Source: Candidatus Desulforudis audaxviator MP104C (lineage in GTDB: Bacteria; Bacillota; Desulfotomaculia; Desulfotomaculales; Desulforudaceae). Taken from it: 64,000 nucleotides of DNA. The stretch spans positions 1,752,501 to 1,816,500 of the forward strand of contig NC_010424.1 of NCBI RefSeq assembly GCF_000018425.1. The letters are read 5' to 3'. The first letter of the stretch is position 1; each line of letters begins with the position of its first letter. The position numbers and the translations under genes are program-made. The notes beneath the pieces were generated by a model. It was not told the origin of the DNA, made no database searches, and saw only the letters and a program-made list of their open reading frames with translations. This document shows positions 1-64,000 of the stretch, piece after piece.

Positions 1-970
1 GTTCGGCCAGCAGCACGCTGGTCTCTCCCTCCAGGCCGGCGATCAGCTGGGTCAGTGCCTGTACCTCGGCTTCCTTCTCCGCCTGGGCGGCCTTGCGCTC
101 GCTCAAACGTTCGGACAGGGTCGCGTAAACCGGGTTGGGCTCCCGGGCGGTGACCACTCCTTCATCAGTGCTTCGTTCCACACTGATGGTCTGCGGCGTG
201 GCGTTCAATTCCTCCTGCATCCGGGCCACGCCGGCGCTGATCTGCTGCAGCTCGATCACGGCCGTGTTCAGCCGCGACTTGTACCGGGCCAGATCTTCTG
301 ACTTCTGGGTGAATTCCGCCTCCAACACGGCCACGCTCCGCGGCTGCGCTTCGAACTCCTTCAGTTTTCCCTGCGCCTCGTCCAGCCGCGCTAGGGCTTC
401 GTCCCGCTGGCGTTCCAGGAAGTCCACCGACCGGGCCATCTGCTCCTCGTTCTTGTCGGACAGCATCAACAGATACTCGGTATTGATGGCGTTCGCGATA
501 TCCCGCGCCAGCACCGGGTCGGTGTGCCGCACTCGCACTTCGATCAGGTTGGCGTCCTTGATCACCGAGGCGTCCACCATCTCCAGCAGGTGCCTGGGCT
601 CATACAGCGCCCGGTCCAGGCCCAGCTTTGCGATCACCCGGTCCATCAGGGCCTCGCTCTTGATCTGCCCCAGGTAGGTGTTCATGGTCATCACCGGAAT
701 CCGCGAGAGGGTCCCGACCACGCCCTCCAGGCCGTCCTGTTCCACCACCCGCTGCCGGTCCGCGGCCTGGGTGACCATCAAGAGCGTTTTGGCCTCGTAC
801 ACCGGCTGCAGAATAAAGAAACTCAGGATGCCGCTGGTGAGCACGGCCAGAAAGGTCCCCAGCGCGATCACCTTGCGCCACTTGTGCAGGACCTTGAAAT
901 AAGCCCGCAGGTCAATCACGTCCTCGGTGAATGCCGGCCTTTGCGGTCCGTTCTTCTGCTGCTCGTTCAT
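1..970 (-). CDS. Wzz/GumC-type polysaccharide chain-length determinant (3' end cut by window)
   Basis: Only the first ~323 codons are in the window; the frame runs off the left edge. It starts at an ATG ending at 970. A cytoplasmic N-terminus (DVIDLRAYFKVLHKWRK) is followed by a membrane segment at about residues 33-53 and then the typical Wzz pattern (PVYEAKTLLMV). An extracytoplasmic region rich in coiled coil follows (about 190-320, e.g. VDFLERQRDEALARLDEAQ). This is the layout of Wzz/YveK/GumC co-polymerases, which set glycan chain length with a Wzy polymerase and often work with a BY-kinase. It lies 14 nt downstream of the Wzy/TPR gene, so the two are probably one transcript. Whether a kinase domain follows cannot be seen. 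Confidence 0.87.
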   Translation of the reverse strand, partial: MNEQQKNGPQRPAFTEDVIDLRAYFKVLHKWRKVIALGTFLAVLTSGILSFFILQPVYEAKTLLMVTQAADRQRVVEQDGLEGVVGTLSRIPVMTMNTYLGQIKSEALMDRVIAKLGLDRALYEPRHLLEMVDASVIKDANLIEVRVRHTDPVLARDIANAINTEYLLMLSDKNEEQMARSVDFLERQRDEALARLDEAQGKLKEFEAQPRSVAVLEAEFTQKSEDLARYKSRLNTAVIELQQISAGVARMQEELNATPQTISVERSTDEGVVTAREPNPVYATLSERLSERKAAQAEKEAEVQALTQLIAGLEGETSVLLAE

Positions 971-984
971 GATCGGCCTCCCTT

Positions 985-3453
985 TTAGAGTACGGGCAGG
1001 GCCAGGACTTCCTCAAACCGCCTGTCCGTGTCCCCCTGCTCCGCCCGGAGCCAGGTCAAGATTTCCTCCACCGTATCCTCTTCGCCCATCCGGCTGTAAG
1101 CCGCCGCCCGCCATAGCTCACTCTCCCACTTTAGCTCCTTATTGGCCGCCGCGGCGCGCAAGAATGCCTCCGCCGGCTCGTATTCGCCCCGCAGGTAGTG
1201 GGCCTGTCCCAGCACCAGCTTTAGGGAAGCGCTCTGCTCCGCCGCCTCCCGCCACCGAGTCACGAACCGCTCCTCCAGCCGCTCAGCCTGCCGCTCCACC
1301 CGCCCGGGCAAGTCCAGCGCCTTTTGCACGTAATCCCGGGCCGCTTCCAGCTCGCCGCGCTCGATACCGTAACGGGCCGCCCCGATGTAGGTCCGGCCCA
1401 GGATTTCGTAATTGGGCAAATGCAGCGGGTTCGTCAGCAGCAGGGCCTCCGCCTCTGCCACCACCAGTTTGGGCTCCCGCAGGAGATGGTACACGTTCAA
1501 ATTGGAGGACCGGATCTTGATCCCGTAGGGTTCCAGCGCCGCTGCCCGCCGCGCGTACCCGATCGCCCGGTAACGCTTCACCGCGTCGTCCTCGGCCAGC
1601 GCCTGCACCGCGTAAATCTGCGCCAGGTCGCCGGGATAGGTGGCCGTAAACGGGTCCCGCCGGGCCGCCTCCTGCAGCAGCTCTGCCGCCTGGTCCAGGT
1701 CTCGGCCGTACATGGCCCGGGCCCCCTCCGCCCCCAGCCTTCCGGCGGCATACAGACTGGACGCCGGCACCACCAGCACCGCCGCCGCGACCGTACCGAT
1801 CACGGCCACCCCGATCAGCCGCCGGGGCCGGGCGGACACCTCCGGCCCGCTTTCCTCGCCCTTCCCCTTCTTCCGCCTGCGCCCCTCTCCCGGGGCAACA
1901 TTCCCGGAGGCACCAACAGCCAACCCCGCCCCCGCGCGCACCAGGCCCATATAGGCGAAAAGCAGGAGACCCATGGCCGCCATGGACAGATTGAAGTCGA
2001 AGAAGCTGTGCAACCCCAACCCCAACACCGCCACCGCCGCCGCCCAGGTGGACACCCACACCCCGTTCCGCGCCCCGTAACGCCACAGGCGCACCAGCAG
2101 GTAGACGAAGAAACCCCACAGGGCCAGGACGGCCGCAAACCCCACCGTCCCCGCCTCCACCCAGGTCTGGAAGAAGTAATTGTGCGTCTCGGTCGTCCAG
2201 TACGGGTAGGACTGGTACTGGTGGTACAGCGCGTTCCAGCCCCCGCCGCCCGCCCCGGTCACGGGGTAATCCCTCACGATGCGCAGCGCGTCCCGGTTCA
2301 TGGTCATCCGATCGGTGAAGCTCCGCTCCTCGCCGGAGATCGCGCCCGCCCGCACAAACACGTCCTCGGCCAGCAGGGCCCGTCCGCCCGCCGCCGGCAT
2401 GGCGGCGGAAGCATACATCAGGTACAAGGCCAGCACCAGACAGCAGTAGCCCACCCCGCCCCAGGCCACCAGCCGCCTGGTGGATTCGGCCACCGTCTCC
2501 CGGTTCAGCCAGACCCCCAGCCCATGGTACAAAGTCTGCAGCACCAGGGCCGCCGCTGCGCCGGCGCCCAGATACCAAAGCGCCGTGTTGGGCTCCCCGG
2601 CCTTGAGGGCGTCAAAAAAGCCCTTCGCCGCCAGCAGTCCGCAGCTCACCTGGATCAGGATGTGGTACGCCGCCCGCCAGCGGTAGGCCTCCGGCAGCAC
2701 GGCCGCGAAACCGCCCAGGATGAAGGGGTAGACCACCCAACTGCCCCGGGATTGGGTCCCCAAAACCACCGTCACCAGAACGGCGCCGCCCATCGCGAAG
2801 AAGAGCTTCGGCCACAGCCGGTCCGTCTTCACGCTCAAGGCCACACCCACCACGGTCAGCATGGCCAGGAAAATGCCCAGCGTGTTCGGATACTGCAACG
2901 TGGAAGCGATGCGATTGTGCATCACCCCCCCGGGGAACTCGAACAGCCCGGCGATTGATGCAATCCCGATCAGCGCCACCCCCAGGGCGCCGACGTACGT
3001 CACCAGGAGCACCCGGTCCAGGTCCCGCTCCGCGCGCACCGCCCGGAAAGCGATCCAGAAGATCATCACGTAACTGACGACTTTCAGCACCTCGCCCACC
3101 GCCGGCCGGATGTGCACCGCCGTCACCAGGGACAACAGGTAGGCCGCCACCAACGCCAGCATCGCCCATTCCAGGCCGGTGAACCGGAAACCCACCTCCC
3201 GGCGCAGCACCTGGTCGTAGACACACAGGGCGAACACCACGCCCACCAGGATATGTGCCGTCAGCAACTCCGGGGGAAAGAACAAGCCGCGGAAAAACGG
3301 CGCGGAAAACAGGATCACCCACAGCCCCAGCACAAAAAAGGGACGTAGATTAAGATGGAGGATGGGCGGAGTCCGCGGGGTGACGATCGCCTTATTCAAA
3401 GCCAATATGTTCATCCTCGTTGCATACTCGGTATATATTTCCTTGTTCGACAA
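985..3453 (-). CDS. O-antigen ligase/polymerase-like membrane protein with C-terminal TPR region
   Basis: A protein of 822 residues. Residues ~35-510 hold a dozen or so hydrophobic segments and a large loop, with the pattern GAGGGGWNALYHQYQSYPY followed by TETHNYFFQTWVEAG. This is typical of the Wzy/WaaL-type O-antigen ligase family. After a basic linker (~520-545) and one more membrane segment, residues ~575-815 form tetratricopeptide-like helices (for example LVLGQAHYLRGEYEPAEAFL). The fusion of a Wzy-like core with periplasm-facing TPRs is common in Gram-positive glycan loci. The start may be the TTG at 3453 or the in-frame ATG at 3414. It acts in the membrane, joining or polymerising lipid-linked glycan, with the Wzz gene directly downstream. 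Confidence 0.85.
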   Translation of the reverse strand: MSNKEIYTEYATRMNILALNKAIVTPRTPPILHLNLRPFFVLGLWVILFSAPFFRGLFFPPELLTAHILVGVVFALCVYDQVLRREVGFRFTGLEWAMLALVAAYLLSLVTAVHIRPAVGEVLKVVSYVMIFWIAFRAVRAERDLDRVLLVTYVGALGVALIGIASIAGLFEFPGGVMHNRIASTLQYPNTLGIFLAMLTVVGVALSVKTDRLWPKLFFAMGGAVLVTVVLGTQSRGSWVVYPFILGGFAAVLPEAYRWRAAYHILIQVSCGLLAAKGFFDALKAGEPNTALWYLGAGAAAALVLQTLYHGLGVWLNRETVAESTRRLVAWGGVGYCCLVLALYLMYASAAMPAAGGRALLAEDVFVRAGAISGEERSFTDRMTMNRDALRIVRDYPVTGAGGGGWNALYHQYQSYPYWTTETHNYFFQTWVEAGTVGFAAVLALWGFFVYLLVRLWRYGARNGVWVSTWAAAVAVLGLGLHSFFDFNLSMAAMGLLLFAYMGLVRAGAGLAVGASGNVAPGEGRRRKKGKGEESGPEVSARPRRLIGVAVIGTVAAAVLVVPASSLYAAGRLGAEGARAMYGRDLDQAAELLQEAARRDPFTATYPGDLAQIYAVQALAEDDAVKRYRAIGYARRAAALEPYGIKIRSSNLNVYHLLREPKLVVAEAEALLLTNPLHLPNYEILGRTYIGAARYGIERGELEAARDYVQKALDLPGRVERQAERLEERFVTRWREAAEQSASLKLVLGQAHYLRGEYEPAEAFLRAAAANKELKWESELWRAAAYSRMGEEDTVEEILTWLRAEQGDTDRRFEEVLALPVL

Positions 3454-3968
3454 CAGTTTCTAAAAATCCTCTTTAAAATCGTCACCGGGACTAAAAGCGA
3501 TCATAGGCCGCCTCATCCTCCTCGGGAGACATTAGGAAAATAGTTGTAACGCCCTATGGGCAAGTACAAGCCGTTCACACTTACGGAAACCGCACGGCGC
3601 ATCAATGAACCGGAACCCGGGCTCCCCTGGAAATAAACCTTCAGGGGAGCCTTTCTAACGTCACCCTTTCCAAGCTTTCCAGAACCTTCTCAAGGTCGTT
3701 TCCAGAATCCCACAGGCAAACTTCACCGCCGACTGATATTTACAGATTCCCGCCCCTTGCACGCGCCGGGGGCATCTATTTTAAATCGGCAAGGATTTCC
3801 CGCCTTTGGGCGTTTTCGGACCATGGTGTATTCTTTGGATAGGAGCGGGCAGCAGCCGGCTGAACGGACCGGAATACGCCAATAACGGTCACCTGCTGCC
3901 CCCCTTTCACCGCGGCCGGCGATGCGCAACCGCCCCAACGGCGGTCGGCCGGGCCGTATTCCACGGGA
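3454..3968. other. 515-nt stretch without a convincing gene
   Basis: This separates the leftward Wzy-Wzz pair from the rightward small-gene module. It must contain the promoter for the leftward pair, but I found no convincing -35/-10 pair. It contains the hairpin repeat listed at 3614-3655. A short minus-strand reading (YQSAVKFACG, around 3700) may be a gene scrap but is too short to assign. Confidence 0.5.
3614..3655 (+). repeat. 42-nt hairpin repeat, copy 1 (terminator-like)
   Basis: The arms ggctcccctg (3620-3629) and caggggagcc (3642-3651) enclose a 12-nt AT-rich loop, with TTTC following on the plus strand. The identical 42 nt recur at 46727-46768. It has the shape of a rho-independent terminator, but no plus-strand gene lies upstream of this copy. 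Confidence 0.7.
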
Positions 3969-4232
3969 GTGGCGGGATTGGACGGATACCAGGAACTGTC
4001 CAGGGCGGTGCTGCGCAAGACTTACCGGGATCTTTGCCGGGGTGCGGGGGGTGGGCGGCGGGGCACGTACCTCTCCGCCCGGTTCTTCCTGGACACGCCG
4101 CTTTTCGAGCTGTTATGCCGGCTGGCGGGTGTCCGGCCCGGATTCGCGCGGCAAGAGATGCTCCGCCGGGCGGCCGCGCACAGGACAAAGGAAGTGAAGA
4201 TTCGGCCCGGTCCTCCGGGACCGCTGGTTTAG
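3969..4232 (+). CDS. Small hypothetical protein
   Basis: An 87-residue frame from a GTG, MAGLDGYQEL..., with a weak ribosome site. The pattern SARFFLDTPLFELLCRLAGV, followed by a basic tail, resembles short unnamed proteins found beside DUF1659/DUF2922 genes in Firmicutes; that resemblance is from memory and unverified. It lies directly upstream of the DUF1659 gene in the same direction. No function can be assigned, and the frame could be spurious in this GC-rich stretch. Confidence 0.45.
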   Translation: MAGLDGYQELSRAVLRKTYRDLCRGAGGGRRGTYLSARFFLDTPLFELLCRLAGVRPGFARQEMLRRAAAHRTKEVKIRPGPPGPLV

Positions 4233-4283
4233 CCGGGCTCCGGCCCCGCCGGAGGCCCGTTGGCAGGGTGGGGAGGTGATTTC

Positions 4284-4508
4284 ATGGCGGTGGATGCGAT
4301 TCCGGTAACCAGCGTGCTCGTGGCCCGGTTCGCCGTGGGCTTGGACGGCGAGGGGAACCCGGTGTTCCGCACCCGGCGCTGGTCCAACGTCAAGCCCGAG
4401 GCCGCTGATCAGGCCGTGTACGACGCGGCGCTGGCTCTGGCCGGCCTGCAGGTGCACCCGCTGAACGCGGTGCAGCGCCAGGTGACCAGCGAACTGGTCG
4501 AGGCCTAA
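4284..4508 (+). CDS. DUF1659 family small protein
   Basis: A 74-residue protein starting at an ATG six nt after GGAGGTGAT. The N-terminal half (VARFAVGLDGEGNPVFRTR, then WSNVKPEA) and the C-terminal helix (AALALAGLQVHPLNAVQR) match the DUF1659 pattern: a beta hairpin describing a 'parameter', then an Ala-rich helix. DUF1659 genes in Firmicutes typically lie beside DUF2922 and YvrJ genes, as here. The molecular function is unknown. Confidence 0.8.
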   Translation: MAVDAIPVTSVLVARFAVGLDGEGNPVFRTRRWSNVKPEAADQAVYDAALALAGLQVHPLNAVQRQVTSELVEA

Positions 4509-4510
4509 AG

Positions 4511-4591
4511 CCCCGGGGTACCGGGGGTACCCGCACTGAAAGGGGACAGTCCCCTTTGGGCCTTAGGGGGACTGTCCCCCCAGGGTACCCG
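4511..4591. repeat. Compound palindromic repeat, copy 1
   Basis: Contains nested inverted repeats: ggtacc/gggtaccc elements outside and aaggggacagtcccctt plus gggggactgtccccc inside. Almost the same sequence recurs at 5705-5791, so two copies bracket the DUF2922-YvrJ-amidase segment. The GGGGACAGTCCCC core resembles REP-like elements mobilised by Y1 (RAYT/IS200-like) transposases; that link is inference, and no transposase gene is in sight. Confidence 0.8.
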
Positions 4592-4679
4592 CTTTACAGC
4601 GGGTCAGCGGGTCGGGTCAGCCCTCTCACCGGGCGCCCCCGGGCGCCCGGGTCCGATTCCTTAAGGAGGTGATTTTAGA

Positions 4680-4907
4680 ATGGATGTGGTGCGGACTCTG
4701 GAACTCCGCTTCGCCAACGAGGCCGGCCGGACGGTCACCATCCGCGTGGCCGAACCCCGGGAGAACCTGACGGCGGCTGAGATCGAAGCGGCGATGAACG
4801 CCATCGTCGACGCCGACGTGTTCATCTCGGCCGGCGGCGACCTGGTCGAACCGGTGGGCGCCCGGCTGGTGGCGCGCGAGGTCACCGAGTACGAGTTCGG
4901 GGCCTAG
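4680..4907 (+). CDS. DUF2922 family small protein
   Basis: A 75-residue protein preceded by the strong ribosome site AAGGAGGTG. The pattern LELRFANEAGRTVTIRV, then LTAAEIEAAMNAIV and a terminal VAREVTEYEF, is diagnostic of DUF2922, the usual neighbour of DUF1659. It lies between the two palindromic repeats. Function is unknown; a structural role in sporulation or in the envelope has been suggested by context only. Confidence 0.85.
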   Translation: MDVVRTLELRFANEAGRTVTIRVAEPRENLTAAEIEAAMNAIVDADVFISAGGDLVEPVGARLVAREVTEYEFGA

Positions 4908-4976
4908 CCCCGCACACCGGGGAGGGGACTCCCCCTCCCCGTTCCAATCTTTCCATAAGAATGGAGGTGAAGCGCC

Positions 4977-5168
4977 GTGGAGGAGATGTTCTCCGCTTTC
5001 GGCAACTACGGCTTCCCCATGGTGGTGGCCGGCTACCTTTTGGTGCGCTTAGAACCCCTGATCCGCGAGCTGCAGAAGTCGGTGGCCCTGCTGACCGTGG
5101 TGGTGGCCCGCCAGGGCGGGGTGGACGTGGACGAAGCCCGGCGCATCGTGGAGGGGGGTCGCCCGTGA
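4977..5168 (+). CDS. YvrJ family protein
   Basis: A 63-residue protein from a GTG six nt after GGAGGTGA. It has the YvrJ signature: FGNYGFPMVVAGYLLVRLE forming one membrane segment, followed by an amphipathic helix (LIRELQKSVALLTVVVARQ). YvrJ proteins are tiny single-span, holin-like membrane proteins of unknown role. Its stop codon overlaps the amidase start (GTGA), so the two are translationally coupled, which fits a lysis or wall-remodelling pair. Confidence 0.85.
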   Translation: MEEMFSAFGNYGFPMVVAGYLLVRLEPLIRELQKSVALLTVVVARQGGVDVDEARRIVEGGRP

Positions 5169-5686
5169 AGTGGACGCACCTCATCATTCACCACACGGGG
5201 ACCGAGGAAAAAGACGCCCGGCAGGTGCGGGAATACCACCGGCGCCTGGGCTGGCGCGACATCGGGTACCATTACGTGATCGAGCGCGACGGCCGCGTGG
5301 TCCCCGGCCGGCCCCCGTCCATGCGCGGGGCGCACTGTCTGGCCGGGGGGATGAACCACAAGGCCCTCGGGGTGGCCGTGATCGGGAACCTGGAGGCACG
5401 GCCGCCCCGTCCGGAGCAACTCGCCGCCCTGCAGGAACTGGCGGCGCGGCTGATGGCGGAATACCGGATCCCCGTGGCGCAGGTGCTCGGCCACCGGGAG
5501 GTGCCGGGGGCGGCCACCGCCTGTCCGGGCCGGTTCCTGGACCTTGGGCGCCTGCGAGCCGTTCTCGCCCGACCCGAAATCCTGTACCTGGTTCAGGTGG
5601 GCGCCTTCCGGGAACGGGACCGGGCCGAGCAACTGGCGTCGGAACTGCGGGAGCAGGGGTTTGATTCCTGGATCGCGGTGCGGTAA
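5165..5686 (+). CDS. N-acetylmuramoyl-L-alanine amidase (type 2 fold) with C-terminal SPOR domain
   Basis: A 173-residue protein that begins at the GTG overlapping the yvrJ stop. The Amidase_2/PGRP core carries the expected zinc ligands: IIHHTG near residue 8, GHREVPGAATACPGRF near 122-137 with the second His and the Cys. It also has GYHYVIERDGRV and HCLAGGMNHKALGVAV. A short linker leads to a SPOR-type repeat (LVQVGAFRERDRAEQLASEL) that would bind denuded glycan strands. It cleaves the lactyl-peptide bond of peptidoglycan. There is no signal peptide, so export would need a holin-like route, which the YvrJ neighbour could offer (inference). A decayed relative of its 3' part lies at 21885-22004. 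Confidence 0.88.
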   Translation: MKWTHLIIHHTGTEEKDARQVREYHRRLGWRDIGYHYVIERDGRVVPGRPPSMRGAHCLAGGMNHKALGVAVIGNLEARPPRPEQLAALQELAARLMAEYRIPVAQVLGHREVPGAATACPGRFLDLGRLRAVLARPEILYLVQVGAFRERDRAEQLASELREQGFDSWIAVR

Positions 5687-5704
5687 GGCGGGATCGGGGC
5701 CGGC

Positions 5705-5791
5705 GGGGTACCCGGGGGTACCCGCACTGAAAGGGGACAGTCCCCTTTGGACTTAGGGGGACTGTCCCCCTAGGGTACCCGGAGGTACCCG
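5705..5791. repeat. Compound palindromic repeat, copy 2
   Basis: The same nested palindromes as at 4511-4591 (ggtacccgggggtaccc, then aaggggacagtcccctt, then ttagggggactgtccccc), with a few substitutions and an extra ggaggtaccc at the right end. It follows the amidase stop. It could fold into long hairpins and end transcription of the module. Confidence 0.8.
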
Positions 5792-5839
5792 ACCGCTAAC
5801 ACCAAGACATCGCCACCAAGCAGTCCACCACGAAACGCT

Positions 5840-6082
5840 TCAATACTTCCTCCCCTCCTCGATCAACCCGCGCAGGCTCAATTCTCCGAGAGCACGTCCT
5901 TTGCGGAACTCCAGCATATCCCGAATCACCGTGTGTATATCGGATTTGCCTCGCGAACCGACGGGCACCAGCATCGCCACCGGAGTGCCGTGCTTCATTA
6001 TGGCAATCCGCTCACCCCGCGCCACCCGTTTCAGAAGCTCGGGCAAATGTGTTTTGGCTTCATAGGATCCGACCTTGCGCAT
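5840..6082 (-). CDS. Phd/YefM-type antitoxin (solitary)
   Basis: An 80-residue protein, taken from the ATG ending at 6082. The N-terminal half, MRKVGSYEAKTHLPELLKRV then GERIAIMKHGTPVAMLVP, is the DNA-binding Phd/YefM fold. The C-terminal tail (RALGELSLRGLIEEGRKY) is the usual toxin-binding peptide. In intact modules a PIN or RelE toxin follows directly downstream. Here the 3' side runs into the palindromic repeat with no toxin gene, so it is an orphan or a remnant. Confidence 0.82.
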   Translation of the reverse strand: MRKVGSYEAKTHLPELLKRVARGERIAIMKHGTPVAMLVPVGSRGKSDIHTVIRDMLEFRKGRALGELSLRGLIEEGRKY

Positions 6083-6224
6083 ACCGCAGCCCCCCACTCT
6101 AGAAGTATTGCGGAACTGCGCCCCCACCCGTGATAATGAAGTAACCGGCCGAACAAAACCGTTTCCGAGAGGCGTCGTCCGTAACCGCCAGGGAGTCTCT
6201 TTTCCGCGGGGTGCGAAATTATCA

Positions 6225-6611
6225 TTACGGCAGCCTCGCCAGCAGCCGCACCACCGCGTCTTCCCGGTTGAACACGTCCCGCGCCGCCACGCGCACAACG
6301 CGATACCCTCTCGCTTCCATAAAGCTGTCCCGCACCTGATCCGCGTGTATTTGCTCCGGCGTGCAGTGAGCCCGTCCATCCACCTCAAGGTCGTACCTAG
6401 TCCCAAGCGGCGACACCACCAGAAAATCCAGCCGGTGACGCCCCTCTTCAAATTGGGGACGGTACCACAGACCGCTTTCCGTCAACAACTCCGCCATCCG
6501 CTCCTCTGCCGGCGATTCAAAAGGCGCGGTGGTGGCGCTCCCACCCCCGCCCTGCGCCACATAGTCCGCAAACTCCGCCAGATACCCGCCGGCCCCCGGC
6601 AAGCAGCCAAA
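6225..6611 (-). pseudogene. DUF559/Vsr-like endonuclease domain, out of frame with the SF1 helicase
   Basis: About 129 codons that continue the helicase gene in a different frame: GYLAEFADYVAQ is followed by a PD-(D/E)XK-type fold. A conserved Glu lies in FESPAEERMAELL, an Asp in HRLDFLVV, and YDLEVDGRAH is followed by RDSFMEARGYRVVRV. This arrangement is that of DUF559 (REase_MTES_1575/Vsr-like) domains, which are commonly fused to the C-terminus of SF1 helicases. The frame change falls in the GC-rich stretch ccgccggcccccggcaag at about 6590-6606. If the shift is real the nuclease is detached; if it is a sequencing error, the two parts form one ~1,030-residue helicase-nuclease. Confidence 0.78.
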
Positions 6612-9322
6612 TCTCCCACCACGTGCAGCACACCACGCGCCCGGGTAATCGCCACGTTCAGCAACTGGTCGGTCTGCGCCACCCACCGGCTCATCCGCAC
6701 GCTCAAGCCCTCCGCCACCACCGGCGAAAACACCATCACGTCACACTCGTCCCCCTGAAAACGGTGGGCCGTACCCACTGTTAACCGGCCGCGCACCGCC
6801 TCCCACCAAGGACGAGCTTGGATCATCTGCTCAATCTTTTCCATCTGCAGGCGAAAAGGAGTGACAACCCCAAAGCTCAGTTCGGCACGACCCTGCCTCC
6901 GTGTCAAGAGCCCCTCCCGGTACCAACGCTCCAGTAACTCAACCACGGCGCGCGCCTCAACCTCGTTCCACGCGCTCCTGGCACTCCCCGGCACATCCCC
7001 CCGAATGTCGTGCCAGAACACGCCCAGAGGCTGGCCGTCTAGCTTAGCCGCCAGAACCTTCAGCGCCGTCCGGACGACGAGGCGGCCCGCATAGAAAGTC
7101 TGGTTAGAAAACTCCACCACCGCCGGGTGAGAACGGTAGTGTTCGGCCAGGAACACAGGCTCGCGACCCACCTGCAGCACCGCGCCTTCCGCAGCGTCGT
7201 AAAGGGAACGCACCGCGTAGGACCACCCGGCCAACAAGTCCGCCACCCCGGCCTCTTTGGCCAACTCCGCCTCACGCTCAGGACGAATGGCACTGATATG
7301 CCGCAGTTGCCGGGGATCACCGATCACTACTGCCCGCCGTGCGCGATACAACAGCGGGATTGCCGACGCGATATCGCATTGACTGGCCTCGTCGATAATC
7401 ACCAAGTCAAATATGGCCGGTTTTAGCGGCATTGACCGCCGGGCGCTCAAGTTGGTCACGATCCAGACCGGCAGAATCCGGCCCAGCTTCTGGATACTCT
7501 CCGTGAACTGATCCAACACGGCCAGCCATTCCCGGTTGCCCTGAGTCCGCCATTGCCTTTCGCCCAGCGTGAAATAATTGCCCAGTTCGTGGCGGACCAC
7601 CCCCATACTTCCGGCCACCCGGCGCCTCCAGGCTTGGCGTAAATACTCCCTGGACAACTCTGCTTTCTTTTCTTTGAGGGCGTCGATACGCCGGGCGATG
7701 GCGGATGTCGGCGGCATTTGCGCCAACCGGCGCTCAGCATCCCCCACTTCTTTGGTAGCCGCGGCCCATTCCCCGAAGGAAACTAAATCCGCCAAGGCCA
7801 AAGCCAATGAAGGGTAACCGGTAGCGGACCTTACCCGCGCCAGCACATCCTCACCCACCTGCGGCGGAAAAAGCCCCGCCGCCGCCTGGATTTCCCTGAT
7901 CAGCCCCTGGACGAGACACCGCCCCAGCACCAACCGCCGCAGCCCCAGCCAAAAACCAAGTGGCCGTTCCCCCGCCAAGGCCTGCGCCTCATCCCGGCGC
8001 TCCCGCAGCCGATCCAGGGGCATAGCCGGCGGTTGTATTTCCCCTAGGGCGCTGACCGTCACCCAGTGCTCAGGCAGGACCGCCTGGATCCGCCGGCGGC
8101 GCGCCTCCGCCTCCAGCAACGACCGGGAACAGGCACGTACCCGTTCCAGTTCCGCCTGTGCCAGTGCTATATCGTTCTCCACAGCGGACATAGCTGACCC
8201 AACCGCCCCGGCGCCGGCACTGCCTTCGGACCCCGTGGCCGCCAAGGCCGCCAAGCGGTCGAACATCTCCGTCCGGCAGGCATCCACCCGTTCACGGTTG
8301 CCCAGCCGTAACACCCAGTCCTCACCCTCACCAAGAATCTCACGCAGACGTTGGTGTACCACGTCCACGGCCTTGTTGTTCTTGCTGGCAAACAAAACCG
8401 CGCGGCCGGCCACGGCGCAGCTGGCTAGAATATCAACGACCACCTGCGACTTGCCGGTTCCCGGAGGTCCTGTCACAACGGTGAACGGCATGGTCAGACC
8501 CGCCCTTACCGCTCGTTCCTGCTGTTCGTTGAGCGGCAGCACCGCAACGATCCCCCGCCGCTCCGCCTCCCCGTCCGCCCGCCGCATCCGGCCCGGCGCC
8601 GTCAGGTAACCCAGCGCGGTATCTGTGGCGCCGGCCAGTAACCGCTCGTGCGCGGCCAAAGCACCCAGCTCTTTTTTAAGCTGGAACGTGTAGCTGCTGC
8701 GGGTACTGCGGAACAAGACCGGCCGGTTTATCCACCGACCCCGGGGTGTCCTCCGGCCCGGAAAGGGATCGAGCCTCCCGGCGTCAAACTCAGCCGGACT
8801 GGCCCCCAAATACGCAAGGGCCGCCTCCAGCCGGGCGTCAAACGAACCAAAAGAGCCTTCCAGTTCCTCTTGCACGCTCTGCAGCTCTTCCGGCCGGGCG
8901 CGAAACAGGTGGTGGTTGACCTGAAGGGAACTTACCGGCCTCATGACAAAGCCGCCCCGGCGGTCCTCTTCCACCTCCACCTCCTGGACAAAAAGCGGCG
9001 AGAGATAATCCCGCTCATCCAAAAAGAAGGGATAGCCGTAGAAGAACCGCTCCGCTTCCCCCGCCTGAGCCAAGCCCCGGGTCAGCAGCGCGTGATCTGA
9101 TTTGTACCGCACCTGAAAGCGAACTTCCGGTGCCTCGGTGGCGAAAAGCAACTCCTGATCGTCCCAGGGAGAGATGAAAGAGCGGTGATGTTGAGTCAGC
9201 TTCAAAGTCAGGGAACGCAAGTCTTCGTCCTCGATACAGGCCAGGTAGAAGCGTAGAAGCCGACCCAAATCGTCCTGGCCAAGCTCCCGCTTTCCGGTAG
9301 GCTGGTTATGAAGGACTGACAC
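6482..9322 (-). CDS. SF1 (UPF1/Dna2-like) helicase, defence-associated; C-terminus frameshifted
   Basis: A 946-residue frame. After a ~270-residue N-terminal region it shows Walker A TGPPGTGKSQVVVDIL, motif Ia FASKNNKAVDVV, motif II VIIDEASQCDIASAIPL, motif III GDPRQLRHIS, motif V TAHRFQGDECDVMVFS and motif VI LNVAITRARGVLHVVGD. A long helical insertion lies between motifs Ia and II. This is the SF1B helicase type found in single-gene and multi-gene anti-phage systems with fused nuclease domains. The last ~40 residues, after GDLAACRG, are not family-like: the endonuclease domain continues in another frame (6225-6611). It is transcribed in line with the DUF1998 helicase after a 321-nt gap. Confidence 0.85.
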   Translation of the reverse strand: MSVLHNQPTGKRELGQDDLGRLLRFYLACIEDEDLRSLTLKLTQHHRSFISPWDDQELLFATEAPEVRFQVRYKSDHALLTRGLAQAGEAERFFYGYPFFLDERDYLSPLFVQEVEVEEDRRGGFVMRPVSSLQVNHHLFRARPEELQSVQEELEGSFGSFDARLEAALAYLGASPAEFDAGRLDPFPGRRTPRGRWINRPVLFRSTRSSYTFQLKKELGALAAHERLLAGATDTALGYLTAPGRMRRADGEAERRGIVAVLPLNEQQERAVRAGLTMPFTVVTGPPGTGKSQVVVDILASCAVAGRAVLFASKNNKAVDVVHQRLREILGEGEDWVLRLGNRERVDACRTEMFDRLAALAATGSEGSAGAGAVGSAMSAVENDIALAQAELERVRACSRSLLEAEARRRRIQAVLPEHWVTVSALGEIQPPAMPLDRLRERRDEAQALAGERPLGFWLGLRRLVLGRCLVQGLIREIQAAAGLFPPQVGEDVLARVRSATGYPSLALALADLVSFGEWAAATKEVGDAERRLAQMPPTSAIARRIDALKEKKAELSREYLRQAWRRRVAGSMGVVRHELGNYFTLGERQWRTQGNREWLAVLDQFTESIQKLGRILPVWIVTNLSARRSMPLKPAIFDLVIIDEASQCDIASAIPLLYRARRAVVIGDPRQLRHISAIRPEREAELAKEAGVADLLAGWSYAVRSLYDAAEGAVLQVGREPVFLAEHYRSHPAVVEFSNQTFYAGRLVVRTALKVLAAKLDGQPLGVFWHDIRGDVPGSARSAWNEVEARAVVELLERWYREGLLTRRQGRAELSFGVVTPFRLQMEKIEQMIQARPWWEAVRGRLTVGTAHRFQGDECDVMVFSPVVAEGLSVRMSRWVAQTDQLLNVAITRARGVLHVVGDLAACRGPAGIWRSLRTMWRRAGVGAPPPRLLNRRQRSGWRSC

Positions 9323-9643
9323 TTTCTGTCACACCCCTTGGGTTGTGCAAGTCAGCTCTATCAGACTAGTACTAGAATATGGTCTATCATATTAGACCTT
9401 AAGTCGACGCCCTGCAAAGTAGTGCAGGAAGATTATGGACCCCGGACCCGCTCCATTCGGAAGTGCAGCGCGACGGGATACTAATATACGAATAGCCAAC
9501 ACAGTAAGGCATTGGCTAACTACCGGCTGGAAAGAGCTTGGGTGAGTGTGCAATCCAGCGAAAGCGAGCTTGGCGCCGGAAGATTGACCTTCGCCGTCAA
9601 CCGCCCGAAATTTGGTAAGGTGTCCCCGGAATTGGGTGCCTGC
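9323..9643. other. 321-nt gap between the two helicase genes
   Basis: No gene is supported. The part at 9513-9640 ends in taaggtgtccccggaattggg, which resembles termini of REP-like/IS200-type elements seen in related genomes; this is a memory-based guess. The left part (9350-9410) is AT-rich, with ATATGGTCTATCATATTAGACC, and may hold the promoter for the SF1 helicase gene. Confidence 0.4.
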
Positions 9644-12600
9644 TCAAGCGCCCCAGCCGGCCAGGAGCTGTTCCAACAGGTCTTTCGCCGGCCCCCGGCG
9701 CAGTTCGTGGTGCGCAAACTGGTTCTGGTAGTTTCGCAGGCAACCGTAACAGCTCTCGTCGCTCCCGCAACCGCAGCTCCCGGTCACCCTTCTGTACGCC
9801 GCTCGCAGGCAGTCGTGCATGGTGTTCTCCTCCTCCAGACGCGCCACCAGACCGGCGCCCCCGGGCACGTTGTCGTAAAGGATGATCGGCAAAATCTGGG
9901 CGCTGTCGCCCGGAAGGACCACGGCGCTGACGTCGTTGGGCAGCACCTCCAGCACCTCCGCCGCGCCGCCGGCCAAAGCATAGGCCAGCGAGTAGGCGAA
10001 CCAGACCTCATTCATTCCGGCAGGGGCGGGAAAACGGAAACGGACCTGCACCACGTCGGTGACAAACAGGTGGCCCAAGGCCCTCCGCTGCAGCGCGCCC
10101 CCACACCGCTCACCAAACGGTGTGCGGTGCACCTTCTCCTGCTTCAGAAAACCCGCGCCGCAGGCCGCACAGATCCAAAAACCCCGGCCCCGGCGTCCCT
10201 CACAGAGCACGCCCATTCCGCCCGGACGGGCTCTGCTGACCGTAAGCAGGGGATCAGCCGTCGGCATGGCCAGGCTTTCCCGGTCCGGCCCCTGGAACCC
10301 GGCAAAGAAGGGCCGGGTGCTGAACATCCGCACCGGACGGCGCTGCGGTTGTTTGGGCTTTTCCGGCGGCGCGACGAAGCCGAACCGGGGAATTAAGAAC
10401 CGCTCCTCCCCTCCCGCCGCCCCGCAACACGACGGCGGCGGTGTTTCCGTCGGCTTCCAAACGTCGTACCTTTTGTGTTCCCGGCACCTGCGGTAGCACC
10501 ACACCTCCCATTCCCGCTCGGCCACGCGCTTCACTCCGTATGAGGTCCATAGGAGTTTGTCGGCCACCAGTTTGCTGGTGGGCGCGAATTCGGCGATGGC
10601 CACCTTGAGGTCCCGCTGCAACTGCAGGTTCTCGCCCTCGCTGGTCCGGCCCAACCTGGTGTCTAGTTCGACCACGTCCACCGGAAAACCGTATTTGGGG
10701 ATCACCGCCTTGCGGGACAAGAACGAGAGAACATCCTCGCGGGCGATGGTTTCCGCCCGGTCTTTGGCCCACTCCGCTGTGGGGTGATCGCGCCTCGCGC
10801 TGGCGCGCGCCTCCAGGGCGTGTAGCTTCCGGTAATCGTCGGCCACCTCCGCCTCCGCCAATAGGAGCCGGGGCTCCTCCCGCTCCAGGGATTCCCTGGT
10901 GAGCAAATCAATCCATTTTCCGTCGCGCAGGCCAAGCACGGCGTGCAACTCGCCTTCTGCGGGCACGATCCTTCGCAGTATCGCTTCGATCTCGCGGCGC
11001 CGTTCTTCCAAGAAGGCGTGCAGGTCAGCCACCAGGCTCGGGCGCTGCAGATCCACGCACAGCTTTTGCACCGAGTCGAACCGCTCCCGATATTCCCGGA
11101 AAAAGCTGCTCAACGCCACCGCCGCCACGTGGCGCAACACGATCTTGGGGTTGGTCAGCCGCAGCACCGGCGGTTTGGTGGAACCGTGCAGGATCTGCTC
11201 GGGATGGGCGAAATGGTAAAGGTCGTGCGGCGCACGCCGGCAGTAGGTGAGGGCGATTCCCGGCCGCCCCGGACGGCGTCCCGCCCGCCCGACCCGCTGG
11301 GCGTAATTGAAGGCCTCCGGAGGGGTGTTGCGCAGAAAAACGGTGTCCAAATCGCCCAGGTCGACTCCCAGTTCAAAGGTGGTGGAACAGCTCAGCAGGT
11401 GGATCCGGCCTTTCTTGAAGGCCTCCTGGTACTCCCGGGCTTTTTTGCGCCCCAACTGCGCCGTGTGTTCCTCGACCCGTAGCCTTCCGGGGAACGCACT
11501 CTGGTAGAGGTAACGGTAATGGTTGTCGGTGAGTTCACCCGCTGCGGCGCGGACCATCCGCCCCGGGCAGGCGGGCCGGGAGCAAAGACCGGCCACAGAC
11601 CACCGCCCCACGCGTCCGCACATATCGCAGCGCCAAAGCGTCGCCTCCGGCCGGAAAACGTGGAAACGCCACCAGGCGGAGTTCAGTCGCCAGGCATTGT
11701 TGGCCGCCGGCAGCAGCAACCGGTAGGCGGTTTCCGGCGCCTTGCGCTCGTACTCCAGCACCGCCTCCCAGATCCGCTGCAGGCAGAGGCCCGCCTCTCG
11801 GACGGCTTCCCCGTTATCCAGGCCGCGCGCCATCAGGATCTTTTTGAGCAGGCGCACCCGCCCGCTCCGGGCGCCTTCCCAACTGCACACCCCTTTTTCC
11901 CCGCGCGGTGGCCCCAAACGCACCCGCTTTTGGGGCCGCTTGAGATGCAGATCGTCCCAGGTCACCAACCCGGCGGGTCCGTCCAGTGGTAACTCCACCG
12001 CCCCCTGGTCCCGGAGCAGGTTAAACAGCACCTGGAGCAATTCCAGAGCCTCTTCGGCCCCCAGCGTCCAAGGGCCGGCCCGTAAAAACTCCATCGGGCC
12101 GTACCAGTCAGGCCAACGCAGGGACCAGTAACCCAATCCCACTCCTTCCAGGGAGATCCTTTTCTCCTCGGTCAAGAACTCCCGGCAAACCGCGATGCCG
12201 GCCTCCCGCCGCAACTCCGTCTCCGACGCGTAAGGCGCGGCCAGGTGGCGGCTGCGCAGCAAGCGGTAGTATTCATCCGCCAAGTCCGCCAGGGAAAGCC
12301 CCTCCCGCGTCCGCCAGCCCAGCGCGCTCCCGGCTTGCCAAACCAGGTTTCTGGTCAGCAGGTCCCGGTAGGTCCGGTCCAGGTACCAAGAAAAGAAGGC
12401 CGCCTCTTGCCGTGAGTCGGCGAAGGCCAGGATTTTTTTCCGGTCGGAGGGCAGCTCCTGGTACAGCGTGGTGGCGATCACGGTATGCGGGCCGTCGGTA
12501 CCGTGCACCACTTCCCGTACCGGGTCGGGCGCCTGATAGCCACAGGCGCTGCAACGGGGAATTTGATCGTCGCCTTCCCGCGCCGCTTCCTCTCTTTCCA

Positions 12601-14413
12601 CCGCGAGTATCTCCGCGTGGTCGCAAAGCGGTGCCAATCCCTCCAGCCAAATGGCCCGGCACTGCACACACAGCGCATAACGCTGCCGGTCTTGCGGAGC
12701 AGCCGATTCGTCATCCTCTGCGTCTGATTCGACAGATTGGGGTGTTTCCAGGGGCCGAAAAAACACCGCCCCGTATTCGGGGTGGCTCGGATCCCGCACG
12801 GCTTCCACCAGTCGGCCCCGCCGGCCGTCACCCTGTATCCGGCCTACCAAATAATGTTGCCCACATTCGCGGCAGAGGGCCACCTCGAAAACGCCCGCCT
12901 CCGGAGAGGCGGCGCGTTCCACCAGGACCCGGCGTCCGCCCCGGTAGCGGACAAAGGCGCCGTCCAGGGAGCGCAGGAAAAAATGGTAGCGCGCGGCCAA
13001 CACCGGCGGCCCCGCGTGCTTGCTCCGTCCCGCGCCCGCCGTCGCAGCCGCGGTTTGCATCAGCAGCACCACCAGCATCCCCAAGGCCCCAACCCGCGCC
13101 GCTTCATCATCGATCTCAGGGAATAGTTCCCGGGCAATGGCGGCCACGGGCCGCGGCTCGCCGACCCCGAGTTCCCGTAACCGGTGCGCGCGCCGGTCGT
13201 GGGCCAGCAGGCGTCCGCACACCGAGTCCGGATCCTCTTCTGGTGCACCAGCATCCGTCTTCCGGCGCGCCAGTCCCGCCAGTCGTTTTCTCGCCCCGTC
13301 CGTCCCCTGGTTCAAAACCTCCAGCATTAACGCGTAGTCCGCCGGCGTCAGGTCGTACCATGTTTTCTCCGACGCCCTTTCCTCCCCCGCCGGTGCGGGC
13401 GGCTTTCCGGTGATCACGTCCTCGGGTCCAAACGCTTCTCCAAAAAGAGTGGTCGCAAAATGTGCGGTCGCCTCCCGATCCTGCTCGCCCCCCAAGAGGG
13501 TGGCGCTGGTGGCCAGACACCGGAAGGGACCTTCCTTGCCTCCGTCCCGCAGGCGCTCCTTCAGGCGCCGGATCAGCATGGCCATCTCCATCCCCCGCGC
13601 CCCCCGGTACTGGTGCGCTTCGTCCAGCACCAGGTAGGTCCAGCGCCGCGCACCGGTCCCGGCGAACAAGGGGCTGTCCGCGGGGCGGATCAGCAGATAC
13701 TCCAGCATGGAGTAGTTGGTCAGCAGGATGTGCGGCGGCGTCTCCCTCATTTCCGACCGCAACACCAACTCGCCCGGCAGCCGATACTCGGCGAGATGCT
13801 TTTGCGCCTCCCGGCGCGTATCCCGCTCATCCTCGGGCGTGTCACCGATATACTGACCAAAGGTGAAACGAAAAGGAGAGCCCTCCTCTTCCAGACGGCG
13901 CGCTATTTCCCCCAGCCGGTCCCGCTGGTCGTACGCCAGCGCGTTCATCGGGTACAAAATCATGGCCCTAATCCCGGGGCCGAGTTCCCCTTTTCGAAAC
14001 TCCCGGTACAAATGGAACAGGATCGGGAGCAAGAAGGCCTCGGTCTTGCCGCTGCCCGTCCCGGTGGCCACCACCACATTGCGCTCTCGAAAGACCGCCC
14101 TGATGGCCTCCTCCTGGTGTCGGTAAAGCGGTCGCGTCCCCTGAATGGCTTCCAAGAAACCCTTGTCCGGCGGTTCTCCCAGGACATCCTCCAAGAGCCG
14201 TTCCGCTCCCACCCCCAATGGGTAGGGCCGGGCCACCTCCAGGTACGGCCCCCGCACCAGGTTGGCAGCGGCCAGGGCCTGGTTGAAAGAAGCGCGCAGC
14301 AAGGGATCCCGAAAGTAGAAGGTGGTGTAAAGGTAGCGGCGGTATCGCTTCGCCACTTCTTCCAGCAGTCCCAGAGGAGAGAACGCCGCGTCCACTGTCA
14401 TTTGGCTTTCCAT
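9644..14413 (-). CDS. Large DExH-box helicase with C-terminal DUF1998/MZB-type region
   Basis: A 1,589-residue protein from an ATG preceded by TAAGGAAA. Helicase motifs: Walker A VATGTGSGKTEAFLLPI (~115), LYPMNALAYDQRDRL, TNYSMLEYLL, DEAH in LVLDEAHQYRGARG (~270) and LATSATL. Cys clusters (CRECGQHY, CVQC, CSACGY) lie around 540-620. The second RecA domain follows with KILAFADSRQEAAFF, LLSCSTTFELGVDLGDL and motif VI QRVGRAGRRPGRPG. The C-terminus has the DUF1998-type cysteine cluster SCGCGSDESCYGCLRNYQNQ. DUF1998 helicases are known in DISARM and Druantia defence and as housekeeping YprA-like enzymes. The size, inserts and neighbours fit a defence role. Its start lies 5 nt from the stop of the large upstream gene, so they form an operon. 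Confidence 0.88.
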   Translation of the reverse strand: MESQMTVDAAFSPLGLLEEVAKRYRRYLYTTFYFRDPLLRASFNQALAAANLVRGPYLEVARPYPLGVGAERLLEDVLGEPPDKGFLEAIQGTRPLYRHQEEAIRAVFRERNVVVATGTGSGKTEAFLLPILFHLYREFRKGELGPGIRAMILYPMNALAYDQRDRLGEIARRLEEEGSPFRFTFGQYIGDTPEDERDTRREAQKHLAEYRLPGELVLRSEMRETPPHILLTNYSMLEYLLIRPADSPLFAGTGARRWTYLVLDEAHQYRGARGMEMAMLIRRLKERLRDGGKEGPFRCLATSATLLGGEQDREATAHFATTLFGEAFGPEDVITGKPPAPAGEERASEKTWYDLTPADYALMLEVLNQGTDGARKRLAGLARRKTDAGAPEEDPDSVCGRLLAHDRRAHRLRELGVGEPRPVAAIARELFPEIDDEAARVGALGMLVVLLMQTAAATAGAGRSKHAGPPVLAARYHFFLRSLDGAFVRYRGGRRVLVERAASPEAGVFEVALCRECGQHYLVGRIQGDGRRGRLVEAVRDPSHPEYGAVFFRPLETPQSVESDAEDDESAAPQDRQRYALCVQCRAIWLEGLAPLCDHAEILAVEREEAAREGDDQIPRCSACGYQAPDPVREVVHGTDGPHTVIATTLYQELPSDRKKILAFADSRQEAAFFSWYLDRTYRDLLTRNLVWQAGSALGWRTREGLSLADLADEYYRLLRSRHLAAPYASETELRREAGIAVCREFLTEEKRISLEGVGLGYWSLRWPDWYGPMEFLRAGPWTLGAEEALELLQVLFNLLRDQGAVELPLDGPAGLVTWDDLHLKRPQKRVRLGPPRGEKGVCSWEGARSGRVRLLKKILMARGLDNGEAVREAGLCLQRIWEAVLEYERKAPETAYRLLLPAANNAWRLNSAWWRFHVFRPEATLWRCDMCGRVGRWSVAGLCSRPACPGRMVRAAAGELTDNHYRYLYQSAFPGRLRVEEHTAQLGRKKAREYQEAFKKGRIHLLSCSTTFELGVDLGDLDTVFLRNTPPEAFNYAQRVGRAGRRPGRPGIALTYCRRAPHDLYHFAHPEQILHGSTKPPVLRLTNPKIVLRHVAAVALSSFFREYRERFDSVQKLCVDLQRPSLVADLHAFLEERRREIEAILRRIVPAEGELHAVLGLRDGKWIDLLTRESLEREEPRLLLAEAEVADDYRKLHALEARASARRDHPTAEWAKDRAETIAREDVLSFLSRKAVIPKYGFPVDVVELDTRLGRTSEGENLQLQRDLKVAIAEFAPTSKLVADKLLWTSYGVKRVAEREWEVWCYRRCREHKRYDVWKPTETPPPSCCGAAGGEERFLIPRFGFVAPPEKPKQPQRRPVRMFSTRPFFAGFQGPDRESLAMPTADPLLTVSRARPGGMGVLCEGRRGRGFWICAACGAGFLKQEKVHRTPFGERCGGALQRRALGHLFVTDVVQVRFRFPAPAGMNEVWFAYSLAYALAGGAAEVLEVLPNDVSAVVLPGDSAQILPIILYDNVPGGAGLVARLEEENTMHDCLRAAYRRVTGSCGCGSDESCYGCLRNYQNQFAHHELRRGPAKDLLEQLLAGWGA

Positions 14414-14418
14414 TTTCC

Positions 14419-17400
14419 TTACACCTCAGCGCCGTTTTCCAATGCGGCGGCCAACGCCAGTTCCCTGGCCGCCAGTTCCGCCACCAGGTCATCGACCCCC
14501 GGGACACCGGCGTCGGAAGGGGCCACCGCAATCGGCAACGGGTTGGTTTGGCTGTCACCGAGCACGTGGTAACACTCCCGCGCCCAGGGATAGTGCTGCC
14601 GCCCCATGGTCAGCAGCGCCCTTACATCCCACAACAGCGTGAGCTCCGCCTCAAACGGCCGATACCGGATCTCAACCTGCTTACAGCCTTTGGGGTAGTG
14701 CTCACGATCCCAGACCTGTTGACTGGGGAGGAGGCGGCCCCGCTGGGGGCAGGCTGGATTTGTACAGACCACGCCCTTCTCCATTTCGACTATCACCGCC
14801 TCACCCTGCAGCCCCCGCAGCCGTAGCTTCTTGCTTTGGTTGTGGACGGAGATTTTCGTTTCCAGTTCATCCGGTCCCTCCCGCCGGCATTTCAAGACCT
14901 GCCGGGAAACGTGCCCCGTCAGCACCATGTCCTTCATCCGCCCGTCCAGGCTGCGCAGCTTCAGACCAAGCCCTGCCGACACCGCCGGGGCCCCTCCAAG
15001 CGCCGCCGCCCACACCCCTCTCCGGTCCGCTGCGCCCCCGGGCCACGGCACTTCCAGGGGCGCCGGCCGGTCCAGAATCCTTGCCTGGTAGGCCGCGGGG
15101 CTGCTGTCCGCGAAGACCGCCAACCAGTGAAACCCGTAGCGGGAGGCGTCGCCCGTGCCGCCGCCGGCTTCCGGTGCGGCGGTCCGGCCGGGCACCGCTA
15201 TGCAAAAACCGCCGTCCGCACCGACCGCACCGGTGCCCCGGGCGACCACGACCGCTTTGCCCGTGATGCCCAGCAGCACGACCGTAACGGCCACCCCCGC
15301 GGGACAATTGGCCGCTTTGCCCCGGACCACCGGAGCCTCCGACTCCCAGGTGCAGGACAAATCCCGAATGTGCGGGCGCCCGTCATCCAGATGCATAAAG
15401 AAGCCGTTGGCGCCGGTTCTAAGGGACGCGTCGGACTGCAAAGTTTCCACCCCGGCCTCCGCGCCTCTGAACCGCAACAGGTAGGGTCCCGCCGGTACTG
15501 TCCGCCCCTGGGCGGCCAGCATCAGCGTCGCCGCGCCGTCCGGGATCTCCCATTCCAGCGCCGGCTCCCACGGGGTCCACGCCTTGAAAAGCTCCAGCCG
15601 GCGTCCCGGCACCCGGCCCCTGTCGGTCCACCGCGCCAACCACAACGGCTCGGTGCCCCACAGCGGGCACACCCACCGCACGGATGGCTCGACCACTTCC
15701 CAGCGGTACCTTAAGGCAAGGAGCGCACCGCGGCGCACCGGCCTTCGGCGGTGGTCATGGACATCCAGCGCCAGTGTGCGCACGGCCCTGTCCCCGGTCC
15801 GAGAAAGGCGGGTTGGATGATCGACGACGAAGCGGAAATGCTGTTCCGACTGCTTCTCCCCCGCATAAACCCGGGGCTCGTCGTCATCCGACACCAGAAG
15901 ACAACCGCCCCAGCGCCGCGTCGGCGGCAGCCGCACGTCCACGGCAAACCGGCCCGGAGACGCCTCGCCGACCCATATCTCGCGAAACGTCGTCGTCCAC
16001 TGGTCGGTCTCCTGCGTGGCGCCGCCCCCCGCAGGCCGCCACCACACCCGCGGCAAGGCCAGCTCGATGTCCAGGGAGTGCGGCATCGCTTCAGGACTGC
16101 CCTGAAACAAATAGGTCCCCGCCACCGTTTTCGCCCCGACGTCAACGGTAAACTCCACGACCTCGTCCGCCACCTCCGTCACCATCGCCGGCGGCTTGAC
16201 GGCAAAGTGCGTGTCCGGTGCCGTTATCACGGTGCCCGTTACCGATGACCCTTGTGCCTGGTCCGCGGGCAGCAACAGGGCGGGCGCAAAGTCGTAGACA
16301 AACTGGGGAATGACGGTCAGAGTCAGGGGGTAAAGCGCGCCATCGGGAGCCCGCAGGCGGAGGACGTAGCGCCCCACGGGCTCCAGGCCAAGCAAGGCGG
16401 CGGAGGCCAGATCCAACACCGCCTCCAGCGCGCCACCGGCCCGCTCTCCGGTGGTTATCCCGGACAGCTCAGTCAAGGCTTGCCACTCCATCTGATCCTC
16501 ACCCGCAGGTTCGCGCCTCACGGCCACCGACCAACCCCTGAGATCGGAACGGTTTCGCAGGGCCAAGACCACGGCGGGTAGGCCCTCCGCTTCATAAACC
16601 GGCCCGCCGCCGGCCACCGCCACACCGGCAATGGTTTTCCCGCCCCGCAGGAAAGGCGCCCTTAGGCTACCCAAACCCGGCAGGAACCCGATTGTCGCGG
16701 CGCCCACCCCCTCGAGCCACAGCCGCAATAGGGTCCGGTCTGGGCGTTCCAGGGGAGCAGCGAATTCGTAGAGCGGCACCCTGACCAATCGCAGGGACCC
16801 CGCCTGCCGTGCCGGAAACGCCCGGCGGTCATCCGGATCGAGGCCGATATATACCTTCGTCACCGCGCCCAGCCGCTTCCCCTCCCCGGCCCAACGGAGC
16901 CAAAGCACCTTGTCCGAGGTGGGCCGGAACCAGTCGCGCGCCAATTCCACGGGCCGATCCGTCCATGCCACCTCTCCCGGCTCCCGGCCTTCGGTGTCGA
17001 CGCCCCACCACACCCGTTCAAACACCGCCCGTATGGGTACCGGCCGCCCACCGGTCGCCGTCAGCCGCAAAAGCAGGTGATCAAACCGGGGATCCGGCGG
17101 CAAATCAACACGCAGGCCCGTTGGCGTGCCGGTGCACAGCGGGGGGCGGGCGTCCGCCTCGGCCCCTTCGGCCGACTCCAGAGCGTAAGCGCCGTCGCCG
17201 ACGATCTCCACCGCGGTGGCGCCGTGGCCGGCGGGCGGGGGGAAAACAGGTGCCTGCTCCGGAACCATGCGTACCTCACGCAGACCCGGCAGACAGCGAA
17301 AAGCCAAGCGCTCCCTTTCATATCGCTGCCGGTCGTACAGCACCACCCAGTAACAGTGGCTTTCCGGGTCCACCGGCACAACCAGCCCACCGTCCGGCGA

Positions 17401-20019
17401 ACGAGCGTCCATCTGCAGCAACTGTTCCCCCCGCCGTCTCGTCTGCCTGTATAACCGCGTCACGGTCCCCACTCCCTGCCAGCACTCCGGTCTGGCGGGA
17501 ATCAGCCGGGGCGCGCCGCCGAAAACCGGACCAAGCTCATCCAGGTTGTCAGACCACCCGGGTTCCCCCGCTAGGAAGAACTCTTGAGCACCCGCGTTCA
17601 GCGCGAGTTTTTCCCCATCGGGGAGCACGAAGGTAATCCTTGCCGCCGCGCGCTCCGTGCGCCAGTGGTGGGCCACATACCCCGGCAGCGCCACCTTTTC
17701 CGGCGGCGGCGTGGCCGGCTCGTCGTCGGCTTGCTCGCGACTCCATTCTTCCGGGACGACCACCAGCACTTGTCCCCGCGGTATGCGCCGCACCGCCGGC
17801 AGCGGACCATCCTGGTCGTCCGAACCCCGAAAGACCAGACAGGGTTGGTGCAGTTGCCAAAACGCTTGCAGGTCCAGCGTCACCAGCACACCCTCTTCGC
17901 CCGCCACTTCCACCGCACCGTCCAAACCGGCAAGCGGCCAGCATCTCCAGGGGCGAGAGCGGGAAACAAGCTTGTGCTCGTTGTGCAGGACCACCAGGTC
18001 CGGTCGGTTCCACAACTCCGCCGGCGTTTCCACGCCTACCATCCACTTGCCGTTTTCGCGCCAGCACACAAGGCGCGGCCGCGGAAGGCGCAGCGCCGTC
18101 GTACAGAGTGCACGGCCTTCATCCTGCCACCAGCGGCCAAAAACCTCCCAAACCCGTTGATGGCGGTATGTCTGCGGCCATTGCGCCGGTTTGTGCGCCT
18201 CGCCGCCCAGGGCCGCTAGCAGCAACTGCACGGCCGGCCAGACGAACCTCTCCGCCGCAGGCCCGCCGTAATGCAGAAGACGCTGTATCGGTTTGTCCAC
18301 ATATGACAGCGGTGGTACGGGAACCCGGGCTTCAAGGGATCTGACTTGCCGGTCCAGGCCGTTGAGGGCGTCCTGCGCCGCATGCATCTCCTCGTCCAAG
18401 GTCCCGGCGTCAAAGGTCTCGGCGTCCACGGGCCGTCCCAGCGCCTCATCCAAGTCGCCCTTCAGTACGGCCAGCCGCCGGCTATACCGGGCTTCCACCT
18501 TGTCAAGGACGCCCAGGATTTGTGGCCACTCGGGCCACGCCGCAGTCACCTCGTGGTCCAGATGCTCTTTCAGCCACTCAATCAGTTGCTGACGTTGTGC
18601 GCGTTTGTCGGCGAGTTCCGCTTCCAGCGCGGCCGGTTGGCGGGCAACATGTGCCTCCGTCGCGGACGCTGTTGCCTGTCGCTTTTTGGCATCGCTGATT
18701 AAATCAAGCCAGCGGCGGGCGGCCGCCCGGACATCCTCACACAGGGCCGAGAGGTTCGCGGAGCCAAGAAACTCATCGGTTCGGCTCCTTAGCACAGCGG
18801 CTTGGCCCATCAGCCGCACCGGGCAATGGCGGGTGATGTCTAGCCGCAGCGTCACCAAAACGTCTTTAAGATTGTTCCACCGCGCCAGTAGCGCCTCGTA
18901 CCCCCGCAACAGTTCCCGCGCCTGCTCGGCGAGCCCGCCGCCGGCCGGCGGTGTGCCGCCGACCATCGCCGGGACCGCTTGAAAGGCTAAAACCGTCCGC
19001 CGCAGCCATGACCAGTGCTCCGGCTCCTGCTCACAAATCAAGCGTCGGTAGAGCTGCCGTTCCCAGTCCGAAACACCCGGATCCGTGCCGAAAACGGCCA
19101 ACCGTCCCCTGAGCCGCTCGCGGTCCATAAGCAGGACCGTCAATTCCGCTTCGACAGCGGACAAACGTTCCTCAATCTGCCGCAGTGAGGGTTCGCTGGC
19201 GATGAGGTGCCGGTCTTGATCCGCCAGAATCTTCCGGTCACGAGATGATCGGTCCTGGTCCTGTAGAAGCCGGTGGCGTTCCCCCTCCCGTCGCACGATC
19301 TCATCGTCAATATCCAGAAGCTCGGCCACTCGGCGACGCTGCTCCTGAAGGCTTGTCAGCCGTCCGGACAAGGCACGGTACTCTTCGAGAAAGCGCCGAC
19401 GGGCCAGCAATGTCCTCTTGGCCCCCAGCAAATGCTCCAGTCTGCGTCGATCCTCGGATTGCAGGGCGCGCCCCCTCTCCTCCCGGAGCCGCCCGAGTTC
19501 CAGGAGCACTCCCTCTTTCTCCACCACATCGCGGGCCACGAAACGCCGCCAGACCACCTCCCGGAAGAACTCCGGCAAGCACGCGTCGGGGATGCCGGTG
19601 TGAAAAAGAATAGGGGTCACATAACGGAGGCCTTCGGGATCGGTTTCCGCACGCAAATCATAATCGTGCAGGGCCTTGAGAAAGGCCGCACCCAACGCTT
19701 CTTCGTCCGCACGGCTACTAATGCCGGTAATTTCCCGCACCGCCGGCCAATACGTCCCGTCCCGGTAACCAGCTATTCCCCGCCACACAAGAAAAACAGC
19801 CAAGAAGAGCGGAGCCCGCTGGACCAGAAACTGCACCCATCCGCGGGGGTTTTCCTTGATCAGGTTTTTGACCAGGGACTCGATTAATGACACATCTGGT
19901 TGGGTTAAGGGAAGTTCGTGCAGAAAAAGGGGTTCGCGGTGGTGGTGGCGGCCGTGGTCTTCAAGTGCAGCGGCCAACCTCGACTCGCATTCGGCGATAC
20001 TTTGACAGTCCGCAAGCAT
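14419..20019 (-). CDS. Giant protein of unknown family, partner of the DUF1998 helicase
   Basis: The reading frame is open from 20208 (1,929 residues), but I prefer the ATG at 20019 (1,866 residues), because a TATACA-like -10 sits at 20072-20077. Residue numbers here count from 20208. Regions seen: 65-270, helical, with the pattern RAPLFLAVFLVWRGIAGYRDG and RYVTPILFHTGIPDACLPEFF; 280-420 and 560-660, long charged coiled coils (for example QSEDRRRLEHLLGAKRTLL); ~690-1690, a run of beta-rich segments full of Trp and aromatic residues, resembling repeated sandwich or Ig-like folds; 1730-1929, a region with CTNPACPQRG that may bind zinc. No ATPase, nuclease or methylase motif is visible. It lies 5 nt upstream of the helicase gene. 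It is most likely a scaffold or sensor for the helicases (inference). I do not recognise a named family. Confidence 0.75.
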   Translation of the reverse strand: MLADCQSIAECESRLAAALEDHGRHHHREPLFLHELPLTQPDVSLIESLVKNLIKENPRGWVQFLVQRAPLFLAVFLVWRGIAGYRDGTYWPAVREITGISSRADEEALGAAFLKALHDYDLRAETDPEGLRYVTPILFHTGIPDACLPEFFREVVWRRFVARDVVEKEGVLLELGRLREERGRALQSEDRRRLEHLLGAKRTLLARRRFLEEYRALSGRLTSLQEQRRRVAELLDIDDEIVRREGERHRLLQDQDRSSRDRKILADQDRHLIASEPSLRQIEERLSAVEAELTVLLMDRERLRGRLAVFGTDPGVSDWERQLYRRLICEQEPEHWSWLRRTVLAFQAVPAMVGGTPPAGGGLAEQARELLRGYEALLARWNNLKDVLVTLRLDITRHCPVRLMGQAAVLRSRTDEFLGSANLSALCEDVRAAARRWLDLISDAKKRQATASATEAHVARQPAALEAELADKRAQRQQLIEWLKEHLDHEVTAAWPEWPQILGVLDKVEARYSRRLAVLKGDLDEALGRPVDAETFDAGTLDEEMHAAQDALNGLDRQVRSLEARVPVPPLSYVDKPIQRLLHYGGPAAERFVWPAVQLLLAALGGEAHKPAQWPQTYRHQRVWEVFGRWWQDEGRALCTTALRLPRPRLVCWRENGKWMVGVETPAELWNRPDLVVLHNEHKLVSRSRPWRCWPLAGLDGAVEVAGEEGVLVTLDLQAFWQLHQPCLVFRGSDDQDGPLPAVRRIPRGQVLVVVPEEWSREQADDEPATPPPEKVALPGYVAHHWRTERAAARITFVLPDGEKLALNAGAQEFFLAGEPGWSDNLDELGPVFGGAPRLIPARPECWQGVGTVTRLYRQTRRRGEQLLQMDARSPDGGLVVPVDPESHCYWVVLYDRQRYERERLAFRCLPGLREVRMVPEQAPVFPPPAGHGATAVEIVGDGAYALESAEGAEADARPPLCTGTPTGLRVDLPPDPRFDHLLLRLTATGGRPVPIRAVFERVWWGVDTEGREPGEVAWTDRPVELARDWFRPTSDKVLWLRWAGEGKRLGAVTKVYIGLDPDDRRAFPARQAGSLRLVRVPLYEFAAPLERPDRTLLRLWLEGVGAATIGFLPGLGSLRAPFLRGGKTIAGVAVAGGGPVYEAEGLPAVVLALRNRSDLRGWSVAVRREPAGEDQMEWQALTELSGITTGERAGGALEAVLDLASAALLGLEPVGRYVLRLRAPDGALYPLTLTVIPQFVYDFAPALLLPADQAQGSSVTGTVITAPDTHFAVKPPAMVTEVADEVVEFTVDVGAKTVAGTYLFQGSPEAMPHSLDIELALPRVWWRPAGGGATQETDQWTTTFREIWVGEASPGRFAVDVRLPPTRRWGGCLLVSDDDEPRVYAGEKQSEQHFRFVVDHPTRLSRTGDRAVRTLALDVHDHRRRPVRRGALLALRYRWEVVEPSVRWVCPLWGTEPLWLARWTDRGRVPGRRLELFKAWTPWEPALEWEIPDGAATLMLAAQGRTVPAGPYLLRFRGAEAGVETLQSDASLRTGANGFFMHLDDGRPHIRDLSCTWESEAPVVRGKAANCPAGVAVTVVLLGITGKAVVVARGTGAVGADGGFCIAVPGRTAAPEAGGGTGDASRYGFHWLAVFADSSPAAYQARILDRPAPLEVPWPGGAADRRGVWAAALGGAPAVSAGLGLKLRSLDGRMKDMVLTGHVSRQVLKCRREGPDELETKISVHNQSKKLRLRGLQGEAVIVEMEKGVVCTNPACPQRGRLLPSQQVWDREHYPKGCKQVEIRYRPFEAELTLLWDVRALLTMGRQHYPWARECYHVLGDSQTNPLPIAVAPSDAGVPGVDDLVAELAARELALAAALENGAEV

Positions 20020-20071
20020 TCCCAGCCCCGCCCCCCCTGCTGAACCAAAAGTATCTTTCTTCGGTATTTTA

Positions 20072-20077
20072 TGTATA
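20072..20077 (-). promoter_or_regulatory. Possible -10 element of the helicase operon
   Basis: TATACA read on the minus strand, in an AT-rich patch within otherwise GC-rich DNA, ~53 nt before the ATG at 20019. The matching -35 (GAATTG, 17 nt upstream) is poor, so the assignment is tentative. Confidence 0.35.
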
Positions 20078-20360
20078 ATTCGTGCAAGAAACACCAATTC
20101 CTGCCTGACGTCCCCCGGCCATAACTTCGGGGACACCATACCCGCCCAAACCGGAAGCCGCGCCGCTTCCGTTTGAGGAGAAAAGGAGAACAACACCGAA
20201 CGCCCCAAGCCCGAGCCTCCTTACGACTTGCACCCGGCGTTTTGGCGCAAAATACTGGCAAACCTTGCCCGCCTGTGTTAATATAAGGCCAAAAGGTTGC
20301 CAGGAAGTCCCAAGACATTTGCTTGGCGCCACGGCGCGCACGCCGGGAGGGATCACTACA

Positions 20361-20485
20361 ATGACAGCGGACAAGCCGGTGCTGGAGCTGATCCGCACCG
20401 CCCTCGGCCGCCTGCGCACCTTTGCCCACATGTCCGAGGCGGAGTTCACCGCCCATGCTGACCACTTCGCCATTGCCGAAATACA
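20361..20485 (+). pseudogene. HepT-type (DUF86) toxin, N-terminal fragment
   Basis: ATG at 20361 after a GGGAGGG ribosome site. The 40 codons to about 20482 read MTADKPVLELIRTALGRLRT then MSEAEFTAHADHFAIAE, the first helices of DUF86/HepT proteins. The frame then leaves the family and stops at 20552. The catalytic RX4-6H motif is missing, so this is a dead fragment. The break coincides with the end of the opposite-strand UvrD-helicase fragment. Confidence 0.72.
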
Positions 20486-21084
20486 TAAGTCATTCGGAGC
20501 GCTGCAATCAGCTTTGGGTTATTTCTCAGTAGAAATGCAGCCAAGCGATTGAGCATCGGAAAGGTCAGGCTTGGCCGTTCCGGGGGAAGAGCTAGTTGTT
20601 CACGCCACCAACGCCGACTAAGATGGCGAATTAATGGGGTTACCTCCGCACCGTCACATGGAAGTGGGTATCCATGAGAGTATAAGTCAAAAAGCTTCTT
20701 AATCTGGTGGCTTTGAAGCCCGTTAATGTCTAGTGGTGCTTGCCCTGTTGGAACTCCAGCAGCTTCGAGCCAAACCCGCATCTCATCCACCGGCAATGAT
20801 CGGACCATCACTTCATACCCGGCAGTGGTTCGCCAATCTGCGTGCAAGCCCAGCATAAAACGGTCAACCAGGCCCTTTGCAAACTTATCGAGTGTAAACG
20901 AGTCAAAACGCCGGGCGCGATCACCACACCGCTTCTGCACTCGCTCACCGAGATTTTTCGCTGCATCCCGTTTAAAGGAGATAGCCAGAATGCGCCGCGG
21001 GGTAGGACACAGACCGGTTTCCAGGAGGTAACACGCACGCTGCGCCAGAAGTTCCGTCTTCCCCGCCTCGGGGCCGGCAACCAC
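20446..21084 (-). pseudogene. UvrD-like helicase fragment (Gabija GajB-like)
   Basis: A 212-residue frame with a UvrD/Rep N-terminal domain: Walker A AGPEAGKTELLAQRACYLL, ILAISFKRDAAKNLGERV (motif Ia) and RFDSFTLDKFAKGLVDRF. It breaks off at LIAALRMTY, just before where motif II (DExQ) is expected, and continues as unrelated residues. The Q-motif start is also missing: the same frame extends only to a TGA near 21130. It lies next to a TOPRIM-nuclease fragment, which is the GajA-GajB gene order. It is non-functional as a helicase. Confidence 0.75.
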
Positions 21085-21158
21085 AAGCGTGTTATGATCA
21101 GGGTGGTGACAAGTTTTCAGGCCTGGTCAACCGGGTTCTTCAGTGCCTCAGGGGAGGT

Positions 21159-21515
21159 TCAAACGAGCTCCTCTGAGTCTATCGCCAGTAGCGCACGCAT
21201 GTGCACAACCGACTTGGACCGGTCCACAAAAAGATACTTGTACCAGGCAAAGAGTTCTTGCTGGGCAGTTGTATACGTTGAACCAAGCTCAGCGTCAGCC
21301 GTGTCCAAATCAGCCGCCAGAACCTGCCTCATCCTCTTTTTCACGGCCTCACCATAATTTGGATCGTCCAGCGCTGATAAGCGCGGGCCTCTCGGAGGTG
21401 GCGCGAGCCCTTTGTAAGCAGCCGGAAACGCTTCCAACATAGAAAAGTCCAAGTCGAGCGGAGACGAGAAGTAAACCCCGTACCAATGAGTGAACAAAGA
21501 TAGCCAGCTATCCAT
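21159..21515 (-). pseudogene. OLD-family TOPRIM nuclease fragment (GajA-like C-terminus)
   Basis: A 118-residue frame. The end (TTAQQELFAWYKYLFVDRSK then VVHMRALLAIDSEEL) matches the C-terminal segment of OLD-family/TOPRIM proteins such as GajA of Gabija. The ATPase and most of the TOPRIM domain are absent. The TGA at 21159-21161 may be premature, since the frame would continue for 13 family-like codons to another stop. The GajB-like fragment follows. This is inferred from motif resemblance only. Confidence 0.6.
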
Positions 21516-21530
21516 ATCTGCCGTATCAGT

Positions 21531-21686
21531 CTAGGGGTTCTCATCTAGATTATCCCAATCTTGTTCGTCCAGACTACGCGTGCCACTTGTGTCATCATAC
21601 ACGAATTCTAATTCCTCATCTCCCGGCCCGTACAGACTCACGACCAACAGCCGTTCAAGCCATATGTTGGTATCGATGAGATACAA
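21531..21686 (-). pseudogene. VapC-type PIN toxin, N-terminal fragment fused to other sequence
   Basis: TTG start directly after the VapB-like antitoxin stop. The first 14 codons, LYLIDTNIWLERLL, are a PIN-domain opening with the first catalytic Asp. The rest (VVSLYGPGDEELEFVYDD and onward) is not PIN-like and ends at TAG 21531. The downstream part may belong to the 5' side of the neighbouring OLD-type gene (inference). It lacks the other acidic residues, so it is inactive. Confidence 0.68.
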
Positions 21687-21689
21687 GCT

Positions 21690-21872
21690 TCAGTCCCCCC
21701 GCCACTCCAGGGCCTTTTTTTGCAGTTCCAATGAGGTATACTGTTCACGAAAGTCCTTGAGGGCGCCAGCCCAATCTTGGCGCAACCTTTTCCCGGTTTT
21801 CTTGGCCCGTTTTTCTAACAGAAAACGGATAAAGTCTTCGGCCTCCCTTTGAAGCTCGGGAGGGAGCGCTCC
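21690..21872 (-). pseudogene. VapB-like antitoxin (DUF2281 type) lacking its N-terminus
   Basis: Readable family sequence of about 58 codons: LPPELQREAEDFIRFLLEKR, RQDWAGALKDFREQYTS and QKKALEWRGD at the end. This is the DUF2281/VapB type that normally precedes PIN toxins, as it does here (21531-21686). The usual first ~10 residues are replaced at about 21870 by sequence that reads, on the plus strand, as part of an amidase gene. Confidence 0.72.
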
Positions 21873-21884
21873 GCTGACCACCAG

Positions 21885-22004
21885 CCCGCCTGTCCGGGCC
21901 GGCACCTGGACCTGGCCGCCGTCCGCGCCGCCCTGGCCCCGGCCAACACCCCGCCCGCCCCGCTCTACCGGGTACAGGTGGGGGCGTTTCGCGAACGCGC
22001 CCTC
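21885..22004 (+). pseudogene. Amidase-SPOR gene fragment
   Basis: Forty codons, ACPGRHLDLAAVRAAL... then LYRVQVGAFRERAL, correspond to the end of the amidase domain (Cys ligand region) and the start of the SPOR repeat of the intact gene at 5165-5686. Similarity is partial, so this is a paralogue or diverged copy, not a recent duplication. Both ends are cut. Confidence 0.75.
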
Positions 22005-22043
22005 TTCGGCCAAATAGGAGATGTGAAAAATCCCGCACCCCTC

Positions 22044-22073
22044 TTGACCCGCCTGTCGTGCCCGCATTACACT
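22044..22073 (+). promoter_or_regulatory. Sigma-A-type promoter for mntA-hepT
   Basis: TTGACC (22044-22049) and TACACT (22068-22073), 18 nt apart, lie 43 nt before the first possible start of the nucleotidyltransferase gene. Confidence 0.55.
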
Positions 22074-22116
22074 GGATGTATCTTACATGCCGGCGTAAAC
22101 GCCGCGGCGCGGTGGG

Positions 22117-22587
22117 GTGACGAAAGTGGTACGCTTGTCCCGGAACCTGCGGATGATCAACATCGAGTCCCGCCTGCCGGCTTTAAAGGAATATTTCGCC
22201 GGTAATCCGGACATCATCGCCGCCTACCTGTACGGGTCCTACGATACCAGCGCACAGACCGTACTGAGCGACGTCGATCTGGGGATTCTTTTACGGGAAG
22301 GGATCAAGGATCGTTTCGACCTTTATCTCGCCATCCAGTCCGCCGTAATTGAGGTTACCCGGGAGGAAGACGTCAACGTGCTGATCCTGAACGATGCCCC
22401 AGTAATCATCCAGTACGAGGTGATCGCCACCGGCCGCCTGCTCTACGAACGATCCGCGGACACCCACCTCGATTTCATCGAACGCGTCCTCAAGCGCTAC
22501 CCCGATTTCGCCCTGGACTTCCGCGCTTTCTGCGCCGAATACGACCAATCCCTGCGGGAGGCCTATTTACGTGGTCAGCAAGAATAA
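22117..22587 (+). CDS. mntA: MntA-type nucleotidyltransferase antitoxin
   Basis: A 156-residue protein from a GTG, or 144 from the ATG at 22153. The minimal nucleotidyltransferase motif is intact: AYLYGSYDTSAQTVLSDVDLG, i.e. GSx(10-12)DxD, with a third acidic residue in EEDVNVLIL. MntA antitoxins neutralise HepT by adding AMP units to a Tyr beside its active site. The hepT gene follows with a 17-nt overlap, which is the canonical arrangement. The pair is complete, unlike the scraps on both sides. Confidence 0.9.
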   Translation: MTKVVRLSRNLRMINIESRLPALKEYFAGNPDIIAAYLYGSYDTSAQTVLSDVDLGILLREGIKDRFDLYLAIQSAVIEVTREEDVNVLILNDAPVIIQYEVIATGRLLYERSADTHLDFIERVLKRYPDFALDFRAFCAEYDQSLREAYLRGQQE

Positions 22588-23002
22588 ACTTCGCCAAAAA
22601 ATCACGTTCATCGAAGAAAACCTGCGTCATCTACGCCGGTTGGCCCGCCTCCCCGAGGCGGAGTTCGTGGAAAGCGCTATTTATTGCAGCGCCGCGATAC
22701 GCATGTTACAGGTAGCCATCGAGGCCATGATTGACGCCGCCAGCCATATCGCTGCCAAGGAACGCCTGGGTTTTCCGAAATCGTATGCCGATACCTTCAA
22801 ACTACTGGCCAACGAACAAATCATCTCCCGGGATTTCCTGGAAACAGCCCAACGCATGGTCCGTTTTCGCAACCGCGCGGTGCATCTCTACGAAGAAATC
22901 AGTCCGCAGGAGGTCTACCGCATTCTACAGCACAACCTTCCGGATTTCGAACTGTTCATCCGCTTCATCGTGCACAGGTACTTCCAAGAACCGGCGCACT
23001 AG
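22571..23002 (+). CDS. hepT: HepT-type HEPN ribonuclease toxin (DUF86)
   Basis: A 143-residue all-helical protein from a GTG overlapping mntA. The catalytic RX4HXY motif is present as RNRAVHLY near residue 100, including the Tyr that MntA modifies. Upstream helices (ESAIYCSAAIRMLQVAIEAM) fit the DUF86 dimer interface. HepT cuts RNA (mRNA, or tRNA ends in some homologues). The module looks functional. Confidence 0.9.
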   Translation: MVSKNKLRQKITFIEENLRHLRRLARLPEAEFVESAIYCSAAIRMLQVAIEAMIDAASHIAAKERLGFPKSYADTFKLLANEQIISRDFLETAQRMVRFRNRAVHLYEEISPQEVYRILQHNLPDFELFIRFIVHRYFQEPAH

Positions 23003-23012
23003 CCCACCCCGG

Positions 23013-23260
23013 CCGCTCCCCTCCACCCGCCAGATGCGCCGCCAGGAACCCGTCCAGCACCAAAACCACCCCGCCCAGTACCGCCGCCGCCATCAGCACA
23101 CCCCCGCCGAAAGTGAAGAAAGACCGGTCAAACAGCCCCGGCAGCCGCCGCGGCAAAAGCCACGACAGAACAAACAAATTCACCAGCGCCATCAGCGAGG
23201 TGGCCGCCGCCAGCCCGGCGTGCTGCAGCGAATTGAGCAACACCAAGCTAAGCAAGAGCT
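23013..23260 (-). pseudogene. MurJ-like flippase, C-terminal fragment
   Basis: A minus-strand frame with LVLLNSLQHAGLAAATSLMA, LVNLFVLSWLLPRRL and FGGGVLMAAAVLGGVVLVL corresponds to late membrane helices of MurJ/MviN proteins, about residues 400-490 of the intact gene at 24155. It is cut at both ends, with hepT close on one side and a DUF5615 gene on the other. Confidence 0.72.
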
Positions 23261-23287
23261 TCAACTCCCGCAATTCGCCAACCCTTT

Positions 23288-23672
23288 TCACCTTGCCGCC
23301 GTATGAATCCACTTCACGCGTCTTGATTTTGATGAAAGAATCACCAGATGATCTCTGAAATGTTCCAAAGAATGAGAACGTAGGAATGGCAAAAGAACTT
23401 CTAAAACATTTTCGGATGTCGTAGGATGAACCCTTAACCGAATCACTCCCGGATGTTCATTCAGAGGCAGAATAACCCAATCACCAAAATGCTCGTCAAG
23501 AGTGATCAAAACTCTATCTTCAGCGATGGCTTTTTGCAATACATCCTGATCGTCTGCTCTATCCTGACCAACTTCAGAAGCGCGCATAACATTATAACCT
23601 TCATCGCGCAAAGTTTGCGCCACAGCCAATTTAAACATCTGAATCCAAATAAAGTCTTAGCGGCTCAGGCAT
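23288..23672 (-). pseudogene. DUF5615 PIN-like toxin with early frameshift
   Basis: The natural start is the ATG ending at 23672, which overlaps the DUF433 stop: MPEPLRLYLDSDV, then TAA. The next frame carries the rest of the family: KLAVAQTLRDEGYNV, DQDVLQKAIAEDRVLITLDE and HFGDWVIL, with the PIN-like acidic residues. Removing one T from the TTTAAA stretch at about 23632 would restore MPEPLRLYLDSDVKLAVAQ. The remaining open frame (ATG at 23638) would lack the first strand and Asp. The toxin is probably inactive, unless this is a sequencing error in the T run. Confidence 0.75.
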
Positions 23673-23895
23673 GAATGGTACGAACCTCTGAGTGGTCAAG
23701 TGAGGCCTTGGCATAAAGCAATGCGGCCTGGATATCTTCTTTCTTCAATTCCGGATAGCCCGCCAACACATCATCCCAGGACTCTCCCGCCGCTATCTGT
23801 TCCAAGATCACCGAAACCGGAATCCGGGTCCCCTTAATCACCGGTCGCCCATTGCACACCCTCGGATTAAGCTCAATACGATCCATAAGCACCAT
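23665..23895 (-). CDS. DUF433 antitoxin
   Basis: A 76-residue protein from the ATG ending at 23895, with AGGAGG seven nt upstream. It shows the DUF433 signature: RIELNPRVCNGRPVIKGTRI, PVSVILEQIAAGESWDDVL and GYPELKKEDIQAALLYA. These winged-helix proteins are the antitoxins of DUF5615 toxins, and that gene overlaps its stop. It sits between two pieces of a MurJ pseudogene. Confidence 0.85.
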   Translation of the reverse strand: MVLMDRIELNPRVCNGRPVIKGTRIPVSVILEQIAAGESWDDVLAGYPELKKEDIQAALLYAKASLDHSEVRTIHA

Positions 23896-23911
23896 CAACA
23901 ACCTCCTAAAT

Positions 23912-24022
23912 TCTGCGGCACGATCACCGTGGCCAGCGCCAGTCCCACCACGCCGTAAAAGGCATAGGGAATGAGAAAGGCCACCAGGAAGGCGTCGGTC
24001 GCCCCGGTGGCCCCGAAGCTGG
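23912..24022 (-). pseudogene. MurJ-like flippase, N-terminal fragment
   Basis: Reads SFGATGATDAFLVAFLIPY then FYGVVGLALATVIVPQ, equivalent to residues ~25-65 of MurJ (compare GASGATDAYLVAMIIPSLL in the intact neighbour). It ends at the ribosome site of the DUF433 gene. With 23013-23260 it represents a second, mostly deleted murJ copy. Confidence 0.72.
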
Positions 24023-24114
24023 GCGTCAACACAGTGCAAAGCCGTGTAAAACCAGGCAACAACCAGCCAATCCGCATGCTTCAGCCGATCTATCGTTCCC
24101 GCAAACTGATAGTT
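24016..24114 (-). pseudogene. Possible HEPN-like protein fragment
   Basis: A minus-strand frame reads NYQFAGTIDRLKHADWLVV then AWFYTALHCVDAQL. The FYTALHxVDA pattern resembles small HEPN-like proteins of Firmicutes and archaea from memory. Only ~33 codons remain, abutting the MurJ fragment. Assignment is weak. Confidence 0.35.
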
Positions 24115-24154
24115 ACTCCATATCTTCGTCCTCTGATCACCGGTTTCCCGACCA

Positions 24155-25783
24155 TCACCCCGCCTGACGGTTGGCCCCTGCCAGCCTGCCCAGTACGCTG
24201 CGGCCAAGCTCCCACACCAGGGCCATCTCCCGCACCCGCAAAAGCCGGCACAGTACTGTGTATACCAGCCCGCCGAAGGCGATCAGCCCGATGAGCTTCA
24301 CGCCCGCCGCCGCAAAGTCCCCCAGCGCCCCGCCGCCGAGCGCCTGCACCAGCTGCTCCGCCAACAGCCCCCAGGCCCCGGCGGCCAGCGCCTCGTTCGC
24401 CCGCCAGACCGCCAGGCCCATCAGCCCCGCCGCCAGACATACCTTCCCCGTCTCTATGGCCAGCCGCCGTCCTCCGATGCGCCCCAGCCGCCGCCGCAAA
24501 CGCCATAGGATCAGCCCGAAGCCCACCAGCGCCGCCGCTGAGGAGGCCAGCGCCAGCCCCCCGAGGCCCATAACCCGTACCAGGGCCAGGTTCAGGCCGA
24601 TGTTCACCGCCACCGCCGCCAGGCCCGTCCACATGGGCGTGGCCGTGTCCTGCAGCGCGTAAAACGTCCGGTTCAGGTAGTCCCACCAGACAATGAACAG
24701 GATCCCCAGGCTGTAGAAGAGGACCGCCGTACCCGTCATGGCCGCGTCGGCGTCGTCGAAGGCCCCCCGCTGGAACAGGAAGCGCACGAAGTCGGCCCGC
24801 AGGACGATCAGCCCGACGGTCATGGGGATCATCAAAAAGCCCAGCACCGACAGCCCCCGCGCCAACGTCTCCCGGAAGGCCGCCGCGTCCCCCACCACGT
24901 TATGCCTGCTGAGTGAAGAGTAGAGTACCGTGACCAGCGGAAGGGCAAACAGCCCTACCGGCAGCCCCAGCGCCTTCTGGGCGTAGTTCAGCGCCGAGAT
25001 GCTCCCCTCAGCCAGACCCGAGGCCAGCATGCGGTCGACGATCACGTTCAGCTGGTTGGCCCCCACGCCGATAATCACCGGCCCGGCCAGCAGCAGCATC
25101 CGCCTCAGCCCCGGATGACCAAGGTCGAAAAGCGGCCGGTAGGAAAGCCCCAGCCGCCGGAAGGTCGGCAGCTGGATCAAAAACTGAGCGGCGATGCCCA
25201 GCAGCGTTGCTACCGCCACGCCCTCGATGCCCCACCAGCGCCCGGAGAGCAGGATCGCCGCGATGATGATAACGTTGTACGGTATCCCCATCGCCGCCGG
25301 GGCCGTAAACCGCTGGTGGGCATTCAGCACTCCCTGCGCCCAGCCGGCCAGACCCATGAAGACCGCCGCCGGCAGCAGCACCCGTACCAGGAGCACCGTC
25401 AGCTGCGCCTGCTCCCCCTCAAACCCCGGGGCCATCAGCCGTACCAGCCAGGGTGTCAGCAGCCAGGCCACGAGCACTACCAAGCCGAGGAACACGACGA
25501 TCCCGTGGAAGGTGCTCCACAAGAGTCCCGCCAGTTCCCGCCGCCGGGCGGGGTCGTGGATATACTCCGCGAAGAGCGGGATGCCCACCGTGGTGATCGT
25601 TGTCCCCACCACCCCGAAGAGCAGCGAAGGGATGATCATGGCCACCAGGTAGGCGTCGGTGGCCCCGCTCGCGCCAAAAACGGCGGCCAGCGCCGCCTCT
25701 CTTCCGAAACCCAGTATCTTGCTGATAACGGTAATAACGACGACCGCTGCCGCCGCCCCCGCAATCCGCCTGCCGTTCAACAT
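24155..25783 (-). CDS. murJ: MurJ/MviN-family lipid II or glycan-lipid flippase
   Basis: A 542-residue protein from the ATG ending at 25783 (AGGAGG four nt upstream). About 14 membrane segments match the MATE/MOP-type MurJ fold. Signature stretches are ISKILGFGREAALAAVFGAS, ATDAYLVAMIIPSLLFG, AQGVLNAHQRFTAPA, SALNYAQKALGLPVGLF, FQRGAFDDADAAM and LNRTFYALQDTATPM. Its place at the end of the rhamnose genes suggests it works as the Wzx-like flippase of this glycan locus; a role in peptidoglycan cannot be excluded. A fragmentary second copy lies directly downstream. Confidence 0.92.
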   Translation of the reverse strand: MLNGRRIAGAAAAVVVITVISKILGFGREAALAAVFGASGATDAYLVAMIIPSLLFGVVGTTITTVGIPLFAEYIHDPARRRELAGLLWSTFHGIVVFLGLVVLVAWLLTPWLVRLMAPGFEGEQAQLTVLLVRVLLPAAVFMGLAGWAQGVLNAHQRFTAPAAMGIPYNVIIIAAILLSGRWWGIEGVAVATLLGIAAQFLIQLPTFRRLGLSYRPLFDLGHPGLRRMLLLAGPVIIGVGANQLNVIVDRMLASGLAEGSISALNYAQKALGLPVGLFALPLVTVLYSSLSRHNVVGDAAAFRETLARGLSVLGFLMIPMTVGLIVLRADFVRFLFQRGAFDDADAAMTGTAVLFYSLGILFIVWWDYLNRTFYALQDTATPMWTGLAAVAVNIGLNLALVRVMGLGGLALASSAAALVGFGLILWRLRRRLGRIGGRRLAIETGKVCLAAGLMGLAVWRANEALAAGAWGLLAEQLVQALGGGALGDFAAAGVKLIGLIAFGGLVYTVLCRLLRVREMALVWELGRSVLGRLAGANRQAG

Positions 25784-25793
25784 AAGCCTCCTG

Positions 25794-25890
25794 TCAGTCG
25801 CCGTACCCCTCCGGGTGCCGCGCATGCCACTCCCGGGCCGACCGGACGATCATCTCCAGGTCCCCGTCAGTCAAGTTCCACCTTAATCTT
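25794..25890 (-). pseudogene. GalE-type epimerase C-terminal tail
   Basis: Reads WNLTDGDLEMIVRSAREWHA then RHPEGYGD and stop. This is the usual last ~30 residues of UDP-glucose 4-epimerases (IxxAWxWHxxHPxGY). Nothing of the catalytic part is present. It lies in the gap between rmlB and murJ. Confidence 0.6.
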
Positions 25891-25958
25891 CGCCGAACCC
25901 GCCACCAGCACCGCCGGTGAACAAAACCCTCATCATGTCAGACACCTCGCCCAATACC

Positions 25959-26987
25959 TCAGCCGCTTAGCGTAGTACGTTCCTCGTACATCCTCCTGTA
26001 ATACTCCCGGTAGGCCCCGTCCCGGACCCTTTGCACCCACTCCGCGTTATCCACGTACCAGCGGACTGTCGCCTCCAGGCCGTCCTCGAACGTCCACCGC
26101 GGGCGCCAGTCCAGCTCACGCTCGGCGCGGGCGATGTCCATCGCGTAGCGGCGGTCGTGTCCGGGGCGGTCGGCCACAAACCGGATCAGGCTCTCCGGCC
26201 GGTCCAGGATCCGCAGTATGGTCCGCACAACGTCCAGGTTGGTCCTTTCCGCCCGCCCTCCGAAGTTGTACACCGCCCCGGGCCGCCCGCGCCGCAGGGC
26301 GGCGGCGATTCCCCGGCAGTGGTCCTCCACGTGGATCCAGTCCCGCACGTTCAGCCCGTCGCCGTAGACCGGAAGAGGCTTGTTCTCCAGCACGTTGGCG
26401 ATCATCAGGGGGATGAGCTTCTCGGGGAACTGGTACGGCCCGTAGTTGTTCGAGCAGCGGTTGACGACCACGGGCAGGCCGTAGGTCTCGTGGTAGGCCC
26501 GGCACAGCAGATCCGCCGCGGCCTTGCTCGCCGAGTAGGGGCTGTTCGGTTTCACAGGGTGCTCCTCGGTGAACGGCGGATCGTCCGGCCCCAGGGAACC
26601 GTACACCTCGTCGGTCGACACCTGCAGGAACACGCGCACCCCGTACCGTCGCGCGGCCTCCAGCAGCACCTGCGTGCCCCGGACGTTGGTCTCAATGAAC
26701 GGCCCGGCGTCCAGGATGCTCCGGTCCACGTGGGACTCGGCGGCGAAGTTCACCACCGCGTCGAAGCCGCCCCCGGCGAAAAGGCCGGCCACGGCCTCCC
26801 GGTCGGCGATGTCCCCGCGCACGAAGGTATAACGCGGGTTGTCTTCAACCTCGCGCAGGTTCTCCAGGTTCCCGGCGTAGGTCAGCTTATCCAGGTTCGT
26901 AACGTGCCAATCCGGGTATTCCCGCAGGACAAAGCGGATAAAGTTCGCGCCGATAAACCCGGCGCCCCCGGTGACCAGCAGCCTCAC
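25959..26987 (-). CDS. rmlB: dTDP-glucose 4,6-dehydratase
   Basis: A 342-residue extended SDR. It starts at the GTG overlapping the rmlD stop, after AGGAGG. NAD-binding GGAGFIG lies at ~7-13. Other family marks are NFAAESHVDRS, the catalytic STDEVYGSL and YSASKAAADLL (Tyr-x3-Lys), NNYGPYQFPEKLIP and GDGLNVRDWIHVEDH. It makes dTDP-4-keto-6-deoxyglucose, the branch point for both dTDP-rhamnose (RmlC/D) and the 3-amino sugar made by the FdtA/B/C-like genes in this locus. Confidence 0.95.
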   Translation of the reverse strand: MRLLVTGGAGFIGANFIRFVLREYPDWHVTNLDKLTYAGNLENLREVEDNPRYTFVRGDIADREAVAGLFAGGGFDAVVNFAAESHVDRSILDAGPFIETNVRGTQVLLEAARRYGVRVFLQVSTDEVYGSLGPDDPPFTEEHPVKPNSPYSASKAAADLLCRAYHETYGLPVVVNRCSNNYGPYQFPEKLIPLMIANVLENKPLPVYGDGLNVRDWIHVEDHCRGIAAALRRGRPGAVYNFGGRAERTNLDVVRTILRILDRPESLIRFVADRPGHDRRYAMDIARAERELDWRPRWTFEDGLEATVRWYVDNAEWVQRVRDGAYREYYRRMYEERTTLSG

Positions 26988-27841
26988 AGCAGTTCCTCCT
27001 TGCGCATCTCCTTTAAACAGCGCTCCAGGGCGTCCTCCCATGGCGGCAGCAGGTAGCCCACCGTCTCCCGCAGGGGGAAAGGATCCAGGACCGAGTTGGC
27101 CGGCCGCCGCGCCGGACGCGGAAACTCCGCCGAGGTGCAGGGCTCAACCCTCGCCGGCAGCCCAGCCTGCTTCATTATCGCCCGGGCGAAGCCGCACCAG
27201 CTCGTCACCCCCTGGTTGGTCGCGTGGTAGACCCCATAGCAACGTGTCGCGATGAGGTCCAGAAGCAACCGCGCCAGATCGGGCGCATAGGTCGGGCAGC
27301 CGTACTGGTCATCGACCACCCGCAGGCTCTCCCGCTCCCGCCCCAGGCGCAGCATAGTGGCCACGAAGTTCTTGCCCCAGGGCGCAAAAAGCCAGCTCAC
27401 GCGCACGATGTAGAAGCGCGACGCCAGGGAGGCTATCGCCCGCTCCCCCCACAGTTTGCTGGCCCCGTAAACGTTGACCGGGCACGGGTCGTCGTACACG
27501 CCGTAGGGGCCGTCCTTACGGCCGTCAAAAATGTAGTCGGTGCTGATGTGCAGCAGGTCCACACCGGTCTCCCGGCAGGCCAGGGCCAGATTCCGCGGGC
27601 CCAGGCCGTTCACAGCGAAGGCCCTCTCCCGCGCCGTCTCCGCGCCGTCGACATCGGTATAGGCGGCACAATTTACCACTGCATCCGGCCGGTACTCCCG
27701 CAGGGCCGACCTCACGGCCGTCAAGTCCGTGATGTCCAGGTCGGTGCGACCCAGGCGTACGACCGCCCATCCGCGGGCCCCGGCCTCCGCCGCCACCGCC
27801 CGCCCGAGCATCCCCTGAGCACCGGTCACCAATACACGCAC
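26984..27841 (-). CDS. rmlD: dTDP-4-dehydrorhamnose reductase
   Basis: A 285-residue SDR with GAQGMLGRAV, NCAAYTDVDGAE, STDYIFDG, YGASKLWGE (Tyr-x3-Lys) and VRVSWLFAPWGKNFV, the standard RmlD pattern. It reduces the last step of dTDP-L-rhamnose synthesis with NADPH. It overlaps rmlB by 4 nt and follows rmlA closely. Confidence 0.95.
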   Translation of the reverse strand: MRVLVTGAQGMLGRAVAAEAGARGWAVVRLGRTDLDITDLTAVRSALREYRPDAVVNCAAYTDVDGAETARERAFAVNGLGPRNLALACRETGVDLLHISTDYIFDGRKDGPYGVYDDPCPVNVYGASKLWGERAIASLASRFYIVRVSWLFAPWGKNFVATMLRLGRERESLRVVDDQYGCPTYAPDLARLLLDLIATRCYGVYHATNQGVTSWCGFARAIMKQAGLPARVEPCTSAEFPRPARRPANSVLDPFPLRETVGYLLPPWEDALERCLKEMRKEELL

Positions 27842-27856
27842 AAACGCAAGCCTCCG

Positions 27857-28927
27857 CTAACTAAGGGTAATCTGGCACTCGTCGCCAATAAAAAAGCGTA
27901 GAACCCGGCGGCGGCTATCGTCCCGCGTCAGGCGCGCACCGGAGCCGATGAGGCTGTCCTCGATGTGGTGCACCGCCCGCAGCCGGCAGTTATCCAGGAT
28001 CACGGAATGTTCCACGCTGCAATCCTCCACGGCGGTTCCCCGGCCGATGGCCGTGTAGGGACCGATGAAGCTGTCTACGATCTTCGCCCCGGCCCCCACC
28101 ACCGCCGGCCCCCGGATGACGCTCCTCTCCACCACGGCGCCGGCCTCGATCTCCACCCGGCCCACGACCTGCGAGGCCTCGTCCACCGTGCCCTCGACCC
28201 GGCGGCGGGTGAACTCGTCGAGCACCACCCGGTTGGCCTCCAGGATGTCGTCCTTCTTCCCGGTGTCCAGCCACCAGCCTTCCAGCAGGCGCGGCGCCAC
28301 CGCGTGGCCCATGTTAATCAGCTCCTGAATGGCGTCGGTGATCTCCAGCTCTCCCCGCCAGGACGGCTTAATCCGTTCGATGGCCGCGTGGACGGCGGGA
28401 GAAAAGGCGTAAATGCCCACCAGCGCCAGGTCGGAAATGAACTCCTTCGGCTTCTCCACCAGCCGCGCCACCCTGCCGCCGCCGTCCAGCACCGCCACCC
28501 CGAAGGCCCGGGGGTCGGGAACCTTCTTCAACTGAATAATCGACGTGGAAGTGTCCCGCCGGAAATCGGCCGCCAGCGGGGCCACCCCGCCCTGCACCAG
28601 GTTGTCCCCCAGGAACATCAGGAACGGCGAATCGCCGAGGAAAGCGCGGGCCGTCTTGACCGCGTGCGCCAGGCCCAGGGGCTCGTCCTGCACAATAAAG
28701 GTCAGCCGCAGGCCGAACCCCGCCCCGCCGCCGAGCGCATCCTGCACCATGCCGCCGGTCTCGGGCGAAATGATCACCCCCACGTCCTCGATCCCCGCAG
28801 TAGCGATCTGCTCCAGGACGAAGTGCAGGATGGGCTTATTCGCCACCGGGATAAGCTGCTTCGCCGTGGTATAGGTCAGGGGCCGCAGCCGCGTCCCCTT
28901 CCCGCCGGATAAAACCAGAGCCTTCAA
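27857..28927 (-). CDS. rmlA: Glucose-1-phosphate thymidylyltransferase, long (beta-helix) form
   Basis: A 356-residue protein from a TTG one nt after the rmlC stop (GAGGAGG before it). Nucleotidyltransferase motifs: [37 protein letters not shown] and [13 protein letters not shown]. The C-terminal ~110 residues carry left-handed beta-helix repeats ([19 protein letters not shown] and so on). It activates glucose-1-P to dTDP-glucose, the first step for both dTDP sugars. The long form is the archaeal/Gram-positive type. Confidence 0.93.
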
Positions 28928-28928
28928 G

Positions 28929-29501
28929 CTACCCCTCCTCACCGGGCACATAGACGAAGCTGTTGTCCGCGTCCTTAAGGCGCGGGAGCCGGGCGTCCTT
29001 CGGCGAAAGAAGCGGCCGGGCCACCGGCCACACTATGCCCAGGTCGGGGTCGTTATAGATAATCCCCCGGTCGTGCTCCGGCGAATAATAGTTGTCCACC
29101 TTGTAAACGACCTCCACGACCTCCGTCAGGGCGCAGAACCCGTGAGCAAACCCCCGGGGTAAATAAAGCTGGCGCTTGTTCTCGGCGGAAAGCTCCACCC
29201 CCACCCATTTGCCGTAGGTCGGGGAACCCCGGCGGATGTCCACCGCCACATCAAAAATCGCCCCATGAATACAGCGCACCAGCTTCGCCTGGGCCATGGG
29301 CTTCTTCTGGTAATGCAGCCCCCGTAGCACCGGCCCCCGGGACAGGGAATGGTTGTCCTGCACGAACGCAGCGCGAATACCGAAGACCGCAAAGTCCCGG
29401 TAGCTGTATGTTTCCATGAAAAAGCCCCGCTCGTCGCCGAAGACCTTCGGCTCGACCAGTACTAGATCCGGGATGGTAAGGCGGGTAAGAATGAAAGGCA
29501 T
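28929..29501 (-). CDS. rmlC: dTDP-4-dehydrorhamnose 3,5-epimerase
   Basis: A 190-residue cupin. It has [35 protein letters not shown] (catalytic His), [20 protein letters not shown] and [20 protein letters not shown], all characteristic of RmlC. The start directly abuts the stop of the glycosyltransferase upstream. It provides the rhamnose branch. Confidence 0.95.
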
Positions 29502-30650
29502 TTACTTAAACCGCCCTTCCGCAACTCTACGCTCCTTAACCAGCTTGTCAACCAGGTCACGAATTTCCTCCTTGAACCGCTCTCTGCCGAAGCGTTCGGC
29601 GTTTCGCCGGATGACCTCAGGCCGGAATAAGGCCTCGCAGCGAAGAAACTCTTGCACTGCCGAGGCCAAGCTCTCCTCCGTCTGTTCAGAGAAAAAGAGA
29701 CCGGTCGCCCTGTCCCAGTTCTCACCGTCCGCCGCCACCACTGTTTCCAACGCTCCACCCCGCCCAAAGGCGATTACCGGCGTGCCGCAGGCCTGGGCCT
29801 CTACGGGCACAATGCCGAAGTCCTCCTCCGCAGCAAATACCAACGCCCGCGCACGGGATATCAGGTCCGCGACGGTAGCGTCGTCCTGGTACCCGAGAAA
29901 CTCCACGTTTTTCCCCGCCAGCCTCCGGCACTCATCAAACTGCGGTCCGTCGCCAACCACCTTAAGCGGGATGCCCAGTCGTGTGAAGGCGGCCACCACC
30001 AGGTCCGCTTTCTTGTACGGTACAAGCCTGGAAACAAAGAGAAAGAAATTGTCTTTCCTCTCATTTAACTGGAACCGCTCCACATCCACAGGCGGGTGAA
30101 TAACCTCGGCCTCCCGCCGGTAGGCCCGCCAGATGCGCCGGGCGGTGTAACGGGAGTTGGCAATAAAATGGTCCACCCGGTTGGCCGCCAGCGTGTCCCA
30201 GAGCCGTATGTAGTGTAAAATTGCCCTTGCAAGAAGCGACTTCAAGCCCCTCTCCAGGCCATTTTCCTTAAGGTAGCGGTGGGTGAGGTCCCAGGCGTAA
30301 CGCACCGGCGTGTGGCAGTAGCAGATGTGGAGCTGGTCGGACCTGACCAGGACCCCCTTGGCCACCGCGTGGCTGCTGGAGAGGATCACGTCGTAACCTG
30401 AAAGGTCAAACTGCTCTATGGCCAGCGGGTAAAAGGGCAGATATTTGCGGTGCCACTTTTGCGCCCTGGGAAAACGCTGCAGGAATGACGCATGCACCTG
30501 GCCCGGCTCAAAGCCCAGCCGCCGCACGCTATCCTCCTGGTAAACCAGCGTGTAAAGCGGCGCATCCGGCCACAACTCATGAAATACTTCCAGGCAGCGC
30601 TCGGCACCGGCAAGAGTAATAGCCCAATCATGAATAAAGACAATCCGCAC
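29502..30650 (-). CDS. Glycosyltransferase, GT4 family (GT-B)
   Basis: A 382-residue protein from a GTG, 6 nt after the methyltransferase gene. The N-terminal domain has FIHDWAITLAGAERCLEVF. The C-terminal Rossmann domain has FLFVSRLVPYKKADLVVAAF, LKVVGDGPQFDECRRLAG, VEFLGYQDDATVADLI, ALVFAAEEDFGIVPVEAQ and ACGTPVIAFGRGGALE, the donor-site EX7E-type region. It is cytoplasmic and transfers a sugar to lipid-linked intermediate; rhamnose or mannose donors are common, but specificity cannot be read. Confidence 0.88.
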   Translation of the reverse strand: MRIVFIHDWAITLAGAERCLEVFHELWPDAPLYTLVYQEDSVRRLGFEPGQVHASFLQRFPRAQKWHRKYLPFYPLAIEQFDLSGYDVILSSSHAVAKGVLVRSDQLHICYCHTPVRYAWDLTHRYLKENGLERGLKSLLARAILHYIRLWDTLAANRVDHFIANSRYTARRIWRAYRREAEVIHPPVDVERFQLNERKDNFFLFVSRLVPYKKADLVVAAFTRLGIPLKVVGDGPQFDECRRLAGKNVEFLGYQDDATVADLISRARALVFAAEEDFGIVPVEAQACGTPVIAFGRGGALETVVAADGENWDRATGLFFSEQTEESLASAVQEFLRCEALFRPEVIRRNAERFGRERFKEEIRDLVDKLVKERRVAEGRFK

Positions 30651-30656
30651 CTAGTT

Positions 30657-31364
30657 TCACCGCCCCTCGCCGAGCCAAAAGTTAGTTTCCAGACGCTCAC
30701 GAACAGGAAAGCTCAAGAACCCATCATCATACTCGCGTTGCTTTTCAAGCAAGAAAAAGATTCCCCAGGCCATCGTCGGGAAAATACGCGCCAGCACCCG
30801 TGCCATAACAGGCGGAAATGGGTAAAAATTGCTGCCACCAAAACCCTTCAGCGTATAGCCGTGAGGGAAGCAATCGTCCAGAAATTTCAAGACATCGCCT
30901 CGCGTGAACCCCCGTACATGGGCTGAGTTCGTCCTAATTGTTGATGGTTGTCTACCCATAGCCAGCAAAACACGATTGTGCAAGGAAGCTAAATTGGGAA
31001 CACCCACTATCACCTTACCACTCACGGGTACTACACGCGTGATTTCGTGAAAAACCCAAAATATTTCCTTGATATGTTCTAGCACCTGATTAACTATGAC
31101 CACGTCCACCGTACCGTCATCAAATGGTAAACGGTCCCTCTCGATATCGAGCTCGTATACGGTAATACCCTGCGACCTCAAATTCTCGACATAAGGCAGG
31201 TAGGACTCGATCGCGAAGGTTTCGGCCTTCGGGTTAACGTCCTTCGCCAGTTTTAGATCTGTGCCCCCCCCGGCACCAATATCGAGAACAGTTTCATATG
31301 GTGATGCCTTCTTCAAAAATTGCTTAATTAAATGACGGCCATAATTCAACTGGCGGTCAATCAT
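30657..31364 (-). CDS. Class I SAM-dependent methyltransferase (glycan locus)
   Basis: A 235-residue protein. The SAM site is TVLDIGAGGGTDLKLAK with an acidic loop (AIESYLPYVENL). It also has DVVIVNQVLEHIKEIFWVFH, GKVIVGVPNLASLHNR and LKGFGGSNFYPFPP. This subgroup resembles the methyltransferases in polysaccharide clusters that modify sugars or lipid carriers. The substrate is unknown. The DNA is visibly AT-richer than the rml genes. Confidence 0.85.
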   Translation of the reverse strand: MIDRQLNYGRHLIKQFLKKASPYETVLDIGAGGGTDLKLAKDVNPKAETFAIESYLPYVENLRSQGITVYELDIERDRLPFDDGTVDVVIVNQVLEHIKEIFWVFHEITRVVPVSGKVIVGVPNLASLHNRVLLAMGRQPSTIRTNSAHVRGFTRGDVLKFLDDCFPHGYTLKGFGGSNFYPFPPVMARVLARIFPTMAWGIFFLLEKQREYDDGFLSFPVRERLETNFWLGEGR

Positions 31365-31400
31365 CCCTGGTCCCCCTTAAATCATCCTCGAGGGCAAATC

Positions 31401-31660
31401 TTAATTCCCCGCCTCCTGTAATACCTTCCATGTAAGCTCTGCCGTGCGGTCCCAGGAAAAATGTTTAGCCCGTGCAAGGCCCTTCCAGCGCAACTCCTCC
31501 CGCAGGGCGTTATCCTCGACCACCCCTCGGATACCCTAGGCTATGGATTCTACGTCGCAGGGGGTCTACTACAACCGTCGCGTCGCCTACCACTTCCGGC
31601 AATGCAGTGATGCCCGAGGCCACTACAGGGGTACCGCAGGCCATGGCCCTCTGAAGGCGA
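31401..31660 (-). pseudogene. GT4 glycosyltransferase, decayed C-terminal part
   Basis: Minus-strand pieces in two frames: [20 protein letters not shown] then GDATVVVDP, and after a frame change [20 protein letters not shown] then HFSWDRTAELTWKVL. Together they make the last ~80 residues of a GT4 enzyme with at least one frameshift near 31555. It lies between two intact glycan genes and cannot encode a working enzyme. Confidence 0.8.
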
Positions 31661-31663
31661 TGT

Positions 31664-32818
31664 TTACTTCGGTCCATCCCCTTTCACTCGGACGCCCACA
31701 AGCTCACGGTAAAGCGCGATGTGCCGCCTGGCGATGGCCTCCCAGGTAAATGCCGCGCCCCAGCGCTTGGCGTTGGTGCCAAGTCGCAAACGCAACTCAG
31801 AATCAGAAGCGATCCGCCGCACCGCTTGCAAGAAGGCTTCCCAGTCTCCCACAGGGGCCAAAAGGACATTCTCTCCGTCCTGCAGACCCGGCGGCAGGTA
31901 ATCCCGGGCCCGGGTGGTCACCACTGCCAAGCCGTGTTGCATAGCGGCGACGAAGCTTCCCCGCCGGAGGGAGATTCCGTCTCTGAAAGGGAAGAGAGCG
32001 ATGTCAGCCTGAGCCAGGTGCCGGGAGACCTCGTCCGTCGGGCAGAAGCCCGTAAAGCTTACAAGATCCGCCACGCGCTTCTCCGCCGCTAGCGCCCTCA
32101 GCCGGGCTTCTTCCTCCGGCTTTATTCCGCCAACAAAGACGAGTTTTGAAGGCAATCCTTCTCTCCACAGGCGGCATAGCGCTTCAACGCAAAGAAAACC
32201 TTCCTTGGACTTATTCAAAAACCCAAAGTGACAGAGCGTCAGGTGGTCGCCCTCACGGACCTGCGGGTGGCACTTGAACCATACCGGGATATTGGCGCCC
32301 AGAGGGATCAGTTCGGGCCTGCCGCGCGGCCACCTGAAGTGGCGCAGGGCCTTTTCCTCCCGCAGGTCGCAGACGACCAACCGACGCGGAGCGAGGATGA
32401 GAAAGACCGTACTCAACTTCCGGAGCGGGTGGGCAATGGTGAATTCGTGCAGGGTAACTACCACCGACATCCTGGGCCGATAGAAATACCAGAAAAGCGG
32501 GAGGAGGTTGGGCGCCAGCCCGGTGCCATATCCTTTTGTGGGATACTGGATGTGTACCACGTCCGCTCCGCTTCGGGCAGCCATCCGCATTAAAGAGAAG
32601 AGGCCCCTCACGCCCCAGTTGCTCACTTGGTGCACTACGAGTCTGGCATGTGAAGAGACTTTGACCCGGCTATCCGCGCTGGTGACCACGTCCACCTTAA
32701 CCCCCTCATCTACCCGCAAGAGCGCCTCCACCAGCCGGTAGGTATAGTCCCCGACACCGCATGGCATTTCGGGAAAACTTCCAACTATCATAGTTACCTT
32801 CAACAACTTAATTACCAC
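31664..32818 (-). CDS. Glycosyltransferase, GT4 family
   Basis: A 384-residue GT-B protein. The N-terminal half has [20 protein letters not shown] and [15 protein letters not shown]. The C-terminal half has [76 protein letters not shown] and [16 protein letters not shown]. The donor-site Glu region is atypical ([13 protein letters not shown]). It is part of the serotype-like core; donor and acceptor cannot be inferred. Confidence 0.87.
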
Positions 32819-32964
32819 CGTCCCCGATCAAAAACCGAAACATCCTCAAATACCAACGAACCTTCTTGAAGGCTACACGAACAGAACGCGGTCAGCATTG
32901 GCCACTACACAGATTGAAGAAGCATATAACTACCACTCAGCCTGAACTTCCAGCGAAGTAACGT

Positions 32965-34383
32965 CTAATAGGACAACTTGGCCTTCAGGTCCGTACGGCT
33001 CAGGCCGATCTTGATGGTTCCATAGCGAACACGACAAGCTGCCCCTGATAGGGATAAAGACAAACCTGCCAAAAACCAAAAATGTCCAAAAACAAACGAA
33101 AATCCAATTAGCATATCAACTAAGAGTGTGAGACATAGAGCCGTTACAAACGAAACAAGCAGCGCATTATGCAGGGCTTGTGGTTCTGCATTTGCAGCTC
33201 TTAACGCTGTTCTCAGAATAGACACTATAAACGCGAAGAACATAGACGACCCCAAAATGCCGGCGTTTGACAGTAACTTTACGATAAGACTATCTGCCGC
33301 AGTACTTCCCCACCCCACACCCAATATCGGGAACTGCTCAAACAGTTTGAAGGCTTCAAGGATAACTGCCAACCGCTCCTGCCCAGAGAACGTTTGCAGC
33401 TTTCCTTTCGTGAGCACAGTTAGAACGTCCAAAAAGTTCGGAAATGCGGTAACTAGGGCAAGTACCATCAGCAGGAGACCACCGAGCCATAGAGCGAGTT
33501 TAGACCACACCGTCGGCGTTCGAACATTAACAAGGAGTAAAAGAGCAAACAACAATATCAGGCCGACGTACGCGGTTGTAGACGTTGATAGTAGAAGTAC
33601 CATTATAAAGAAGACCAGAGCAGCCGGTTGCATAAGTCTCCATCTAAAAAGGCTCTTCTTTCGAACGAGCATTACACTAACCAGGGCTACGCAGGTTAAC
33701 AGGTAACGGGCTAATGCGGAAGGTTCTACTGCCACCGAAGTTAGACGTCTTAACCCAAACTCGCTCAATTCCTGATTGTAGCCTAAGGCATATGAGCTAG
33801 CCGAGTTATTGAACAGAGCGGAGGGGTACGCAACACCTGCATAGTAGCAGAAATACTGAAGAATCGCCCACGTGGCCACAAAAAGTCCGGACAGTACATA
33901 GACCCTGGCCGCCTTCACTGCCGTTTGGTTATCTCGGACCCGGATGGCAGTGTTCACCGATAGCAAAATGCCGTACGCGACGTAAAGAAACTGTGTAACG
34001 TTAAAGGCGCTAAATTCAACTGGTGCTGTACCAGGGTAACCTTGCGCTCCCGGAGCCTCAACGTTGCCAGCGATAATGGCCGGCATCAATAGTGAGGCTC
34101 CAATAAAAAAACCAAATAGCAAGATAAGAGCGAGTGATGATTTAACTTCTTTCGGAATCGTCAGCTTTGGTCTTATTAACAGCGACATGAATCCACTGGT
34201 CATCCACAATATGCCGAAGTACTGGGAGGGTTGGAGCCCGAAACTAATACTGTCGAAATTCAATACGGACGATGCAGAGAACGGAATGAAAAATACAGCT
34301 AAATAGAAGAGATAAAGAGGACGCCATATCAGAAAAAATAGGCCTATTGGTATAAGAATATATCCCAGTATTGTCAATTCCAT
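32965..34383 (-). CDS. Wzy-type O-antigen polymerase/ligase-like membrane protein
   Basis: A 472-residue protein with ~11 hydrophobic segments, a loop around 190-230, and the family pattern RRLTSVAVEPSALARYLLTC plus FPILGVGWGSTAADSLIVKL, as in the O-antigen ligase/Wzy family. A second such protein with TPRs lies at 985-3453, so one may polymerise and the other ligate. The DNA is AT-rich. About 145 nt on its downstream side are non-coding. Confidence 0.85.
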   Translation of the reverse strand: MELTILGYILIPIGLFFLIWRPLYLFYLAVFFIPFSASSVLNFDSISFGLQPSQYFGILWMTSGFMSLLIRPKLTIPKEVKSSLALILLFGFFIGASLLMPAIIAGNVEAPGAQGYPGTAPVEFSAFNVTQFLYVAYGILLSVNTAIRVRDNQTAVKAARVYVLSGLFVATWAILQYFCYYAGVAYPSALFNNSASSYALGYNQELSEFGLRRLTSVAVEPSALARYLLTCVALVSVMLVRKKSLFRWRLMQPAALVFFIMVLLLSTSTTAYVGLILLFALLLLVNVRTPTVWSKLALWLGGLLLMVLALVTAFPNFLDVLTVLTKGKLQTFSGQERLAVILEAFKLFEQFPILGVGWGSTAADSLIVKLLSNAGILGSSMFFAFIVSILRTALRAANAEPQALHNALLVSFVTALCLTLLVDMLIGFSFVFGHFWFLAGLSLSLSGAACRVRYGTIKIGLSRTDLKAKLSY

Positions 34384-34461
34384 TGCATTTCTCAGCTCCT
34401 GGAAGACGAACGATGCTCAGGTAACATTGAAGACAGCACATATGCCTTACGGCTTCCGCCT

Positions 34462-35442
34462 TCACCTTTTTCGATTTCTTCCTTGCCAAACTGCCTTTGC
34501 GCGAGCCCATTCGAAGCTTAATGCTCGTTTTAGAAATCTACCCAATAAACCAACGGAAATAGGTAAAAGCGGAAATGACACGTGCTGAGAAAAGAAGTGA
34601 ACCGCTGAAGTATTGAAGTAGATATCAAGCACGGAACTTTTCTTGCCAAGTGTTGCCGACTCCTTATGCCATATCTTTACTTCAACGGCAACATCAAGCC
34701 TATATCCAGCCCGGCGTAATCTGAAACTTAGATCTGTATCCTCCCAGTACATAAAGTAGGCTTCGTCAAGTAATCCCACCTTCTTCAGCGCTGCACTTGA
34801 CAACAACATGCTGGCTCCAACAATATAGTCGATTTTTTGTCGAGGTGTCGGCCTTACCCAATGCCTAGAAATACCAAGCCATCGATTTACCTTCCCACCT
34901 CCCCAAACTTGTATACAGCATGGTTCATCAAAATAATAGAGCACAGATCCAACAGCTCCAACTTTAGAGTCACGAATGGCGGTGCTGACCAAAGCCCCGA
35001 GTGAAACCTTATCTACTACTGTATCGTTGTTCAGCAGCCACACGTATTCCGCCTTGTGTTTCAAAGCATACCTTATCCCCACATTATTTCCACCCGCATA
35101 ACCCAGATTAGCCCCGGTTTGGATGAGGATCATCCGACGGTTGGGGGGCAGGTCTTCGATTTCGCCCTCCAACTCCGGTAGCCCACCAGCTTCGGCGGTC
35201 GGGCGATCGTATTCGATCCAGCGCACGGGCTTGGTTGACGGGTCGTAATTAAAGAACTTTGATTCTACGGGAAGCTCGCCCGTCGCCCAGGCCTTAATGT
35301 TTTCCATCGAACCGTCGGTGGAGCCGTTGTCAATAACTACGATGCGGTAATTGGAATAGCTTAGCCGCTGCACCGACTCCAGGCATTCGATGGTGTCCCG
35401 CCAGCCGTTGTAGTTGAGGATGAGGATGAAGACTGATGGCAT
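34462..35442 (-). CDS. Glycosyltransferase, GT2 family (rhamnosyltransferase-like)
   Basis: A 326-residue protein from the ATG ending at 35442; an in-frame TTG at 35484 is an alternative. GT-A motifs: FILILNYNGWRDTIECLESV, YRIVVIDNGSTDGSMEN, NLGYAGGNNVGIRYAL, YVWLLNNDTVVD (DxD-type metal site NND), VGASMLLSS and DEAYFMYWEDTDLSFRLRRA (ED catalytic region). This is the WbbL-like rhamnosyltransferase subgroup. Its first ~45 codons are duplicated at 36360-36493. Confidence 0.88.
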   Translation of the reverse strand: MPSVFILILNYNGWRDTIECLESVQRLSYSNYRIVVIDNGSTDGSMENIKAWATGELPVESKFFNYDPSTKPVRWIEYDRPTAEAGGLPELEGEIEDLPPNRRMILIQTGANLGYAGGNNVGIRYALKHKAEYVWLLNNDTVVDKVSLGALVSTAIRDSKVGAVGSVLYYFDEPCCIQVWGGGKVNRWLGISRHWVRPTPRQKIDYIVGASMLLSSAALKKVGLLDEAYFMYWEDTDLSFRLRRAGYRLDVAVEVKIWHKESATLGKKSSVLDIYFNTSAVHFFSQHVSFPLLPISVGLLGRFLKRALSFEWARAKAVWQGRNRKR

Positions 35443-35589
35443 ATCTTTCAACTGCGCGTCACACCGCTTTTGCATTTCCGCCAAAGCCAGCGCCTGCTCC
35501 TTTCCGAAAAGTCATTCTTAATTACCTTAACAACCCGCTGCAGCCGGAAAGGGATATCTATTTCGACTCCACTTTTAACAACCAACTTT

Positions 35590-36256
35590 TTAAGGCTTCT
35601 TAGCCCGCACGAGATACTGCTTAGCAAAAACATCTTTGAAGATGCCTAAACTTAGGGCGTTGAGCATTCTGGGACGAGGGCCCATAAGAGAGCGCATCGA
35701 TTCCACCTGGAGCCCCCGAAGAACCCAAAAGTTGATAAATTGAGCGCTTGGTGAAAAAGCGCAGGTGCCCGCGGTCAAGGATACCCTCCTCTTGATACTC
35801 AAATTTACCTTGGAAAAGAAGAGGAAGCAGAACTTTGACATGGCGCACATTTGGGATGCTGGCAATGACTGTGCCGCCGCACTTCAGGTAAAAACACAGG
35901 TCCTTCAGTACACCCCAAGGATCGATCAAGTATTCTAAAACATCCCCGAAGAGCAAAAGGTCAAAATAGCTTTCCGGGTAAGGTAACTGGGTGATATAGG
36001 ATTCGATATCCCCTACATGGACGGCATCAAGTACCCTTTGGGCATCCGCTGCCGCACTGCAACTAATTTCAACGCCCGCGTAGAACTGTGACCGGCCTAA
36101 ACTTTTGGCTAAGTGGCCGGTGGCGCCATTGCCGCAACCTATTTCCAATACCCGCTCTGTACCCAGCGGGAAAAGGTCCACCAGTTCACGGCGCGCGTTT
36201 TGAAAGTAGGCCTGCAACTTCTCCTTGTAAAGTTTCAATTTCGGCTCTGCGCTCAC
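35590..36256 (-). pseudogene. Class I methyltransferase with frameshift near its 3' end
   Basis: The first ~175 codons read as a SAM methyltransferase: RVLEIGCGNGATGHLAKSL, YAGVEISCSAAADA, DLLLFGDVLEYLIDPWGVLK, VIASIPNVRHVKVLLPLLFQ and ILDRGHLRFFTKRSIYQLL. The frame then changes in a G run (tccgggg region near 35722), and the family-like end (LQVESMRSLMGPRPRMLN then FAKQYLVRAKKP) continues to 35590 in another frame. A single-base indel would restore it. Without correction the product is 211 residues with a wrong tail. Confidence 0.78.
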
Positions 36257-36289
36257 GTTTTTTCCTCCGGGCTTACTGGACCGGGTCTC

Positions 36290-36493
36290 CTAAAATGCCT
36301 CCCAAGCGACTTCCGGGCTGCAGCGAAAATTATTTATCGGCTTAAGGTCTATGTTCGGCCCATTCCTGCTGTTGTCGATGACCACGATGCGGTAGTTGGG
36401 ATAGGTCAGCCGCTGCACCGACTCCAGGCACTCAACGGTGTCCCGCCAGCCGTTGTAGTTGAGGATGAGGATTGCAGTTTCAGGTTTTTCCAT
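36290..36493 (-). pseudogene. GT2 glycosyltransferase, N-terminal fragment
   Basis: A 67-residue frame. Residues 7-42 (AILILNYNGWRDTVECLESV, QRLTYPNYRIVVIDN) are nearly identical in protein and DNA to the start of the GT2 gene at 34462-35442. It then diverges and stops. It is a partial duplication or a leftover of a replaced glycosyltransferase gene. Confidence 0.8.
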
Positions 36494-36513
36494 CGCTGTG
36501 CTCCCAATTAGCC

Positions 36514-37524
36514 TTAAAACTTTAGGTAGTTTCGTAAACGCCTTATAAAAGCCTTGTTGTGGTACGCTTTAACATCCACCTTTTTAAAAATCCTATTTCC
36601 AAATAATTTTAGTGCCAGATAAAGCGCCGGGGCTTTAATGCGGGATCCCTCAAGCCAGGCGTTTTTCATAAATAAGAAGCTCGAAAGATAATCTCGCTCC
36701 CTATATCTCTTGATCATCTCTGCAATAAGAAAGCCTACCCGTCTCCTTTTTGCAAGATGCCCCAATTCCGGGTATCTTGCTTGAATAATTCCTAAAACAA
36801 TAAAAGATTCTTCTAATGTTCGACTTTGAAGATCCGCACTCGAGGTAACATTACCTCCGTGGCGGCGATACACCCCTAACACTTCCTTTATAGCTCCAAT
36901 TCTACCGCTTCGAAAGGTTTCAATATCAAACAGCCAATCGTTTGCATAGCGAAGACGCTCATCAAAGCCGTGCGGCGGGCATGCGTTCCTTCTAAACATC
37001 ATAGTGGAAGGCAGCATAAAAGCACCGGGGTCGAATAACACTTCGATCCTTCCTTCCACCAACTTCTTGTTACCGCGGCTATAAAGTTCACTGAATACTC
37101 CTACAACCTGTTTGGTTTGCTCGTCGTAAACATCAGCATCGTGATGACATCCAGTAATTTCCGGATGGGCTTCGAGATACCGGACTTGTTTTTCCAGCTT
37201 AGTGGGGTACATTAAATCATCCCCGCCTAGCCAGGCAATATACTTTCCTGTGGCAAGTCTCAACGCTCTATTGATATTACCCGCAATTCCCAATCTCCGA
37301 TCCCCAATAACTGCTTTAATTTTTTCCGGGTATTGTTGGGCATAAGACTTTACTATAGTTGCTGTCCCATCATTAGATGCATCGTCTGCAACAATAACTT
37401 CAAAATCCTGAAACGTTTGCTGCAACACACTTTCAATCGCATCTTTAATGAAATCCTTATGGTTATAAGTTGGTATAATCACGCTGACCACAGGGGATCT
37501 TTTGTTATTGGCCCTACCAGGCAT
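36514..37524 (-). CDS. Glycosyltransferase, GT2 family
   Basis: A 336-residue GT-A protein: VSVIIPTYNHKDFIKDAIES, EVIVADDASNDGTATIVKSY, GIAGNINRALRLATGKYIAW, LGGDDLMYPTKLEKQV (DD metal site) and GFDERLRYANDWLFDIETF (ND/W acceptor region). The C-terminus ends in amphipathic helices. The DNA is low-GC. It adds one sugar in the repeating unit; the donor is unknown. Confidence 0.88.
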   Translation of the reverse strand: MPGRANNKRSPVVSVIIPTYNHKDFIKDAIESVLQQTFQDFEVIVADDASNDGTATIVKSYAQQYPEKIKAVIGDRRLGIAGNINRALRLATGKYIAWLGGDDLMYPTKLEKQVRYLEAHPEITGCHHDADVYDEQTKQVVGVFSELYSRGNKKLVEGRIEVLFDPGAFMLPSTMMFRRNACPPHGFDERLRYANDWLFDIETFRSGRIGAIKEVLGVYRRHGGNVTSSADLQSRTLEESFIVLGIIQARYPELGHLAKRRRVGFLIAEMIKRYRERDYLSSFLFMKNAWLEGSRIKAPALYLALKLFGNRIFKKVDVKAYHNKAFIRRLRNYLKF

Positions 37525-37594
37525 TAGAACTCCATCTCCTCTTAGATGCCTACCTCGGCCGGGTTAAGTCAAATAATTGAAAGCAATGGCACCC

Positions 37595-38716
37595 CTAAAC
37601 TCCCTGTTCCCTTAATAATCGTTTACCGAACCGTAACACATTCACAACAAACCAGACTTCATCATCGCTTAAATGAGGACCTATAGGGAGACTCAAAATC
37701 TCTTTTGACAAACGCTCGGTTGTTGGAAATGAGCCCTGTTCAAATCCTAGAAACCGATATGCCTCCTGCAAGTGACAAGGGATAGGATAATGTATCAATG
37801 TCCCAACACCCGCCTCAGTTAATCGCTCCTGTAACACATTGCGTTCTGCGGTACGAATCACATAAAGATGCCACACCGGTTCTGCCCATTCCTCAACATA
37901 TGGAAGTACCAAGGGCATATCTTGTAAAACTTCTGTATAAAGCCGGGCTATCTCTGCACGCCGCTTGTTCCATGCATCGAGGTAACGGAGCTTCACCCGC
38001 AACAAGGCCGCCTGAAGTTCATCGAGACGGCTGTTAAATCCTAAAAATTCGTGGACATACTTTTCTTTAGATCCATAGTTGCGCAACATCCTTATCCGCT
38101 CTGCAAGTTCATCATCATTAGTTGTCACTGCTCCTCCGTCGCCGAAAGCTCCCAAATTCTTAACAGGGTAGAAGCTCCAACCAGCCGCATCTCCGATGCC
38201 TCCTACGCGCCTGCCCTTATATTTAGCACCGTGGGCCTGCGCAGCATCTTCAATCACTTTCAGCCTATACCGACGCGCAATCCCAATAATGGGATCCATA
38301 TTTGCTGGTTGGCCATAGAGATGCACCACAATAATAGCCTTAGTCTTTTCGGTAATAGCTTCCTCAATACGGGTGATGTCGATGTTATAGGTCCGCTCAT
38401 CTACTTCAACCGGCACAAGCTTAGCTCCTGAATGGGTTACCGCAAGCCAGGTGGCAATAAAAGTATGCGCAGGAACTATAACCTCATCTCCTGGTCCTAT
38501 ATTGTAGGCTCGCAAGATCAAGTGAAGAGCATCTAAGCCGCTAGCCACCCCAATACAGTGCTTAACCCCTAAATAAGTAGCCCATTCCTGTTCAAAGGCC
38601 TCAACTTCTTTACCGAGGATATACCAGCCGCTATGCATGGTTCGGTTAGAAGCTTGTTGAAGCTCGTCCATAAGTTCTAGATGCATAGCCTTTAAATCCA
38701 AAAAAGGAGCCTTCAT
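37595..38716 (-). CDS. PLP-dependent sugar 3-aminotransferase (DegT/DnrJ/EryC1 family, FdtB/QdtB-like)
   Basis: A 373-residue protein: [69 protein letters not shown] and the PLP-binding Lys in [15 protein letters not shown], plus [20 protein letters not shown]. With the FdtA-type isomerase and a beta-helix acyltransferase directly upstream, it matches the set for dTDP-3-acetamido-3,6-dideoxyhexose (Fuc3NAc or Qui3NAc), known from S-layer glycans of Gram-positive thermophiles. It aminates the 3-keto sugar using Glu. Confidence 0.9.
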
Positions 38717-38719
38717 GAT

Positions 38720-39130
38720 TTACGTTCCCCTCGCTGCCCGCAAGAAATTTGCATAATTTCGATAGTAGTCCTCCTCATCATAGAATTCACTGGCTAAAAC
38801 TAAGCAAACTGCGCCCGAAGAGAAGTTTTCGATTTCGCGCCAGACCATTTGAGGGATATATAATCCTTGCCAGGGACGGTTAAGAGTAATTTTTTCCCGG
38901 GAAAACCCGTCATCCAAAACAACATCGAAGGACCCGCTCACAGCAATAAGGACTTGCTGGAGTTGCTTATGCGCATGACCGCCGCGAGATTCACCGCCAG
39001 GAACATCATACAAGTAGTAAACCCGCTTAATCTCGAAAGGAACATGACGATTTTCCTCGATGAACGTCAAGTTACCACGCCGATCCTGGATTTTAGGGAA
39101 CTCAATAATACGGCACTGAGCAAGCATCAT
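38720..39130 (-). CDS. dTDP-4-oxo-6-deoxyglucose 3,4-ketoisomerase (FdtA/QdtA/WxcM-type cupin)
   Basis: A 136-residue cupin: IIEFPKIQDRRGNLTFIEEN, PFEIKRVYYLYDVPGGESRG with GHAHKQLQQVLIAVSGS (His ligands), FDVVLDDGF and LNRPWQGLYIPQMVWREIEN. It moves the keto group of the RmlB product from C4 to C3 for transamination. Its start overlaps the acyltransferase stop, and its stop lies 3 nt from the aminotransferase start. Whether it is FdtA (galacto) or QdtA (gluco) cannot be told from sequence by eye. Confidence 0.92.
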   Translation of the reverse strand: MMLAQCRIIEFPKIQDRRGNLTFIEENRHVPFEIKRVYYLYDVPGGESRGGHAHKQLQQVLIAVSGSFDVVLDDGFSREKITLNRPWQGLYIPQMVWREIENFSSGAVCLVLASEFYDEEDYYRNYANFLRAARGT

Positions 39131-39867
39131 TCACCCTCCAGGCTTATACGTGCCCTGGCCGGGATACCCATTACAACAGTACGGGGAGGCACGTCCCTCG
39201 TCACTACAGCCCCGGCCCCCACAATTGCCTCTTCACCAATAACTACTCCTGGAAGGAGAATCGCACCCGCACCGATCACTGCGTCATCACAAATGGAGGG
39301 ACCAACGATACGCTCCTCTTGATATCCATGTTTACCCATCATGTTATCATTGGCAGTAAGTACACCGCCACTAATAAACACACGGTTTCCTACTCGCATG
39401 TTTCCAGCCAGCCAAGAATGATCCATAATTTTGATATCATCTCCAACCGAGGTATTATAATTCAAAGTCACATGACGCCCCACCACGCAACGGGAACCAA
39501 TGCGGCATAACTCGCGGATGGAAGCACCGTCTCCAATAAGGGTATTTTCACCAATTTTAATGTCGTAATAGATCACCACATGAGGACCTATCGAACAATT
39601 AGCTCCAATTTGAACAAAAGGCTCGAACCTTGGTGTGCGAGCAAGGACTCCGGCTCCCTTAGGCACCTTACCGACATACGCACCAGGAAAAACCTCTACG
39701 TTATCACCCAGGATAACTCCGGACTCAATAACCACATAAGGGTGTATTACCACGTTATTTCCAAGCGTCGCTCCGTCGCGCACTACGGCAAAGGCATGTA
39801 CGGTGACATTGTCACCGAGCGATGAAGTCTCAACAATCGCCGTTGGATGAATATTTACTCGGTGCAA
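39127..39867 (-). CDS. Left-handed beta-helix acyltransferase (FdtC/QdtC-like N-acetyltransferase)
   Basis: A 246-residue protein made almost entirely of hexapeptide repeats (VNIHPTAIVETSSLGDNVTV, IGANCSIGPHVVIYYDIKI, IGEEAIVGAGAVVTRDVPPR, and so on). Next to FdtA- and FdtB-type genes it most likely N-acetylates the dTDP-3-amino sugar using acetyl-CoA. It is longer than minimal FdtC, so O-acetyl transfer to the glycan is an alternative. Confidence 0.85.
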   Translation of the reverse strand: MHRVNIHPTAIVETSSLGDNVTVHAFAVVRDGATLGNNVVIHPYVVIESGVILGDNVEVFPGAYVGKVPKGAGVLARTPRFEPFVQIGANCSIGPHVVIYYDIKIGENTLIGDGASIRELCRIGSRCVVGRHVTLNYNTSVGDDIKIMDHSWLAGNMRVGNRVFISGGVLTANDNMMGKHGYQEERIVGPSICDDAVIGAGAILLPGVVIGEEAIVGAGAVVTRDVPPRTVVMGIPARARISLEGE

Positions 39868-39870
39868 TTC

Positions 39871-41322
39871 TTACCCTCCCAATTTACTATTCAGCAGCAT
39901 TTCTTCGCACGATTTGACGGCTCGACTCCAGTTATAGGTATCCTCCAACTCTGTAATCAATTTTAGAAGATCCTCATCCACAAGAGGGGGCACTTTCGGG
40001 TGTAATTCGTTAGCGTCCTGACTAAGATCAAAGCACAAAATCCGACCGTCGGTGGTCTTAACGATCTTTCGTAACTCGGAATTAACAGCCGTCATGTGGG
40101 GGCGGCACCACCATCCATCGCTCGACCACTCGGGCTGGCGTCTTCTCAAAGCCAGTACGTCCACCAGCGGATCTATGTCCTGGGTGAAGGCCCACCGACG
40201 CCTCTGAGTGCCTACAAGGGAAACTAATCCCATCGGTGTAGGGTAAGGTAGCCCAGCAATATCACAAACGGTACCGAATAGATCATGAGTCTGCACCAGA
40301 TCCGAAATGACGCTCCTCTGCATAGCCCCAGGATACCGGATTATCAGCGGGACCTGGATAAGCTCGTTGTAAGAACTAAACCAATGGTCTAGCAGGCCGT
40401 GTTCTCCGAGCATTTCGCCATGATCTGCCGTGACAACGAAGACCGATCTGTCGAGCAAATGCGAGATCTTAAGAAACTCGTAAAATTGCCCTATACACAA
40501 ATCGGCAAAGAACAGTTCCTCATCGTAAAGGGCGGTTAGAATGTACCACATTTTTTCCACCGAGCCGGTTGGCTTAAGTAAATTCAGATAATATTGATAG
40601 GGCTCCGTTAGAAAACTTTCATATCGGAAACCATTCGAACCAAACTTCCCCTTTGTTTCCCGTGGAGGATTATAACGATAGTGGGACTGCATGATATTGA
40701 CAAACAGGAATAAGGGAGTATCTGAGGCTATTCCCCTAAGAATCTCCCGGGCTGATTTAAAAGCCCGCAAGGTCCAAGGCGTGCTGTTTGTCAACACCGT
40801 GCCTCTAAATCTAAATTTGCGACAGATCGCTCTGGCAGCATACTTGACTGCCCGGTTGGGGTGGATTGGAATCAACTTAAAGAGACTTGCGATTTTATCC
40901 TTTGCTGTCTTCCCAGGCAACGGCTCAAGATCCGGAAATAAATCCGGCGTCCAAAGCTCGAAAAAAAGATCAAAACCCCTGTGAAAGCCATAAAGCTTGG
41001 AAACCAAACCATTACATGAGATACCTACGGTACGGTAGCCAACGGAGCGCAGCAACTCGGGTAATGTAGGAATGTTTTCGTCCAAAAACGGGTTGCCCCA
41101 ATGGCACCCGTGCTCCGAAGGGTATAGCCCGGTAAACAGCGAGGCGTGCGAAGGTATGGTCCAGTTGGCCGGAGAAAAGCACCATTTATAAAGCACGCCT
41201 TCCTCCGCAATCCGGTCGATGTTGGGCGTGGTTTTGCGGTGGTAGCCGTAACAGGAGAAGCTTTTGGCCCTGGCGGTGTCCAGGACGATGAGAATGATGT
41301 TCGGCAGCTTTTTCTTGGGCAA
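39871..41322 (-). CDS. Alkaline-phosphatase-superfamily 'sulfatase' with Thr at the nucleophile position
   Basis: A 483-residue protein, soluble by eye. N-terminal metal and substrate motif: PNIILIVLDTARAKSFSCYG. The core active-site stretch is SPANWTIPSHASLFTGLYPSEHG. Where true sulfatases have the C/S-x-P-S/A-R formylglycine signature, this has T-I-P-S-H. The C-terminal metal motif VVTADHGEMLGEHGLLDHW is present. A Thr nucleophile is the LtaS/phosphoethanolamine-transferase arrangement, so a phospho-transferase or hydrolase acting on the glycan is as likely as a sulfatase. Start TTG at 41322. Confidence 0.82.
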   Translation of the reverse strand: MPKKKLPNIILIVLDTARAKSFSCYGYHRKTTPNIDRIAEEGVLYKWCFSPANWTIPSHASLFTGLYPSEHGCHWGNPFLDENIPTLPELLRSVGYRTVGISCNGLVSKLYGFHRGFDLFFELWTPDLFPDLEPLPGKTAKDKIASLFKLIPIHPNRAVKYAARAICRKFRFRGTVLTNSTPWTLRAFKSAREILRGIASDTPLFLFVNIMQSHYRYNPPRETKGKFGSNGFRYESFLTEPYQYYLNLLKPTGSVEKMWYILTALYDEELFFADLCIGQFYEFLKISHLLDRSVFVVTADHGEMLGEHGLLDHWFSSYNELIQVPLIIRYPGAMQRSVISDLVQTHDLFGTVCDIAGLPYPTPMGLVSLVGTQRRRWAFTQDIDPLVDVLALRRRQPEWSSDGWWCRPHMTAVNSELRKIVKTTDGRILCFDLSQDANELHPKVPPLVDEDLLKLITELEDTYNWSRAVKSCEEMLLNSKLGG

Positions 41323-41369
41323 AGCGGCTTGGCCTCCAGTTTAATAGTTCGAAGTTGGATAGTTCGAAG

Positions 41370-42056
41370 TTAGAAATAGCCCATTTCGCGCAGGCGCTGC
41401 ATGGCCGCCTCCTTGTCCCGGGAGCGGGCGCCGCGTTCGCTTGCGCCGCCCCGGCCGGTGCACGGCTCGCAGTCGAGGCTGCGGTAGCCCCGGCGGTAGA
41501 GCTCACAGAAGGGGAGTTCGTATTTGCGGATGTAGCTCCAGATGTCGATCTCGCGGAAGTGCAGGATCGGCTGCATCCGCAGGTGATCGGGGTTTTGGCG
41601 CTGGGAGATATACTCTTCGTCCTTGCGCGCATCCTGCTCGTCCCAGCGGATGGCGGCGAAGACCGCCTCGAGGCTGTGCTCCCGGACGAAGTTCAGGAGC
41701 GGCACAGCCTTCAGTTGATAGCAGCATTGGACATGGTCTTCGGCGGTTTTAATAGTTTTCAGGGCCTCGTCGTTCCGGACTACGTGGAGGTCCAGGTTCC
41801 ACTCCCTGCTAATACGGTCGACGAAGGCGTAGATCTCCTTAAAGTCCACGGAGGTGTCGATTTTGAGCACCCGCACCGGCACCCGGCCGCCACAGGCCTG
41901 CTTGATGAGGTGCAAAAGCACCAGCGAGTCCTTGCCTCCGGTGAAGGTGGTGGCCACTCTGTCCGTGCCAAACCGCTCCAGAGTTTCCCTGGTGATGCGG
42001 ATGCTTTCGGCTTCTTTTTGTTCCAGGGACCAGTTAAAAAGGCGCTCTTTGTCCAA
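41370..42056 (-). CDS. PP-loop ATPase, PAPS reductase/CysD-like family
   Basis: A 228-residue protein from a TTG after GGAGG. PP-loop FTGGKDSLVLLHLIKQA. Downstream marks are VRVLKIDTSVDFKEIYAFVD, CCYQLKAVPLLNFVREH, AIRWDEQDARKDEEYIS, LRMQPILHFREIDIWSYIR, ELYRRGYRSLDCEPCTG and RDKEAAMQRLREMGYF. The pattern is nearest to the CysD subunit of ATP sulfurylase. No CysN partner or sulfotransferase is nearby. Its place beside the sulfatase-like gene suggests a role in glycan sulfation or another adenylation, but this is inference. Confidence 0.82.
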   Translation of the reverse strand: MDKERLFNWSLEQKEAESIRITRETLERFGTDRVATTFTGGKDSLVLLHLIKQACGGRVPVRVLKIDTSVDFKEIYAFVDRISREWNLDLHVVRNDEALKTIKTAEDHVQCCYQLKAVPLLNFVREHSLEAVFAAIRWDEQDARKDEEYISQRQNPDHLRMQPILHFREIDIWSYIRKYELPFCELYRRGYRSLDCEPCTGRGGASERGARSRDKEAAMQRLREMGYF

Positions 42057-42092
42057 CTTAGAAAACCTCCATACTTGTTATTTTATTGCTCC

Positions 42093-43667
42093 TCAATACG
42101 CCCCCCGGCGGGCCAGCACCACGGCCACGGTGCGGATAAGGATGGTGAGATCCAGCCACAGGGACCAGTTACGGACGTACCAGGATTCGAGGCGGATACG
42201 GTCCCCGTAGTCGATGTCGTTGCGCCCGCTTACCTGCCAGAGGCCGGTGATGCCGGGGCGCACCAGGTAAAAGTCGTCTATGTACGGCCCGAAGCGCAAA
42301 ACTTCTTTCTTCACAATGGGCCGCGGGCCGACCAAGCTCATTTCGCCTTTAAGGACGTTGAAAATTTGCGGCAGCTCATCCAGGCCTGTCCTCCGCAGGA
42401 ACCTTCCCACCCTGGTGATCCGGGGGTCGTTCTTCAGCTTGAAGTCGCGCTCCCACTCGGCGTGCAGGTCAGGGTTTTCCTTTAAAAGCCTATCCAGCTC
42501 TTCCCAGGCGTTCGCCACCATCGTCCGGAACTTGTAACACCTGAACTCCCTCCCGCCCCGGCCGATTCTTTTGTGGGCGAAGATGACCGGGCCGGGGGAG
42601 TCCAACTTCACCGCCAGGGCGATCAGCGCCATGAGCGGCAGGAACAGGGCCAGGACCAGGCTGCCGACGACCAGGTCGAAGGCGCGCTTCAAGAAGATAT
42701 TGGCGCGGCTGGCCAGGTTGTTCTTCAGTTGCAGGACCAAAAAACGGTCGTCGAAGAAGTAGTTCGCCTCCACCCCCATCACGGGCAGGCCGAAAAGGTC
42801 GGGCACCACCGTGACGGACTCGCACGCTTTCTGCAGGCGGTTCACCAGGCCCACCAGCACGGGGCCGGACAGGCCGGGGGCGGCCACGATCAGGTTGCGC
42901 ACGCCGGTGGCGGCCATCACCCGGTCCGAGTCCCGGAAGCCGCCAAGGACCCGTACCGCGGTTTTGCCGTTGACGGTAAAGATCTTGTGTTTTTTCTGCG
43001 GGTCGTCATCAAGGACCCCCTCCACCTGGTAGCCCAGGTAGGGATCGCGGCCCAGGACCCGCACCACCAGTTCACCGGTCTGGCCGGCGCCAAGTACCAG
43101 CACCCGTTGACGCCAAATCCCGGCCCGGGCCAAGGCGTTTTTGCCGGCGTAGCGGAAGGCCGGCAGAAGGAACAGGGTGAAGAGCCAGGACAGCACGACG
43201 AAAGTGCGGGACACCTCGCCGCCGGTTTTCGTCACGGTAACCACCGCCAGGACCACCAGGTAGGCCAGGGTGACGGCCTTGACCATATGGCCGACCTCGC
43301 GCCAGAAGGAGTGCCGCTTCACATAAAGGCCTTCGTAAGCCAGGCAGCCCAGCACCACCAGGGGCAGCCACCACAGCCGCTCCGCCAGGTGCGGCGGCAG
43401 GATCGGGGGGAAGGCGGCAAACAGTTGCGGCAGCACCGCCGCCCGGAGCAGGTAGGCCAAGGCGAAGGCGGCGGCCAGGGCGGCCAGGTCCACCGCCACA
43501 AGCGAGGTCACCTCCATGGCCCGCCGCAGCTGGTGCTTCAGCGGCCGGGGGAGTGGGTCGGCGAAGCCTTGGACGACGCCTTTAGAGACATCCGGGGCCG
43601 GGCCGGCCGACTTTTCAGCCGCGGGCATTCCGGCCGCCGCTGCGGCCTTGCTTTCCGGAAGCGCCAA
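42093..43667 (-). CDS. Undecaprenyl-phosphate sugar phosphotransferase (WbaP-like polyprenyl glycosylphosphotransferase)
   Basis: A 524-residue protein from a TTG. Four to five N-terminal membrane segments (~60-190), a Rossmann CoA_binding_3-type domain (VLVLGAGQTGELVVRVLG ~200), and the bacterial sugar transferase domain: KRAFDLVVGSLVLALFLPLM, FAHKRIGRGGREFRCYKFRT, LRRTGLDELPQIFNVLKGEM, LVGPRPIVKKEV and RPGITGLWQVSGRNDIDYGD. It moves hexose-1-P onto undecaprenyl-P, starting the repeat unit. It is the first structural gene of the glycan cluster. Confidence 0.95.
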   Translation of the reverse strand: MALPESKAAAAAGMPAAEKSAGPAPDVSKGVVQGFADPLPRPLKHQLRRAMEVTSLVAVDLAALAAAFALAYLLRAAVLPQLFAAFPPILPPHLAERLWWLPLVVLGCLAYEGLYVKRHSFWREVGHMVKAVTLAYLVVLAVVTVTKTGGEVSRTFVVLSWLFTLFLLPAFRYAGKNALARAGIWRQRVLVLGAGQTGELVVRVLGRDPYLGYQVEGVLDDDPQKKHKIFTVNGKTAVRVLGGFRDSDRVMAATGVRNLIVAAPGLSGPVLVGLVNRLQKACESVTVVPDLFGLPVMGVEANYFFDDRFLVLQLKNNLASRANIFLKRAFDLVVGSLVLALFLPLMALIALAVKLDSPGPVIFAHKRIGRGGREFRCYKFRTMVANAWEELDRLLKENPDLHAEWERDFKLKNDPRITRVGRFLRRTGLDELPQIFNVLKGEMSLVGPRPIVKKEVLRFGPYIDDFYLVRPGITGLWQVSGRNDIDYGDRIRLESWYVRNWSLWLDLTILIRTVAVVLARRGAY

Positions 43668-43981
43668 TTACATCCACCCGTCCGTCAAAAACTTCTCCGC
43701 CAAAAGTGGGCAGATCCCCTGATGATGATGAACAACCCAAAGGTGCTGCCGACGTGCGAAAGCACATTTGGATTGGTTTGTCTGGAACTTTAGAACTGTC
43801 TTGGCACCAACCCGGCTGCGGAGGTTTTGTCTGGTGCCAAAGTCCTATTTTTCCAGGACCTTTGTCTCAGTTCGATACCCTGCGGGAAAACTCCTGCTTT
43901 TGTGACCGGCTTTTTTCATAGTGATACCCTAAAATGTAAATCTCCGGCAGGAAAGCCCTCCTGCCGGGGATTTTGATTCCA
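43668..43981 (-). other. Leader region upstream of the initiating transferase
   Basis: About 310 nt without a gene. On the minus strand an inverted repeat (CTTTGGCACCA ... TGGTGCCAAG, near 43805-43845) could form a stem. At 43946-43969 the arms ccggcagga and tcctgccgg form a strong hairpin, followed by moderate T runs on both strands, a likely terminator for the TA remnant upstream. The stem, together with the NusG paralogue upstream, makes this a candidate antitermination leader (inference). Confidence 0.45.
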
Positions 43982-44125
43982 TTAACGAGAAAACCGTATG
44001 CCAGCATTACCAGGCAAAGGCGGGGTCAAGGCGGGGTCAGACCTCAAAAACTTCAAAAAATTGATTCCCTCGTATATACCTCGCAAATTAGTAACCGCTT
44101 TTTCAGGCCATCTTATTTCGACCAT
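43982..44125 (-). pseudogene. ParE/RelE-type toxin, N-terminal fragment
   Basis: ATG at 44125 overlapping the antitoxin stop. The first 21 codons, MVEIRWPEKAVTNLRGIYEG, are a standard ParE/RelE opening. After that the frame runs through a GGGGTCA-type repeat (44020-44045) and ends at 43982 without the family's core strands. The toxin is dead. Confidence 0.7.
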
Positions 44126-44298
44126 TTTTCTATGCGTTCTAATACTTCTTGGCTGGATAAAACCCGACCCTGCTCAGCATCGTTCAAACCTTCCATTACT
44201 TGTGAAACAAAGTATATCTGATACATCATTTCTTCGCTGGAACATCCTTCTGGAAGCCGCCTTATTGCTTCAATCACTGCTTCTTTCATCGCATCCAT
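44113..44298 (-). CDS. Small antitoxin-like protein of a broken ParDE/RelBE-type module
   Basis: A 61-residue protein from the ATG ending at 44298, after GGGGGTAAGAACC: MDAMKEAVIEAIRRLPEGCS, SEEMMYQIYFVSQVMEGLND and AEQGRVLSSQEVLERIEKW. This matches the small antitoxins that precede ParE-type toxins (helical, ending in an acidic 'sxEev..ri.kw' tail). Its toxin gene is truncated, so it is an orphan. Confidence 0.7.
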   Translation of the reverse strand: MDAMKEAVIEAIRRLPEGCSSEEMMYQIYFVSQVMEGLNDAEQGRVLSSQEVLERIEKWSK

Positions 44299-44485
44299 GG
44301 TTCTTACCCCCTTTGCAATTCGACAAATCATTTGGAAGGCTTTAGGGACATAGCTCCGCCGGGGAAGATCCCTTTTTCTGACAAAAACGATCCCCCTGGG
44401 GCGGTTTATGTTTATGTTTCTAGTCATTATTCATTCAGTCGATTAACAAACCCGGGGCGCCTGACCTGACACCGGAGCCGGGCGG

Positions 44486-45007
44486 CTAGGCGCCCGCCCA
44501 GCCCAGCCGGTCCAGGTCGACGGCGTCAATCTCAACCGCCGTCTGGCGCTGCAGGAGCTCCAGCAGCACCCGTACCCGGCCCCGCCCGGACATGGGCTTT
44601 TCCACCACGCCCAGAAGGCCGGCGAACGGGCCGTGACGCACGGCCACCCGGCTGCCGGCCGGAAACTCCGCTTGCGGCTTGGGCGTCAGGCGGCCCCCGG
44701 GGCCGACCCGCTGGCGGATGAGGGCAATGGCCTCGTCGGGCACCGGCACCGGGGTGTCCCCGGCGCAAAGCAGGCGCCTGACCCCCGGCGTCCAGTTCAC
44801 CCGCTGGACCTGAACCGGTTCCGGGAGCAACTTCACAAAGAGATACCCCGGAAACAGGGGTTCCCACAGGCTGAACTTGGACGCGCCCCGCTTGCGGGTG
44901 ACCGAGATCCGGGGCAAAAAAACCTCCAGACCCTTGGCCTCCAGCTGCCGGGCGGCGAAATCCTCTTTCTTGGGTTTGGTGTTAACGGCGCACCACTGCA
45001 ACGCCAT
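44486..45007 (-). CDS. NusG/RfaH-family transcription antitermination paralogue
   Basis: A 173-residue protein from the ATG ending at 45007. The N-terminal NGN domain is MALQWCAVNTKPKKEDFAAR, QLEAKGLEVFLPRI and LFPGYLFVKL. The C-terminal KOW domain is GSRVAVRHGPFAGLLGVVEK. It is one of the specialised NusG paralogues (RfaH, LoaP, UpxY) that ride on RNA polymerase and allow read-through of long glycan operons. It is encoded just upstream of, and in line with, a glycan cluster, as expected for this class. Confidence 0.9.
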   Translation of the reverse strand: MALQWCAVNTKPKKEDFAARQLEAKGLEVFLPRISVTRKRGASKFSLWEPLFPGYLFVKLLPEPVQVQRVNWTPGVRRLLCAGDTPVPVPDEAIALIRQRVGPGGRLTPKPQAEFPAGSRVAVRHGPFAGLLGVVEKPMSGRGRVRVLLELLQRQTAVEIDAVDLDRLGWAGA

Positions 45008-45021
45008 AGGCCCTCCCTTTT

Positions 45022-45543
45022 CTATACGGCTTCCAGGATGTTCACGGTGGGCACCCCGGGCGGCTCCGCCGTTTCTTCGGTGGTCCAGGTGATCACCAGG
45101 AGGTGCTCCGCCGGCAGCTCGTTCAGGGCGGACGGCGCCGCCGCCACCCGGTAGTCCAGGCCGAGCTGGCCCGCGGCGATTTTCAGGATCTCCAGGATTT
45201 CGTCGGCGGGGCCGTAGAAGACCACCTGGGGCTTCCGGCCGTGCCGGGCCGTTTCCCCGGCGACCACCATCTCGAGGGCCCGGCTGATCTTCAGAATCTG
45301 CTGGTAAGACTGCCGGAGGTAGTGACAGGCCGCCTTGGTTTTTTCGGCCATCCCCTTGGGCGTGACGATGTAGCGCAGCGTCCGGCCGTTGATCCGCTCC
45401 AGTTTGACCAAGCTCTTGCGGACCATCCGGCGCAGGAGCAGGTTGACCATGCCCACGGAAAGCCCCGTCCCCGTGGCGATCTGGCGCTGCGACGTGCGGT
45501 GGTGCCGGGAAAGGTGGTTTAAGATCTGATGCTCGCTGTGCAC
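45022..45543 (-). CDS. Winged-helix (MarR-like) regulator
   Basis: A 173-residue protein. The N-terminal winged helix is ILNHLSRHHRTSQRQIATG, then SVGMVNLLLRRMVRKSLVKL and TLRYIVTPKGMAEKT. A helical linker is followed by a C-terminal alpha/beta region (QVVFYGPADEILEILKIAAG then HLLVITWTTEETAEPP), perhaps for ligand binding. Such regulators commonly head glycan operons in Firmicutes. It is the first gene after the promoter at 45578-45606 and 14 nt upstream of the NusG paralogue. Confidence 0.82.
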   Translation of the reverse strand: MHSEHQILNHLSRHHRTSQRQIATGTGLSVGMVNLLLRRMVRKSLVKLERINGRTLRYIVTPKGMAEKTKAACHYLRQSYQQILKISRALEMVVAGETARHGRKPQVVFYGPADEILEILKIAAGQLGLDYRVAAAPSALNELPAEHLLVITWTTEETAEPPGVPTVNILEAV

Positions 45544-45577
45544 TAATCATGCCAACCAATCATTCAATCTATGAACA

Positions 45578-45606
45578 ACTATAGCTGATTCTGGAAGGCT
45601 TGTCAA
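45578..45606 (-). promoter_or_regulatory. Consensus sigma-A promoter of the glycan operon
   Basis: On the minus strand, TTGACA (45606-45601), a 17-nt spacer and TATAGT (45583-45578), 35 nt before the regulator's start codon. It is one of the strongest promoter matches in the window. Confidence 0.85.
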
Positions 45607-45854
45607 CAGGTGGCTAATTTTCTGGCAATTTGGGTATTAGGCAGGAAAATTGTGGGGCAGTGGGGGGCAACCCGGAGGTGGGTCACCAAACACCTTAAGC
45701 CGAAGTCTGAGTGAATCCCCGCCAGGGCGAAGAGTATGCCGACAAGTTCGGCTCTACTATCAGGTACAGTCAACACAATTCTATTCGAGGTTTTCTATCC
45801 GGTCGGCAGGATGTTTCCTGAGCCTACCCTTTCTGAACTGCCTCCTGGACGCTC

Positions 45855-46697
45855 TTGAACACACCGCCGAAACCCCATTGCCGTCGGCTCAAACCCTGTG
45901 TAAAATATAGACAGGAAGTCATTACCGACGTCCTGGACAAGGAAAAGCACGTGGTGGACATCCTGGTGGAAACCCGCCTCAAAGATGAAGCAGGCCTGAT
46001 CCTGATCCACGTGGAAAACCAATCCCAGCGGCTACCGGACTACAACCGGAAAATGTTCAAATACTTTGCCCGGCTCTATGAAAAGCACCAGCAAAAAATC
46101 CTGCCCATCGTCGTATACGCCCATGACGCGGCAGTGGATGAAGAAGACTGCTTCCGAATCAGCTTCTCCTTCCTGGATGTACTGGAATTCCGCTTCCTCA
46201 AAGTGCAACTGAGAAAAGAACCCTGGCGGAAGTACCTCCGGAGCAATAACCCGGTGGCCGCCGCCCTGATGAGCAAGATGAACTACCGCGAAGCGGAAAG
46301 AGTAAATGTGAAAATCGAATTCACCCGGATGCTGGCCAACATGCGGCTGGACCTGGCCCGGAACACCCTGCTGACCGCTTTTTTTGAAACTTACCTGAAG
46401 CTGAACGAAGCGGAAGAGGAAGAATACCGGCAACGCCTGCCCCGCGAACTCAAACCCGAGGAGGTGAAGTATTACATGGAAATCACCACGTCTTATCACG
46501 AGAAAGGTAGAGAAGAAGGTATCAAAGAAGGCATCAAAGAAGGTATCAAAGAAGGCATCAAAGAAGGTATCAAAGAAGGCAAGAAGGAAGTCGCTTTGAC
46601 GGCCTTGAAAGAAGGGTTTACCTTGGAAGATGTAATGAAAATCACCGGCCTGGACAAAGAAGAACTGCTGGAAATGCAAAAAGAGCTGCAACAATAA
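45855..46697 (+). pseudogene. Rpn/YhgA-type PD-(D/E)XK nuclease, N-terminally truncated, with (GIKE)n tail
   Basis: The frame begins at a TTG with ~18 residues not typical of the family, then REVITDVLDKEKHVVDILVE, LILIHVENQSQRLPDYNRKM and FKYFARLYEKH, the Rpn (recombination-promoting nuclease) core with the D...ExQ active-site pattern. The usual first ~40-50 residues (YDxLFKELL region) are absent. The C-terminus has five direct repeats of GIKE (46515-46579), a repeat tract typical of this family. It is probably decayed at the 5' end; translation from an internal start cannot be excluded. Confidence 0.75.
46515..46579 (+). repeat. In-frame tandem repeat encoding (GIKE)n
   Basis: Twelve-nt units GGTATCAAAGAA and GGCATCAAAGAA alternate (24-nt period, about 2.5 copies). 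This is prone to slippage that would change protein length in frame. Confidence 0.9.
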
Positions 46698-46726
46698 CCC
46701 CCGCCCGGCCGGTGGAGGGGCCGGCA

Positions 46727-46768
46727 AACCCGGGCTCCCCTGGAAATAAACCTTCAGGGGAGCCTTTC
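46727..46768 (+). repeat. 42-nt hairpin repeat, copy 2 (terminator)
   Basis: Identical to 3614-3655, with arms at 46733-46742 and 46755-46764. Here it follows the Rpn-type gene by ~30 nt in the right orientation for a terminator. Confidence 0.75.
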
Positions 46769-46897
46769 CACAATCACCAAAATAAAACCAAGTCTTTGCG
46801 CATCAAATAAACGCTGCGCCGTCAGCCGCGCCACAAACCGCGCCAACCCCTCCCGGATCGGCGTATCCGGCCGGAAACCCAGCAACCTCTCGGAAAG
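46752..46897 (-). pseudogene. NAD-dependent sugar epimerase, C-terminal scrap
   Basis: Minus-strand reading ERLLGFRPDTPIREGLARFV then ARLTAQRL resembles the end of extended SDR sugar epimerases (LGYxPxTxLxEGLxxFVxW). The rest is missing and the frame ends inside the hairpin repeat. The remaining sequence to 47093 contains no gene that I can support. Confidence 0.55.
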
Positions 46898-47093
46898 CGC
46901 TACGCGCTTCTATTGAATAGTTTTATCCTAGCAGCACCAAAATATGGTTGAGAAACACTTTCCCAATGACCAGGCCCTGGACGCTTACCTTGGAAAGCGC
47001 GGTATTACGTTGGAGAAAAGCAGTTAGGGAATTTCGGGGTTATCTCCCCAGGTCGCCTACTAAGTCTTGGCGCGCACGGGCATCGTTTGGACC

Positions 47094-47123
47094 TTGACCC
47101 GCACATTCCGGATAATATATAAT
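47094..47123 (+). promoter_or_regulatory. Sigma-A promoter of vapBC
   Basis: TTGACC (47094-47099), an 18-nt spacer and a perfect TATAAT (47118-47123). Three tandem copies of taaggag (47126-47146) follow at once in the leader. Confidence 0.8.
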
Positions 47124-47171
47124 AGTAAGGAGTAAGGAGTAAGGAGAGCATTACTTAGGAGGTTCCGTTTG

Positions 47172-47450
47172 ATGGAAAGAGTCAAGATTACCGCCAAGGG
47201 GCAGATCACGTTGCCGAAAAGTCTGCGGGATAAGCTCGGCGTACGCGAGGGGGACTACCTGGAAGCTTCCCTCCGGGGAAATGAACTGGTATTCCGGCAC
47301 TTGCCCCGGAAAACCGGTAAGGATTTACTTACCGACTATTGCCGGAGTCATTCCACCGCGCGGATTGGTTTGGATGAAGCCAGGAACATCCTCGCCCGGT
47401 TGCCTTTTCCACTCTCGGAACGGGTGCGCACTTTGCGGGAGCAGGAATAA
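47172..47450 (+). CDS. vapB: AbrB/SpoVT-type antitoxin (VapB)
   Basis: A 92-residue protein from the ATG nine nt after AGGAGG. The swapped-hairpin DNA-binding domain is RVKITAKGQITLPKSLRDKL then GVREGDYLEASLRGNELVF. The C-terminal half (DYCRSHSTARIGLDEARNIL) would bind the toxin. The toxin gene follows after 3 nt. It is likely autoregulated through the promoter at 47094-47123. Confidence 0.88.
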   Translation: MERVKITAKGQITLPKSLRDKLGVREGDYLEASLRGNELVFRHLPRKTGKDLLTDYCRSHSTARIGLDEARNILARLPFPLSERVRTLREQE

Positions 47451-47453
47451 CCG

Positions 47454-47897
47454 ATGACACAAGGCTACTTTCTCGACACCAGCGTCCTCTTCAAGCGCTA
47501 TATCATCGAAACAGGTTCCGAGGCCGTCAACCGGTTGTTTGATTCTGAGAAAGAACCCCTCCTCTTCATCTCTACAGTTACTCTTCCGGAAGTGATCTCC
47601 AATCTGCGCCGGCTGGTTGACGTGGACGAAGTGCTTACAGAAGAGGAATTTATGGCTCTGAAAGCCACGTTCCTGGGTGATATCGGGGACGGACTCCTGG
47701 AACTTGTCGAACTGACCCCGGACATCCTCTTGCACAGCCTGGAGATACTTTCCCGGCAATATGTCACGCCGCTGGACGCCATTCAGCTCGCTTCCGCCCT
47801 GTCCCTGCCCGAAAAACCGGTTTTTGTTTGCGCTGACCAAAAACTGTCGCGCCTGGCCGGGGAATACGGGCTGCCCGTTCTCGAACCCGCGCACTGA
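47454..47897 (+). CDS. vapC: PIN-domain toxin (VapC)
   Basis: A 147-residue PIN ribonuclease: GYFLDTSVLFKRYIIETGS (first Asp), TVTLPEVISNLRRL (Glu), YVTPLDAIQLASAL (Asp) and PVFVCADQKLSRLA (last Asp). All four acidic positions are present, so it looks active. It forms a complete module with the AbrB-type antitoxin. Confidence 0.9.
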   Translation: MTQGYFLDTSVLFKRYIIETGSEAVNRLFDSEKEPLLFISTVTLPEVISNLRRLVDVDEVLTEEEFMALKATFLGDIGDGLLELVELTPDILLHSLEILSRQYVTPLDAIQLASALSLPEKPVFVCADQKLSRLAGEYGLPVLEPAH

Positions 47898-47982
47898 AAA
47901 TAACTTAATAACGGTGCGCCGGGAGGTAGAAAACAGCTTCTTTCCTTCTATTAAAAATCCCAAAAAGGTATTGCCAACCAAA

Positions 47983-48012
47983 ACCACCTGATATAAACTG
48001 ATACCAGGTGGT
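47983..48012 (+). terminator. Hairpin with T run between vapC and tnpA
   Basis: The arms accacctg (47983-47990) and caggtggt (48005-48012) are followed by GTTTTT. It would stop transcripts from vapBC and keep the transposon genes silent, and it may also lie at the element's left end. The tnpA start is 6 nt further on. Confidence 0.6.
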
Positions 48013-48018
48013 GTTTTT

Positions 48019-48687
48019 ATGAAGCTTTACACAGTCAGCGAATTTGCCGAAAAACTTGGTGTCAGCGTAACCACCCTCCGCACCTGGGATAAAGAAGGCA
48101 AACTGGTCGCTCTCCGTACACCAACTAACAAACGAAGGTATACCGAGGAAATGTTCTACCGGGCGCTGGGCATAAAGGGCCGCCAGGAACCGGAGAAAAT
48201 CATCTTATACGCTCGGGCGTCCTCAGCCGGCCAGAAGCCGGACCTGGAAAACCAGCTGAAGTACTTGAAAGACTTCGCTGCCGGGAAAGGACTGACCGTG
48301 GACGAAATACTTACGGATGTGGGTTCCGCCCTCAATTACAAGCGCAAGAATTTCCTGAAGCTGTGCGGCCTGGTTACCCGGGGAGAAGTCAAAACCGTTA
48401 TCGTTGCTCATAAGGACCGCCTGGTACGATTCGGCTTCGAATTCTTTGAAGACCTGTTTGCCAAATTCGGTTGCGAAATCCTGGTCGTCAACAAAGCCGA
48501 AGACATGTCCCCGGCGCAGGAGTTAACTGAAGATTTAATCAGCATCGTCCAGCACTTTGCGGCTAAACTTTACGGTCAGAGGACATACAGGGCCAGAAAA
48601 TTAACTAAAACAGTAAGGGAGGCGCTCTCCGGTGCAGCAGACGGTAAAACAAAAGAGCCTGCCGCTGAACAAAAAGAAATGGTCTGA
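48019..48687 (+). CDS. tnpA: IS607-family serine recombinase (TnpA)
   Basis: A 222-residue protein. The N-terminal MerR-type helix-turn-helix is KLYTVSEFAEKLGVSVTTLR. The resolvase domain is IILYARASSAGQKPDLENQL (catalytic Ser), DVGSALNYKRKNFLKLCGL, VIVAHKDRLVRFGFEFFEDL and QELTEDLISIVQHFAAKLYG. The HTH-first order is diagnostic of IS607. It looks intact. Confidence 0.93.
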   Translation: MKLYTVSEFAEKLGVSVTTLRTWDKEGKLVALRTPTNKRRYTEEMFYRALGIKGRQEPEKIILYARASSAGQKPDLENQLKYLKDFAAGKGLTVDEILTDVGSALNYKRKNFLKLCGLVTRGEVKTVIVAHKDRLVRFGFEFFEDLFAKFGCEILVVNKAEDMSPAQELTEDLISIVQHFAAKLYGQRTYRARKLTKTVREALSGAADGKTKEPAAEQKEMV

Positions 48688-50065
48688 AATTGCCAAAACG
48701 GCCGAAGCTTGCGCTTCCCAGAAGGACGCCTTCCTGGTTAAATACGGGCACGTAAAATACCTGCATTACCTTGGCGAAAAGCGCAGGCTCCGGGACGAAT
48801 TGGTCTCCGCCGGTTTCGCTAGCCCCTTCGGCCTGCAGGCCCGGCAGTGGAAGCTGGTCTTAGACGACGCCCTTTTCACCCTGGGGAGGCAGTGGGAAGC
48901 CGCTGTTGTCGGGGTCAAAGAACGCCTTTACCGCCATGAAGGGTTGACCGACGAAGAAAAGCACTACGCCTTCTGGCTGCTGTACAAGCATGAAAAGTAC
49001 GGCCGCGACTGGAAGCGCCTTCAGGCCATCTTCACCGGTGAAGACGTAATCAACGAAGAGATAAAGCTGGACGCGAAAGGCTGCGCCAAAGTGAGAAAGT
49101 ACTTAAAGCGCACCTTCCGGCGTGTCCTGGGCAGAAAGCCCCGGGTCAAGAAAGCCCGCGGCTTCGTGGTAGACCAGCAGATGTACCGGGTGTTTGCTGC
49201 AGGCAACCGGCAGTACATTGCTGTAGCTACTCTCACTCCCGGCGAGAGGGTGATCATCCCGCTGGCCGGCGTGCACGCCATGGAGGGCAACCTGCGGGTG
49301 GTCCTGATTCCTGAGGAAAACTGCGTGGAAATCCACCTGACCAGGGAGCCGCGGACTTACCCGCCCGGCGAAGGGGAAGCGGGCATCGACCTGGGCGTGA
49401 CTGAAGTTTTCACCGACGATACGGGTAGAAAATACCGGCCCGAATACGGCGAGGCCCTGCAGGAAATGTCCGACCACATCCTGGACAAGAGCAAAAAGCG
49501 CCAAAAGCTCTGGGTGCTGCGCCGAAAATTCCTCGAACAGGACCCAGGCAAGGCCCGGCGCATCTTGAAACACAACCTGGGTCTTATTAAGCAAGCCAAA
49601 AGGAACAAAAAATACCGAACCAGGTGCGAAAACGAAATCAACCGGGCCTTCAACGAATTCTACAGAGAACGCAGACCAAAAATCATTGCCTACGAAGACC
49701 TTGCCCACCTGCGCGGCAAGGCCAAAAGCAAGGGCCTCTCCCGCAAGGTGGGCAACTGGCAGCGCAGCATCATTAAAGAAAGGTTGGGATACAGAAACTA
49801 TATCTACTCTGTCGTCGACCCCGGCCCGCAAAACGCGGCCTATTCCAGTCAGACGTGCCCAATGTGCGGCTGGTTGGACACAAAGAATCGCAGTGGGGAT
49901 AATTTCAAGTGCCGAAAGTGCGGTTTTGATGCTGATGTCGACCACGTGGCGGCCATGAACCTGAAAAGGAGGCTGCGCGACGCAGAGATAAGCCGGTATA
50001 CGCCACATGAGAAAGTAAAAGGGGTTTTGCTCCGGCGTTATTATCAGAAACAGCAAGCCAATTAA
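48632..50065 (+). CDS. tnpB: TnpB RNA-guided nuclease (IS607-associated)
   Basis: A 477-residue protein from a GTG inside the tnpA 3' end (GGGAGGCG before it). The RuvC-like nuclease residues are present: Asp in EAGIDLGVTEVFTD, Glu in IIAYEDLAHLRGKA, and the final Asp in CGFDADVDHVAAMNLKRR. The zinc finger is CPMCG...CRKCG. TnpB uses an omega-RNA from the element's right end to cut DNA and promote element retention. The protein looks intact and active. Confidence 0.93.
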   Translation: MQQTVKQKSLPLNKKKWSEIAKTAEACASQKDAFLVKYGHVKYLHYLGEKRRLRDELVSAGFASPFGLQARQWKLVLDDALFTLGRQWEAAVVGVKERLYRHEGLTDEEKHYAFWLLYKHEKYGRDWKRLQAIFTGEDVINEEIKLDAKGCAKVRKYLKRTFRRVLGRKPRVKKARGFVVDQQMYRVFAAGNRQYIAVATLTPGERVIIPLAGVHAMEGNLRVVLIPEENCVEIHLTREPRTYPPGEGEAGIDLGVTEVFTDDTGRKYRPEYGEALQEMSDHILDKSKKRQKLWVLRRKFLEQDPGKARRILKHNLGLIKQAKRNKKYRTRCENEINRAFNEFYRERRPKIIAYEDLAHLRGKAKSKGLSRKVGNWQRSIIKERLGYRNYIYSVVDPGPQNAAYSSQTCPMCGWLDTKNRSGDNFKCRKCGFDADVDHVAAMNLKRRLRDAEISRYTPHEKVKGVLLRRYYQKQQAN

Positions 50066-50241
50066 CCTTTCATTTTCCCGGGATGTTCCTGGGAAAGGGC
50101 AGCGACTGGCCCGGTCGGGAGAAAGCCCTGGCGGAACGTGCACCGGCTGGCAGTGGTGCATGTGAAGCGGGCTTTAACAATGAGGTTCCTTTCGAGGGAC
50201 TGAGCACTGTCGGGTAGCCAGGTCTGAAATGTTTGGTTCAA
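50066..50241 (+). ncRNA. Probable omega-RNA scaffold of the TnpB element
   Basis: Directly after the tnpB stop the sequence is rich in hairpins (tttcccgggatgttcctgggaaa at ~50072; gtgcaccggctggcagtggtgcat at ~50138; ggttcctttcgagggactg at ~50183) and ends with ...ctgaaatgtttggttcaa. TnpB omega-RNAs typically overlap the gene's 3' side and end in such a motif next to the guide. The guide would then begin at 50242 (gcggcattttggccgg). Placement is by eye. Confidence 0.5.
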
Positions 50242-50570
50242 GCGGCATTTTGGCCGGCCAAAACCGTCCCTGCCCTTCCGGTGGGAGCCTTTGGGCACCC
50301 TGCTCTTCGGAGAGGGAGGCCTTTAGACGTTAACACCACCCCGCCGTTTGGAAACCTGAACTGGGGTATGCCGTAATGGGTACTTTGGTGAGGGCACACT
50401 GTTTCGGGTGGGACTCCAGACGCTCAGCTTCGCTTTCCCGTCAGCCGGAAAGCCGGGTTCAAAGCCAGCCTCTCGGAGAGCGTGAACTGCTTTGCTGTCA
50501 CTTTTATCACTACCTGATAGAAGTTGATAACAAAAATGAAACAGAACCGCCGGCTGATGAAAGACCACCT
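50242..50570. other. Non-coding stretch right of the IS607-type element
   Basis: No gene is supported. It contains several stem-like repeats, and a second block ending agccgggttcaaag (near 50450) that looks like another omega-RNA end. It may be the residue of a different TnpB element whose gene is lost. Confidence 0.35.
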
Positions 50571-50707
50571 TGGCGCTCCAGCCGATCCAAATTCAACCGC
50601 AGGGCTTTATTCCATACAAAGCGGGCGTGTCCGGCCATGGTAGCGAAGGCCCGTTGCAGTTCTGGCGTGGTTTTTAGTTTGAACTTGTATCCCCGGATGA
50701 CGCGCAT
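50571..50707 (-). pseudogene. Second TnpB, N-terminal fragment
   Basis: ATG at 50707: MRVIRGYKFKLKTTPELQRA then MAGHARFVWNKALRLNLDRL is the standard TnpB opening, but it ends after ~45 residues. It is unrelated in frame and strand to the intact tnpB, hence a remnant of another IS605/IS1341-like element. Confidence 0.82.
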
Positions 50708-50915
50708 GCAGTTTCCTGCCCTTGTTGGTTTCTAACCATATTGTGCCACAAACCAATGTTTCTGGCAAACAGCCGCTTTCATCCCGCCCCCTGAAGGAGG
50801 CAGGCCTTCCCGCGGCGGTTTGTAATTATGTTCCCGGTGACATCTTCAATCTCTATTTGAGATCGCTTCGCCGGCGGCAGGAATAGTTTCCTCAAGTGGC
50901 AGGGTTTTTCTATTT

Positions 50916-51419
50916 TCATCCCCGGACCGGTTCCAGCGGGTTGGCGACTTTCAGGGCGGGAAAGTATCTTTGCAGAATTCCCTCATCCGCCGTAAGGAGC
51001 AGGTTCGCCCGGTGCAGGGCGTGGGCCCCGATCAGGAAGTCAGACAAAATATGCCGGGGAAAACCTTGAATCCTGCCGCATTGCGGACAGCTTACACTGA
51101 TTTCCATGCCGCAGGCGCTGCAATAATAAAGCGAGCCGCTTTGCCGCCGCCTTTGGAGATAGCGGGCAAAAGCTTCTGCTGCTGCAGCCCACACCGCCGG
51201 TGTTAGTTCCCAATCAACCGCGATCCGGTTGTCTTTAAGGAACGAATTGAGCTTTTGCTCGCTAATCAATACCCGCAGCTCCGCCCAGACCGCCGGGCAA
51301 ATAACCAGGCGTCCTCGCCGGTCGTGCTCTATCAGCACCTCCGCAACCAGTTGCGCTTGATTCGCGGGTTTTCCCCGGAGAAGGACGCTCAGCAGGTTAG
51401 TGTCAACCGCCGTTTGCAT
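50916..51419 (-). CDS. PIN-domain toxin with embedded zinc ribbon
   Basis: A 167-residue protein: MQTAVDTNLLSVLLRG (first Asp), VICPAVWAELRVLI (Glu), then an inserted CSACGMEISVSCPQCG (CxxC-x8-CxxC), followed by HILSDFLIGAHALHRANLLL (Asp) and TADEGILQRYFP (Asp). The PIN acidic set is intact. The zinc-ribbon insertion, between the third and fourth helices, is unusual and may help bind RNA or the antitoxin. It is encoded 4 nt downstream of an AbrB-type antitoxin. Confidence 0.87.
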   Translation of the reverse strand: MQTAVDTNLLSVLLRGKPANQAQLVAEVLIEHDRRGRLVICPAVWAELRVLISEQKLNSFLKDNRIAVDWELTPAVWAAAAEAFARYLQRRRQSGSLYYCSACGMEISVSCPQCGRIQGFPRHILSDFLIGAHALHRANLLLTADEGILQRYFPALKVANPLEPVRG

Positions 51420-51423
51420 AAGG

Positions 51424-51744
51424 CTACTCTTCCGCCGTATCGGCCGGACGACCCCGAAGCTCCCGCAGGAAGGCTACGGGGTCATCCACGTCCGCCAGTT
51501 CTTCGGCGCAATAACCGATATACCGCTTGAGGGGAAGGGGCGGTTTATGCGGCAGGAGCTGGAACCCACCCTCTGTCGCCCGCAACTCCAACTCCCGGCA
51601 CTCGCTGTCGGCACCCAGCATCCGGCGCACCTCGACGGGTATGGTGGCCTGGCCTTTGGGATTCAGCTTCAAAATCCACCTGGTTTTGGTCGCTCCGCTA
51701 AACTCCTTTTCCTCCGACCTTTTCTTTGATTTTGTCGTTCGCAC
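51424..51744 (-). CDS. AbrB/SpoVT-type antitoxin
   Basis: A 106-residue protein. The DNA-binding fold is RWILKLNPKGQATIPVEVRR then MLGADSECRELELRATEGGF. The basic N-terminal extension is unusual for the family (a later internal start is possible). The C-terminal segment (CAEELADVDDPVAFLRELRG) binds the toxin. It is the first gene of the pair with the zinc-ribbon PIN gene. Confidence 0.82.
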   Translation of the reverse strand: MRTTKSKKRSEEKEFSGATKTRWILKLNPKGQATIPVEVRRMLGADSECRELELRATEGGFQLLPHKPPLPLKRYIGYCAEELADVDDPVAFLRELRGRPADTAEE

Positions 51745-52021
51745 CGATCACGCCTTCATTTCTGTACAATTAAGACGTACTCATTGGTACGCTTCATTAA
51801 GTACTATTTTAACTTTCCGCTTCTCTTGATTCAATGGGAAGCAGGCAAGCGTACTCATTACTATCGGGATCAACCGGATGCGGGTTCGTTCAGCGCCTCG
51901 GCCAGTGTGCCCAAAGCCCGCCAGGCAGAAGGAGTTATCTCGACCATTTGTCTATTCGCTTGTTTCATCACATCCACAAATGGCCTGATGCCCCCCCCCG
52001 AGGAGACTTTACAAAATACGA
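51745..52021. promoter_or_regulatory. Upstream region of the AbrB-PIN pair, with repeated CGTACTCATT boxes
   Basis: An imperfect palindrome cgtac-tcattg-gtacg lies at 51776-51791, and its left half CGTACTCATT recurs at 51850-51859. Such boxes just upstream of an AbrB-type antitoxin gene are candidate autoregulatory operators. The rest of the region (51870-52020) holds no supported gene. Confidence 0.45.
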
Positions 52022-52056
52022 CAAAAAATCCGGCAGGCGGAGTCACCCGCCTGCCG
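52022..52056 (-). terminator. Rho-independent terminator of the SLH protein gene
   Basis: The minus-strand stem CGGCAGGCGG/CCGCCTGCCG (52056-52031) is followed by GATTTTTTGT. It lies 35 nt after the stop codon. Confidence 0.85.
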
Positions 52057-52090
52057 GGGAACAATAGCCGGAATCTGATTTGAAGCGCCG

Positions 52091-53812
52091 TTACAGCTTG
52101 CCTGTGGCCGCCAGCATGCGCTTGAGCATCACGATGGCTTCCGCCCGGGTGGCGTTCTCCTGCGGGGCGAACGTATTTCCGGTGCGACCGCCGACGATGC
52201 CCTGATCGGCCGCGACCGCCGCTACGTTCCGGGCCCAGGGACTGATCTTGGCGGCGTCGCTGAACCGCGCCAGGATGGCTTCCACCTCGGCGGCGCTAAG
52301 CTTGACGTCCTTGCCCTGGTAGGCCAGTCCGCGCGTCACCATCGCCGCCAGCTCCTGGCGGGTGATGTTCGCGTTCGGCTTAAAGCTGCCGTCCGGGTAG
52401 CCGCCCACCAGGCCGGCCGCCGCCGCGGTTTCCACCGCGCCCGCGTACCAGGCTTTGGCCGCCACATCCGTGAACCTGCCGCCCTTAGCCGCCTGCTCGG
52501 TGATGCCGAGGGTGCGGATCAGCAGGGCCGCAAACTGCGCCCGAGTGACGTTCGCGTTCGGCCGGAAGGTGCCGTCCGGGTAGCCGCCCGCAATGCCCTT
52601 GCCCGCCATCAGGTTGATGTCGTGTTCCGCCCAGTGCCCGCTGATGTCCGTGAACTGCGGCGGGGTGAACACGCGGACCATCACGGTGTACAGACTGAGG
52701 GAGTCGCGCGGCGCCGAAACGGTCTTGTTCCGCTTGTCGACCGTGGAACCGGGCACGGCATCCCATCTCTTGGCGGTCTCGTTGTACCGGAACAGGCTGA
52801 GGTCGTCCTCGCGCGCGCCCGCCAGTTTCGCCGGGTCGTACGGCAGGGTCAGCGTGATCGGCTTGTCGAAGTTCCGGATCGCGCCCTTGCGCTCTCCGGC
52901 CGCGTACGCCTCAATGCTGAAGCGGTAGACCTCGCCGGCGATGCGGTAAGCCGCGGCCGCCGGTACGGGGGACTCGCCCTTGGTGACGCTCAGGTTGAGC
53001 GTGACGTTCTGACCCTTGAAGGCGCTGAGATCAAGCGCGCCCGGCGGGATCGCCAGCTTGGCGCCGCCGATCTCCACCACGGCAGACCGGTTGCCCTCCA
53101 GCACCCTGGCCAGGAGGTCGGCCGAAACGGCGACGGTGCCTTGGGTGGCAAGGTTGGTCGGGATGCTGAACACGACCGCCTTCACGGCCGGATCGGCCAG
53201 CATTTTCTCGACCTTGGCCGCGTCGACGGTCAGAGTGCCCAAGCCGTCCTTGACCTCGACGGTGCCGGTGGCCACTTCATGCTTCACCGGCGCCGGAGCC
53301 GGAGCAGGACCGGGGCCGGGAGCGGGTCTAGGTGGCGGTGCCTCGATGGTGAGAGCAATGGATTTGGGCTGTTTACCGGATTCGTAAACCACAAGCGAGA
53401 CTTCGAGAGGCAGTAAGCCGGTGAAGCTGTACGCCCAGGCGTAAACAAACTGATAGCCCGCACCGTAGACCTCGCTGTAGACCTCGGAATAGGTTGCGTC
53501 GGAGGCGTAAACCGTCTTGAGCACCCTCTGCCCATCGCGGATCACAAACCAGATGTTGCTGAAGTCGTCCTGGGTCAACGGCGTAATCCGAATGGTCAGG
53601 GTGACTTTCGTTCTATCCTGGTCGGTCCTAAGGATGGCTCTCTCCGTTTGGAATCGACCGTCTTTGTCCAGAACCGTGATTTGGCGTGTCTGTTCTCCTG
53701 ACTGGGCAGCCGCCGGAGTAAAGCTTCCAAGGGTAAGAGTCACCAGAAACGCGAGGAACACCACCAGGGCGATGTTGCCCATCAGTGTCCGGTTCGCATA
53801 TAATTTGCCCAT
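52091..53812 (-). CDS. Secreted S-layer-homology (SLH) domain protein
   Basis: A 573-residue protein from the ATG ending at 53812 (GAAGGAGG nine nt upstream). Signal peptide: hydrophobic IALVVFLAFLVTLTL, then TPAAAQS as a likely cleavage region. Beta-rich N-terminal domain, a Pro/Ala linker (PRPAPGPGPAPAPAP ~180), an Ig/ZU5-like middle (~200-390), then three SLH modules: FTDISGHWAEHDINLMAGKG, FTDVAAKAWYAGAVETAAAA and FSDAAKISPWARNVAAVAAD, each with (V/I)GGYPDGxFxPxxxxTR-type ends. SLH modules hold the protein on pyruvylated wall polymer. It is likely an S-layer or accessory surface protein. Confidence 0.93.
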   Translation of the reverse strand: MGKLYANRTLMGNIALVVFLAFLVTLTLGSFTPAAAQSGEQTRQITVLDKDGRFQTERAILRTDQDRTKVTLTIRITPLTQDDFSNIWFVIRDGQRVLKTVYASDATYSEVYSEVYGAGYQFVYAWAYSFTGLLPLEVSLVVYESGKQPKSIALTIEAPPPRPAPGPGPAPAPAPVKHEVATGTVEVKDGLGTLTVDAAKVEKMLADPAVKAVVFSIPTNLATQGTVAVSADLLARVLEGNRSAVVEIGGAKLAIPPGALDLSAFKGQNVTLNLSVTKGESPVPAAAAYRIAGEVYRFSIEAYAAGERKGAIRNFDKPITLTLPYDPAKLAGAREDDLSLFRYNETAKRWDAVPGSTVDKRNKTVSAPRDSLSLYTVMVRVFTPPQFTDISGHWAEHDINLMAGKGIAGGYPDGTFRPNANVTRAQFAALLIRTLGITEQAAKGGRFTDVAAKAWYAGAVETAAAAGLVGGYPDGSFKPNANITRQELAAMVTRGLAYQGKDVKLSAAEVEAILARFSDAAKISPWARNVAAVAADQGIVGGRTGNTFAPQENATRAEAIVMLKRMLAATGKL

Positions 53813-53875
53813 TACCTTTTCACCTCCTTCCCTGGCAGGATAGGAAGTGTGGGCACAATACCCCACTTAGAGCAG

Positions 53876-53884
53876 ATTATACCA
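53876..53884 (-). promoter_or_regulatory. Extended -10 promoter of the SLH gene
   Basis: The minus strand reads TGGTATAAT, a perfect -10 with the TGn extension, 64 nt before the start codon. No good -35 is visible. Confidence 0.6.
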
Positions 53885-53926
53885 TAGTCCGTCAACTGAG
53901 CATACCCATTCTGTACAATTAATTAA

Positions 53927-54170
53927 TTACTTAAGCAGTGGGAAACGCCATGGAACCCGTAGCGCCCGCCGGATGCCGTACTTCTCGTGGTACTCGTAGG
54001 GCAGCGCGTAGAGATAGGCGGCCGCGGGCATCAAAGGATTTCCGATGACCAAGCTGCAGGGCCAAACCCGTGCCGCCGGCAAGGTAGAATTCCTCGGCCA
54101 GAGGGGATCCCGCAAAGCCGGCCAGGGCTCGCCAACCGTTGTTATCTAGTACCTCTCGGAACTCTTTCAC
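53927..54170 (-). pseudogene. AbiEii-type nucleotidyltransferase toxin, N-terminal fragment
   Basis: Starts MKEFREVLDNNGWRALAGFA, then EEFYLAGGTGLALQLGHRKS, the opening of AbiEii/AbiGii (DUF1814) toxins, where GGTxLAL is the nucleotide-binding start. After GHRKSFD the family's DLDFF active-site Asp residues are missing and other sequence follows in shifted frames. It is dead. No AbiEi antitoxin is nearby. Confidence 0.72.
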
Positions 54171-54270
54171 TGTACATCTCTCCGCTATGTTGCGTTCACC
54201 TATATTTTACCACAAACCTGGCTGCTGGATTTTTTATATAAGGGAAAGAAGCTGTTTTTGGTCTCCGGGC

Positions 54271-56082
54271 TCAGGGCCGGCTGTCACTTTCCCCGTAAAG
54301 CCACAGGTAGGCGAGATAGGAATTCCTCACCTTGGTGATGTACTCCCGGGTTTCCGCGAAAGTGACGGCCGTGGGGAAGCCGTGCGGGTCCTGCCCCAGG
54401 GGCGACCTGCTCCAGCGCCCGGCGTTGCCCGGGCCGGCGTTGTACGCGGCCAGCGCCCGGTCGAGGTCGCCCCTGAACGACTTCAGCATGGACGCCAGGT
54501 AAAAAGCCCCGAAGCGGATGTTGGTCTCCGGGTCGAACAGGTCGTCCACTTCGAAGGCCACTCCCTTCTGCCGGGCGATGTATTCCCCCGTACCGGGCAT
54601 GATCTGCATCAGCCCCCGCGCCCCCGCCCGGGAGACGGCCCCGGGCCGAAAATGGCTTTCCTCCCGCATCACGGCCCACAGGAGGCGGGGATCGAGCCCA
54701 TAGTCGGCCGCGGCCTTTAAGACCGGTTCCGCGAACGGCCGCGGATAGGCCACCCGGTAAGCCCGGGCACAGGGGTGTTCCCCGAGCACCTCTATCCCCA
54801 GCCCGACCCCGGCGAAGTAGTGACCCTCCTCCAGGTACCATTCTCCCAGGGCCAGCTTCTCCGGAAGGGAAGCCAGCCGGACTCCGATCCGGAGCTCCAG
54901 TTGGGCGAGTTCCCCCCGGCCGGACTGCCGGTAGGCTTCAGCCCTCTTCAAGAAGGCTGGGATGGCCGCCCCCAGCGCCGCCTCCTCCACCCAGCGGGGC
55001 TCCTTCCCCAGGCGGTCCATCCAGGCCGGATGGGTGGTGAGGTAGGTCAGGAAGTCTTCCGCTAGCGGGTCTCCTTTCCTGGACAGGAGAACGTAGGCCC
55101 GGAAGGCAGCGTCGTCCTGCAAGCGCCCCGGCTCGCGGCCCAGGGCCACGTAAAGGGGAAGGGCCTTATCAGGGCGGCCCAACTGTTCCCAGAGCCGCGC
55201 TCCCCGCCACCGGCCGTCGGCCTCCGGGGCCGAGCTGAAGGCGATGGCCGCCTCTGGCAGCCGCCCCCACTGCTCCAGGATGACCCCCCGGCGGTAGCTG
55301 CCCTTTGCCCCCAGGCGACCGTACACCACGAAGGCGGCTTCCCTCCGGCCGGCGACTTCCAGACAGCGGGCGTACCACCACCCCATCTCCAGATCGGCCG
55401 GGTTTTCCCGCCAGTACCTTTCCAGGCGGGGCAGGGCCTCCCCGTACCGCTGCATCCCCACCAGGGCCCTAAGGTAGGGCCGCTCCAACCGGGGGCCCTC
55501 GGGGCCCTCCAGCAGCGGCTCCAGGACCCGGGCCGCCTCGGTCCAGAGCTCTCTTTTCAGCAGTTCCTCGGCCAGGGCCGGGAGATCCTGCTCAAGGCGC
55601 AAAAGCGCCTGCAGGGCCTTTTCGTCCGGCAGGAGCAAGAGGTAGTGTTCCCGCGCCTCCGCTTGGCGTCCTGCCTCTTCCAGCCAGGAAGCCAATTCCC
55701 GGCGCACCGGCGCCGAGTCGTGCAGGGAAAGGGCCCGGTGATAGAAGGCCCAGGGGTCTTGGCCTGCCTCCCGGTAGCGGCGAGCCAGTTCGAGGTTGGC
55801 CAGATACCCCACGGCATCTGCCCGGCGGGAAAGCTCGAAAAGCCCCGCCTCACTCTCCCGGGGGGATTTTTCCAGCAGCTTCTCCAGCAGAAGCACGTGG
55901 TGCAGCTCCTCCGACACGCTGGCGAGAAACTCCCTCTGGGCAGGCGCCCCCGGCTTCGTCTCTCGCGGGGACGGCGGCCCCAGGGCGATCCCCCCGGCGG
56001 CGAAGCCAAGGGCGGCCACGAGCATACCCCCGACCAGTACCAGAAAGAAGGTTCTTCGTGCATACCTGCCCGTACGTCTCAT
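54271..56082 (-). CDS. Lytic murein transglycosylase (Slt70-like)
   Basis: A 603-residue protein. N-terminal signal-anchor (TFFLVLVGGMLVAALGFAAG), ~370 residues of TPR-like helical repeats (ARRYREAGQDPWAFYHRALS, ARCLEVAGRREAAFVVYGRL, and so on), then the SLT domain: LLWAVMREESHFRPGAVSRA (catalytic Glu), ARGLMQIMPGTGEYIA, NIRFGAFYLASMLKSFRG and ALAAYNAGPGNAGRW. It cleaves glycan strands to 1,6-anhydro-MurNAc ends. It resembles Slt70, but with a membrane anchor. Confidence 0.93.
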   Translation of the reverse strand: MRRTGRYARRTFFLVLVGGMLVAALGFAAGGIALGPPSPRETKPGAPAQREFLASVSEELHHVLLLEKLLEKSPRESEAGLFELSRRADAVGYLANLELARRYREAGQDPWAFYHRALSLHDSAPVRRELASWLEEAGRQAEAREHYLLLLPDEKALQALLRLEQDLPALAEELLKRELWTEAARVLEPLLEGPEGPRLERPYLRALVGMQRYGEALPRLERYWRENPADLEMGWWYARCLEVAGRREAAFVVYGRLGAKGSYRRGVILEQWGRLPEAAIAFSSAPEADGRWRGARLWEQLGRPDKALPLYVALGREPGRLQDDAAFRAYVLLSRKGDPLAEDFLTYLTTHPAWMDRLGKEPRWVEEAALGAAIPAFLKRAEAYRQSGRGELAQLELRIGVRLASLPEKLALGEWYLEEGHYFAGVGLGIEVLGEHPCARAYRVAYPRPFAEPVLKAAADYGLDPRLLWAVMREESHFRPGAVSRAGARGLMQIMPGTGEYIARQKGVAFEVDDLFDPETNIRFGAFYLASMLKSFRGDLDRALAAYNAGPGNAGRWSRSPLGQDPHGFPTAVTFAETREYITKVRNSYLAYLWLYGESDSRP

Positions 56083-56234
56083 TGCTTTTCCTCGCAGGGG
56101 AGGATCCCCCCTTGCTCTATCCTGGTCAAGTCTCTTCCCGCATCCTCTTCGCGAAGCAGGTGAGGTTTCCTGTCAAGTCATGCGCAGGAATTTGGCCGGC
56201 CCTGCCGAAGTCCCTATCGGTCTTGGAAGATATT

Positions 56235-56263
56235 TTGACCGGACCTGGCCTGCATGGCATAAT
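56235..56263 (+). promoter_or_regulatory. Sigma-A promoter for the paralogous pair
   Basis: TTGACC (56235-56240), a 17-nt spacer and CATAAT (56258-56263), 34 nt before the chosen ATG at 56298. This rules out in-frame starts further upstream. Confidence 0.65.
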
Positions 56264-56297
56264 GAAGCTAGTTTACTTACGGGGGGCCTTATGCACA

Positions 56298-56888
56298 ATG
56301 TCCGGGAAGCCCGCAGCCATCCTGGCCTATGAAGAACAGTTAGCCAAAAACGTGGCGCTCCAGATCAGGGCCGGCCAACCCCGGCCTCTCTGGCAGTATT
56401 TCGTACCCTTTAAGTTCTTGTTTGAGATTTTCGCCGCCAAACGGGAAATGAGTTGGTTTTCCAAAGACTTTCTGTTTGTCAGGAAACTGGCCCTGGACGC
56501 GGCCCGGGATATCGTCGAGGGGCAGGACCGACAGGAGAGCTTGGCCGAAGTAGGCGCGGCGATCAAGGATTGGCTCTCTTCCCACGCCCTCTATTCGGAA
56601 GAGCTCCACCAAAAACAAGCGGCCTTGGCCGATTTGCTCTGCACCCACTACTCCCGCCTGCTACTGGCGGAGGGCAAGGACCACACCTTCCTGGTCAGAA
56701 ACGCTTATGGGTCCCGGGCGGAATACGAGTCTTTCCTGCGCCGACTCGCCGCCGCGGAAAGCGAAATCGACCGGGTGATTGTAGCCATGAGGGGTCAATC
56801 GGCCGGGCTGCAGGCGCAAATGTCGGCCAAGCAAAGAGCGGTTACTACCCTAAGGGCCAAAGACACCGGCGGTTTTTTCCCGCAGTAA
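56298..56888 (+). CDS. Uncharacterised helical protein, first of a paralogous pair
   Basis: A 196-residue protein. After ~25 residues comes a hydrophobic/aromatic segment (LWQYFVPFKFLFEIF), then WFSKDFLFVRKLALDAARDI and LHQKQAALADLLCTHYSRLL. A C-terminal alpha-helical stretch with AAAESEIDRVIVAM follows. The order of motifs (membrane-like segment, 'FSKDFLFxRKLALDAA', 'lxxHYxRLLxAxG', 'AYgSRaEYexFLrrL') is repeated in the next gene, so they are paralogues. It is probably membrane-associated. I do not recognise a functionally known family. Confidence 0.75.
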   Translation: MSGKPAAILAYEEQLAKNVALQIRAGQPRPLWQYFVPFKFLFEIFAAKREMSWFSKDFLFVRKLALDAARDIVEGQDRQESLAEVGAAIKDWLSSHALYSEELHQKQAALADLLCTHYSRLLLAEGKDHTFLVRNAYGSRAEYESFLRRLAAAESEIDRVIVAMRGQSAGLQAQMSAKQRAVTTLRAKDTGGFFPQ

Positions 56889-56901
56889 GGTGGGTGGAAA
56901 A

Positions 56902-57546
56902 GTGGCATCCTTGGACGCAAAATACGATGCGATCCTGGCCCGAGAACAACAGTTCGCCCTGACCGTGGCCAGGAAAGTTGTGGACAAACCGGAGTTATCG
57001 GTCTGGATGTTTTTGATCCCGATCGTATTCATCTACTACATCCACCGCTACCAGAAGTTCCAGGCCGGTGTGAAACTATTCAGTAAGGAGTTCGTGTTTA
57101 CGAAAAAGGCGGCGCTCGATGCGGCCTTCCAGATAACTAGGAACGGTGTATCCAAAGACGAAGCGCTGGCAACCTGTTGCCCCGACGAGGAAGCAGGCTC
57201 TGCTGCAGACGAAGCGCTGGCAACCTGTTGCTCCGATACCGCGCTGGTGAAGGAGATCCGCCGGAAGCAATTCAAGGAGGTCGCTTTCCTCGTTGATCAT
57301 TATGTCAGGCTGCTCACGGCCGACGGCGACAGTTATCAGTCGCTGGTGAAGAAAGCCTATACCCGCGCCGGCTACCGCCAATTCCTCAAGCAGCTCCAGC
57401 AGGTGGAAAAGGAAGTAAACCAGGCCGCAAAGCACGCCTTTAAAGAAACCGAGGGTTTCTTGGAATTCATGTCGAAGATGGAGGTAGCTACCGAGCTTCT
57501 GAGACAGGAAGAAACAAAGAAGCTCTTTAACGGGTCAAACCTTTAA
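56902..57546 (+). CDS. Uncharacterised membrane-anchored helical protein, second of a paralogous pair
   Basis: A 214-residue protein from a GTG 7 nt after AAGGTGG; a GTG at 56890 is the alternative. One membrane segment, VWMFLIPIVFIYYIHRY, then KLFSKEFVFTKKAALDAAFQ, VAFLVDHYVRLLTADGDSY and KAYTRAGYRQFLKQLQQVEK, parallel to the upstream paralogue. A 24-nt direct repeat (57159-57182 and 57209-57232) duplicates DEALATCC inside the soluble domain. Function is unknown; the pair may form hetero-oligomers. Confidence 0.8.
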   Translation: MASLDAKYDAILAREQQFALTVARKVVDKPELSVWMFLIPIVFIYYIHRYQKFQAGVKLFSKEFVFTKKAALDAAFQITRNGVSKDEALATCCPDEEAGSAADEALATCCSDTALVKEIRRKQFKEVAFLVDHYVRLLTADGDSYQSLVKKAYTRAGYRQFLKQLQQVEKEVNQAAKHAFKETEGFLEFMSKMEVATELLRQEETKKLFNGSNL

Positions 57547-57598
57547 TTTAAGGAGGAACATCGCTCGCTCAATCGAGAATTGGCACTTTGACAAATCT

Positions 57599-58492
57599 TT
57601 AAATAGGCGGGTTTTTAGTTTCTATGTGCCTGATCCGGTTCAGCAGATAGGCAACATAAAACCCGGCGATCAAGGCCATCAGGCCGGCCGCAAGGTTCAG
57701 TCCGGCAAGATTCAAAACGGCCGCTATTTCCAACCCGAGCTGATAAAGAGAGGCCAGCACCAGCCCCAGAATAAAGTAAAAGGTCGGCGTCGGATAGTTT
57801 TTCAACAGCAGATTGATGATTCGGGCGAAAATAATGATCCCCGGAAGGGCACCGGCAGCGAAAAAGGCCAGAGGCACCAGGACCATTTCATTTACAAAAT
57901 ACAAGATGTTTTGGTATTCTCCTAAACTGATCAGCAGGGCGGATCCGGAAAATCCCGGTGCAACCATTGAACCGGCAGCTAAAAAACCGCAAAAGAGCAG
58001 CCAGAGACCGTATGGCCAGTTGATGCCCGCTACCGTGAAAGCCGCCGGCGCTCCGGAACCGGTTTCCGGGAATTGGGTGATTTCCGCCCGGTCGCCGATC
58101 AGGGCGAAAAGGATCAGCAAAAACAAGCCAGCAAGCAGGGTGGCCAGGCGTTTGGCGGTTAATTTCATGTCGGGGTGGATTTTCAGGAAAAAAGGAAGAA
58201 AGCCGATGATCAGCCCGGCAAAGAACAAATAAGTTGGTTGGGCCAGTAAAGGTGTAGCCAGGAGGACGTGAAACATTCTGGCAAAAGTCAGAATTCCGAG
58301 CGCTGCGCCCACTAAAACAAGTAATAGAAAAACAAGATCTTTTCTTCTCCTGGTACTGTTGAAGACCAGGCCGCCGAGGGCGGCGACCAGCCTTTCGTAG
58401 ATTCCCAGAACAAAGGCCAACGTCCCCCCGGAGACGCCGGGAACCAGGGCGGCGATGCCGATGAGCATTCCTTTGAAGACGATGAGTAACAT
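57599..58492 (-). CDS. DUF368 / PopT-type polyprenyl-phosphate transporter
   Basis: A 297-residue protein with ~8 membrane segments. Family marks: KGMLIGIAALVPGVSGGTLA and LGIYERLVAAL near the N-terminus, FFAGLIIGFLPFFLK, and a second inverted-repeat copy AAGSMVAPGFSGSALLISLG. DUF368 proteins (PopT) return undecaprenyl phosphate to the cytoplasmic face, supplying the carrier for peptidoglycan and for glycans like the one encoded in this window. It is transcribed towards the paralogous pair. Confidence 0.92.
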   Translation of the reverse strand: MLLIVFKGMLIGIAALVPGVSGGTLAFVLGIYERLVAALGGLVFNSTRRRKDLVFLLLVLVGAALGILTFARMFHVLLATPLLAQPTYLFFAGLIIGFLPFFLKIHPDMKLTAKRLATLLAGLFLLILFALIGDRAEITQFPETGSGAPAAFTVAGINWPYGLWLLFCGFLAAGSMVAPGFSGSALLISLGEYQNILYFVNEMVLVPLAFFAAGALPGIIIFARIINLLLKNYPTPTFYFILGLVLASLYQLGLEIAAVLNLAGLNLAAGLMALIAGFYVAYLLNRIRHIETKNPPI

Positions 58493-58699
58493 CCGCGCTT
58501 ACACGGTCAATTCATATTCCTTCATTACTTCCTCCTCATATGCAGCCCCACCCGCCAACTGAGCGGGCACAAAGTCCACCGGCACTCGGGTTCTTTATAA
58601 TCACCGGCTTGCCACTTTTTGTCTCCGGATCTATGAGTGTGCCGTTTAATACCTCTCTCATCCGAATCCCCCGCTTACTCAAGTATGTAGTATTTAATT
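58493..58699. other. Gap with small coding scraps
   Basis: On the minus strand, MREVLNGTLIDPETKSGKPV (from ~58660) and, after GAGGAGG, the 8-codon MKEYELTV (58526-58503) look like starts of lost genes. Neither is long enough to name. Confidence 0.35.
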
Positions 58700-59485
58700 T
58701 TATTTTTTTTGAAACACGCGCTTAAACCAGTTATTCCGGACATCCAATTCTCGGGGTGTGCCGGATTCCACCGGCTGCCCCTCCAGGATGCGCCGGGGGT
58801 TTTCGTGCAGCAGAAGGCTCATTACCTCATTGCCCACGAATATGGTGAGCCTGTCTTGTATCTCCCTCAAGGCCGCCAGGCGCGCGCCGGGGCCGTGCAG
58901 GTCCGAGGCCACGAAATGCACCCAGTGTTGCCGGACAAACAGCTCGGCGGCCGCTCGCACGTCCCGCCCGAACAGGCCGACCAAGCTGGCCGCCGTAATC
59001 TGCACCAGGACGCCCTGCTCCACCAGTTGGTACAACCTTTCCGGGCGCGCCGCCAGTTCCCGGTTGCGCTCCGGGTGCGCCAGCACGGGCGTCACCCCGC
59101 GCACCAACAACTCAAAAAGCACCCGGTCCGCATACGCAGGAACCCCTACCATGGGCAGTTCCACGAGCACGTGTTTCCCGCGGTCATTCAGGGTCAGCAG
59201 TTCCCCCCGGTCCAGCTTTTCCGGAAGCTCTGGCTCTAGGTAGTATTCCGCGCCGGGGAAAACGCGCACCGCCAGTCCCGCCGCATCCAGTACCGCCTGC
59301 AGCCGGGCGACCCGCTCCAGAATAAGCCTGCGGCCGTTGCTAAACACCCCCGGGATGACGTGCGGCGTGGCCACAATCGCGCCGATCCCGATGGCCAGAG
59401 CCTGTCGTGCCGCGGCGACGGCCTCGGCCTCATTCACGGCGCCGTCGTCCACCCCGGGCAGAATATGGGCGTGCAGATCGATCAT
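58700..59485 (-). CDS. CpsB/CapC-family (PHP) tyrosine-protein phosphatase
   Basis: A 261-residue PHP-fold protein: MIDLHAHILPGVDDGA (metal ligands HxH), IGAIVATPHVIPGVFSNGRR, FPGAEYYLEPEL, VLVELPMVGVPAYADRVLFE, PVLAHPERNREL and VHFVASDLHGPGARL. This is the YwqE/CpsB/Wzb-substitute of Gram-positives, which dephosphorylates BY-kinases tied to Wzz-type proteins and so controls glycan synthesis. Its likely target system lies at the other end of the window. A TATAAT lies at 59514-59509 upstream. Confidence 0.92.
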   Translation of the reverse strand: MIDLHAHILPGVDDGAVNEAEAVAAARQALAIGIGAIVATPHVIPGVFSNGRRLILERVARLQAVLDAAGLAVRVFPGAEYYLEPELPEKLDRGELLTLNDRGKHVLVELPMVGVPAYADRVLFELLVRGVTPVLAHPERNRELAARPERLYQLVEQGVLVQITAASLVGLFGRDVRAAAELFVRQHWVHFVASDLHGPGARLAALREIQDRLTIFVGNEVMSLLLHENPRRILEGQPVESGTPRELDVRNNWFKRVFQKK

Positions 59486-59578
59486 GGCTGAACCCCCTGT
59501 TTTTTTTCATTATACCGTACCGCGCTCTCAAACGGCTGTGACGGCGGTACTTTTTGGGCATTTTCGTGTATAATGTTT

Positions 59579-59584
59579 TCATTA
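59579..59584 (+). promoter_or_regulatory. -10 element of the nitroreductase gene
   Basis: TATAAT preceded by TG (extended -10, TGTATAAT), 24 nt before the start codon. A TATAAT on the opposite strand (59514-59509) would serve the divergent phosphatase gene. Confidence 0.6.
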
Positions 59585-59607
59585 CTGGTTTCTGGGAGGG
59601 GTCACGT

Positions 59608-60198
59608 GTGGAGTTGGTGGACGCGCTCCGGACCCGCCGGAGCATCAGGAAGTACAGGGAAGACCAGATTCCGGACCAGACGCTCCGGGAACTCCTGGAG
59701 CTGGCCACCTGGGCGCCGAGCGGAATGAACAGCCAGCCCTGGGTGTTCGCCGTGGTGCAGGACCGGGAATACATGCGCCGGCTTTCCGACGAGGCCAAGG
59801 CCCTCATGCTCGCGAGGCTCAAGGACTTTCCCAAGCTGGAACGTTACCGCCGGATTATGACCAACCCGGACTTCAACATCTTTTACAACGCGCCGACCCT
59901 GGTTCTGATCTACGGCGACACCGGCGTGCTGACCTACAAGTACGACTGCAGCATGGCCGCCTTGAATCTTATGCTCGCCGCCTGGGACCGGGGCATAGGC
60001 AGTTGCTGGATCGGCTTCGCCACCGCGACCTGCGACTCGCCCGCCGTCAAGGATAAGCTCGCCGTGCCGGCGGACCACCAGGCGGTGGCCCCGGTCATTC
60101 TGGGCTACCCGCAAACCGTCCCGTCCTGGGGCAAAAGAAACGCACCCCGCATCGTCAGCTGGCTGAAGCCGAAAACCCTCGGGAGCGACCATCCGTGA
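59608..60198 (+). CDS. Nitroreductase-family FMN oxidoreductase
   Basis: A 196-residue protein from a GTG after GGGAGGGG: ELVDALRTRRSIRKYREDQI (FMN phosphate contacts), LLELATWAPSGMNSQPWVFA, YNAPTLVLIYGD, SMAALNLMLAAWDRGIGSCW and PVILGYPQ. This is the short, dimeric nitroreductase type. Substrate is unknown. It overlaps the following membrane-protein gene by 4 nt. Confidence 0.9.
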   Translation: MELVDALRTRRSIRKYREDQIPDQTLRELLELATWAPSGMNSQPWVFAVVQDREYMRRLSDEAKALMLARLKDFPKLERYRRIMTNPDFNIFYNAPTLVLIYGDTGVLTYKYDCSMAALNLMLAAWDRGIGSCWIGFATATCDSPAVKDKLAVPADHQAVAPVILGYPQTVPSWGKRNAPRIVSWLKPKTLGSDHP

Positions 60199-60719
60199 TT
60201 GCCAGGGAGTCCCCTTTTCGCGGCGGCTTCGCCCTGCAGGCTCTGGGCCTTTTGCTCATGCTCATTTCCCAGGGCCCGCTCTGGTGCGCCTCCGGCTACA
60301 CACTGATCAACACCGGCGTGTTCCTCACCGGCTGGCTCCTGCCGCCCGGGCTCCGCACGCTCCGCCTCCCCGTCCTCGCTCTGACCGTCCTCGGCGGCGC
60401 CCTCCAGCTGACCGCCGTGACCTGGGTGCTCCTTACCGGAGAGATCACCAACATCAAGTACCTGATCCCCGCCGGCTTGACCCTGGTGTTCACGGGAGCC
60501 TGCACCATCGCCGCCGGCCTCGCCCGTCACCACCGCCTGCCGGAAGCCCGGTGGCTCCCGCCGGTACTGGCGCTCCTGATCATCTCCATCCTGGTTCTCT
60601 ACACCACCGGCGCTGGCGCGCCCGCCCGCGTCCTGCTCGCCGCGGCCCTCGCCGTCCAGCTCTCCCTCACCGTGCGGGTCTACCGGACCCCATACGCGGT
60701 CCCACCACCCGATTCCTAA
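60195..60719 (+). CDS. Small integral membrane protein, unknown
   Basis: A 174-residue protein with about six hydrophobic segments (FALQALGLLLMLISQGP, LPVLALTVLGGALQLTAV, WLPPVLALLIISILVLY, VLLAAALAVQLSLTV). Its GTG overlaps the nitroreductase stop, so the two are co-translated and probably related in function. No known family is recognised. Confidence 0.75.
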   Translation: MIARESPFRGGFALQALGLLLMLISQGPLWCASGYTLINTGVFLTGWLLPPGLRTLRLPVLALTVLGGALQLTAVTWVLLTGEITNIKYLIPAGLTLVFTGACTIAAGLARHHRLPEARWLPPVLALLIISILVLYTTGAGAPARVLLAAALAVQLSLTVRVYRTPYAVPPPDS

Positions 60720-60720
60720 T

Positions 60721-60738
60721 GGGGTCAGTCCTGACCCC
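60721..60738. repeat. Short palindrome GGGGTCAG-TC-CTGACCCC
   Basis: A perfect 8-bp inverted repeat right after the membrane-protein stop. The same GGGGTCAG word occurs in the repeat at 44020-44045. It may be a terminator stem or a REP-like unit; there is no T run. Confidence 0.5.
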
Positions 60739-60920
60739 GCCGAATAGCGGCGATTCTTGCCCACTGGGCGGCCGGCGCACTTGCCGGCCTGGCCTCCTGT
60801 GCATTACAATACCGGTAACTCGGCACACTGCTGTCAATAACCAGGAGGGACGAATCCGTGGACACTGTGGCAGAATAGTGGCAGAGCGTGACATCGGCAG
60901 AAAGACACCGGGATACGGGG

Positions 60921-62045
60921 GTGGCGGTTTTGCGAGGAGGGGGGACTTGCGCGGTCTGCGGCACAAAAGAGCGAAATGTGGCGCCGGCGCTGGCGGTGTG
61001 TGCGGACTGCATCCGCGACCGTCCAGCGCAGGCGGAGGCTCATATTCACCGGGCGCGAACCCGATCCCGGGTACAGCTTGGTCTGCCGGCACAACCGCCG
61101 CGCGACCCAACGGGTCCGGTGTGCCGGCTCTGTGTCAACGAGTGCCGCCCCGGGCCCGGTCAGCTGGGTTACTGCGGACTCCGCGTCAACCGGGACGGGA
61201 AGCTGGTCCACCTGGCCGGCACAGCCCGGGAGGGAGTGGTCAGTTGGTACTATGATCCGTTGCCCACCAACTGTGTGGCCGACTGGGTCTGCGCCGGCGG
61301 CACGGGAGCCGGGTATCCGAAATTCGCCCACCGGCGCGGCCCGGAGTACGGCTGGTACAACCTGGCCGTGTTCCTGGGGGCCTGCTCCTACGACTGCCTG
61401 TTCTGCCAGAACCGGAGTTTTCAGCAAATGGCTGTTCGCGCCGCCCCCCGCGCCGGCGCCCGCGACCTGGCGGCGGCCGTCCGCCCGGACACCGCCTGCA
61501 TCTGTTACTTCGGCGGCGACCCCACCCCGCAACTGCCCTACACCATCGCCGTGTCGGAAATGGTGCGTGCCGCCCACCCGCAGCGCATTCTGCGCATTTG
61601 CTGGGAAACAAACGGCTCTATGCACCCCGGCCTCCTCGAGCGCATCGCGCGCACCGCCGTGGAAACGGGCGGTTGCGTGAAGTTCGACTTAAAAGCCTGG
61701 GACCGGCACCTGCACCTGGCTTTGACCGGGGTGAGCAACGAACGCACCCTGGCCAACTTCGAGCGCGCCGCCGCCCACATCCCCCGCCGACCGGACCCGC
61801 CGCCGCTGGTCGCTGGCACCCTGCTGGTGCCGGGATACGTGGACCGGCGGGAGGTGGCCGCCTTGGCGCGGTTTATCGCGCAACTGGATCCCAACCTGCC
61901 GTACACGCTGCTGGCCTTTCATCCCTGCCACCTAATGCGCGATCTGCCGACCACCGCGCGCTTGCAGGCGGAGGACTGCCGCCAAGCCGCCCTCGACGCC
62001 GGGCTGACCAGGGTCCGTCTCGGCAATGTACCCCTGCTCTCTTAA
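60921..62045 (+). CDS. Radical SAM protein (pyruvate formate-lyase activase-like, COG1180 type)
   Basis: About 374 residues. The start is uncertain: GTG 60921 after GGGATACGGGG, or GTG 60888. An N-terminal zinc-like CAVCG...CADCIRDRP and a second cluster CRLCVNEC...GYCGLR are followed by SWYYDPLPTNCVADWVCAGG, the SAM [4Fe-4S] motif GACSYDCLFCQNRSF, ICYFGGDPTPQLPY, ICWETNGSMHPGL, CVKFDLKAWD and GTLLVPGYVD. This subfamily is widespread in anaerobes and is annotated only as an activating-enzyme homologue. No glycyl-radical partner is nearby. Confidence 0.88.
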   Translation: MAVLRGGGTCAVCGTKERNVAPALAVCADCIRDRPAQAEAHIHRARTRSRVQLGLPAQPPRDPTGPVCRLCVNECRPGPGQLGYCGLRVNRDGKLVHLAGTAREGVVSWYYDPLPTNCVADWVCAGGTGAGYPKFAHRRGPEYGWYNLAVFLGACSYDCLFCQNRSFQQMAVRAAPRAGARDLAAAVRPDTACICYFGGDPTPQLPYTIAVSEMVRAAHPQRILRICWETNGSMHPGLLERIARTAVETGGCVKFDLKAWDRHLHLALTGVSNERTLANFERAAAHIPRRPDPPPLVAGTLLVPGYVDRREVAALARFIAQLDPNLPYTLLAFHPCHLMRDLPTTARLQAEDCRQAALDAGLTRVRLGNVPLLS

Positions 62046-62222
62046 AGCCGGGCCGTTCCCAGATAGACAAGAATCTCGCGGATGAAAGGTATCCGGATAA
62101 ATCTTTAGCCACAGTTCGCTCCAACCAGCGATTCGCTGCCAGCCTGATGTGCCGGGCCGGTGGCGAAGCCCTTCAGTCTTTATCCTCAACCTAAGCGCAC
62201 CCACATACCACGATTAACGGGT

Positions 62223-63095
62223 TCACTGAGTATTTACGATATTCCTTTTTGCGGCAGAGAATTGTTCTTTGAAGTCTATTTCTAATTTTGAGATCAGTTC
62301 ATCAGGTTTTTCGCTGTCCTTCGGAAAGGTGGCCGTCCCTATTACCATGATTAGGGTGTTTCGTTCTTCCTCGGGAATGAGTTCGCAATAGATCTTTTCC
62401 AGCTTCTTTTTGACGGCAAGGATACCTTCGCTGTCAGTAAAGGGGAGAATCAAGAAGTATTCGCTGGGGGAAAGGTTTATTATGCTGTCCGTCTCTCTCA
62501 TTATGCCCCGCAGTTTTTCCGGATACTTACTCTTTAGGTCGATGATCCGATGGTAGCTGCTTTCCTTGTAGAGGGCGTGGAAGGTTTCGGTGGTAAAAAT
62601 ACCGGCCAGGAGCAGGCTCAGCGGATACTTCGCCCTCTGGGCCCGCTTGACTTCAACCTTGACCTGGTCGTAATACTCTATCACCGACGCTCGCTCCTTG
62701 AGTCTGTATTCCGACAAAAGGATAGCGTCTACCTTTTCCCTCAGTTTCTCCAGGTTTACCGGTTTGGCTATGATACCCTTAGCGCCTGTCTTGAGGGCAA
62801 GAGCGGCCGAACTGCTGTCAATTCGCGCGCTGACAAGAAGAAAGGGGATTTCTTTGCCGCCGGAAACCTCCCGGTATTGATGCAGGACTTCGAGCCCGTT
62901 GCCATCGGGAAGATAGAGGTCAATGATGATTAGCAAAAGGTTATCCACGCCAAAAGTACTGAGATAGCGGGACAGTTCCCGGGTCGAAGTGATCTCCTCA
63001 ATTTCCAGGGAATACTTGCTGTTGATAAAATTCTTCAAGTAAGCCCTGAAAAGAGGCGAGTCATCGACCAGTAGGATTTTCCCATTTGTTGACAT
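62223..63095 (-). CDS. Response regulator: receiver domain plus degenerate GGDEF-like domain
   Basis: A 290-residue protein from the ATG ending at 63095 (AAGGTGGGG upstream). The receiver domain is GKILLVDDSPLFRAYLKNF, phospho-acceptor Asp in LLLIIIDLYLPDGNGLEVL, and Lys in GIIAKPVNLEKLREKVD. The C-terminal ~150 residues are spaced like a GGDEF domain (PLSLLLAGIFTTETFHALYK, LRGIMRETDSIINLSPSEYF), but the GG(D/E)EF signature is replaced by SPSEY, so cyclase activity is unlikely. No kinase is adjacent. Confidence 0.87.
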   Translation of the reverse strand: MSTNGKILLVDDSPLFRAYLKNFINSKYSLEIEEITSTRELSRYLSTFGVDNLLLIIIDLYLPDGNGLEVLHQYREVSGGKEIPFLLVSARIDSSSAALALKTGAKGIIAKPVNLEKLREKVDAILLSEYRLKERASVIEYYDQVKVEVKRAQRAKYPLSLLLAGIFTTETFHALYKESSYHRIIDLKSKYPEKLRGIMRETDSIINLSPSEYFLILPFTDSEGILAVKKKLEKIYCELIPEEERNTLIMVIGTATFPKDSEKPDELISKLEIDFKEQFSAAKRNIVNTQ

Positions 63096-63136
63096 GATAG
63101 TCCCCACCTTATTCAAACCGACCCCCAGGACGGAAT

Positions 63137-63835
63137 TTACGTCGCTTTTTCCAGCGCCTCTTCCAGGAAATCCATCAGCAGGGCCTGTTCGGATTGGTTA
63201 AGCTCGGCTAGGTTGTCTTGGAACCTGTCCAGGTGGCTGGCGATCTGGGAAAGCAGCGGGAACTGAGTGGCTGTTTTCAGCATGCTGCCCATGGCGGCGC
63301 CGGCAAACATAGCCAAGCTCGTTTCGGCCTTCGCCGCGCCCAGCACCACACTCTTGGCCAGCTCGAGCTTCTTCGCGCTCAGGGTTTGCAGTTGCGCGAT
63401 AAAGAGGGCGATTATGTACGCACTGAAAATCAAAGGACGTTCCAGACCGGGCAGTTCCGCCATCAACTGTTGCACGAACTCCCTGGGATTGTTCTTTTTT
63501 TGCTCTGCACACAGGGACAACAACCGTTGTTTGACTTGTCGCCACTCCTTGTCCGGAGCTTTCTCTTCCAGGGCTTTTTCCGTCAACACCGCATCAGCCA
63601 GGCGGGTAGGCGCGAACAGCACCATCGCCCGCCCGGGGAACTTTTTTGCCTGGTTCACTTCATACTGCCTAGCCAAAAAGCCTTCCTTTTCCAACGTCTT
63701 CAGCATCTCATAAGCACTCCACTTGCTGACTCCCAACAGTTCGGCCATCCGCGTGTAGTGCACCGGCAGGTTAGTAGTTTCGTAAAGCTGTTTAACCTTC
63801 TGCAGGAAGTCTATTCGCCGCCGGGTAATGCGCAT
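63137..63835 (-). CDS. Helix-turn-helix regulator with helical C-terminal domain
   Basis: A 232-residue protein from the ATG ending at 63835 (GGGAGGAA upstream). The N-terminal wHTH is RITRRRIDFLQKVKQLYETT, PVHYTRMAELLGVSKWSAYE and LKTLEKEGFLARQYE, with an Lrp/MarR-like layout. Residues 110-232 are mostly helical, with a hydrophobic stretch (ETSLAMFAGAAMGSMLKTA). Ligand and targets are unknown. It lies 41 nt upstream of the response regulator, so they are probably co-transcribed. Confidence 0.82.
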   Translation of the reverse strand: MRITRRRIDFLQKVKQLYETTNLPVHYTRMAELLGVSKWSAYEMLKTLEKEGFLARQYEVNQAKKFPGRAMVLFAPTRLADAVLTEKALEEKAPDKEWRQVKQRLLSLCAEQKKNNPREFVQQLMAELPGLERPLIFSAYIIALFIAQLQTLSAKKLELAKSVVLGAAKAETSLAMFAGAAMGSMLKTATQFPLLSQIASHLDRFQDNLAELNQSEQALLMDFLEEALEKAT

Positions 63836-64000
63836 TAAAGTTCCTCCCATTTAACCGTAACGTTCCCAGCCGTGCATGGTTCGGAGCTTGAGTCGCATCT
63901 GGTCGCGCATCAAGGTTGGACCTGGCCGGTCTGTCCCTGGCAACAGTACGGTGTCCGCGGCCCATGTTACGTATTCGACACCAAAGCCAAAAAATCATAC

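Follow-up and report, generated by a model that had tools for sequence, protein, structure and literature searches.

Two adjacent genes of Candidatus Desulforudis audaxviator MP104C, encoding a giant protein (P0001) and a DruE-type helicase (P0002), probably make up an anti-phage module of two genes that belongs to the Druantia family, within its III-like (III-B-like) branch. The host is a deep gold-mine bacterium with a genome of 2,349,476 bp (PMC4406082), placed by NCBI in the Desulforudaceae of the Bacillota, and the window referred to here is the 64,000 nucleotide stretch of this genome that was analysed, at bases 1752501-1816500. The best reading of the pair is a divergent variant of the Druantia III-like plan with an unusually large partner, and the trio that it forms with the next gene is not a new system. 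A preliminary description of the locus had proposed an undescribed three-gene defence system; its defence function is well supported for the pair through homology to DruE-type proteins, but the three-gene system itself was not supported.

As first described, three very large open reading frames lie in a row on the minus strand, with 5 nt between P0001 and P0002 and 321 nt between P0002 and P0003 (Table 1). The long frame of P0001 (14419-20208) is open up to a TTG at 20208. Alignments place the start at the ATG at 20019, which is common to the homologues and gives a protein of 1866 aa, in agreement with the estimate of about 1,870 residues. The remnants of defence genes that had been suspected next door are real.

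Table 1. Features of the giant-helicase locus and its neighbours (window coordinates).
Feature	Position	Strand	Basis and remarks
P0001, giant partner, 1866 aa	14419..20019	-	ORF; DruH-equivalent, proposed phage sensor and regulator
Conserved alpha-helical N-terminal domain of P0001	19534..20019	-	Alignments, HMM controls, AF2 model of the L117 homologue
Helix-rich, low-proline stretch of P0001, probable coiled coil, about aa 181-590	18250..19479	-	Composition
Middle beta-rich region of P0001	16687..18282	-	Common to the closest relatives L100, L031, L040 and L032
C-terminal module of P0001, aa about 1118-1866, predicted tandem Ig/Fn3-like beta-sandwiches	14422..16668	-	HMM, AF2, Foldseek
Zinc-knuckle-like Cys/His motif (C-x4-C ... 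H ... C) near the C-terminus of P0001	14683..14766	-	Alignment consensus
P0002, DruE-type YprA (SF2) helicase, 1589 aa	9644..14413	-	PADLOC, Pfam, tree, motifs
DUF1998/MZB zinc-binding domain of P0002, residues 1476-1559	9737..9988	-	PF09369, E=4.8e-11
P0003, UPF1-like SF1 helicase ORF, 946 aa	6482..9322	-	ORF and Pfam; frameshifted neighbour
Out-of-frame continuation of P0003 with Vsr/DUF559-like nuclease domain	6225..6686	-	Pfam MTES_1575, E=2.8e-10
UvrD fragment	20446-21084		Defence-island neighbour
DUF5615/DUF433 remnants	23288-24207		Defence-island neighbours

Judged by its sequence, P0002 is a DruE-type YprA helicase. It matches the PADLOC models DruE1 (E=2.3e-154) and DruE3 (3.4e-140), with DruE4 scoring below DruE1-3, while DrmA (only 6e-15), DpdJ and BrxH all fall far below DruE. 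The DEAD, Helicase_C and MZB/DUF1998 domains found by Pfam bear out the earlier recognition of a DUF1998 DExH helicase of a class known from anti-phage systems. The motifs are intact (GTGSGKT at 118, DEAH at 264, SAT at 303, QRVGRAGR at 1039 and the C-terminal CGCGSDESCYGC) and the DUF1998 cysteines are all present. Pfam recognised no nuclease domain at the C-terminus, where the protein stops 30 aa after DUF1998. By sequence, P0002 comes closest among solved structures to 9tu7 and 9wae, large helicases of 2108 and 1970 aa respectively, which are placed above the MrfA YprA structure among the PDB matches.

In a helicase tree, P0002 and all of the tested giant-linked helicases (29 of 29) form one clade with a support of 100 that excludes the references for type I, type III-A and the cyanobacterial helicases; ARMADA-like references were also included. 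The closest sequence is that of Desulforudis sp. SURF_60, at 60% identity. A separate Druantia III-like branch of YprA helicases, mostly nuclease-free, is described in a published analysis, with III-A and III-B named in a figure (Bell et al. 2025, PMC12458937). The P0002 clade fits that description, being likewise a DruE clade that stands beside III-A and usually lacks a nuclease; the match is one of description, the III-B reference being GIH50614.1 and the tree covering type I, III-A, cyanobacterial and ARMADA-like sequences. The main text of that paper does not describe the III-B partner proteins.

Among 44 recovered loci with a DruE-like gene, all but one have the giant gene directly upstream of it on the same strand, the sole exception being a 133-aa DruE fragment. 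Giant profiles flagged 38 of these 43 loci, and BLAST to P0001 the other five (L031, L032, L040, L044 and L051). The loci were recovered with the giant as the query, so the count states that the giant comes with DruE, the reverse direction being outside it. Homologues of the giant are present in 28 of 398 Bacillota genomes, including that of the window, and beyond this phylum in Chloroflexota and Acidimicrobiia (Actinomycetota). The partners range from 961 to about 1930 aa, with those of the Acidimicrobiia (1102-1136 aa) being of the known DruH size, and in several relatives the giant or DruE gene is split. The neighbourhood survey suggested in the preliminary description shows a linkage of giant and DruE that is kept across phyla, but a homologue of the SF1 helicase P0003 in none of the loci. 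Around the giant/DruE loci no third gene family is conserved. The plasmids searched contain no relatives of the giant, and in the viral contigs searched neither DruH nor the giant N-terminus has relatives. Taken together, the giants diverge too much for one alignment of them all to serve in a collection scan.

P0001 has no match in Pfam, PADLOC or PDB sequence searches, in keeping with the absence of a recognisable catalytic motif reported before. Its N-terminal domain has the alignment consensus 'FLVW.GI..Y..G.YW ... RYVTPIL.H.GIP'. Weak matches to JetC/LmuB/SMC coiled coils were found in homologues of the giant, and P0001 itself has a probable coiled coil after this domain. Residues 1-1111 share 36% identity with nearly the whole of the partner in L100, the closest relative. 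After this part the L100 protein has only a short Cys-rich tail, where P0001 goes on with a module of 745 aa. This C-terminal module is missing in the nearest relatives (L100, L031 and L040) and present in a distant Bacillota subclade; its HMM, giantC, matches P0001 at E=1e-195, the window sequence being part of the model. In the zinc-knuckle-like motif near the C-terminus, which is conserved, two cysteines (C1815 and C1820 in the numbering of the long frame) are kept in 16-17 of 19 homologues.

The Ig-like folds of the giant are predictions. The AF2 model of the C-terminal module has tandem beta-sandwiches (pLDDT 79), and that of the 1122-aa L117 homologue is alpha-helical at its N-terminus and again at its C-terminus, with a long beta region in between (pLDDT 69). 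Foldseek matches of the models are mostly to multi-Ig, Fn3 and complement/macroglobulin proteins with low global TM-scores, which indicate the type of fold only, and a search of a viral fold library gave nothing beyond generic Ig/Fn3 proteins. In a tree of the C-terminal module the window copy lies inside a Bacillota cluster (support 84/86), although the AU test keeps the alternative (p 0.24). The module may have been gained by recombination, or lost repeatedly elsewhere.

It is likely that the giant is homologous to DruH, on the combined strength of N-terminal profile scores, a colinear match of the Ig-like regions, and an architecture predicted by AF2 that resembles the one reported for DruH. 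An HMM of the giant N-terminus finds cyanobacterial DruE partners at 28.8 and 25.2 bits and a further one at 9.7, a type I partner at 10.5 and, weakly, E. coli DruH at 3.3, the highest score among 677 control proteins being 1.8 bits. Profile comparison with the N-termini of ten DruH proteins gives a score of 27.4, above that of every one of 300 shuffles (highest 24.9); the Ig-like regions align separately and weakly, colinear with this N-terminal match. Between the giant and DruH, hhalign yields a single-comparison E-value of about 0.003-0.005 and a probability of about 10%, which is suggestive only. DruH has three Ig-like domains after its N-terminal region, and its residues 63-137 form a key regulatory surface (PMC13192584). 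The conserved N-terminal domain of the giants aligns with these residues, and the AF2 models of the L117 homologue and of the P0001 C-terminal module together have the corresponding order of an alpha-helical N-terminus followed by Ig/Fn3-like arrays.

Other comparisons were less favourable. The DruH models of PADLOC, which do match E. coli DruH as a positive control, match neither P0001 nor any of the 20 scanned homologues. A profile search of the PDB for a DruH identity of the giant found nothing. Nor did three DruH family searches of genomes from Bacillota and Actinomycetota, of which just one was positive for the control genomes, so that the absence is tentative. The solved DruH, 9tud, is absent from the fold matches, the library probably predating it. 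Positions of DruE/DruH mutants of Mycolicibacterium smegmatis, mapped onto the actinobacterial homologues, gave partial matches only.

These results leave room for two other views of the giants, both of them less probable than the reading as a Druantia III-like module with a DruH-equivalent. One, which is possible but doubtful, is that the giants make up a separate partner family, having in common with DruH and other Druantia partners only the N-terminal, DruE-facing domain, with Ig-like arrays that are swapped as modules; P0001 would then be a double-headed sensor, recombination with a different Druantia lineage having brought in its second Ig-like array, of 745 aa. The other is that the giant is unrelated to DruH and the pair a distinct two-gene class with only the DruE-type helicase in common, as Druantia I and II are to III. 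The failure of the DruH models, the separate clade of the helicases, the very different size and the added coiled coil all speak for this. It is nevertheless unlikely, given the weak colinear DruH matches in both the N-terminus and the Ig-like region, the presence of the N-terminal domain in other Druantia partners, the gene order and predicted alpha/Ig-like plan that are the same as for DruH, and the short Acidimicrobiia homologues that match DruH in size.

Among the named systems, the DruH-DruE pair of Druantia type III (type III-A in E. coli, whose DruH is 9tud) has the same two-gene order of partner and DruE. It likewise has a DruE-type helicase and a partner with an alpha-helical N-terminus and Ig-like domains, these being predicted for the window. 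It differs in that type III-A DruE has a C-terminal PLD nuclease, whereas P0002 stops after DUF1998 and lies outside the III-A clade, and in that DruH has about 1100 aa, whereas P0001 has 1866 aa and includes an additional Ig-like module as well as a probable coiled coil. An end-to-end match to a named system had been given as what would speak against novelty; the helicase and the DruH-DruE plan fit, but the giant is missed by every DruH model of PADLOC. Druantia type I and cyanobacterial DruE operons also combine a DruE-type helicase with a partner that has the same N-terminal domain, but they have extra genes (DruA-D, or two partner genes) and helicases of other clades. The type I DruE carries an inactivated Vsr domain, according to PMC12458937. 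The genes of Druantia I and II (DruABCD, DruMFG) are not apparent at these loci, where the giant is without a Pfam or PADLOC match and only the pair is conserved, and neither DruF nor DruL of Druantia IV was found by PADLOC among the genes scanned. The cluster contains none of the DISARM/ARMADA genes (methyltransferase, SNF2, split DrmA/DrmB), as the preliminary description had noted for the methylase, and the homologous loci have no conserved third gene.

A working model for the pair can be drawn by analogy with other Druantia III systems. Experiments have shown that DruH-DruE systems act against phages and that tail-type proteins activate them. In these systems DruH is the sensor of late phage structural proteins and DruE loads on intermediates that contain ssDNA, with the outcome that circularisation or replication of the phage DNA is blocked (PMC13192584, PMC13316683). 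P0001, as the DruH-equivalent, would use its Ig-like domains to bind a late phage protein, for instance one from the tail or the baseplate, while its alpha-helical N-terminal domain would face or regulate DruE. Upon sensing, it would activate P0002, the DruE effector, which would load on ssDNA-containing phage replication intermediates and move 3' to 5', so that phage DNA circularisation and replication are blocked. Since P0002 is without the PLD nuclease of type III-A, any DNA cleavage would have its source outside P0002, in P0001 itself or a host nuclease, or there may be no nuclease at all. A nuclease-free DruE poses the question of how Druantia stops phages without cutting by DruE. The presence of the N-terminal domain in Druantia I, cyanobacterial and III-like partners, and perhaps in DruH, points to a common DruE-controlling part; if so, the variable Ig-like arrays would be the phage-sensing part. 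The helicase branch has already been outlined in a published tree. As the giant partner is unrecognised by PADLOC, such systems of Bacillota, Chloroflexota and Acidimicrobiia would be overlooked or mislabelled.

The third gene, P0003, has the Pfam domains AAA_11/AAA_12, as expected of the SF1 helicase with a fused nuclease that had been described. The in-frame fusion was not confirmed, as the helicase frame stops at 6482 and the nuclease domain lies in another, overlapping frame (Table 1). The relatives of P0003 are single open frames of 1086-1452 aa, with helicase and nuclease fused in L095-L098. Because they read both in one frame, P0003 is called frameshifted; the shift, near 6590 and adjoining a G-run, may be a true one or an assembly error. 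The helicase core matches SF1 helicases of the PDC-S37, Mokosh and ProA types, short of the whole models, and PDC-S37 aligns with the nuclease part too. This likeness concerns the frameshifted neighbour alone.

A decaying, non-functional defence island is accordingly to be considered, given this frameshift, the adjoining UvrD fragment and the split giant or DruE genes of several relatives. It is quite improbable, with P0001 and P0002 open over their full length and the helicase motifs intact. Still less probable is a single system of three components in which P0003 supplies the nuclease. The shared strand, the 321 nt spacing without a promoter- or terminator-like site and the convenience of a nuclease gene beside a nuclease-free P0002 would suit this arrangement. 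Homologues of P0003 are, however, missing from all of the giant/DruE loci, and the trio hypothesis was rejected on this basis; they are common as free-standing helicase-nuclease fusions, even in genome G070, where about 85 kb separate a P0003 relative from the pair. The copy in the window is broken. On these sequence comparisons P0003 is a separate, disrupted defence gene of the same island, outside the conserved module.

That P0002 is instead a housekeeping DNA-repair helicase of the YprA/MrfA type with an incidental neighbour can hardly be maintained: repair members of the YprA family are mentioned in PMC12458937, but the best matches are DruE, 9tu7 and 9wae rank above the MrfA YprA structure, the occurrence is patchy, the partner gene is fixed, and the neighbours are those of a defence island. 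The two-gene Druantia III-like locus is a further piece of evidence for phage pressure in the low-biomass ecosystem of the deep mine.

The giant family, to which the 1866-aa partner of the DruE-type helicase in the window belongs, is already captured in PADLOC. A giant homologue at locus L049 (9085-13050) matches the entry C3a139 'HKD+Snf2' over almost its full length (3.8e-77), a name that carries no link to Druantia. In the Chloroploca giant homologue (L113, 9920-13957) the C-terminal domain, residues 1106-1336, matches PADLOC MzaA (E=1.7e-57). The C-terminal modules are therefore variable among the giants.

The DruE operons of cyanobacterial plasmids (L062, L063, L127) form a separate clade of their own and each have at least two partner genes, the larger of which bears the giants' N-terminal domain. 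On a Roseomonas plasmid (L124, 1824-11073) a DruE-like helicase forms a pair with a protein of 1325 aa, which has no match to DruH or to the giants and is possibly another Druantia-like partner.

The defence block of the window is set in a polysaccharide gene region. The DUF5615/DUF433 pair, which is accompanied by a DUF2281 gene, is probably a toxin-antitoxin module. A truncated helicase fragment lies immediately upstream of the giant gene.

Features surrounding the giant gene in the window
Feature	Window position	Strand	Remark
O-antigen ligase, MurJ, GDP-mannose dehydratase genes	985-3453, 24155-27041		either side of defence block
UvrD/AAA_19 helicase fragment	20446-21084	-	truncated
DUF2281 gene	21690-22067		
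DUF5615 (PIN-like) + DUF433 pair	23288-24207	-
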